Assembly: GCA_946886875.1 (NCBI GenBank)
Contig: CAMPJN010000004.1
Span: 1-29,533 of the forward strand
Reading direction: 5' to 3'
DNA length: 29,533 nt
Source: an uncultured Pseudomonas sp.
GTDB lineage: Bacteria; Pseudomonadota; Gammaproteobacteria; Pseudomonadales; Pseudomonadaceae
The stretch's first letter is position 1, and each line of letters starts with the position of its first letter. Below are positions 1 through 29,533 of the stretch, one piece after another. The notes beneath the pieces were generated by a model that worked only from the letters and a program-made list of their open reading frames with translations, was not told the origin of the DNA and made no database searches. Position numbers and translations under genes: made by a program.

Positions 1-169
1 AGGTAAGACCACCACCAAGGAATTGCTGCCGCTGCAGCCGGGCGATGTCGAGCATACCTATGCCGATGTTGCTGACCTAGTGCGTGACACCGGTTATACG
101 CCGAAGGTCTCCGTGGAGCAGGGTATCCAGCGTTTTGTGGACTGGTATCGGTTGTTCTACAAGGTGTAA
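1..169 (+). CDS. 3' end of UDP-glucuronate 4-epimerase-like SDR protein (partial)
   Basis: An open frame enters from the left edge (first complete codon at 2) and stops at TAA 167-169, giving the last 55 residues of a protein. The tail contains KELLPLQPGDVEHTYADV followed by a VRDTGYTP segment and ends FVDWYRLFYKV. This is the usual C-terminus of extended SDR NAD-dependent epimerases of the UDP-glucuronate 4-epimerase type (CapI/LspL), which convert UDP-GlcA to UDP-GalA in the cytoplasm. The catalytic Ser/Tyr/Lys part lies outside the window, so substrate cannot be judged directly. It sits 69 bases upstream of wbpV in the same direction and is probably part of the same O-antigen cluster. Confidence 0.75.
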   Translation, partial: GKTTTKELLPLQPGDVEHTYADVADLVRDTGYTPKVSVEQGIQRFVDWYRLFYKV

Positions 170-181
170 CACCCGCTGCTT

Positions 182-210
182 CTTGTCCTGCGGTCAAACT
201 GCAGGACAAG
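182..210. terminator. Perfect 10-bp inverted repeat between epimerase gene and wbpV
   Basis: CTTGTCCTGC (182-191) pairs perfectly with GCAGGACAAG (201-210) around a 9-base loop. It lies 12 bases after the upstream stop codon. It is followed by AGGGGGG and not a T-tract, so on the plus strand it is not a textbook intrinsic terminator. It could be a weak terminator, an mRNA-stabilising stem or an attenuator before wbpV. Confidence 0.4.
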
Positions 211-238
211 AGGGGGGCAGAATTTAAGGGGCGAGACG

Positions 239-1210
239 ATGCAGTACGATAGTGCAGTGGGCATGTCTCGCTGCCTGGTTACTGGCGCGAATGGCTTTAT
301 CGGTGCGGCTTTAGTTGCGCATCTGCAAAAGCAGTCGTGGTCGGTACGCGGTGCGGTACGGCAATTGCCCAATACTCCAGGCGATTGGGTTCAAGTCGGA
401 GCGCTGGGCCAAGATATGGATTGGCGGCATGCGCTTGAAGGTTGTGATGTGGTGGTACATACAGCTGGCCGTGCCCATGTACTGCGGGAACGAGAGAGTG
501 CTCCCTTGGCGCAGTTTCGCGCCGTCAATGTCCAGGGTGCCTTGCGTTTGGCCGAGCAGGCCTTGGAAATGGGCGTCAAACGCTTTGTTTTTATCAGCTC
601 GATTGGCGTCAACGGCGCGCTGAGTGTTGGTAGGCCCTTTACTGAGCAGACGCCACCAGCGCCCCATGCGGCATATGCACTGTCCAAACTCGAAGCTGAG
701 CAGGCTTTACAGGCACTCTTGGCAGACCAGGCTATGGAGTTGGTGATCATCCGCCCACCATTGGTCTATGCGGCCCAGGCACCCGGTAATTTCGCTCGTT
801 TACTTCATTTGATTAGGCGAGGTGTACCGTTCCCGTTCGCCAAGGTACGTAATGCTCGCAGCATGCTGGCTTTGGAAAACCTCATGGACTTTCTGCAGCG
901 TTGTATGACGCATCCGGCCGCAGCTGATCAATTATTTCTGGTTGCCGACGGCGTAGATATGAGCACGCGGGAGGTCATTAGTCATCTGGGAGACGGCATG
1001 CAGCGACGCATCAAAATGCTGCCGATACCACCGCAGCTTATGGCCGTGGGCGCTACTTTGTTGGGGCGCCGGGCAATGTACGACCAGTTATGCGGTTCCT
1101 TGCAAGTCGATATCAGCAAGGCGCGCGATCTACTTGGGTGGCAGCCGCCGTTGGTGGCGGAAAAAGCTTTGCGCCAGAGCGCACAACGCTACTTGGAACT
1201 GAATCCATGA
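239..1210 (+). CDS. wbpV: WbpV-like NAD(P)-dependent SDR reductase (UDP-QuiNAc type), copy 1
   Basis: The 323-residue extended SDR has the Rossmann glycine motif TGANGFIG (residues 15-22), an active-site FISSIG segment near 119-123 and YALSK (Tyr146, Lys150). Proteins of this type beside wbpL and wbpM are WbpV/WreQ-like enzymes that reduce UDP-4-keto-6-deoxy-GlcNAc (the WbpM product) to UDP-QuiNAc in the cytoplasm. The first ATG at 239 is preferred because AAGGGG lies 7 bases upstream; ATG 263 has a poorer site. The stop overlaps the wbpL start as ATGA (1207-1210), implying translational coupling. A diverged paralogue is at 26702-27670. A 4-epimerase activity cannot be excluded from sequence alone. 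Confidence 0.8.
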   Translation: MQYDSAVGMSRCLVTGANGFIGAALVAHLQKQSWSVRGAVRQLPNTPGDWVQVGALGQDMDWRHALEGCDVVVHTAGRAHVLRERESAPLAQFRAVNVQGALRLAEQALEMGVKRFVFISSIGVNGALSVGRPFTEQTPPAPHAAYALSKLEAEQALQALLADQAMELVIIRPPLVYAAQAPGNFARLLHLIRRGVPFPFAKVRNARSMLALENLMDFLQRCMTHPAAADQLFLVADGVDMSTREVISHLGDGMQRRIKMLPIPPQLMAVGATLLGRRAMYDQLCGSLQVDISKARDLLGWQPPLVAEKALRQSAQRYLELNP

Positions 1211-2235
1211 TGTTTTGGTGGTTATTGCTGGCGTTGTTTATCGCGTCTTATTTGGGTACGGCATTGTTGAGGCGTTACGCGCTGGCGCGCAGCCTAATGG
1301 ACATCCCCAACGACCGCAGTTCCCATAGTGTGCCTGTGCCGCGGGGCGGGGGGCTGGCAATTGTTATTTGCTTTCTGGCTTCTTTGCCTTTATTGGCTGG
1401 AGGCGAATCCCTGAATTGGTCGCTGTTCTGGGCGTTGCTCGGTGCTGGAGCGGCAGTCGCGTTGTTGGGCTTTCTTGATGACCATGGTCACATTGCCGCG
1501 CGCTGGCGACTGCTTGGCCATTTCCTGGCGGCTGCTTGGGTGTTGTTCTTTTTAGGAGGGCTGCCGCCAATCGCATTGTTCGGTGGCTATTACGACCTGG
1601 GCTGGATAGGTTACGCGCTAGCGGCGCTGTATATGGTTTGGTTGCTGAACTTGTACAACTTTATGGATGGCATCGACGGCATCGCCAGCGTTGAAGCCCT
1701 CTGTGTATGCGTTGGTGGCGCGCTGCTTTATCTGTTGGCCGGGCATGGTGCACAGGCGGCAGTCCCCTTATTACTGGCCACAGCGGTGGCGGGGTTCCTA
1801 TGTTGGAACTTCCCACCGGCGCGCATATTCATGGGCGATGCCGGCAGTGGTTTTTTGGGTGTAATGCTGGCTGCCTTGTCTTTGCATGCCGGCTGGGTCG
1901 CGCCGGAACTATTCTGGGGCTGGCTGATTCTCTTGGGTGTATTCGTGGTGGATGCCACCTGGACTCTGTTGCGCCGGCTATTTAGAGGGGAAGCTGTCTA
2001 TGAAGCGCATCGTAGCCATGCCTATCAGTTTGCCGCTCGACGTTATGGCCAGCATCTGCCAGTGACCTTGGCTGTGGTAGCGCTTAATCTGTTTTGGTTG
2101 TTGCCCTGGGCTCTGGTGGTTGGCCTGGGTAAGGTAGATGCCTTGCTGGGTGGGCTCCTGGCCTATACCCCCTTGTGGTGGTTGGCCCTGCAGTTTCGGG
2201 CGGGCGAGCGAGAAACCCTGCAGGATGCTGTGTGA
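1207..2235 (+). CDS. wbpL: WbpL-like undecaprenyl-phosphate sugar-1-phosphate transferase
   Basis: This 342-residue polytopic protein of the MraY/WecA family starts O-antigen synthesis by moving a HexNAc-1-phosphate (FucNAc/QuiNAc type) from its UDP carrier to undecaprenyl phosphate at the inner membrane. Visible family motifs are SHSVPVPRGGG (40-49), the Asp pair DDHGH (91-95), NFMDGIDG (151-158), FMGDAGSG (208-215) and the cytoplasmic HRSHAYQ (268-274). About ten hydrophobic segments fit the fold. The frame is open from 1090, but that start lies deep in wbpV; ATG 1207 overlaps the wbpV stop and gives the usual family N-terminus. The next gene is wbpM, the conserved pseudomonad order. Confidence 0.92.
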   Translation: MMFWWLLLALFIASYLGTALLRRYALARSLMDIPNDRSSHSVPVPRGGGLAIVICFLASLPLLAGGESLNWSLFWALLGAGAAVALLGFLDDHGHIAARWRLLGHFLAAAWVLFFLGGLPPIALFGGYYDLGWIGYALAALYMVWLLNLYNFMDGIDGIASVEALCVCVGGALLYLLAGHGAQAAVPLLLATAVAGFLCWNFPPARIFMGDAGSGFLGVMLAALSLHAGWVAPELFWGWLILLGVFVVDATWTLLRRLFRGEAVYEAHRSHAYQFAARRYGQHLPVTLAVVALNLFWLLPWALVVGLGKVDALLGGLLAYTPLWWLALQFRAGERETLQDAV

Positions 2236-2265
2236 CTAGGTTCAATGATGAGCCAAGGATTATCA

Positions 2266-4254
2266 ATGTTGCGTAAAAAACTGTTGGAACTACCGCGTCG
2301 TACCAAGCGGGGCATCCAGGTAGTGGCCGACCTGCTGCTGATTTGGGTGGCGCTTTGGGCTGCGTTTATCGTGCGTTTGGGTTTTGGAGCGAAAATCGAT
2401 CCGTTCGGCAGCCACCTATGGTTGTTCCTTGCAGCTCCAGCAATTTCTATCCCGGTGTTCATACGTATGGGGCTATACCGGGCCGTGATGCGTTACTTCG
2501 GTAATGATGCGCTTATGAGCATCTTCAAGGCCGTTTCCTTGTCGGCTTTGTTGCTGGCCTTGATGGTTTACTGGTACCGGCCAACTGTGCTAGTGCCGCG
2601 CTCGCTGGTCTTCAATTATTGGTGGTTGAGCCTGTTTATGATTGGCGGCTTGCGCTTGCTGATGCGCCAATATTTTTTAGGCGAATGGCTAGCTGTCGGA
2701 CAAAAACTGCCTTTTGTGACGCAGCCGGAAGGTTTGCTCAAGGTGGCAGTGTATGGAGCCGGGGCCGCAGGTAACCAACTGACTTCGGCGTTACGAGTAG
2801 GGCGGGTAATGCGCCCGGTGGCGTTCATCGATGATGATGATAATATCGCCACCCGCATCATCGCAGGGTTGAAGGTATACAAACCCAAGCATATACAGCA
2901 GATGATCGACGATACCGGCGCCCAGGAAATCCTCCTGGCGATCCCCTCGGTTAGTCGCGCTCGGCGCCGAGAAATACTGGAACTGCTCGAGGGTTTCCCT
3001 CTGCATGTGCGCTCGGTGCCCGGCTACATGGACTTGGCAACCGGACGGGTAAAAGTAGAGGACATTCAGGAGGTCGATATCGCCGATCTTCTTGGGCGAG
3101 ATCCAGTTCCGCCGAGAAAAGATCTCTTCGAACGCTGTATTCGTGGTCAGTCAGTAATGGTCACCGGGGCGGGGGGGTCCATTGGCTCGGAGCTGTGCCG
3201 ACAGATCCTTAGCAGCCGACCCACCACGTTAATTTTGTTCGAACACAGCGAGTTCAATCTTTACACTATTCATAGTGAGCTGGAGGCCTATATTCAGCGT
3301 GAGTCGCTGTCGATTCGTTTGGTGCCTATCCTCGGTTCTATCCGCAATGCCTCGCGCCTTTCTGAGCTAATGTGTGCCTGGCACGTCGACACTGTGTATC
3401 ACGCGGCGGCTTACAAGCATGTGCCTATGGTTGAGCACAACATTGCTGAGGGGTTATTGAACAATGTGCTCGGTACTCTGAATACCGCCCAGGCGGCGCT
3501 TAAGGCAAGAGTCGAGAACTTTGTACTGATCTCCACCGACAAAGCGGTGCGCCCCACCAATGTGATGGGCAGTACCAAGCGCTTAGCCGAAATGGTGTTG
3601 CAGGCACTCAGTTGCGAGTCTGCCCCCGTTCTGTTTGGCGACAGCGAAATAGTGCATCAGGTGTGCAGCACCCGCTTCACCATGGTGCGCTTTGGCAACG
3701 TATTAGGTTCTTCGGGCTCGGTGATTCCGCGTTTTCGTGAGCAGATCCGCAAGGGCGGCCCAGTAACCGTGACCCATCCCAACATCACCCGTTATTTCAT
3801 GACCATCCCAGAGGCCGCACAGCTGGTTATTCAGGCGGGTTCCATGGGGCAGGGGGGCGACGTATTCGTGCTGGATATGGGCCAACCGGTGAAGATAGTC
3901 GAACTGGCCGAAAAGATGATTCACCTGAGCGGCTTGAATATCCGCTCCGATAAAACCCCCCACGGCGATATCTCCATCGAATTTACCGGCTTGCGGCCTG
4001 GAGAGAAGCTCTATGAAGAGCTGCTGATAGGAGATAACGTCAGCCCGACTGAACATCCCATGATCATGCGCGCCAACGAAGAACATCTGCCCTGGGATGC
4101 CTTCAAGAGGGTACTGGATGAGTTGCTGGAAGCGGTTGAGTGCGATGACTATGACCGCGTCCGCCAACTGCTTCGTGCCACCGTAAATGGTTACAAGCCA
4201 GAAGGTGAGATAGTTGATTGGATTCATCAGCAGCGGCGGGTGGAGCCTAGGTAG
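2266..4254 (+). CDS. wbpM: WbpM, membrane UDP-GlcNAc 4,6-dehydratase
   Basis: The 662-residue protein matches WbpM in length and layout. Four N-terminal membrane helices (roughly residues 15-150) are followed by a nucleotide-binding region and a C-terminal SDR dehydratase. VTGAGGSIGS lies at about 299-308. The catalytic segment STDKAV...NVMGSTK (423-438) has Met434 in place of the usual Tyr, the S-M-K triad known for WbpM. It converts UDP-GlcNAc to UDP-4-keto-6-deoxy-GlcNAc, feeding WbpV. ATG 2266 is chosen because AAGGA (2255-2259) sits 6 bases upstream; in-frame ATGs at 2245 and 2248 are alternatives adding 6-7 residues. It closes the left cluster. Confidence 0.95.
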   Translation: MLRKKLLELPRRTKRGIQVVADLLLIWVALWAAFIVRLGFGAKIDPFGSHLWLFLAAPAISIPVFIRMGLYRAVMRYFGNDALMSIFKAVSLSALLLALMVYWYRPTVLVPRSLVFNYWWLSLFMIGGLRLLMRQYFLGEWLAVGQKLPFVTQPEGLLKVAVYGAGAAGNQLTSALRVGRVMRPVAFIDDDDNIATRIIAGLKVYKPKHIQQMIDDTGAQEILLAIPSVSRARRREILELLEGFPLHVRSVPGYMDLATGRVKVEDIQEVDIADLLGRDPVPPRKDLFERCIRGQSVMVTGAGGSIGSELCRQILSSRPTTLILFEHSEFNLYTIHSELEAYIQRESLSIRLVPILGSIRNASRLSELMCAWHVDTVYHAAAYKHVPMVEHNIAEGLLNNVLGTLNTAQAALKARVENFVLISTDKAVRPTNVMGSTKRLAEMVLQALSCESAPVLFGDSEIVHQVCSTRFTMVRFGNVLGSSGSVIPRFREQIRKGGPVTVTHPNITRYFMTIPEAAQLVIQAGSMGQGGDVFVLDMGQPVKIVELAEKMIHLSGLNIRSDKTPHGDISIEFTGLRPGEKLYEELLIGDNVSPTEHPMIMRANEEHLPWDAFKRVLDELLEAVECDDYDRVRQLLRATVNGYKPEGEIVDWIHQQRRVEPR

Positions 4255-4300
4255 GCCATGGTGCTGCCGAAAACGTTCTTATAGCCCCAAGCGATCCCCT

Positions 4301-4498
4301 TCACTGGCGACACTGAAAGAGTGTAGGTTGCGCCTGCGCGCGAATAGCTATTTGTCGCAGCACGTCAACGACTGCCGTCTGACCGTCCTGTTTCCCAGTT
4401 AAAATGTTTGCCTCGTGATCTATTGACGTCAAATAATCAGCGGCGTCTTGCTCCCAAGATGGCTTTCCTTGTGCGATGATGGCAAAGTGCCGTGTCAT
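4301..4498 (-). CDS. Possible small protein of unknown function, 65 aa
   Basis: On the reverse strand of the 341-base gap between wbpM and the metallo-hydrolase gene, an ATG at 4498 opens a 65-codon frame. It has a plausible soluble composition: it starts MTRHFAIIAQGKPSWEQDAA and ends near QPTLFQCRQ. Upstream on that strand is GCAGG about 8 bases from the ATG, a weak ribosome site. I do not recognise the protein and see no signal peptide or membrane segment. It is convergent with wbpM, whose stop is at 4254. It is kept because nothing else fills this gap and the amino-acid pattern looks more protein-like than the other-strand frame (4214-4402). The rest of the gap (4499-4595) holds nothing recognisable. 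Confidence 0.4.
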   Translation of the reverse strand: MTRHFAIIAQGKPSWEQDAADYLTSIDHEANILTGKQDGQTAVVDVLRQIAIRAQAQPTLFQCRQ

Positions 4499-4595
4499 TG
4501 GCGAACCTGCGCTGTCGTTTTTCTGTCATACCCGCTAGATTTTTCGCCTCCGTAATTCTTCCCAACGCTTCCAGCCGAAGTTAATGGACTAACTG

Positions 4596-6053
4596 ATGAG
4601 CTTTCCTGCTATTTACCATCATGGCGCCACTGCTGGCGTCACCGGCTCATGCCACCAACTGCAAATGGATGGCGAGCACGCCCTGCTGATCGACTGTGGC
4701 CTGTTCCAAGGCGCGGAAACTTCGCCCGCAGGTAAGGCTGGGGCGAATCGGCTTGAGATTGATTTTCCTCTTGATGGCATCAAAGCCCTAATAGCCACCC
4801 ATGTGCATATCGATCATGTGGGGCGCATCCCGTATCTGCTAGCCGCAGGCTTCAAGGGGCCTATCCTCTGCAGCGAGCCCTCAGCCAAACTGCTTCCTAT
4901 AGTACTGGAGGATGCCTTCAAGCTGGGCTTCAGTCGCGACCAGGGCAAGGTCGAACGTTATCTCAAGCTGGTTAAGCAGCGCATCGTCGCCTTGCCCTAC
5001 AAGACCTGGTTTACCCTGCAGGAAACCGAGAGTCTGATCTGCCGTATCCGCCTTCAACGCGCTGGCCACATTCTGGGTTCGGCCTATGTGGAAATCGATC
5101 TTAGGTATCCTACCGGCGAACAAAAACGCATCGTCTTCTCTGGAGACTTAGGTGCTCCCCATGCGCCCATCTTGCCCGCGCCAAGGCCACCTTATAAGGC
5201 CGATGTGCTGGTGATCGAAAGCACCTATGGCGACCGCCTGCACGAAAACCGCCGTACCCGCCGCCAGCGTTTGGAAAAGTTGCTGGAGCACGCCCTGAGC
5301 AATCAAGGCACTGTACTGATCCCCGCTTTTAGCATTGGTCGCACCCAGGAGCTGATCTATGAGCTGGAGGACATCATCCACCGTAAAACCAAGGCAAATC
5401 AGCCTCCTCGCCCTTTGGGGGGGCGGGAAAGGGGGAAGAAACAGGCCCTGCTCGACTGGTCCGGTCTCCCCACCATTCTGGACTCCCCGCTGGCCAGCCG
5501 CTTTACCCAGATCTACCGGGAACTAGCTGAATTCTGGGATGCCGAAGCCCTCTCACGTCTGAAGAAGGGGCGTAATCCCCTGGCATTCCGTAACCTGCTG
5601 ACCGTCGACAGCCATCAGGCCCACCTGGCGATGGTCAATCGCTTGGCGCAAACCTCTCAGCCGGCCATCGTGATTGCTGGCAACGGCATGTGCTCCAGTG
5701 GGCGTATCGTCAACTACCTGAAAGCCATGCTGGGAAATGACAGGCATGACGTGCTGTTTGTTGGCTATCAGGCTAGCGGCACCATTGGTAGCCAAATCCA
5801 AAGGTTCGGATCGCGCGGTGGTTACGTAGAAATAGACGGGCAACGCTATGCCATTCGGACGCAGGTGCATACCATAGGTGGCTATTCGGCTCATGCGGAC
5901 CAGAAAGGGCTGTTGAATTTTGTTACCCGGATACGTCAATGGCCGTCACTGGTGCGGATTGTGCGCGGTGGTCCTGCGGAAAAAGCTGCACTAGCTTGTC
6001 AAATTCGTGCTTGTTACGAGCGCGCTGAGCTGTATGTAGAAGTTACTAGTTGA
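4596..6053 (+). CDS. MBL-fold beta-CASP metallo-hydrolase (RNA-processing nuclease family)
   Basis: A 485-residue protein with the zinc motif THVHIDH (His69, His71, Asp73, His74), GHILGSAYVEID, FSGDLG, and the beta-CASP motifs ESTYGDR, PAFSIGRTQEL and GGYSAHAD in the expected order. This family (CPSF73/YSH1-like bacterial proteins) contains endo/exoribonucleases acting in the cytoplasm. A hydrophilic insertion around residues 262-290 includes a poly-G codon run. The start ATG 4596 has no strong ribosome site, but the protein begins as family members do (YHHGATAGVTGSC). It has no evident role in polysaccharide synthesis and separates the two sugar clusters; it may be part of the chromosomal backbone. 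Confidence in the family is high and in the role low. Confidence 0.9.
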   Translation: MSFPAIYHHGATAGVTGSCHQLQMDGEHALLIDCGLFQGAETSPAGKAGANRLEIDFPLDGIKALIATHVHIDHVGRIPYLLAAGFKGPILCSEPSAKLLPIVLEDAFKLGFSRDQGKVERYLKLVKQRIVALPYKTWFTLQETESLICRIRLQRAGHILGSAYVEIDLRYPTGEQKRIVFSGDLGAPHAPILPAPRPPYKADVLVIESTYGDRLHENRRTRRQRLEKLLEHALSNQGTVLIPAFSIGRTQELIYELEDIIHRKTKANQPPRPLGGRERGKKQALLDWSGLPTILDSPLASRFTQIYRELAEFWDAEALSRLKKGRNPLAFRNLLTVDSHQAHLAMVNRLAQTSQPAIVIAGNGMCSSGRIVNYLKAMLGNDRHDVLFVGYQASGTIGSQIQRFGSRGGYVEIDGQRYAIRTQVHTIGGYSAHADQKGLLNFVTRIRQWPSLVRIVRGGPAEKAALACQIRACYERAELYVEVTS

Positions 6054-6127
6054 TGTTTAGTAAATGTATTCAATCTTTGGACGTATCCTTATGGCAACTA
6101 AGAAAAAATTGATGATAGATCAGCCAT

Positions 6128-6709
6128 ATGAATGATTTTAGTTTTTGTGCTGTTAGCCGGAATATGCGTGGTCAACAGAAGAACCAGCGACCCATGTGTA
6201 TCTGGCTGACGGGATTGTCCGGTTCTGGAAAGTCCACGTTATCAACTCAACTCGAGCAGGCGCTCCATACGCGCGGATTGCACACAATGGTTCTGGATGG
6301 CGACATCATGCGCCAAGGCTTATGCCGCGATCTCGGTATGAGTGACTCGGATCGTAGTGAAAACATCAGGCGAGTGGCCGAGGTGGCCAAACTGATGGCC
6401 GAAGCGGGTTTGGTAGTGATAGTGGCGCTGATATCGCCGTTTCGTAAGGATCGTCAGGCAGCGCGTGAGCTGTTTGCCGAGGGGGAGTTTCTGGAAGTCT
6501 TCGTGGACGCCCCTCTGGAGACATGCTCGGCACGTGACCCCAAAGGACTGTATGCAAAAGTGAGAAGTGGACAGATCAAGAACTTTACCGGCGTCGATAG
6601 CCCTTACGAGGCCCCAGAACATCCGGATGTCCATATTCGCAGTGCCGAGAGCGACGTTGCCACCTGCGTTCAGTCGATTTTAGGTCGCATGGGCTTGGGC
6701 GATGTGTAG
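6128..6709 (+). CDS. cysC: Stand-alone adenylylsulfate (APS) kinase, CysC family
   Basis: This 193-residue P-loop kinase has Walker A GLSGSGKST (29-37), LDGDIMRQGLCRDLG, SENIRRVAEVAKLM, the ISPFRKDRQ segment, ARDPKGLYAKVRSG and NFTGVDSPYEAPEHPD, all characteristic of APS kinase. It phosphorylates adenylylsulfate to PAPS, the universal sulfate donor. In most APS kinases the first motif reads DGDN and the later one ISPhR; here these are DGDI and ISPFR, so substrate tuning may differ. No cysD/cysN sulfurylase genes are adjacent. It begins the large second cluster, 36 bases ahead of wecB. A sulfotransferase gene lies about 9 kb downstream in the same run, suggesting PAPS supply for glycan sulfation. 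Confidence 0.88.
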   Translation: MNDFSFCAVSRNMRGQQKNQRPMCIWLTGLSGSGKSTLSTQLEQALHTRGLHTMVLDGDIMRQGLCRDLGMSDSDRSENIRRVAEVAKLMAEAGLVVIVALISPFRKDRQAARELFAEGEFLEVFVDAPLETCSARDPKGLYAKVRSGQIKNFTGVDSPYEAPEHPDVHIRSAESDVATCVQSILGRMGLGDV

Positions 6710-6745
6710 TGATACGAGGTTGCGCGCGTTGTTGAACTGCTGGTC

Positions 6746-7891
6746 ATGAAGTTCAAGTGTCTGAGTATCTTCGGGACGCGACCGGAGGCGATCAAAATGG
6801 CACCTCTGGTGCGTGCCCTGCAGGCCTGTGCCTGGGTAGATGCGCGCGTTTGCGTCACGGCCCAGCACCGAGAAATGCTCGATCAAGTGCTGGATTGCTT
6901 CGATCTTGCAGCGGACTTCGATCTGGACGTCATGCTCCCCGGGCAGGATGCCAGCTCTGTCGCGAGTAGTGTCCTGCTGGAGCTGCGTAGTGTGTTGCGT
7001 GAATTCAAGCCGGATCTGGTGCTGGTTCATGGCGATACCGTTACCACGCTTGGCGCAGCCCTTGCCGCGTATTTCGAGCGCATTCCCGTTGCCCATGTAG
7101 AGGCGGGCTTGCGCACCGCGGATATCTATTCGCCCTGGCCGGAGGAGGGGATGCGCAGGATGGTGGGGCCGATTGCCGAATTGCATTTCGCGCCCACCGC
7201 GCGTGCTCGGCAGAACCTGCTCGACGAAGGTGTCGATCCTGACACGATACATGTCACGGGAAATACGGTGGTGGACGCTTTGCTGGGCTGTGTCGCGACG
7301 ATTCAGTCGGACGCGTTAGTGACCAAGCAACTGGCCGCAAGGTTCTCGTTTCTTTCTGCCGAGCGGCGTATTGTGCTCGTCACCGGGCATCGTCGGGAGA
7401 ACTTCGGCATGGCCATGGAGCGCATCTGCGCTGCGCTGCGACAGATTGCCGAAGCCTTTCCCGATGTGGATATCGTCTATCCGGTGCACCCCAACCCGAA
7501 TGTGCACGAGCCGGTCAATCGCCTGCTGGCGGGAACCGCGAATATCCACTTGATCGAGCCGCTGGATTATCGGGCTTTCGTTCATCTCATGGCGCGCACC
7601 TACCTGATTCTCACTGACTCTGGCGGTATTCAGGAAGAGGCACCCTCGCTGGGCAAGCCCGTTCTGGTCATGCGCGACACCACTGAGCGTCCCGAGGCCG
7701 TTGAGGCTGGCACAGTCAAACTAGTAGGCACAAGCGTTGCCAACCTGTTCGATGGGGTTCGTGAACTGCTGGAGGACGAAGCGATTTATCAGCGTATGAG
7801 CCAGGCGACCAATCCTTATGGCGACGGCAAGGCGAGCGAGCGAATCGTTCGCGTTTTAGAACAATGGGCCAAGGCTAAACAAGATGTTTAA
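6746..7891 (+). CDS. wecB: Non-hydrolysing UDP-GlcNAc 2-epimerase
   Basis: A 381-residue protein of normal length for WecB/WbpI/MnaA. It opens with KCLSIFGTRPEAIKMAPL and shows HGDTVTTLGAALA, HVEAGLRTADIYSPWPEE, VTGHRRENFG, PVHPNPNV and TDSGGIQEEAPSLGKPVL. These line the UDP-GlcNAc site of the non-hydrolysing 2-epimerase, which makes UDP-ManNAc in the cytoplasm. The gene overlaps the next gene, wecC, by 8 bases (7884-7891), so the pair should supply UDP-ManNAcA. A 2-epimerase acting on a modified UDP-sugar (as WbpI does) is an alternative, but the neighbour argues for the plain ManNAc route. Confidence 0.9.
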   Translation: MKFKCLSIFGTRPEAIKMAPLVRALQACAWVDARVCVTAQHREMLDQVLDCFDLAADFDLDVMLPGQDASSVASSVLLELRSVLREFKPDLVLVHGDTVTTLGAALAAYFERIPVAHVEAGLRTADIYSPWPEEGMRRMVGPIAELHFAPTARARQNLLDEGVDPDTIHVTGNTVVDALLGCVATIQSDALVTKQLAARFSFLSAERRIVLVTGHRRENFGMAMERICAALRQIAEAFPDVDIVYPVHPNPNVHEPVNRLLAGTANIHLIEPLDYRAFVHLMARTYLILTDSGGIQEEAPSLGKPVLVMRDTTERPEAVEAGTVKLVGTSVANLFDGVRELLEDEAIYQRMSQATNPYGDGKASERIVRVLEQWAKAKQDV

Positions 7892-9149
7892 TACGGTATC
7901 AGTGATTGGGCTTGGCTATATTGGTTTGCCGACAGCGGCAGTTTTCGCCTCGCGGAAAAAACGGGTAATTGGCGTCGACGTCAACGACGAAGCGGTGCAG
8001 ATCATCAACCGTGGATCGATCCATATTGTTGAGCCTGAACTCGACATGCTGGTTCATGCCGCGGTCAAGGAAGGCTACTTGCGCGCGACGACCTGCCCCG
8101 AGCCTGCCGATGCCTTCCTGATCGCGGTTCCAACGCCGTTCACGGAGGGCCACAAGCCTGATCTGACTTATATAGAACAGGCCTGCAAGTCGATTGCTCC
8201 TGTGCTAGCCAAGGGCAATCTGATCGTGCTCGAGTCGACTTCGCCGGTGGGTACTACCGAACGAGTCGCTGACTGGCTGGCGGCGCTACGCCCCGACCTG
8301 AGTTTTCCACAGCAGGAGGGAGAGGCCTCGGATATTCGGGTCGCCCACTGTCCGGAGCGCGTGCTGCCCGGCAAGGTGCTGCGCGAACTGGTGGAGAACG
8401 ACCGGGTCATCGGTGGTATGACCAAGGCCTGCTCGTACGCGGCCGAGCGCCTGTACCGGGCTTTCGTACAGGGCGAGTGCGTACTCACCGACGCGCGCAC
8501 GGCGGAAATGTGCAAGCTGGCGGAGAACAGCTTCCGTGACGTCAATATCGCTTTTGCCAACGAGCTGGCCGCCATCTGCGAAAGGCTGGGAATCAATACC
8601 TGGGAGCTGATCGCTCTGGCCAACCGCCATCCGCGCGTCAACATCCTTCAGCCCGGCCCAGGTGTTGGTGGACATTGCATCGCCATCGACCCCTGGTTCA
8701 TCGTCGATGCCGCCCCCGAACAGGCGCGCATCATCCGCCAGGCGCGTACGATCAATGACGAGCGTCCGTTACAGGTGGTGAGCAAGGTGGAGGAGGTTCT
8801 GGCGCAGTGGCAAGTCCAGCATGGCAAACGCCAGGCGAAAGTGGCGTTCCTCGGTCTGAGCTACAAGGCCAATATCGACGATGTGCGTTCCAGCCCGGCG
8901 CTGACTATCGTCAATGCGGTTGCGGCGAAGTATCCCGACGTGGTTCTCGCCGTCGAGCCGCATCTGGCGGCCGCACCAACCGAGCTGCATCCCAATGCGC
9001 AGTTCGTTGAACTGCAGGAGGCCCTGAAAAGGGCCGATATTCTCGTATTGCTGGTGGCCCACAAGGACTTCCAGTCGGTACAGCTAGGCAATAACGCCAA
9101 CCAGACGGTATTGGATACATGCGGTGCCTGGAAAGGTATTGCGATCTAA
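7884..9149 (+). CDS. wecC: UDP-N-acetyl-D-mannosamine dehydrogenase
   Basis: The 421-residue protein belongs to the UDP-glucose/GDP-mannose dehydrogenase family. Visible features are the N-terminal Rossmann motif VIGLGYIGLPTA, VPTPF, STSPVGTTE, NSFRDVNIAFANELA and the catalytic-cysteine motif GVGGHCIAIDPWF (Cys265). A C-terminal UDP-binding domain contains FLGLSYKANIDDVRSSP. It oxidises UDP-ManNAc twice at C6 with NAD+ to give UDP-ManNAcA. The start overlaps wecB, with AAGG about 9 bases upstream. Family members also oxidise other UDP-HexNAc sugars, but NSFRDVNIAFANEL and the wecB coupling favour ManNAc. Confidence 0.9.
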   Translation: MFNTVSVIGLGYIGLPTAAVFASRKKRVIGVDVNDEAVQIINRGSIHIVEPELDMLVHAAVKEGYLRATTCPEPADAFLIAVPTPFTEGHKPDLTYIEQACKSIAPVLAKGNLIVLESTSPVGTTERVADWLAALRPDLSFPQQEGEASDIRVAHCPERVLPGKVLRELVENDRVIGGMTKACSYAAERLYRAFVQGECVLTDARTAEMCKLAENSFRDVNIAFANELAAICERLGINTWELIALANRHPRVNILQPGPGVGGHCIAIDPWFIVDAAPEQARIIRQARTINDERPLQVVSKVEEVLAQWQVQHGKRQAKVAFLGLSYKANIDDVRSSPALTIVNAVAAKYPDVVLAVEPHLAAAPTELHPNAQFVELQEALKRADILVLLVAHKDFQSVQLGNNANQTVLDTCGAWKGIAI

Positions 9150-9189
9150 ACGAAGTAAGCCCCCGGCGAGCAAATCACAGGAAATTGAC

Positions 9190-10221
9190 ATGACGATGTT
9201 TTTCGAAGACAAGAAGGTGCTGGTCACCGGCGGTTGCGGCACTGTTGGCAAGGAACTGGTCAACCAGCTGGTGCACAAGTATGGCGTCAAGGAACTTGTC
9301 GTTCTGGATAACAACGAAAGCGAGTTGTTCTATCAGACCGAGGCCTATCAAAATCATCACAACGTACACTTCTACCTGTGCGACATCCGCGACGAAGGCG
9401 CACTGACCCGCAAGATGGAAGGCGTCGATATCGTCTTCCACACCGCGGCATTCAAACACGTGATCCTCTGCGAGCAAGTACCGCACGAGGCGGTGCAGAC
9501 CAATATCCTCGGTGTCGACAATATCGTTCGCGCGGCGGTCAATGCTGACGTTAGCAAGGTCATCTTTACCAGCTCCGACAAGGCGGTGAACCCAACCAAC
9601 GTGATGGGTACCTCCAAGCTGATGGGCGAGCGGCTTATCACCGCCGCCAACGTCGAGTTCAAGAAGTCTGGCTGTATCTTCGCTTCCACCCGTTTCGGCA
9701 ACGTGCTCGGCTCGCGAGGCTCGGTCATCCCGATCTTCCGCGAGCAACTGCGCAAGGGCGGCCCGCTGACCCTGACCCACAGCGAAATGACCCGCTTCAT
9801 TATGAGCGTCGAGGAATCCGTCCAACTGATCGTCGACTCCGCCATGCTGGCCAAGGGCGGCGAAGTATTTGTCACCAAGATGCCGGTCATCGCCATCAAG
9901 GATCTCGCCGAAGTGATGATCCGCAAGTTGGCCCCCGAATACGGTCAGGACCCGGCGAAGGTCGAGATCAAGGAAATCGGCGTCAAGCCTGGCGAGAAGC
10001 TCTACGAAGAGCTGATGACCGGCGAAGAAACTGGTCGCGCGCTGGAACTCGAACGTTACTTCGTCGTAAAGCCGGCGATCATGAAACGTTTCACCGATAT
10101 CGACTACAGCTACCAGGGCGTGATCTCCGAACAGGTGGAGAACCCCTATAACTCGGCGAACGAGCCCAAGTTGAGCCAGGACGAACTGGCAGTGTTCCTT
10201 GTCGAAAATAACCTGATCTGA
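9190..10221 (+). CDS. Short-form nucleotide-sugar 4,6-dehydratase (soluble WbpM/CapE-like SDR)
   Basis: A 343-residue soluble SDR resembling the C-terminal half of WbpM. It has VTGGCGTVGKEL (12-23), HTAAFKHV, SSDKAVNPTNVMGTSK (Ser129, Met139, Lys143, the S-M-K triad), RFGNVLGSRGSVIP and GVKPGEKLYEELM. Such proteins dehydrate UDP-GlcNAc, some with C5 epimerisation as in CapE/WbjB. The frame is open from 9124, but ATG 9190 is preferred because AGGA (9179-9182) stands 7 bases upstream. Codon use is far more C/G-ending than in neighbours to the right, and the same is true of the next gene, so the two may have travelled together. The exact product sugar cannot be read from sequence. Confidence 0.82.
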   Translation: MTMFFEDKKVLVTGGCGTVGKELVNQLVHKYGVKELVVLDNNESELFYQTEAYQNHHNVHFYLCDIRDEGALTRKMEGVDIVFHTAAFKHVILCEQVPHEAVQTNILGVDNIVRAAVNADVSKVIFTSSDKAVNPTNVMGTSKLMGERLITAANVEFKKSGCIFASTRFGNVLGSRGSVIPIFREQLRKGGPLTLTHSEMTRFIMSVEESVQLIVDSAMLAKGGEVFVTKMPVIAIKDLAEVMIRKLAPEYGQDPAKVEIKEIGVKPGEKLYEELMTGEETGRALELERYFVVKPAIMKRFTDIDYSYQGVISEQVENPYNSANEPKLSQDELAVFLVENNLI

Positions 10222-10238
10222 AGAAGATCGCAGCAACC

Positions 10239-10261
10239 GCCGGCGGGCAGCGCTCGCCGGC
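10239..10261. other. GC hairpin between dehydratase and SQD1-like genes
   Basis: GCCGGCG (10239-10245) and CGCCGGC (10255-10261) form a perfect 7-bp stem with a 9-base loop in the 58-base gap. There is no T-tract after it, so transcription termination is unlikely. An mRNA-processing or stabilising role is possible. The ribosome site AGGAG for the next gene follows just downstream. Confidence 0.35.
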
Positions 10262-10279
10262 AACTTTCAGGAGTGAAAC

Positions 10280-11464
10280 ATGCACGTATTGATTCTCGGT
10301 GGTGACGGTTATTTGGGTTGGCCCTCCGCCATGTACTTCTCGGCTCGTGGTTATCAAGTCACTGTGGTCGACAACTACCTGCGCCGTAACAACTGCCAGG
10401 ACCTGGATGTCGGCATGCTCTACCCGATCCCCACCCTGATGGAACGGGCCAAGATCTGGCACGAAAAGACCGGCTACGAAATCAAGGTGGTGATTGGCGA
10501 CCTGGCCGAGCCGCAGGTCATGCGCTCGCTGTTCGATGGCAGCGTCAAGTACAACTGGTGCGTCAACCCGGCATTCACCGGCATTCCGAAAACCGTCGTG
10601 CACTACGCCGAGCAGCCTTCCGCGCCGTACTCGCTGATCGACTACGCACACGCCGACAAGACCATCGTCAACAACCTGCGCGTGACCAACAACCTGATGT
10701 TCGCCGTGCGCGACTTCTCCCGTGATACCCACATCATCAAGCTGGGCACCATGGGCGAGTACGGCACCCCGAACATCGACATCGAAGAAGGCTGGCTCGA
10801 GATCGAGCACAAGGGCCGCAAGGGCAAGTTCCTGTTCCCGCGCGCCGCCGGTTCCATCTACCACACCACCAAGGTGATGGACACCGACCTGATGTGGTTC
10901 GGCGTGCGCATGTGGGATCTGCGCGTGACCGACCTGATGCAGGGCCCGGTCTACGGCATCGAAACCGACGAAGTCGCCATCGATCCGCGCCTGAATACCA
11001 TCTTCAACTACGACGAAGTGTTCGGCACCATCGTCAACCGCTTTATCGTCCAGGCCGTGGTCGACTACCCGCTGACCGTATACGGCAAAGGCGGCCAGAC
11101 CCGTGGCTACCTCAATATCAAGGACACCCTGCAGTGTGTGCACCAGTCCGAGAAGGCCCCGGCGGCCACGGGTGAGCTGCGTATCTTCAACCAGATCATG
11201 GAAACCTTCTCCGCCAACCAGCTGGCCGACATGGTGCAGCGTGTGGGCCAATCCCTGGGTTACGACGTCAAGGTCAACCACCTGGAGAACCCGCGCAAGG
11301 AAGCTGAAGAGCACTACTACAACCCGACCTACCAGGGCCTGATCGACCTGGGCGTGCAGCCGCACTACCTCACCGACGAGGTCATGGCCGGGATGTTCCA
11401 GGTAGTCGGTAAGTTCAAGGAAAACATCCGCAAGGATGTGATCTTCAAAGGCATCAAGTGGTAA
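10280..11464 (+). CDS. UDP-sulfoquinovose synthase-like protein (SQD1/SqdB family)
   Basis: A 394-residue SDR that follows the plant/cyanobacterial SQD1 pattern throughout: LGGDGYLGWPSAMY (6-19), EQPSAPYSLID, KLGTMGEYGTPNIDIEEG, SIYHTTKVMD, TDLMQGPVYG, YGKGGQTRGYLNIKDT, FNQIMETFS and NPRKEAEEHYYNP. Catalytic candidates Thr157, Tyr194 and Lys198 have the same spacing as Thr145, Tyr182 and Lys186 of Arabidopsis SQD1. That enzyme joins sulfite to UDP-glucose to give UDP-sulfoquinovose. Differences are an insertion of about 10 residues before the EQ-SAPY motif and Pro113 where SQD1 has Arg (EQRSAPY). No SqdX/SQD2-type lipid glycosyltransferase is present; the glycosyltransferases here suggest use in a glycan. 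A related but non-sulfonating reaction remains possible. AGGAG lies upstream of the ATG. Confidence 0.85.
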   Translation: MHVLILGGDGYLGWPSAMYFSARGYQVTVVDNYLRRNNCQDLDVGMLYPIPTLMERAKIWHEKTGYEIKVVIGDLAEPQVMRSLFDGSVKYNWCVNPAFTGIPKTVVHYAEQPSAPYSLIDYAHADKTIVNNLRVTNNLMFAVRDFSRDTHIIKLGTMGEYGTPNIDIEEGWLEIEHKGRKGKFLFPRAAGSIYHTTKVMDTDLMWFGVRMWDLRVTDLMQGPVYGIETDEVAIDPRLNTIFNYDEVFGTIVNRFIVQAVVDYPLTVYGKGGQTRGYLNIKDTLQCVHQSEKAPAATGELRIFNQIMETFSANQLADMVQRVGQSLGYDVKVNHLENPRKEAEEHYYNPTYQGLIDLGVQPHYLTDEVMAGMFQVVGKFKENIRKDVIFKGIKW

Positions 11465-11475
11465 ACAAGGAAAAT

Positions 11476-11494
11476 GCGCGGCCTTGAGCCGCGC
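11476..11494. other. GC hairpin downstream of SQD1-like gene
   Basis: GCGCGGC (11476-11482) pairs with GCCGCGC (11488-11494) around the loop CTTGA, a compact 7-bp stem 12 bases after the stop codon. It lacks a T-tract. It marks the sharp change from the GC-biased gene pair on the left to the AT-richer block on the right, and could be a mild terminator or a 3'-end stabiliser. Confidence 0.4.
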
Positions 11495-11514
11495 CAACTA
11501 ATAAGGCGAAGAAG

Positions 11515-13302
11515 ATGTCCGATGTTGTTGATCGTTATGGCGATCTCAACGATTCGTTGTTGAATCGAATTAAGTTCTACTGTCCGCCACGAAATGATGA
11601 GGTTATAGGCTCTGACGCTATTGGCGGTGAGCTTAATATTGGCGCTTTAGTAACGGGTAGGTTGAATGCTGCGCTTCGTTACGAATCGAATGTGCATCTT
11701 CTGACGCCAAGTAATTGGGAATTTGTTCTTGAGCAGTCCAAGCTTGATTTTATTTTGATTGAATCGTGTTTTGAGACCGTTACGCGCGACTGGTATATGG
11801 CTCAGTTGGCGCAAAATTATGCCAATTCTCAGTTGCGAGAGTTGCTAGAGTTTGCCAGGAATAATGAGGTTCCAACAGTCTACTGGTTTACCAAAGACAG
11901 CCAGTACCATAGTAATTACGCAGCCTTTGCGGCGCTGGTCGACTATGTTTACTGCGCTGACCCAGAAGAACTCGTATTGCTTGAGCAACAAGGTGTTTCA
12001 GCTAAGCTGCTGCTACCCGCCGTTCAGCCAAAGATATTCAACCCCTACAGGTCTGCTTGCTCTGATCAGGATGAGATTGGAGTGGTCTACGACGGTCTAA
12101 TCGATGTCATAAAATCTGCCGAAAAATTTGATTATCTCAGGCGCGCAGAAATTAGCTTGTGTGACTCTAATAATCTGTTGTTTGCAAGTAAGTTGAACTC
12201 CCTGTCAGTCGAGGGGTGGCGCGTACTTGGTAGTGTTGATTTTGCGCATAAGCCGGACCTGATTAAGTTCTCTAAAGGAGTTTTAAGCTCAAGCCAGTCT
12301 GTGATCGCCAAGACTGAGCAGCAATGGATGATGGTTGAGGCTGCGGCCTGTCGAGTACCGCTTTATCATGTGGGGGAAATTTCGAGCGACGATATCAGAG
12401 CGCAGCTCTGTTATTCGACTTCCTCGCTTGATGAGTTAGGGCTTAAGCTTGAACGCGATGCGGAGGATTACCTTTCCTGGCAGCGCCAGGCACATCTAGC
12501 TTGGCGCGAGGTCAATTCTCATCATACCTATGCTATGCGGTTGACTACGATCGCCCAAGACCTTGGCCTAGAACAAAAAAATGGACCGGATTTTATGGCG
12601 TCTGTGCTGGCGCCAACTTACAGGAAGGATTTCATCCCGCGAGTGTTGGAAACTTTCCGAGGGCAGCTGTACGAGAAGAAAGAACTGGTTATCGTCTATA
12701 ACGGCGATATGGCAGACCTGGCGGACCTGGATTTTGGCTTGGCTGCTAACGAGAAGATTGTTGCATTGCCTAGCGAGATGTCTGCCGGAGCATGTTTGAA
12801 TCTGGCATATCAATTGGCGGTTGGTACTCATACATTTCGTATGGATGATGATGACTACTATGGAGCATATTATCTATTTGATAGTATGTTGCATCTTAAT
12901 AGTGTTGAATGCGATATATATGGTAAGCCGCCAAAATTTGTGTATTTTGAAGAAGATCGACAGCTATATGCGCGAAACGTGCAGATGCAGGATTTGCAGG
13001 TTTTTCCCTCGGAGAAGTTAGGCGAGGACAACTTGTGGTTGGCTGGAAACACGATAGGGTTGAAAAAAAAATCTGGAAAGATGCCTAGATATCCGGATGC
13101 TAGTGTGGCTACTGCTGATACATTTTTGGCTTTGTCTGCGGCTGATTATGGTCTCAAGGTTATGTGTATGGATGTAATGAATATTGTGGTTAGCCGGCGT
13201 GCGGACTTGTCAAGCCATACTTGGGTTCTGGGGCATGACAAACTAAAGCGAGGGGCTGAGTTTGTTCGTGGCGGTATTTCTGATGTGCTGGGAAATATAT
13301 GA
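11515..13302 (+). CDS. Two-domain glycosyltransferase (CgeB-like N-terminal, GT2-like C-terminal)
   Basis: A 595-residue protein. Residues 1-350 look like the CgeB/DUF3880-type half seen in other bacterial glycan clusters: 'DFILIESCFE', 'VPTVYWFTKDS', a 'DYVYCADPEELVLLEQQG' stretch and 'EAAACRVPLYHVGE'. From about 359 a compact GT2-like domain begins (MASVLAPTYRKDFIPRVLETF) with an acidic metal-binding run MDDDDYYG (Asp444-Asp447). It likely adds a sugar to the lipid-linked chain in the cytoplasm; donor and linkage are unknown. Codon use is AT-richer than in the two preceding genes. An A9 run near 13063 (the KKKSGK segment) is a possible slippage site. The stop overlaps the next start as ATGA. 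Confidence 0.72.
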   Translation: MSDVVDRYGDLNDSLLNRIKFYCPPRNDEVIGSDAIGGELNIGALVTGRLNAALRYESNVHLLTPSNWEFVLEQSKLDFILIESCFETVTRDWYMAQLAQNYANSQLRELLEFARNNEVPTVYWFTKDSQYHSNYAAFAALVDYVYCADPEELVLLEQQGVSAKLLLPAVQPKIFNPYRSACSDQDEIGVVYDGLIDVIKSAEKFDYLRRAEISLCDSNNLLFASKLNSLSVEGWRVLGSVDFAHKPDLIKFSKGVLSSSQSVIAKTEQQWMMVEAAACRVPLYHVGEISSDDIRAQLCYSTSSLDELGLKLERDAEDYLSWQRQAHLAWREVNSHHTYAMRLTTIAQDLGLEQKNGPDFMASVLAPTYRKDFIPRVLETFRGQLYEKKELVIVYNGDMADLADLDFGLAANEKIVALPSEMSAGACLNLAYQLAVGTHTFRMDDDDYYGAYYLFDSMLHLNSVECDIYGKPPKFVYFEEDRQLYARNVQMQDLQVFPSEKLGEDNLWLAGNTIGLKKKSGKMPRYPDASVATADTFLALSAADYGLKVMCMDVMNIVVSRRADLSSHTWVLGHDKLKRGAEFVRGGISDVLGNI

Positions 13303-14399
13303 GAATCGCCTATATTACTCGTACGACATACGGCGTTCTTGGTGGGGGGGCCAGTTATTTTTTTCCTGAGAAAATTTCTCAATTTGCCGAAGTTATGGTT
13401 ATTGCACCTACGCCAAAAAAAAGCAATGAGAAAGTAATAATGCCAGTTGGTCGAGTACGGGTTTGTTCAGTGCCATCCGGGCAAGGGGAAGACGCGCTAT
13501 ATCAAGTGTATCGTTTGCTTGCGGACTTTAGGCCCGATGTTGTGCATGTTTTTCACTCCCCTAGTTGTCTTTTTTATGTGCAAAGATTGAAAAGCTTGTT
13601 GCCTACTGCTAAGTGGGTGTTGGATTTCAGGTCTCCACCTATAATCCCTGCTTGGCGCGATAGAATCAGAGTTAGGTTTAAATACTTTGCATGTCAGATG
13701 CTGTATGACCAAATTTTTACGCATTCACATCGGACGATCGGCCAGAATCTACCTCTGCGTATCAGACGTGTTAGGGAGGTTTGTCCTGGGGTGGAGTTGG
13801 CTTCAATAGGTGGTCGAGGTGAGAGCTGTAATAGTAGCCCAGAAAAATTTGTGTATGTTGGCAGTGTTACTGCATCCAGGCAATTGGATGTTTTAGTGGA
13901 TGCTTTTATTGCATGGTCGCGACAGTTACAAAAGCCGGTGCGTTTGGATATATATGGGGCGGGTAACGCATTGGATGAATTGCGCACACGAGTCAGCCAG
14001 GCTGGAGGCGAGGGTTGCGTTGTGTTTCATGGCGCAATTGATCAACAAAGCCTGCTCGAGAAACTACCTGGCTACGATGTAGGAGTGGCCTATGTCCCCG
14101 ATGACTTGTTTGCCAAGGCCCCCTCACTAAAGTCTCTGGAATATGCTGCCGCGGGCATTAGGATTTTGGCGTCAGATACTGTGGGGCATCGAGATTATTC
14201 GAAGAGATTTGGTTTTCAGTTTGCTTTTTTTTGCAACGATATTCGATCAATTGTCGCCGCGTTAGACCGTATTTGCTGCGAGTTCAAATCACTTTCCGAT
14301 CCTGCTGTGAACCTGCAATGTGTTGAGCGCTTTGATTGGTCTAATATTGTGCGTGACCAGTTGCTCCCCGCCTACAAGGAAATGATTAAACATGACTAA
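13299..14399 (+). CDS. GT4-family glycosyltransferase
   Basis: A 366-residue GT-B protein. It has an N-terminal glycine loop GVLGGGASYF (12-21), 'DVVHVFHSPSCLFY', a C-terminal Rossmann half beginning FVYVGSVTASRQLDVLVDAF, and the donor-site signature APSLKSLEYAAAGIRILASD. These are typical of group 1 (GT4) retaining glycosyltransferases of O-antigen clusters. It overlaps the upstream gene by 4 bases and the downstream epimerase gene by 8 bases (14392-14399). Codon use is AT-rich for a pseudomonad, indicating acquired DNA. The donor sugar is unknown. A G7 run lies at 13344-13350, inside the glycine loop codons. Confidence 0.82.
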   Translation: MRIAYITRTTYGVLGGGASYFFPEKISQFAEVMVIAPTPKKSNEKVIMPVGRVRVCSVPSGQGEDALYQVYRLLADFRPDVVHVFHSPSCLFYVQRLKSLLPTAKWVLDFRSPPIIPAWRDRIRVRFKYFACQMLYDQIFTHSHRTIGQNLPLRIRRVREVCPGVELASIGGRGESCNSSPEKFVYVGSVTASRQLDVLVDAFIAWSRQLQKPVRLDIYGAGNALDELRTRVSQAGGEGCVVFHGAIDQQSLLEKLPGYDVGVAYVPDDLFAKAPSLKSLEYAAAGIRILASDTVGHRDYSKRFGFQFAFFCNDIRSIVAALDRICCEFKSLSDPAVNLQCVERFDWSNIVRDQLLPAYKEMIKHD

Positions 14400-15366
14400 T
14401 GCAGTTTTGATTACTGGAGGGGCCGGGTTTATTGGGCGTTCTCTTATTTCCAAGCTCATTGAATTGAACCCTGATTTGCATATTCGAGTTCTCGACAATT
14501 TTTCGGTCGGCTCTCCTGAGGATTTGCAAGATGTATGCTCAGTACAGGATTGGATGGGTGGCATTGCTGCGGGCGTCCATATCGTCAGAGGGGATATTCG
14601 GGACTTTGCTTGTGTTCAAGCTGCTACCGAAGGAGTGAATTGCATTGTCCATCTGGCGGCAAACACAGGCGTTGGCCCTTCGGTCGAAGAACCGCGCTTC
14701 GATATGGAGAGTAATGTCATTGGGACTCTGAATATGCTTGAAGCTGCCAGGCATTCAGGCGTCAAAAAATTTGTCTTCGCTTCTTCCGGGGCTCCGGCGG
14801 GTGCAGTGGAGCCTCCGATTCACGAAGAGATCGCTCCGCATCCGGTGTCACCTTATGGGGCCAGCAAGCTTGCCGGTGAAGGATATTGTTCAGCTTATTA
14901 CCACAGTTTTGGTATCAATACGGTCGCCTTGCGCTTTGGTAATGTGTACGGCCCTAATTCGGCGAAAAAGAGCAGTGTTGTTGCAAAGTTTATTCGGCAG
15001 GCAATAAATAATGAAACCTGCGAAATTTATGGCAGCGGCGGTCAGACGCGAGACTATATCTATATCGAGGACTTAATCTCCGCGATTGTCTGCGCTATGC
15101 AGCAGCCTGTAGGTGGCGAGGTCTTTCAGATTGCTGTCGGAGCCGAGGTGACTTTGTTGGAGTTGGTGGAAAAGATCAGAGCTTCGCTCATCCGGCACTG
15201 CATAGAAATGCGCGTGACCAATACGGGGGCGCGTATAGGCGATGTATTGCGCAATTATGCTGATATTCGCAAGGCTAGGGAGGTGCTGGGCTGGGAACCG
15301 CAATTCGATTTGCAGCACGGTCTCGATAAAACAGTCGAATATTTCGTTAATCGTTCGCTGAGTTGA
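14392..15366 (+). CDS. NAD-dependent nucleotide-sugar epimerase (GalE/Gne-like extended SDR)
   Basis: A 324-residue extended SDR with TGGAGFIG (8-15), HLAANTGVGPSVEEP, YGASK (Tyr155, Lys159), RFGNVYGP, YGSGGQTRDYIYIEDL and a C-terminal LGWEPQF. This is the usual layout of UDP-hexose/UDP-HexNAc 4-epimerases. The active-site strand reads SSGAPAG (131-137) where GalE enzymes have SSSxVYG. This variant is seen in a subgroup of polysaccharide-cluster epimerases and makes the exact substrate uncertain. It probably interconverts a Glc/Gal-type UDP-sugar for the cluster's glycosyltransferases. It overlaps the GT4 gene by 8 bases, and the sulfotransferase gene starts 4 bases after its stop. Confidence 0.82.
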   Translation: MTNAVLITGGAGFIGRSLISKLIELNPDLHIRVLDNFSVGSPEDLQDVCSVQDWMGGIAAGVHIVRGDIRDFACVQAATEGVNCIVHLAANTGVGPSVEEPRFDMESNVIGTLNMLEAARHSGVKKFVFASSGAPAGAVEPPIHEEIAPHPVSPYGASKLAGEGYCSAYYHSFGINTVALRFGNVYGPNSAKKSSVVAKFIRQAINNETCEIYGSGGQTRDYIYIEDLISAIVCAMQQPVGGEVFQIAVGAEVTLLELVEKIRASLIRHCIEMRVTNTGARIGDVLRNYADIRKAREVLGWEPQFDLQHGLDKTVEYFVNRSLS

Positions 15367-15370
15367 TTAT

Positions 15371-16735
15371 ATGCAAAGCCGTCCAGTAATAGTTTTGGGG
15401 CCCGGTCGGTCCGGAACCTCGATGTTGATGAGCATTCTGGAAGAAATGGGAGTGTCTACCGTTCCCGGTGCGAGGACCATTACTGGTGATCAGAATCCCG
15501 AAGGGGATTATGAAGATCGCGAGTTAGTAGCCGTCAATCGCGAAATCCTAAAAAAGATAGGTGGGCATCCCTATTTACCTGTTCCAGATGGTTTCCTTGA
15601 TATGTTCAATTCGAGGAGGTACATAGGGAATATTCGGGAAGTTGTTTCGGCGCGCCTGGCAGGCGCCGATCGATGGGCATTCAAGGACCCTTTGACTGCC
15701 TCGCTGATGCCTCTTTGGGTGCGCGTTTTCAATACGGGAAAACTTGCGCCTATTTATTTGCTCGCCGTGCGGGATCCTGCCGCAGTGGTAGTTTCAATGA
15801 ATCGTCAATATGACGATTCACTTATTCTGGCCGAATTGGTGTGGTTGATAAGGGTCTGCGACGCTCTGTTCCATACTGGCGGCAACTGTATGATTGTCCA
15901 CTATGAAGATTTTTTTTCTGATAAGGCAGCTCCTTTGTGTCGGGAGCTGCAGAATTACATATATCCAGAAGGGCAGTTGGTTGGCTCTGATTTTGCTTCG
16001 ACGACAAAGGTAAAGCCCGCTCTCAATCGTTCTGCCTATAGTGAGTATCAAATTCAGAATCCATTGGTGCGGAAACTGTATCTTGAGCTTTCCAAGTGCA
16101 GGGGGGGGGATTTTGATCGGGGCGCGCTGATGAATGTGGTGCTCGAATGCCGATCAGCTATGCATCAGTTTGGTGGCTGGGCAGAGCTGGCATTGACTTT
16201 CTATAAAAAAAGTAATGCGTTGCGGGCAAAAACAGACACAGAGGGCAGGAGAGAGCCGCAGGCTGCGACTGATGTGCGCTTAACGAGCGCCCTGGAGCAG
16301 GCGCTGGCAGAAAATGCAGATTTTCTGCAAAAACAGATAACCCTTGAGGAGCAGTTGCGAACTTTACGTATAGAATTTTCTGAACGAGAGAAGTCGATTG
16401 TCGAGCTTCGCAAGTCCCTTCAGGGTGAGAGGAAGCGAAGTGACGACTTGGTTAAAGAGAACTCCGGGTTACGTGTTGAATCCCTGCGGCTGGCGAAAGT
16501 CGAAGCGCAGAGTTCAAAATTGTCCAGAGCGATCTCGGATGTTCGCCAGCGCCTTCAGGCTCAGCGTAAGAAAAATGATCAATTGAGTCGGAGGCTATTC
16601 GCTCTTAAGTCATCCACTTCTTATCAGCTTTCTCTTCTGTGCGTTAAGGCTATACGTCAGCCTGGAAAGAATACTGTCATGTTGCCGTTCAGGGTTTTGA
16701 GTTTGGTTGTGGCTGTTTTGGCGGGGCGCAAGTAA
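15371..16735 (+). CDS. PAPS-dependent sulfotransferase-family protein with C-terminal coiled coil
   Basis: A 454-residue protein. The N-terminus has the sulfotransferase 5'-phosphosulfate loop LGPGRSGTSML (9-19), WAFKDPLTASL (102-112) and a 3'-phosphate motif VRDPAAVVVSM (Arg134, Ser142), so it should bind PAPS. Residues about 302-412 are highly charged heptad-like sequence predicted by eye to form a long coiled coil. The last 40 residues (SSTSYQLSLL to the end) are hydrophobic/basic and may associate with membrane or partners. The protein is longer than ordinary sulfotransferases of this family (about 280-330). A G8 tract (16101-16108) falls in codons 244-246, just before the coiled-coil part. 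The next gene starts directly after the stop. An APS kinase gene in the same cluster supports sulfate transfer. Confidence 0.8.
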   Translation: MQSRPVIVLGPGRSGTSMLMSILEEMGVSTVPGARTITGDQNPEGDYEDRELVAVNREILKKIGGHPYLPVPDGFLDMFNSRRYIGNIREVVSARLAGADRWAFKDPLTASLMPLWVRVFNTGKLAPIYLLAVRDPAAVVVSMNRQYDDSLILAELVWLIRVCDALFHTGGNCMIVHYEDFFSDKAAPLCRELQNYIYPEGQLVGSDFASTTKVKPALNRSAYSEYQIQNPLVRKLYLELSKCRGGDFDRGALMNVVLECRSAMHQFGGWAELALTFYKKSNALRAKTDTEGRREPQAATDVRLTSALEQALAENADFLQKQITLEEQLRTLRIEFSEREKSIVELRKSLQGERKRSDDLVKENSGLRVESLRLAKVEAQSSKLSRAISDVRQRLQAQRKKNDQLSRRLFALKSSTSYQLSLLCVKAIRQPGKNTVMLPFRVLSLVVAVLAGRK

Positions 16736-19075
16736 ATGACTGCTTTGGTTAATGCGGGCATAAAAGTTACAGTGGTGGTTCCGCTCTACAATACCGCGGA
16801 TTATATCGCCGAGTGTCTCGATTCGGTACTGGCGCAGACGTTGAAGGGCGTCGAGGTTATCGTCGTCGACGATGGCTCTACGGATGGTGGCGACAAACTG
16901 GTTGAGCAATATTGCGCGCGATATCCGCAGGTCAAGCTGCTGCGTCAGGAGCGTAAGCGGCAGGGTGCAGCAAGGAATCTGGCACTGGCCCATGCCAATG
17001 GCGAATATGTTTCTTTTCTGGATTCCGACGACACTATTCCTGTCGATGCCTACGAGAAGATGGTGGCAGTCGCCAAGCAATATGGAAGCGACATGGTCTG
17101 CGGCATTCAGCAGTCTTTTAGTCAATGGCGCAAATGGATTGGAGTTCCTGTCCATCAGCGTGAGTTCAATCGACTGATCGAATGCACCACCATTGAAGAG
17201 ATGCCGACGCTGATGCAGGACATCAGTGCCTGCAATCGCCTGATCCGTCGGGAAAGCATTGAGAAACACGCAATGCGTTTCCCTGAGGGTACGGCTGGCG
17301 AAGACTTGGATTTCATGGCCAGGATGTATCTGAAGTGCGACGTGATCACCATCTTGCCCGAGGTGGTTTACAACTATCGCGGGCGTGATGATTCGCGTAC
17401 CAGTCGAATCTCTCCGCAGTTCTTCGAGGATCGCGTAGCGGTCACCGAAAGCCTTGAGTCGGCTTTTACCGAGAAAGGCGCGCTGGATATCTACCAGCGC
17501 TTGCTGCGTTCCGAAGTCAGGAAGCTGGTAGGCAATCGCTTCTTGAAAGTGATCAAGCAGTCTGCATACGACGAGCAACTGCAGATATTTGGCATCATCG
17601 GTCGCCTGGTGAAAAAATTGTCACCGGAAGATATGCGCTCCGCGGAAGACTATGCACTGCGTGAGCAAGTGCGCATCATCATGCTCAGCGCTCAGGAGTA
17701 CGACGCGCTGGTGGCCTATGAAAACGCCCCGCGCTCACCGCGTTACTTGACCCTGCTCAAGTCCGATGCCGCCAAGGCGCAGCTTTTCGAGCCCATGATG
17801 CGTATGCAGTTCCAGGGCCTGGCCCGTTTCGAGCGGGTACAGAAAATCCAGAGCTCCCGGGTATTTGCCGTGGCCTCGCGTATCAGCCTGTTGGCGGCGA
17901 AGTGCGTGAAGCTGGCGTCGACGGTCAAGGGCTTGCCGATGCTCAAGTACTTCGCGGCGGCGCCGGTGGCCAAGCTGGCCGGGGCGTTGCAGCCGAACAA
18001 GGCCATCTGGCTGATGGACGAGCGGATTGCCAGCAGTGCCGAGGACAACGGCTACTTCTTGTTCAAGTTCCTGCGCGAAACCTACCCGCAACTGCCGGTG
18101 TTCTACGTGCTCAAGCGCAATTCGCCGCACTGGGGCATCGTGGCGCCGCTGGGCAATGTGGTGGCGCAGTACTCCTGGAAGCACGCCTATCTGCTGTGGC
18201 GCGCGCGGGTGATGCTGTCCACCGACAGTTTCCGTGGCCTGGACTATCCGAGCGAGTCACTGCCTGGCCTACGCCGCAAAACCCTGAACATCTTTTTGCA
18301 GCATGGCGTAGCCGGTAACAAGACCATGACCTATACCCGCGAGAACTATCCCTACTTCTCGCAGGTGATCGTTTCCAACGGCATCGAACAGGCGTTTTTC
18401 AGTGGCCATTATGGCTTTACGCCAAAGCAAGTGAAGCTCACCGGCATCGCCCGGCTGGATGCCCTGGAGCCTCGGCGCGGCGCCGAGCGTTCCCGCAAGA
18501 TTCTGGTGGCGCCCACTTGGCGGCGCTGGCTCAAGGGGCAGGAGCAGATTCAGGCCAGCCGTTACTACCATGCCTGGAACAGCTTCCTCACCAGCGCGCG
18601 TCTGGCCGAACTGCTAGAACGGCACCAGATGGAGCTGTATTTCCGCCCGCATTTCAACATGATGCATTTCATCGACGAGTTCGAGAAAGGTTCGCCGCGG
18701 GTTCATGTGATCCGCGATCTCGACCAGCCGCTGCATCATCTGATCCGCGAGGCGGATTTGCTGATCACCGATTATTCCAGCGTGATGTACGACTTCTTCT
18801 ACCAGGAGAAGCCGGTGCTGGGCTACATGTTCGATCGCCATGAGTGGGAGGTGCAGCCACCGGGGCCGCCGCACCTGGACTACGAGCGCGATCTGGCTCT
18901 GGAGCTGGTTACCACCGAGGGTGCCTTGTTGCAGCAGTTGCAGCAGTGTCTGGAGGGCGGTTGCGAGATGCCTGCCGACAAGCTCGGTCGTTTAGACAAG
19001 TTGTTCAGCCACCGCGATGACGGCAACTGCGAGCGCATTTACCGGGCCGTGGTCGAGGATCTGGCTCTGCTATGA
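16736..19075 (+). CDS. Bifunctional GT2 glycosyltransferase / CDP-glycerol glycerophosphotransferase (TagF-like)
   Basis: A 779-residue fusion. Residues about 9-330 form a GT2/GT-A domain with VTVVVPLYNTADYIAECLDS, IVVDDGSTDG and the metal motif FLDSDD (Asp96, Asp98, Asp99). Residues about 420-775 match the Glyphos_transf family (TagF/TagB): KAIWLMDER at 422, FLQHGVAG (His523), RPHFNMMHF and the signature TDYSSVMYDF (678-687). Such C-terminal domains transfer glycerol- or ribitol-phosphate units from CDP-alditols. No CDP-glycerol-forming (TagD-like) gene lies in the window, so the donor must come from elsewhere or differ. GC content rises noticeably from about 17700, in the second half, suggesting a mosaic origin. 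Likely a chain-building enzyme at the inner membrane. Confidence 0.85.
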   Translation: MTALVNAGIKVTVVVPLYNTADYIAECLDSVLAQTLKGVEVIVVDDGSTDGGDKLVEQYCARYPQVKLLRQERKRQGAARNLALAHANGEYVSFLDSDDTIPVDAYEKMVAVAKQYGSDMVCGIQQSFSQWRKWIGVPVHQREFNRLIECTTIEEMPTLMQDISACNRLIRRESIEKHAMRFPEGTAGEDLDFMARMYLKCDVITILPEVVYNYRGRDDSRTSRISPQFFEDRVAVTESLESAFTEKGALDIYQRLLRSEVRKLVGNRFLKVIKQSAYDEQLQIFGIIGRLVKKLSPEDMRSAEDYALREQVRIIMLSAQEYDALVAYENAPRSPRYLTLLKSDAAKAQLFEPMMRMQFQGLARFERVQKIQSSRVFAVASRISLLAAKCVKLASTVKGLPMLKYFAAAPVAKLAGALQPNKAIWLMDERIASSAEDNGYFLFKFLRETYPQLPVFYVLKRNSPHWGIVAPLGNVVAQYSWKHAYLLWRARVMLSTDSFRGLDYPSESLPGLRRKTLNIFLQHGVAGNKTMTYTRENYPYFSQVIVSNGIEQAFFSGHYGFTPKQVKLTGIARLDALEPRRGAERSRKILVAPTWRRWLKGQEQIQASRYYHAWNSFLTSARLAELLERHQMELYFRPHFNMMHFIDEFEKGSPRVHVIRDLDQPLHHLIREADLLITDYSSVMYDFFYQEKPVLGYMFDRHEWEVQPPGPPHLDYERDLALELVTTEGALLQQLQQCLEGGCEMPADKLGRLDKLFSHRDDGNCERIYRAVVEDLALL

Positions 19076-19106
19076 ACAATACACTGGAAAAGGGTACGGG
19101 CCGCTG

Positions 19107-19892
19107 ATGCTGCAACTGCTCAAGGATCTGCAGCACTACCACCATGCCCTGATAACGCTGTTCTCGGTCAACGTGAAGACCACTGTATCCTCGACCCGAC
19201 TGGGCTGGCTGTGGTGGTTTCTCGACCCGTTGATCATGATGGCGATCTACTACTTCATCATCCGCGTGGTGTTTCAGCGCGGGGGCGAGAACTACCACCT
19301 GTTCGTGCTGTGCGGCATCGTTGCCTGGCAGTTCTTCGCCCGCTCTTTGAGCGCTGCGGTCACGGCGATCAGTAAGAACCGCGGCATCATCCGCCAGACC
19401 AGCACGCCGATGGGCCTGTTGATCGCGGTGCCCTGCGCGGTGCAGCTGTTTTTCGCCTCGGTGGGCATGCTGATCGTCATGTGCTGGTCCTATACGACCC
19501 TCGGCGTGCAATCGCTGGCGGTGCTGCCGCTGCTGTTGCTGGTGTTCTTTATCGCCTATGCGGTCAGCCTGTTCGTGGCGGTGACCCAGGTGTTCTTCGC
19601 GGATACCGCGAAGCTGGTGGCGTATGGCATCCGTGCGGGGTTCTTCCTCAGCCCGGTGCTGTACCCCACTTCACGGGTGCTGGATGCGGATAACATTCCC
19701 GCCTTTGCCAAGCTGCTGTTCGAGCTCAACCCCATGGGCTGGATCATCGAGGCGTTTCGCCGGGTGATTCTCGACGGGGGAATGTTCGACTGGCTGCAGT
19801 ACGGCGTGCAGTTGGCGCTGACGCTGCTGCTGGTGCAGGTGGGGCTGCTGTATCTGCGGCTGTGCAGCAATCGAATTGTGAAGATGCTCTAG
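19107..19892 (+). CDS. wzm: O-antigen/polysaccharide ABC transporter permease
   Basis: A 261-residue ABC-2 type membrane protein with a cytoplasmic N-terminus, six hydrophobic segments, and the family hallmark TRLGWLWWFLDPL followed by VFQRGGENYHLFVLCGIVAW and a C-terminal NPMGWIIEAFRRVILDG. It forms the membrane channel that flips lipid-linked polysaccharide across the inner membrane. The frame is open from 19017 inside the previous gene, but ATG 19107 gives the standard family N-terminus (LLKDLQHYHHALITLF). The ATPase partner starts 8 bases after its stop. No wzx/wzy genes are seen, so export by the ABC route is likely for this cluster. Confidence 0.9.
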   Translation: MLQLLKDLQHYHHALITLFSVNVKTTVSSTRLGWLWWFLDPLIMMAIYYFIIRVVFQRGGENYHLFVLCGIVAWQFFARSLSAAVTAISKNRGIIRQTSTPMGLLIAVPCAVQLFFASVGMLIVMCWSYTTLGVQSLAVLPLLLLVFFIAYAVSLFVAVTQVFFADTAKLVAYGIRAGFFLSPVLYPTSRVLDADNIPAFAKLLFELNPMGWIIEAFRRVILDGGMFDWLQYGVQLALTLLLVQVGLLYLRLCSNRIVKML

Positions 19893-19900
19893 GGGTTTAT

Positions 19901-21778
19901 GTGGCACGTTTCGTTCTTTCGCTGCATTCGGAGTTCGACAACAAGTCGGCTATAGGTGTGTTCGATAGCGAGCAGGGGTTGCAGTACCTGCAGATTGAGG
20001 ATCTCTCCAATTCATTGAGCCAACCTCAGCTACGCGGCCTCTGCTGCGTGGGGAACAGGCTGTATGTGACGACGCCGTCGAGCCTGCGTATCTACGCCAT
20101 CGAGCCGAGCCCTGGGCAGGGCCAGGCCTGGTTCCGCTTGCAGCGTGAGGTGGTGCTGCCGGAGTGGGCGCTGGACAAGCGCCCCGACGCCGGGCTGCTG
20201 GCTGTGCATTACGCCTCTGGCAAGGGGCGTTTGCTGGTGGCCTGCAATGCCCTGGCGAGCATCGAGGAGTTTGACCTGGAGGGTGAGTTCCTCGGCCGTC
20301 GCCACCTCTGGCAGATCGCTCCTAAGCACTTTCAGGTGCCAGCCCAGGCCTCAGGCAAGAGCGGTTTCGGGCATATCCGTGGTATTTGCGAGAACCCCAC
20401 CGGGGAGCTGTTCCTGACCGTGGCCTTTCGCAACTGGTCGGACGCCGGTAGCGTGATCGGTTACGACTCCGGTGAGCTGCTGCTGGATCAACTGGAAACG
20501 CCGCATTCTGGCCTGTTTCTCGATGGTCGCTACTTCGTGCTGGATGTACAGCGCGGCCACTTGCTGGGCCTGCCGCTGCTCGCCGATGGCGAGGCCTTGC
20601 GGGCCAAAGTGACGAGCCAGAGCTTTGCCACGCGCGGGCTGAAGATCAATCTGCGTGGGCTGGCCGGCGACAGCGAAGGCCTGTACGCGGGGTTCTTCAA
20701 CTTCGAGAAGGACGAAAAGAAGAAGGTCGCATCGCAGATCGTCCGCTTCGATCCGCGCAGCGGCGTGCAGGACAAACTCTATCTGCTGCCGGACGTGGCG
20801 GGTTTCCGTTTCCCAGCACCGTTCTATCTGAGCCCCTTTGCGGCGGATATCTGTCATGTTGTCAGCGACTCGCTACTGCTGATCGATGCGACCACGCCGC
20901 AGTCCTGCCCGGCCTCGCTGGTCGTGGAGGCTCCGCGTGCAGAGGTTCTGCCGCCTGTCGTCAAGGCTTCGGTCGTCGCGGTGCAGAAGCCGGTGCCGGT
21001 ACGCAAGGAACAGCCGCTCGGCAAGCCGGTGATCGAGGTTGCCGACGTCAGCCTGTCCTATCGACGCGGGGTGCGCCTGCATACCTGGCTGCGCCAGCGC
21101 CAGGATCGCGATTTCCGCGCGCTCAAGGGCGTGTCGCTGACCCTGCGCGAGGGCGAGGTGCTGGGGCTGGTCGGGCGCAATGGTTCGGGCAAGAGCACCA
21201 TGGGCATGTTGCTGGCCGGTATCCTGCAGCCCGACCTGGGCAGCATCGAGCGGCATGGGCGGATTCAGTTGCTATCGCTCGGCATCGGCTTCAACAACGA
21301 GCTGTCCGGGCGCGACAACGTGTTCGTCAACGCGGCGTTGCTGGGGCTGTCGCGGCGCGAGGTACTGCAGCATCTGGACGAGATCATCGAGTTCTCCGAG
21401 ATCGGCGAGTTTATCGGTGAGCCGATCCGCACCTACTCGGCCGGTATGCGCAGCCGCTTGGCGTTCGCCATTGCCACGGTGATCCAGCCCGATGTGTTGA
21501 TTCTCGACGAAGTTCTTTCCACCGGGGATGACTCCTTCCGGCGCAAGGCTGAGACGCGCATGCGCGAGATGAAGGGCAAGGCGAAATGCGTGGTGATGGT
21601 TTCCCACAGCGCCAACCAGATCAAGAAGCTCTGCAGTCGGGTAGTCTGGCTGGAACGTGGGCACCTGATACTCGATGGCAGGCCGAAACAGGTGATGCCC
21701 GAGTACGAGGCGTTCTGCCAGAGCCCGGAGAAGTGGCTGCGGCGTCACCCCAATATCGCGGCGAGACTGCAAGAGTGA
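19901..21778 (+). CDS. wzt: Polysaccharide ABC transporter ATPase fused to N-terminal beta-propeller-like domain
   Basis: A 625-residue protein. The ABC ATPase occupies residues about 375-625: Walker A GLVGRNGSGKST (422-433), signature RTYSAGMRSRLAFA (YSAGM 512-516), Walker B VLILDEV and STGDDSF, all of the Wzt/KpsT/TagH type. Unlike ordinary Wzt, which carries any glycan-binding domain after the ATPase, this one has about 340 residues in front. These contain repeated strand patterns (GNRLYVTTPSSLRIYAI, GKGRLLVACN, GELFLTVAF, GRYFVLDVQRGHLLGL, EGLYAGFFNF, SDSLLLID) suggesting a six-bladed propeller, plus a V/P/K-rich linker (341-374). GTG 19901 is chosen for the AGGGG at 19891-19895; ATG 19862 would overlap wzm. 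It ends flush with the ATPase. Confidence 0.88.
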   Translation: MARFVLSLHSEFDNKSAIGVFDSEQGLQYLQIEDLSNSLSQPQLRGLCCVGNRLYVTTPSSLRIYAIEPSPGQGQAWFRLQREVVLPEWALDKRPDAGLLAVHYASGKGRLLVACNALASIEEFDLEGEFLGRRHLWQIAPKHFQVPAQASGKSGFGHIRGICENPTGELFLTVAFRNWSDAGSVIGYDSGELLLDQLETPHSGLFLDGRYFVLDVQRGHLLGLPLLADGEALRAKVTSQSFATRGLKINLRGLAGDSEGLYAGFFNFEKDEKKKVASQIVRFDPRSGVQDKLYLLPDVAGFRFPAPFYLSPFAADICHVVSDSLLLIDATTPQSCPASLVVEAPRAEVLPPVVKASVVAVQKPVPVRKEQPLGKPVIEVADVSLSYRRGVRLHTWLRQRQDRDFRALKGVSLTLREGEVLGLVGRNGSGKSTMGMLLAGILQPDLGSIERHGRIQLLSLGIGFNNELSGRDNVFVNAALLGLSRREVLQHLDEIIEFSEIGEFIGEPIRTYSAGMRSRLAFAIATVIQPDVLILDEVLSTGDDSFRRKAETRMREMKGKAKCVVMVSHSANQIKKLCSRVVWLERGHLILDGRPKQVMPEYEAFCQSPEKWLRRHPNIAARLQE

Positions 21779-22908
21779 GTTACGAACCGCCGAGCGTGCT
21801 GATGCTCGCCCCGATCCATCGGGCCTGGGGCAACCGGGTGGTGCGCGAATGCGTATCCCTGGCCGAGGCAGGCTACCGGGTCAGGGCACTGATGCGCTGC
21901 GAGCAGGAGCATGTCGCCGAGGGTGTGGCCTTCCTGCCGGCTCCGGCTTATTCCAACCGCCTGCAGCGCTTTCTCAATCTGCCGCGGGTGTTGCGCATGG
22001 CGCTGGCGCAGCGTGCCGACATCTATCACCTGCACAACCCCGATATGATCCCGCTGGCCCTGGTGCTCAAGCTGCTGGGTAAGACGGTGATCTACGACAC
22101 CCATGAGGATTATTCGCAGCGGCTGCTGCTGCGCGGTTGGCTGCCGAAACCGCTGCGGCGGCCGCTGGGGTATCTGCTGTCGCTGGCCGAACGCGGGCTC
22201 AGTCATTGGGTGGATGCCACGCTGGTCACGCAGGAGCGCCAGCTGCCGCGTTTCTCCGCACGCTGCCGACTGTTGCGCAATGCTCCAGTACTGTCCGAAG
22301 CGCTGATGGGCCGCGTGCGCGCTCAGGCTGAAGCCCTGGTGCGTGAGGCTCGACCCCGTCGTTTGATCTATGCCGGCGGCCTGTCCCGGGCTCGCGGGTT
22401 GTTCAATACGTTGGGTGCGCTGCAGGCACTCAATGCCCAGGGCCTGGCCACTCGTCTCTGGCTGCTGGGGCCGGAGTTGGAGCTCTGTCTTGACCAGGCG
22501 ATGTGTCATCCGGCCTGGACGCATGTGGACTATCTGGGCCTGCAGCCGCACGAAACGGTATTGGCGCATATGATGCGTGCCGACGTCGGCCTGGCGGTAC
22601 TCGCCGATGAGGGCGATCATGCGGCGGCCAGGCCCACCAAGTTGTTCGAGTACATGGCTTGTGGCTTGCCATTCGTGGCCAGCGATTTTCCCTTGTGGCG
22701 CGAGTTTGTCGGTGACCGTGGTGGCATCTGGGTTCGACCGGATGACCGTGTGGGGTTGCTCGAGGCGTTATGTACGCTCCTCGACGACGATGCTTGGCGA
22801 CGAGAGCTGGCCGCACAGGGAGGTGAGTTCGTCGCAGGCTTCAACTGGGACGCGGAAAAGCAGAGTCTGCTGTCGGTATACGAGTATTTGAGTCGACGTA
22901 CGGGCTGA
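21775..22908 (+). CDS. GT4-family glycosyltransferase
   Basis: A 377-residue GT-B protein starting at GTG 21775, which overlaps the wzt stop as GTGA. It begins SYEPPSVLMLAPIHRAWGNR and contains DIYHLHNPDMIPLALVLKLLGK and YDTHEDYSQR in the acceptor half. LIYAGGLSRARGLFNTLGAL starts the donor half, and the signature PTKLFEYMACGLPFVASDFP follows. These are typical of group 1 glycosyltransferases acting on lipid-linked glycans. Longer frames upstream lie inside wzt and are not credible. Codon use is GC-rich, like wzm and wzt. Donor and acceptor are unknown. Confidence 0.87.
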   Translation: MSYEPPSVLMLAPIHRAWGNRVVRECVSLAEAGYRVRALMRCEQEHVAEGVAFLPAPAYSNRLQRFLNLPRVLRMALAQRADIYHLHNPDMIPLALVLKLLGKTVIYDTHEDYSQRLLLRGWLPKPLRRPLGYLLSLAERGLSHWVDATLVTQERQLPRFSARCRLLRNAPVLSEALMGRVRAQAEALVREARPRRLIYAGGLSRARGLFNTLGALQALNAQGLATRLWLLGPELELCLDQAMCHPAWTHVDYLGLQPHETVLAHMMRADVGLAVLADEGDHAAARPTKLFEYMACGLPFVASDFPLWREFVGDRGGIWVRPDDRVGLLEALCTLLDDDAWRRELAAQGGEFVAGFNWDAEKQSLLSVYEYLSRRTG

Positions 22909-22949
22909 ATAATCCTGTGGTCGATGTGATTTCAACTCTGGTGAGATAA

Positions 22950-24872
22950 ATGAAAAGGCACTACAGGCCGGATATTGACGGCATTCGCGCTATCGCAGTT
23001 ATGAGTGTGTTGATCTTCCACGCCGGGTTCGCGTCGTTTTCCGGCGGCTATGTCGGGGTGGACGTGTTCTTCGTGATCAGTGGTTTTCTGATTACGCGCC
23101 TGATCAAGGACGAAATCGAGGAGGGGCGTTTCAGTTTCGGCGACTTCTATGCGCGACGTGCCCGCAGGTTGTTCCCGGCACTGTTCGTAACAGTCGCAGT
23201 GGCTTTTCTCCTCGCCGTGCTGATGTTCTCGCCGGAGCATATGCGGCGTTTCGCCGGCGAGCTGATTTATGCGGTCACCAGCCTGTCGAATTTCTATTTC
23301 TGGGGTGAGAGCAATTATTTCGATGCCGATGCTCACTTCAAACCGCTGTTGCATACCTGGTCGCTGAGTGTCGAAGAGCAGTTCTATCTGTTCTGGCCAC
23401 TGCTGTTGGTTTTTTTGCTGACGCGTTTGCGTGGTATGTCGACAGCGCTGGCGATATTTGCGCTGGGGTGTATCAGCTTTGCGCTGAATCTGCTGTTTCA
23501 GGGCGGTGGAGATATTTTCAAGGACGTTTCTTCGACGCTGGCGCGAACGTTTGAGGACGGTGGATCGACGATTTACTTTCTAACGCCTTTTCGGATTTTC
23601 GAGTTCGCCATTGGCGCGGTACTGGTCTGGCTGATGGGCTTCAGGCCCAGAAACAACTGGCCTCTGGAGTTGTTGCTACTGATCGGATTGGTGTTGGCGG
23701 TCACGCCGGTGTTCCTCTACGACGAGACCTTGCTATTTCCCAGCTACTACGCGCTGGGACCCTGTCTTGGTGCCGCCTTGATGATCTACGCTGGTGAGGC
23801 TCGTTATTTGGGCCGGATTCTGAGCAATCCCCTGTCCGTGCGGATTGGCTTGATCAGCTACTCCTTGTATCTGGTGCACTGGCCTGTGTATGTGTTCTAT
23901 CGCTACTATGTATACGGCGAGCTCACCACGATCGAGAAATATGGGGTGTTGCTTGCGTCCTTCGCCCTGGCATTCGTGCTGTATCACTTCGTAGAACAAC
24001 GCTACCGGCACCCAGCACCGGCCGTTCGCCTGACTTCACAGGCTGCATTTGGTCTGGGTTGTGCATTGTTAGCTATGTTATTGATTCTGCCGGCCGCGAC
24101 AGCCTGGGCTAATGGAGGCTGGGCAAGCAGGGCGAAGACGTTTGTCGTTAATCTCAACGAAGTAAAGTGTGAGAGTGATACTTTCTGTGAACTGCAGGAA
24201 GGCTCAGCGGGAACAGTGCTTTTTGTTGGCGACTCCCATGTGGGGCATCATATGAAAACTTTGCTGGATAAATTTTCAGGCTATACGGTTCACGTTTTCA
24301 ACGTTTCGTCCTGCTTTTTTGGTAAAGAGTTTGGTAGTCGAGATCATAATGAGGGGCGTGGTAAGGTTTGTGAGCGTGCAAATCGTAATTTGAGATCTTA
24401 CATATCTGCCCATGGCCAAGACATTAGCTACGTGGTTCACGGGCAGCGGTGGCATGGCTATTTGGGGCGGTTGTACACCCTCTCGGGACATCAAGCTTTA
24501 ACTGGGAGCGATCAGCAGAAATATCGTGCCATGCTCCGAGATGTAGGAGAGTTGTATGTGTCTATTAATGCGAAGAAACTTGTATTGGGTGCAGCTCCTA
24601 ACTCTGCGGCCGGTTGTATGGATCGTTCAGATTTTTTGCCTATGAAGTGTCGCGGGCGTGGGCAGAATACATTGCGCCATGTGAGTATTTTTAAGAAAGT
24701 GTCCGAGCAAGGTGTTATTTCGGGGTGGAGCTTTATTCATCCGGTTGATTCTCTTTGTGGGGAAAAAAGATGTCGTGAGGTTATCGGAAATAGAAAGCTG
24801 TACAGGAACACCGATCATTTAACGCGAGACGGTAGTAATCTCGTGCTGCGGGGCTTTAGTGTTGAGTCCTGA
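22950..24872 (+). CDS. O-acyltransferase, AT3 membrane domain plus SGNH domain (OafA/YrhL-like)
   Basis: A 640-residue protein. Residues 1-390 are a ten-helix acyltransferase-3 domain starting YRPDIDGIRAIAVMSVLIFHAG, with GGYVGVDVFFVISGFLIT and SLSVEEQFYLFWPLLLV. The periplasmic SGNH-hydrolase-like domain follows: VLFVGDSHVGHH (Ser429) and NTDHLTRDG (His623). The usual DxxH of this domain appears here as NxxH (Asn620). The enzyme would move acetyl or other acyl groups to the exported glycan. GGTGAG precedes the ATG. The SGNH part (from about 24060) is clearly AT-richer than the AT3 part, suggesting mosaic assembly. Confidence 0.9.
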   Translation: MKRHYRPDIDGIRAIAVMSVLIFHAGFASFSGGYVGVDVFFVISGFLITRLIKDEIEEGRFSFGDFYARRARRLFPALFVTVAVAFLLAVLMFSPEHMRRFAGELIYAVTSLSNFYFWGESNYFDADAHFKPLLHTWSLSVEEQFYLFWPLLLVFLLTRLRGMSTALAIFALGCISFALNLLFQGGGDIFKDVSSTLARTFEDGGSTIYFLTPFRIFEFAIGAVLVWLMGFRPRNNWPLELLLLIGLVLAVTPVFLYDETLLFPSYYALGPCLGAALMIYAGEARYLGRILSNPLSVRIGLISYSLYLVHWPVYVFYRYYVYGELTTIEKYGVLLASFALAFVLYHFVEQRYRHPAPAVRLTSQAAFGLGCALLAMLLILPAATAWANGGWASRAKTFVVNLNEVKCESDTFCELQEGSAGTVLFVGDSHVGHHMKTLLDKFSGYTVHVFNVSSCFFGKEFGSRDHNEGRGKVCERANRNLRSYISAHGQDISYVVHGQRWHGYLGRLYTLSGHQALTGSDQQKYRAMLRDVGELYVSINAKKLVLGAAPNSAAGCMDRSDFLPMKCRGRGQNTLRHVSIFKKVSEQGVISGWSFIHPVDSLCGEKRCREVIGNRKLYRNTDHLTRDGSNLVLRGFSVES

Positions 24873-25515
24873 TGGGATCACAGTGGTAGTGCCGGCCTTC
24901 AACGAAGCTCAACGTATTAGCGCGGTCGTTACCGCGCTTGTATCCAGAGTCGACGAGGTGATTGTGGTCGACGACGGCAGCCGCGACGATACGGCCGCTA
25001 TCGCGGAGGCGGCCGGAGCCCGGGTGCTGCGACAGGCGTCGAACCAGGGCTATATCGCGGCGTTGCGCCGAGGTATTGCCGCTGCCCGCGCCGAGGTTAT
25101 CGTCACCCTGGCTGCAGACGGCGAGATGCCGCTGGACAGTATTACCGCCCTGGTTGCGCCGATTCGTGAGGGACGGGTGGATATGGTACAAGGGTGCCGC
25201 AGTTCTGTGGCCAGGCCTTCCGAACGCCTGCTGACCTGGTTGGCTGCGCTAAGAGGGCCGGTAGGGGATTCCGGCACCGGTATGCGCGCTATCCGCAGGG
25301 ATCTGGCGCAGCGCCTGGAACTGAGGGGCGCTTGCATCTGTGGTACGTTGGCCCTTGAGGTTCTGGCCAATGGCGGACGCATTGCTGAAGTTTCCATCCA
25401 CCTGCACAGGGTGCACAAGCCTCGTCGTATCGCCTGGTTCCATCTGCAACAGTTCTTCCATCTGCTGCCCTGGTTGTTGCGTACCTATAAGAATTCATCC
25501 AGCGAGCGGGTTTGA
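24859..25515 (+). CDS. GT2-family glycosyltransferase (DPM1-like)
   Basis: A 218-residue protein starting at GTG 24859, with GGGG just upstream; it overlaps the acyltransferase stop by 14 bases. It has ITVVVPAFNEAQRI, VIVVDDGSRDDTA, ASNQGYIAALRRGIAAARAE, the LAADGEMPLDSI metal region and GTGMRAIRRDLA. This matches dolichyl/polyprenyl-phosphate mannosyltransferase-like GT2 domains. No C-terminal membrane helices are present, so it is the short soluble form. It may charge a polyprenyl phosphate or add a sugar to the chain. It is followed by the next GT gene with a TGATG overlap. Confidence 0.82.
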   Translation: MLSPDGITVVVPAFNEAQRISAVVTALVSRVDEVIVVDDGSRDDTAAIAEAAGARVLRQASNQGYIAALRRGIAAARAEVIVTLAADGEMPLDSITALVAPIREGRVDMVQGCRSSVARPSERLLTWLAALRGPVGDSGTGMRAIRRDLAQRLELRGACICGTLALEVLANGGRIAEVSIHLHRVHKPRRIAWFHLQQFFHLLPWLLRTYKNSSSERV

Positions 25516-26702
25516 TGTCGCGCAAGATTCTTTTTTTGACGCTTTATTACCCGCCCGATCTTTGTGCAGGCTCATTCCGCGCCGCGGCGTTGAGCAAGGC
25601 GCTGCTGGCGCACGCCGGCGAAGATGTTCAGGTGGATGTCATTACCGGGCAGCCGTCGCGTTACGCGTCCTTTTCGCCCGACGCGCCCGGGATAGAAATT
25701 CGGGGTGCGCTGACGATCCGGCGAGTATTGCTACCCGCCAGGGGCAATGGTTTCTTGGCTCAGACCTGGCTGTTCCTGTGTTTTGCCCTTGCTGTACTGA
25801 GGGTGGTGCGGGGGCAACACTATGACCTGGTCGTGGCCACTTCGTCGCGCCTTATGACCGCTTGCCTGGGCAGCCTGATTGCCTGGCGCAAGGGCGCGCG
25901 GCTGTATCTGGATATTCGCGATATTTTCGTGGAAACACTGGCGGGAGTGTTTAACTCAACTATTTGGCGCCCTGGTGTATGGGTGTTCGGTCTCTTGGAG
26001 CGCTGGGCTATTTGTCGAGCTGACAGGGTCAATCTCGTCTCAGCTGGCTTCCTCGGCTATTTCCAACCTAGATATCCCGGCGGGCATTTTTCGCTACATT
26101 CAAACGGTGTCGACAGTGCGTTTCATGATTTTTCCCCCTGTCCGGTCAAGTCTGAAGAGGTCGCTAAACCGTTGCAGGTACTCTATGCAGGCAATATCGG
26201 GGATGGTCAAGGACTGCACTTGATAGTGCCGGAGTTGGCTGAGCGTCTGCGGGGCAGGGTGATTTTTCGGATTGTGGGTGGTGGTGGGCGCCTGGATGCG
26301 TTGCGTGAAGCCGTTTTGGCCAGGAACTTGGATAATGTCGAGCTGGTCGAACCCGTGTCGAGAGCAAATCTGTTGGGGATGTATAACGATGCGGACATAC
26401 TCTTCTTGCATCTGAACGACTTCAAGGCATTCCGGCGGGTGTTGCCGTCCAAGTTGTTCGAGTATGCTGCCACCGGTAAACCTATCTGGGCAGGGGTTGC
26501 CGGTCACGCGGCGGCGTTTATTTCCGTTGAATTGACTAACGTGGCGGTATTTCCGCCCTGCGATGCGAGGCAGGCGATGCTGGGTTTTGAGCGGTTGGAG
26601 CGGGGTTGCGTTGACCGCAGTGCCTTTGTCGAGCGCTACGCGCGCGCGCGAATCATGCAGGCAATGGCGTTGGATGTGCTTGACTTGCTGGAGCCCGCTT
26701 GA
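25515..26702 (+). CDS. GT4-family glycosyltransferase (WbuB-like)
   Basis: A 395-residue GT-B protein starting at ATG 25515, which shares its A with the upstream TGA. The N-terminus ILFLTLYYPPDLCAGSFRAA, the segment YDLVVATSSRLMTACLGSLIAW, DIRDIFVETLAGVF, VLYAGNIGDGQGL and the signature PSKLFEYAATGKPIWAGVAG are those of WbuB/WbpJ-type enzymes. These transfer FucNAc- or HexNAc-type sugars early in O-antigen synthesis. Its place directly before wbpV, as in pseudomonad clusters, fits addition of the second sugar to the WbpL product. Codon use is typical of Pseudomonas. Confidence 0.85.
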   Translation: MSRKILFLTLYYPPDLCAGSFRAAALSKALLAHAGEDVQVDVITGQPSRYASFSPDAPGIEIRGALTIRRVLLPARGNGFLAQTWLFLCFALAVLRVVRGQHYDLVVATSSRLMTACLGSLIAWRKGARLYLDIRDIFVETLAGVFNSTIWRPGVWVFGLLERWAICRADRVNLVSAGFLGYFQPRYPGGHFSLHSNGVDSAFHDFSPCPVKSEEVAKPLQVLYAGNIGDGQGLHLIVPELAERLRGRVIFRIVGGGGRLDALREAVLARNLDNVELVEPVSRANLLGMYNDADILFLHLNDFKAFRRVLPSKLFEYAATGKPIWAGVAGHAAAFISVELTNVAVFPPCDARQAMLGFERLERGCVDRSAFVERYARARIMQAMALDVLDLLEPA

Positions 26703-27670
26703 TGCGAGTTTTGGTGACGGGCGCTAACGGCTTTGTCGGTAATGCGCTGCTGCAGCAGCTTGTGGCACGAGGCGAAGTTGACGCGGTAGCTGGTTTGCGC
26801 AGGGCCGATGCATTTGCCAATAACCAGCTGTCCTGTGAGCAACGCGTCTTTGGCGATTTGGCCGCGGCATCCTCGAATGCCGACTCTTTTCGCGGAATCG
26901 ATGTGGTTGTGCATGCGGCTGCACGGGTGCATGTGATGCGCGAGGCTGTAGCGGATCCACTGGCGACGTTTCGCGCAGTGAATGTCGACGGCACTTTGCA
27001 TTTGGCTGCTGCTGCCGCAAAGGCCGGCGTGAAGCGCTTTGTATTTATCAGCTCGGTCAAGGTAAACGGTGAAGAAACCCTCCCTGACAGGGCCTTTACT
27101 GCTGCGGATAAACCTTGCCCGCTCGATGCTTATGGAGTCTCTAAATGGGAGACTGAGCAGGCTTTGCAGGCCTTCTGCGAGCAGGCGGGTATGCAGTGGG
27201 TGATCGTCAGGCCTCCGTTGATATATGGTCCAGGCGTGCGCGCCAACTTTCAGCGACTGATGGGGGGGCTCGCGCGAGGGGTTCCCTTGCCTTTAGGGGG
27301 GCTCGATAACAAGCGCAGCCTGGTGGCGCTGGATAATCTCGTGGATCTATTAGTAATTTGTTTAGCGCATCCAGCTGCTGCTAATCAGATTTTTATGGTC
27401 AGTGATGGCGATGATATTTCTGTAGCGGAACTGGCGAGGCGCTTGGCTGTGGTATTGCAGCGCCCCGCTCGATTGCTACCTGTGCCTCGATACTGGTTAC
27501 GTACCAGTTTGGAGTGGCTGGGGAGAGGGCCGGACGCGCAGCGTCTCTGCAGTGAGTTGTGTGTCGACATTGCAAAGAATCAATCGCTGCTGGGTTGGCG
27601 GCCACCGCATTCAGTTGAAAATGCTTTGAGGGAAACGGCCGAGCATTTCATGGCGAGTTCTTGTAAGTGA
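26702..27670 (+). CDS. wbpV: WbpV-like NAD(P)-dependent SDR reductase, copy 2
   Basis: A 322-residue paralogue of the protein at 239-1210. It has TGANGFVG (6-13), VVVHAAARVHVMRE, FRAVNVDGTLHLA, KRFVFISSVKVNGE and YGVSK (Tyr144, Lys148), and ends in LGWRPP. The two copies share the domain plan and many motifs but differ along the whole length, so this is not a recent duplication. It would supply UDP-QuiNAc from the WbpM product. In pseudomonads wbpL normally follows; here only a remnant does (27672-27782). It starts with a TGATG overlap and ends the long run of plus-strand genes. Confidence 0.82.
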   Translation: MRVLVTGANGFVGNALLQQLVARGEVDAVAGLRRADAFANNQLSCEQRVFGDLAAASSNADSFRGIDVVVHAAARVHVMREAVADPLATFRAVNVDGTLHLAAAAAKAGVKRFVFISSVKVNGEETLPDRAFTAADKPCPLDAYGVSKWETEQALQAFCEQAGMQWVIVRPPLIYGPGVRANFQRLMGGLARGVPLPLGGLDNKRSLVALDNLVDLLVICLAHPAAANQIFMVSDGDDISVAELARRLAVVLQRPARLLPVPRYWLRTSLEWLGRGPDAQRLCSELCVDIAKNQSLLGWRPPHSVENALRETAEHFMASSCK

Positions 27671-27671
27671 T

Positions 27672-27782
27672 ATGCGGTTTTTTGCTGCGTTATTAGCGGC
27701 GAGTTGGCCATTTGCAGATGCTACAAGCAGCCTGATGCTCGACGGTCCCTCATTTAGCGTGCCCACCCCGCGTTGCCTCTAG
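27672..27782 (+). pseudogene. wbpL: Decayed 5' remnant of a second wbpL
   Basis: Directly after the second wbpV, an ATG opens a 36-codon frame ending TAG 27780-27782. It begins MRFFAALLAASW and contains SSLMLDGPSFSVPTPR. This resembles the start of WbpL at 1207, where SLMDIPNDRSSHSVPVPR occupies residues 29-46, with short deletions. The place is exactly where wbpL belongs after wbpV. Everything beyond the PRGGG region, and any wbpM, is missing. The match is judged by eye, and a chance short frame is the alternative. Confidence 0.5.
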
Positions 27783-27827
27783 ACTGCAGGGGGAAGGCAG
27801 CGATGTTTTTTCGCACTCGAATGCAGA

Positions 27828-28376
27828 TTACTCCGGCCGCAACTGCTTAACCCGCGCCTGGCTTGCGGCCAATTGTTTGTCCAACGCTTCGTTGTAGTCG
27901 GCGAGCCAGCTGCGTGAGCCGGCGATCATGCCGGCGAGGTCGCGCATCCCCGCTTTTAGTGCGCTCAGACTTTGTTGAAAACTTTGTTCCTGCCCGATCA
28001 GGGTCTCGGTCAGTTGTTTTGTCAGCTCGAAGTTGTCGCCGCTGATCATCTGCGTGGGTTCTGCCACTGTGCGGTTTTGTAGGGCGGTGAGTAGGGCGCT
28101 TTGTTCGCTGAGTTGTTGCTGCAGCCCCACGACCTGTTGCTCCAGGGCGGAGGTTTTGGCCTGCATGGCTTCGACCTGGCTGGCGCTGATGCTTGCTTCT
28201 TCCTCGCTGAGGATGCTCATCAGGCCGGAGGTCAGCCAGCTGGCGAGGACCACCGCCAGTACCGCGGTCAAGGCGAAGAGAATGATGCGGTCGAGCTTTT
28301 GGCCTTTTTCCAGCACGCCTAAGCGCTGCTCGTCGCTGACGACTTCACTGCTTTCTTCGCGGGTTTCGCTGCTCAT
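27828..28376 (-). CDS. Single-pass membrane protein with coiled coil, unknown function
   Basis: The 182-residue reverse-strand protein has a short acidic cytoplasmic-type N-terminus, one hydrophobic helix (about residues 30-53, IILFALTAVLAVVLASWL) and then a Gln/Ser/Leu-rich coiled coil (about 59-102). A second helical stretch with KQLTETLIGQEQSFQQSL follows, and it ends KQLRPE. AGGGA lies about 10 bases upstream of its ATG. I do not recognise a named family. Codon use is ordinary for Pseudomonas and it points opposite to the glycan genes, so it is probably chromosomal backbone next to the O-antigen locus and not a member of the cluster. The 126 bases between its start and the IS66 end show no clear feature. 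Confidence 0.75.
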   Translation of the reverse strand: MSSETREESSEVVSDEQRLGVLEKGQKLDRIILFALTAVLAVVLASWLTSGLMSILSEEEASISASQVEAMQAKTSALEQQVVGLQQQLSEQSALLTALQNRTVAEPTQMISGDNFELTKQLTETLIGQEQSFQQSLSALKAGMRDLAGMIAGSRSWLADYNEALDKQLAASQARVKQLRPE

Positions 28377-28494
28377 TGCGCTTGTTTCCCTGACTGGGTT
28401 TATCGCTAGTATGGTTGTTTAGTGGCCGAGAGCCACTTTTTATGAGCGGTCTTAGCGGATGGTGGCACAGACCATGGGGAACCGTTAATAGGTT

Positions 28495-28530
28495 GTTGCA
28501 AAGTAAGCGCTCCACAAACCCCACCTGCCC
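28495..28530. repeat. Putative IS66 left terminal repeat with preceding 8-base target candidate
   Basis: GTAAGCG, the common outer sequence of IS66-family terminal repeats, begins at 28503. The eight bases before it (GTTGCAAA, 28495-28502) are the candidate target duplication, as IS66 elements usually duplicate 8 bp. The right end is outside the window, so neither the inverted repeat partner nor the second target copy can be seen. The inner limit of the repeat is approximate. Confidence 0.55.
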
Positions 28531-28584
28531 ATAGCTTGCCGATCATTGGATGCTGAGCTCCCGTTTTTCACTGGAGTTCATCCC

Positions 28585-28944
28585 ATGATGCGTCCCGATG
28601 CCAAGGTGCAGAAGGTCTACCTTTATCCAAAGCCCGTCGACTTCCGCAAATCCATCAACGGCCTGGCCGCCCTGGTTGAGCTGGATATCAAAGTGGAAGT
28701 GTTCAACCCGGTGCTGTTCGTGTTCCTCAATCGCACCCGTAGCCAGGTCAAGATCCTCTACTGGGAGCGCAATGGCTTTTGCCTGTGGCTTAAGCGTCTG
28801 GAAGCAGAGCGCTTCAAGAGCAAACCCGATGCCGGTGACGAGGCGATCGAACTGACGGTCGATGAATTGAACTGGCTGCTCGACGGCATCGACCTGTGGC
28901 GTAACCGGCCGCACCAGGTACTGACGCCGCGCTTCGTAGCCTGA
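28585..28944 (+). CDS. tnpB: IS66 family accessory protein TnpB (Orf2)
   Basis: A 119-residue protein with KVYLYPKPVDFRKSINGLAA, VFVFLNRTRSQVKILYWERNGFCLW and LKRLEAERF, the hallmark pattern of IS66 Orf2. This small protein is required for transposition of many IS66 elements, though its biochemical role is not settled. The length is normal for the family. GGAG lies 9 bases before ATG 28585; ATG 28588 is an equal alternative. A longer frame from 28546 is open but would start within the terminal region. Confidence 0.92.
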   Translation: MMRPDAKVQKVYLYPKPVDFRKSINGLAALVELDIKVEVFNPVLFVFLNRTRSQVKILYWERNGFCLWLKRLEAERFKSKPDAGDEAIELTVDELNWLLDGIDLWRNRPHQVLTPRFVA

Positions 28945-28963
28945 GCCGGTATAATCCGGCGCC

Positions 28964-29533
28964 ATGAAATCTGGCGCCGACAACCTTCCCGACGATCCCG
29001 TTCTGTCAAGCAGATGCTGCTGTTGGCGCACTGAAAGGTGGCGCAACTCCAAGAGCAGGTTGCCCTGCTGCGCCACAAATTGTTTTCGCCCAAGTCCGAG
29101 CGCAGCCCTGAAGATGCCGACTCACCGCAGTTGGCCATGTTCAACGAGGCCGAAGAGCTAATTGAAGCTTCGGCCGCCGCGCCAAGCGACGCCGAAGCTG
29201 AATCCGAAGAAGTTGTTGCCCCGGTCAAGCGTCGTGGCAAACGCAAACCGCTGCCGGCCAACTTGCCGCGCGTGGAAGTCATCCATGAGCTGCCTGAGCA
29301 CGAACAGACCTGCGCCTGCGGCGCCTGCAAGCAGGTGATCGGTGAAGAGACCAGCGAACAGCTGGAGATCATCTCGATGAAGGTGCGTGTGATCCGTCAT
29401 ATCCGCAAGACTTACGCTTGCAAGGCCTGCGAAACTGCTCCGGTTACCGCCAACAAACCGGCTCAACTGATTGAAAAGAGCCTGGCCAGCCCCAGCGTGC
29501 TGGCGATGCTGCTGACCACCAAGTACGCCGACG
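28964..29533 (+). pseudogene. tnpC: IS66 transposase TnpC, 5' part with disrupted frame
   Basis: ATG 28964 begins MKSGADNLPDDPVL, a normal IS66 TnpC start, but the next expected segment KQMLLLA is in another frame (one base appears lost near 29005). That second frame then meets TGA at 29032-29034. Beyond it the frame is open to the window edge and reads VAQLQEQVALLRHKLFSPKSE, a basic KRRGKRK stretch and the zinc-finger motif TCACGACKQVIGEE, all TnpC features. Thus the N-terminus is broken in two places while the body is intact. A shorter product from GTG 29038 is possible. Continuation to the right is unseen. Confidence 0.65.

What the first reader, a model, noticed from the sequence alone, without database searches (positions are those of the whole stretch)
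6128..16735. Three sulfur-related genes in one glycan cluster: APS kinase, SQD1-like enzyme, sulfotransferase
A stand-alone CysC-type kinase (6128-6709), an SQD1-like gene (10280-11464) and a PAPS-type sulfotransferase (15371-16735) sit in the same run of genes. APS kinase makes PAPS and the sulfotransferase motifs bind PAPS, giving an internally consistent sulfation route. The SQD1-like gene would be a second, sulfite-based route. A dedicated PAPS supply within an O-antigen cluster points to a sulfated, and possibly also sulfonated, glycan.
Basis: partly seen in the sequence, partly recalled or inferred. Interest (0 to 1): 0.85.

Follow-up and report, generated by a model that had tools for sequence, protein, structure and literature searches.

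The report
Sulfated glycan cluster with unusual SQD1-like cassette
A Pseudomonas-like gene cluster for a cell-surface sugar polymer carries its own sulfate-donor kinase and a sulfotransferase, and its third 'sulfur' gene belongs to a distinct branch of the plant sulfolipid enzyme that usually sits beside a sugar dehydratase and probably helps build a different, as yet unidentified (perhaps sulfonated) sugar.

Summary
The kinase passes the APS-kinase cut-off. The sulfotransferase is sub-threshold in Pfam, but its model matches PAPS sulfotransferases best. APS kinase plus sulfotransferase in ABC-exported glycan clusters recurs in Pseudomonas and has published precedents: this half is ordinary.

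The third gene is probably not an ordinary UDP-sulfoquinovose synthase. Arg101, whose alanine mutant is inactive in Agl3, is Pro here and in the anchor gene of 80 similarity-chosen loci; plant, cyanobacterial and rhizobial-type relatives keep Arg. A CapE/Pen-like dehydratase lies beside 14 of 20 fresh Pro-type genes and, at comparable score, 0 of 39 Arg-type genes. In 298 Pseudomonadaceae both occur in the same 4 genomes. Some Pro-type loci carry a sulfite-making reductase, so sulfite chemistry stays possible. Outside pseudomonads and a few others, APS kinase is not a general neighbour (0 of 17 fresh loci).

Best reading: a sulfated glycan, plus a cassette making a C6-sulfonated sugar, perhaps an amino sugar. 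Substrate and product are unproven.

The parts
239..1210 (+). SDR (sugar epimerase/reductase), likely partner of the WbpM-like dehydratase
   Evidence: PF01370 E 1.3e-30; role inferred
1090..2235 (+). WecA/WbpL-type polyprenyl-phosphate glycosyl-1-phosphate transferase
   Evidence: PF00953 E 4.8e-37; subtype inferred
2245..4254 (+). WbpM/PglF-type UDP-GlcNAc 4,6-dehydratase with N-terminal extension
   Evidence: PF02719 E 2.7e-125 plus CoA_binding_3
6128..6709 (+). stand-alone APS kinase (CysC): makes PAPS
   Evidence: PF01583 E 7.1e-67; TIGR00455 249.1 bits vs cut-off 138.7; GLSGSGKS, DGD, SPFR, KGLY present
6746..7891 (+). WecB, UDP-GlcNAc 2-epimerase
   Evidence: TIGR00236 501.7 bits vs cut-off 210.15
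7884..9149 (+). WecC, UDP-ManNAc dehydrogenase
   Evidence: NF008286 683.8 bits vs cut-off 459
9124..10221 (+). CapE/Pen-like UDP-GlcNAc dehydratase, partner of the SQD1-like gene
   Evidence: PF02719 E 3.1e-95; closest solved sequence 6BWC (Pen, a UDP-GlcNAc 5,6-dehydratase) 278.6 bits, S. aureus CapE 205.1; motif SDKxnMx3K
10280..11464 (+). SQD1-like enzyme, Pro-101 branch
   Evidence: 1qrr SQD1 E 6.7e-112; NF041015 414.9 vs 575; residue 101 Pro
11515..13302 (+). 595-aa protein without Pfam or NCBIfam match; C-terminal part faintly GT2-like, probable glycosyltransferase
   Evidence: no family; 6p61 glycosyltransferase E 0.0048; model of low confidence, pLDDT 54.4
13299..14399 (+). GT4-like glycosyltransferase
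   Evidence: PF00534 E 3.2e-9
14392..15366 (+). SDR2, GalE/WbpP-like epimerase, third member of the cassette in many relatives
   Evidence: PF01370 E 1.6e-58; relative of at least 42% identity in 38 of 80 loci
15371..16735 (+). PAPS-dependent sulfotransferase with C-terminal long helix (coiled coil likely)
   Evidence: PF13469 22.2 bits, sub-threshold; model pLDDT 80.3; Foldseek hits; LGPGRSGTS loop in this protein, Arg134 and Ser142 invariant in the alignment of 18
16736..19075 (+). GT2 fused to TagF-like glycerophosphotransferase domain
   Evidence: PF00535 E 1.9e-39, PF04464 E 9.1e-34
19017..19892 (+). Wzm-like ABC-2 permease
   Evidence: PF01061 E 1.5e-9; NF050109 50.7 bits, below cut-off 380
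19862..21778 (+). Wzt-like ABC ATPase with a long N-terminal extension
   Evidence: PF00005 at residues 421-551; NF050108 186.1 bits, below cut-off 400

Best explanation
The window is the biosynthesis cluster of an ABC-transporter-exported surface polysaccharide of a Pseudomonas-like bacterium. APS kinase makes PAPS and the sulfotransferase moves sulfate from PAPS onto a hydroxyl of the chain (inferred from family and fold, not shown). Separately, the CapE/Pen-like dehydratase (9124-10221) and the SQD1-like enzyme (10280-11464) act in one pathway, with the epimerase SDR2 (14392-15366) as a frequent third step. Most likely the dehydratase opens UDP-GlcNAc at C5/C6 and the SQD1-like enzyme adds sulfite at C6, giving a UDP-activated C6-sulfonated 2-acetamido sugar rather than UDP-sulfoquinovose. 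The glycan would then be sulfated and sulfonated. Shown here: gene identities, the Arg/Pro split and the dehydratase linkage; the sulfotransferase fold is a prediction. Inferred: sulfite as nucleophile, UDP-GlcNAc as substrate, the product.
For: APS kinase above curated cut-off; sulfotransferase model. PAPS supply kept while its place or form changes: kinase between beta-CASP gene and WecB in L001 and L002, at the other end of the cluster in L228, and (inferred from length and order) CysD+CysNC in L003. Dehydratase-SQD1 pairing: 72 of 80 loci hold the partner, 59 within 700 bp upstream on the same strand; 14 of 20 fresh Pro-type loci against 0 of 39 fresh Arg-type loci at comparable score, one Arg-type locus (L249) having a weak WbpM-like neighbour (Fisher 2.9e-9, or 3.8e-8 with that one counted); in 298 Pseudomonadaceae both genes occur in the same 4 genomes. 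Fixed in the 85 Pro-type rows at least 55% identical to the window: Pro at 101, Thr at 184, Met at 208, against Arg, Met/Leu and His/Asn in 57 Arg-type rows; the window keeps His96, Thr145, Met146, Glu148, Tyr149, Ser180, Tyr182, His183 and Lys186. Sulfite source: (P)APS reductase with ECG[IL]H motif beside or near the cassette in L058, L080, L268, L322, L323, L326 and L329, and beside viral Pro-type genes in L109 and L128 (L129 matches like L128, motif not printed); fresh loci 4 of 17 Pro-type against 0 of 20 Arg-type (Fisher 0.036). Closest solved relative of the dehydratase is Pen, which makes UDP-GlcNAc-5,6-ene.
Against: No reductase in this window. In L001-L080 only 2 loci have one, not above a rough chance estimate (0.63 expected on an assumed gene density, P 0.13); L322 and L323 score only 62 and 69 bits on my profile, L326 has it about 8 kb away, and an older set of 12 Arg-type loci has one too (L194). 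The dehydratase has Met where Pen has Tyr, as in the 4,6-dehydratases WbpM and PglF, so its product may be the 4-keto-6-deoxy sugar, which has no C6 leaving group. Pro-type relatives in viruses and six distant bacterial loci lack the dehydratase nearby. The EAEEHYYN segment is shared with Arabidopsis SQD1, which may argue for the same hexose. APS kinase is absent from all 17 fresh Pro-type loci and present in 2 of 20 Arg-type loci; sulfotransferase matches there are few and weak in both sets (3 of 17 and 2 of 20). L229 has no APS kinase in its 19.9 kb.
Confidence: 0.4

Rival explanations
1. The SQD1-like gene is an ordinary UDP-sulfoquinovose synthase on UDP-glucose, the sulfoquinovose goes into the glycan, and the neighbouring dehydratase makes an unrelated deoxyamino sugar for the same polymer.
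For: About 46% identity to Arabidopsis SQD1 over the aligned length, catalytic residues kept; sources name several listed relatives UDP-sulfoquinovose synthase; EAEEHYYN segment shared with SQD1. Missing the 575-bit cut-off says little: no match in the 15 genomes reached it, Arg-type copies (about 332 bits) and an Okeania copy (444) included.
Against: Arg101, needed in Agl3, is Pro. The tight pairing with the dehydratase is unexplained, and fresh Arg-type genes do not show it at comparable score.
Confidence: 0.25
2. The Pro branch has lost sulfite use. It is a dehydratase, epimerase or reductase that completes a non-sulfur deoxyamino sugar together with the CapE/Pen-like enzyme and SDR2; the only sulfur on the glycan is the sulfate ester.
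For: Loss of Arg101, essential in Agl3; SQD1-type enzymes act as 5,6-dehydratases without sulfite; tight pairing with a UDP-GlcNAc dehydratase; most Pro-type loci have no reductase in the DNA held.
Against: Several Pro-type loci have a reductase with an intact ECG[IL]H motif right beside the cassette, which a non-sulfur pathway would not need.
Confidence: 0.27
3. The kinase supplies PAPS mainly for reduction to sulfite, not for sulfation, and the sulfotransferase-like protein is inactive or has another role.
For: Kinase or (inferred) CysD/CysNC genes lie directly beside the cassette in L019, L041 and L062; L041 and L062 have no sulfotransferase match and L019 only matches about 9 kb away.
Against: No reductase in the window; sulfotransferase matches lie within about 4 kb of the Pro-type gene in all four Pseudomonadaceae that carry it, at 31 to 88% identity, so the function is kept while the sequence turns over.
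Confidence: 0.08

Closest known systems
Sulfated capsule clusters of Vibrio sp. KMM 8419 and Cobetia marina KMM 1449 (PMC11641403, PMC11766843; passages read)
   Same: PAPS-synthesis genes, sulfotransferase(s), glycosyltransferases and an ABC exporter in one cluster; Cobetia also links sulfate with glycerol phosphate, as the TagF domain here might.
   Different: Those have CysN/CysD with CysC; here a lone APS kinase. No SQD1-like gene was mentioned in the passages read. Kps-type export there, Wzm/Wzt-like with WbpL/WbpM-like genes here.
UDP-sulfoquinovose synthases SQD1 (Arabidopsis), Agl3 (Sulfolobus, for a sulfoquinovose-bearing N-glycan; PMC4388408, passages read), SqdB
   Same: Same family and catalytic residues (TMG, YHxxK); Agl3 shows that a sulfonated sugar can go into a glycan.
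   Different: Arg101 replaced by Pro, 208 by Met, 184 by Thr; usually paired with a CapE/Pen-like dehydratase.
Pen, UDP-GlcNAc 5,6-dehydratase of Bacillus thuringiensis (6BWC), and CapE of S. aureus
   Same: Closest solved relatives of the partner dehydratase (278.6 and 205.1 bits); SDK acid/base residues kept.
   Different: Met instead of Tyr relative to Pen; its neighbour is SQD1-like, whereas Pen works with Pal (title cited).

Membership tests
APS kinase (CysC) | Score above the curated family cut-off | tested here: met
   TIGR00455 249.1 bits vs 138.7
APS kinase (CysC) | P-loop and APS-binding motifs | tested here: met
   GLSGSGKS, DGD, SPFR, KGLY present; meaning of the motifs recalled
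PAPS-dependent sulfotransferase | Score above the Pfam gathering cut-off | tested here: not met
   PF13469 22.2 vs 27; some of the 26 homologues carry PF13469 in precomputed annotation
PAPS-dependent sulfotransferase | Sulfotransferase fold | tested here: met
   predicted model, pLDDT 80.3; the 8 PDB matches at E <= 0.001 are all sulfotransferases, TM-scores modest
PAPS-dependent sulfotransferase | 5'-phosphosulfate loop and 3'-phosphate Arg/Ser | tested here: met
   LGPGRSGTS in the window protein; Arg134 and Ser142 invariant in 18 aligned sequences, several of which start after the loop; meaning of the motifs recalled
PAPS-dependent sulfotransferase | Activity with PAPS on a glycan | not testable with these tools
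   needs an assay
UDP-sulfoquinovose synthase (NF041015) | Score above the curated cut-off | tested here: not met
   414.9 vs 575; a strict cut-off: 0 of 15 genomes with relatives pass it, Arg-type copies included, and 1 of 14 control genomes does
UDP-sulfoquinovose synthase (NF041015) | Catalytic Thr, Tyr, Lys | tested here: met
   Thr145, Tyr182, Lys186 equivalents present; the Thr mutant of Agl3 stayed active
UDP-sulfoquinovose synthase (NF041015) | Arg101, needed for activity in Agl3 | tested here: not met
   Pro at this position
UDP-sulfoquinovose synthase (NF041015) | Use of sulfite | tested here: inconclusive
   no reductase in the window; reductase at some relatives
UDP-GlcNAc 5,6-dehydratase (Pen) | Motif [ST]DKxnYx3K | tested here: not met
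   SDK present but Met in place of Tyr
ABC-transporter-dependent O-polysaccharide cluster | Wzm/Wzt exporter with WbpL/WbpM-type initiation genes | tested here: inconclusive
   all gene classes present, but Wzm and Wzt are below the NCBIfam cut-offs and O-antigen versus capsule is undecided

The most novel reading that the evidence does not exclude
A widespread, so far unnamed nucleotide-sugar cassette: a Pen/CapE-like dehydratase makes UDP-GlcNAc-5,6-ene and a Pro-101 SQD1-like enzyme oxidises C4 and adds sulfite at C6, giving UDP-N-acetyl-6-sulfo-quinovosamine, with SDR2 epimerising it. By record titles it occurs in several phyla. In this cluster the glycan would be both sulfonated and sulfated.
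Probability: 0.25. Interest if true: 0.8.

Novelty: new variant of a known kind. Interest (0 to 1): 0.55.

Why it matters
If right, many database entries called 'UDP-sulfoquinovose synthase' or plain epimerase near bacterial glycan genes need another function (7,999 related sequences were scored and 120 listed; how many are Pro-type was not counted), and sulfonated amino sugars may be common outside photosynthetic lipids. It gives a direct test: two purified enzymes, UDP-GlcNAc and sulfite. The sulfation half adds a case to the published rule that PAPS genes plus a sulfotransferase mark sulfated polysaccharides.

Tried and rejected
Rejected: a Cj1415-like diphosphoramidate kinase (recalled) for 6128-6709, because the APS-kinase cut-offs TIGR00455 and PRK03846 are passed and PRK05541 is not (116.2 vs 127). 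My first idea, that Pro-101 simply means loss of sulfite use, was weakened by the reductase neighbours and is kept as a rival. Led nowhere: E. coli genomes held no DNA match to the SQD1-like gene, so no known O-antigen structure could be borrowed; phage records had no match at E 1e-5; plasmids had 23 records, all below 60% identity. The 595-aa protein gave a low-confidence model and was not fold-searched. NeuB genes in some loci were not followed.

Literature: 'sulfoquinovosamine' gave 0 papers. The listings (capped at 20 where more papers held the terms) showed no title or abstract start about a sulfonated O-antigen or an SQD1/CapE cassette; one search lists a sulfonated flagellin glycan of Clostridium difficile (PMC5207245, listing only). 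The library is partial, so this is not proof of absence. The SQD1 structure paper and the Pen/Pal paper were not held.

Counts to read with care: L001-L080 are the best 80 of 444 relatives in a capped scan chosen by similarity to the Pro-type, so their Pro state is largely by design; one search is the fresher test. Fresh Pro-type: L253-L255, L269-L274, L298, L300-L309 (20). Fresh Arg-type: L249-L252, L275-L297, L310-L321 (39). Left out as repeats: L248 and L256 (seen before), L161-L166, L178, L179, L195-L197, and L299, which one search showed to be the same DNA as L049; its larger form L328 was dropped from the 18 loci L322-L339 for the same reason. One search had tested earlier counts that still held L299 (15/18 vs 0/35) and L328 (4/18). 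Several of the fresh loci are shorter than 20 kb. The kinase count of 9 of 17 replaces a '10' in my notebook, and one search's probability for it was computed for 10, so it is not used. Those 17 loci were picked by me from the match list, out of 30 genomes with a sulfotransferase match and no Pro-type gene. The 57 Arg-type rows include three loci twice (L191, L192, L194). Tree rows were thinned (one in three viral).
Full report
Anatomy. The window is a co-directed glycan cluster: SDR, WbpL-like and WbpM-like initiation genes, a beta-CASP metallohydrolase, APS kinase, WecB, WecC, a CapE/Pen-like dehydratase, an SQD1-like gene, a 595-aa unknown, GT4, epimerase SDR2, sulfotransferase, GT2-TagF, Wzm, Wzt, more glycosyltransferases, an AT3-SGNH acyltransferase, an SDR, and IS66 genes at the right end. 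No whole genome is held. The closest SQD1-like relatives among named genomes are in Pseudomonas sp. AOB-7 (99% identical), P. mendocina PSB00032 (98%) and Halomonas sp. M20 (89%), so the host is Pseudomonas-like (inference).

The sulfation half. The kinase scores 249.1 bits against a cut-off of 138.7. The sulfotransferase is below the Pfam gathering score (22.2 against 27). It has 26 homologues at E <= 1e-3 among 7,992 candidates scored. Its model (pLDDT 80.3) has 8 PDB matches at E <= 0.001, all sulfotransferases, with modest TM-scores. In 298 Pseudomonadaceae genomes 34 have a match to it at E <= 1e-5. Of 17 such loci without a Pro-type SQD1-like gene, picked from 30 genomes, 9 have an APS kinase match and 13 a Wzm or Wzt match within about 20 kb. 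Published sulfated capsules show the same gene logic; [quoted passage not shown] This half is a new member of a known kind.

The SQD1-like gene. Against the curated UDP-sulfoquinovose synthase model it scores 414.9, cut-off 575; but no match in 15 genomes with relatives passes that cut-off, Arg-type copies (about 332 bits) and an Okeania copy (444) included, so this alone decides little. In the mutational study of Agl3 (passages read) alanine at His95, Arg101, Met145, Tyr182 or Lys186 gave inactive enzyme, while the Thr mutant stayed active. The window keeps these residues except Arg101, which is Pro; so does the anchor gene of each of 80 similarity-chosen loci (one of them, L079, has a second, Arg-type copy). 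Arg is kept in Arabidopsis SQD1, an Okeania copy 73% identical to it, rhizobial and rhodobacterial SqdB-like genes, a Pseudonocardia copy, and a Pelagovum copy beside an annotated phosphoadenylyl-sulfate reductase; a Haladaptatus copy has Pro. On a tree of 114 sequences the Arg/Pro state needs two changes by parsimony. Of 80 viral contigs 77 are Pro-type. Positions 101, 184 and 208 are fixed differently in the 85 Pro-type rows at least 55% identical to the window; that they line the sugar pocket is inferred from their place next to catalytic motifs.

The partner. In the 80 loci 72 hold a CapE/Pen-like gene, 59 of them within 700 bp upstream on the same strand; of the 8 without, 6 are loci shorter than 12 kb and 2 (L064, L079) are over 21 kb. 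SDR2 (at least 42% identity) is in 38, sulfotransferase matches in 11, APS kinase in 7; an iterated profile found strong sulfotransferase matches (E below 1e-30) in 15 of the 80. In fresh loci from three genome samples, 14 of 20 Pro-type but 0 of 39 Arg-type loci have a partner at comparable score (431-600 bits) within about 1.5 kb; one Arg-type locus, L249, has a WbpM-like neighbour at 175 bits (279 in the longer L257), and another Arg-type locus, L266, has one at 263 bits some 9 kb away. The six Pro-type misses are 45 to 55% identical to the window gene. In the same 298 Pseudomonadaceae the partner (92-98% identity) occurs in exactly the 4 genomes that carry the Pro-type gene; the other 35 matches are at most 42% identical. 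None of the 80 viral loci has a gene in the partner's cluster within 6 kb. The partner's closest solved relative is 6BWC, which a review identifies as Pen, a UDP-GlcNAc 5,6-dehydratase (passages read), but the catalytic Tyr is Met, as in WbpM and PglF.

Sulfite. A reductase with the ECG[IL]H motif lies beside or near the cassette in L058, L080, L268, L322, L323, L326 (about 8 kb away) and L329, and beside viral Pro-type genes in L109 and L128; L129 matches like L128 (L322 and L323 score only 62 and 69 bits on my profile; meaning of the motif recalled). Fresh loci of up to 20 kb: 4 of 17 Pro-type, 0 of 20 Arg-type (Fisher 0.036); an older Arg-type set has 1 of 12, L194. In L001-L080 the count, 2, is not above a rough chance estimate. 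Probable CysD and CysNC genes precede the SQD1-like gene in L062 and lie upstream in L003 (naming inferred from length and order). So sulfite use is possible to likely, not shown.

How general is the trio? In Pseudomonadaceae the Pro-type gene is rare (4 of 298) but always has a sulfotransferase match within about 4 kb, and 3 of the 4 have an APS kinase in the DNA held. In the 17 fresh Pro-type loci of other groups APS kinase is absent and sulfotransferase matches are 3 and weak (28-40 bits); in the 20 Arg-type loci they are 2 and 2 (53-58 bits). So sulfation genes and the SQD1-like cassette are separate modules that meet in this cluster type.

Mechanism. SQD1-type enzymes pass through a 5,6-ene and make UDP-Glc-5,6-ene without sulfite. 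A Pen-like partner would hand over UDP-GlcNAc-5,6-ene, to which the SQD1-like enzyme could add sulfite after C4 oxidation. This explains both the pairing and the changed residues, but the Met in the partner and the shared EAEEHYYN segment speak against it. Hence confidence 0.40 for the combined reading and 0.25 for the full novel case.

Verdict. Sulfation is well supported by genes and precedent. The SQD1-like gene is not filed as a UDP-sulfoquinovose synthase, because Arg101 is missing and the curated cut-off is not met (the latter weak evidence); it may still work like one on another sugar.

Noticed in passing
window 4596-6053: A beta-CASP metallohydrolase (277 bits to a type VII Cas14 model, cut-off 800) sits between the WbpM-like gene and the APS kinase; relatives keep it in L001, L002 and L228.
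   Followed up: no
window 19862-21778: The Wzt ATPase domain begins only at residue 421; about 400 residues without a Pfam match precede it.
   Followed up: no
window 11515-13302: 595-aa protein without Pfam or NCBIfam match directly behind the SQD1-like gene; relatives at 28-90% identity in similar loci.
   Followed up: partly
window 16736-19075: GT2 fused to a TagF-like domain suggests glycerol phosphate on the glycan, as in the sulfated Cobetia capsule.
   Followed up: no
L081-L160: Viral contigs encode mostly Pro-type SQD1-like proteins, some beside a CysH-like reductase, others near a dCMP deaminase or DNA methylase; possible sugar or base modification by phages.
   Followed up: partly
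L316 and L317: Two Arg-type SQD1 genes have an SDR2-like epimerase directly beside them (323 and 310 bits), so SDR2 is not exclusive to the Pro-type cassette.
   Followed up: no
window 28546-29532: IS66 TnpB and TnpC genes at the right end of the window.
   Followed up: no
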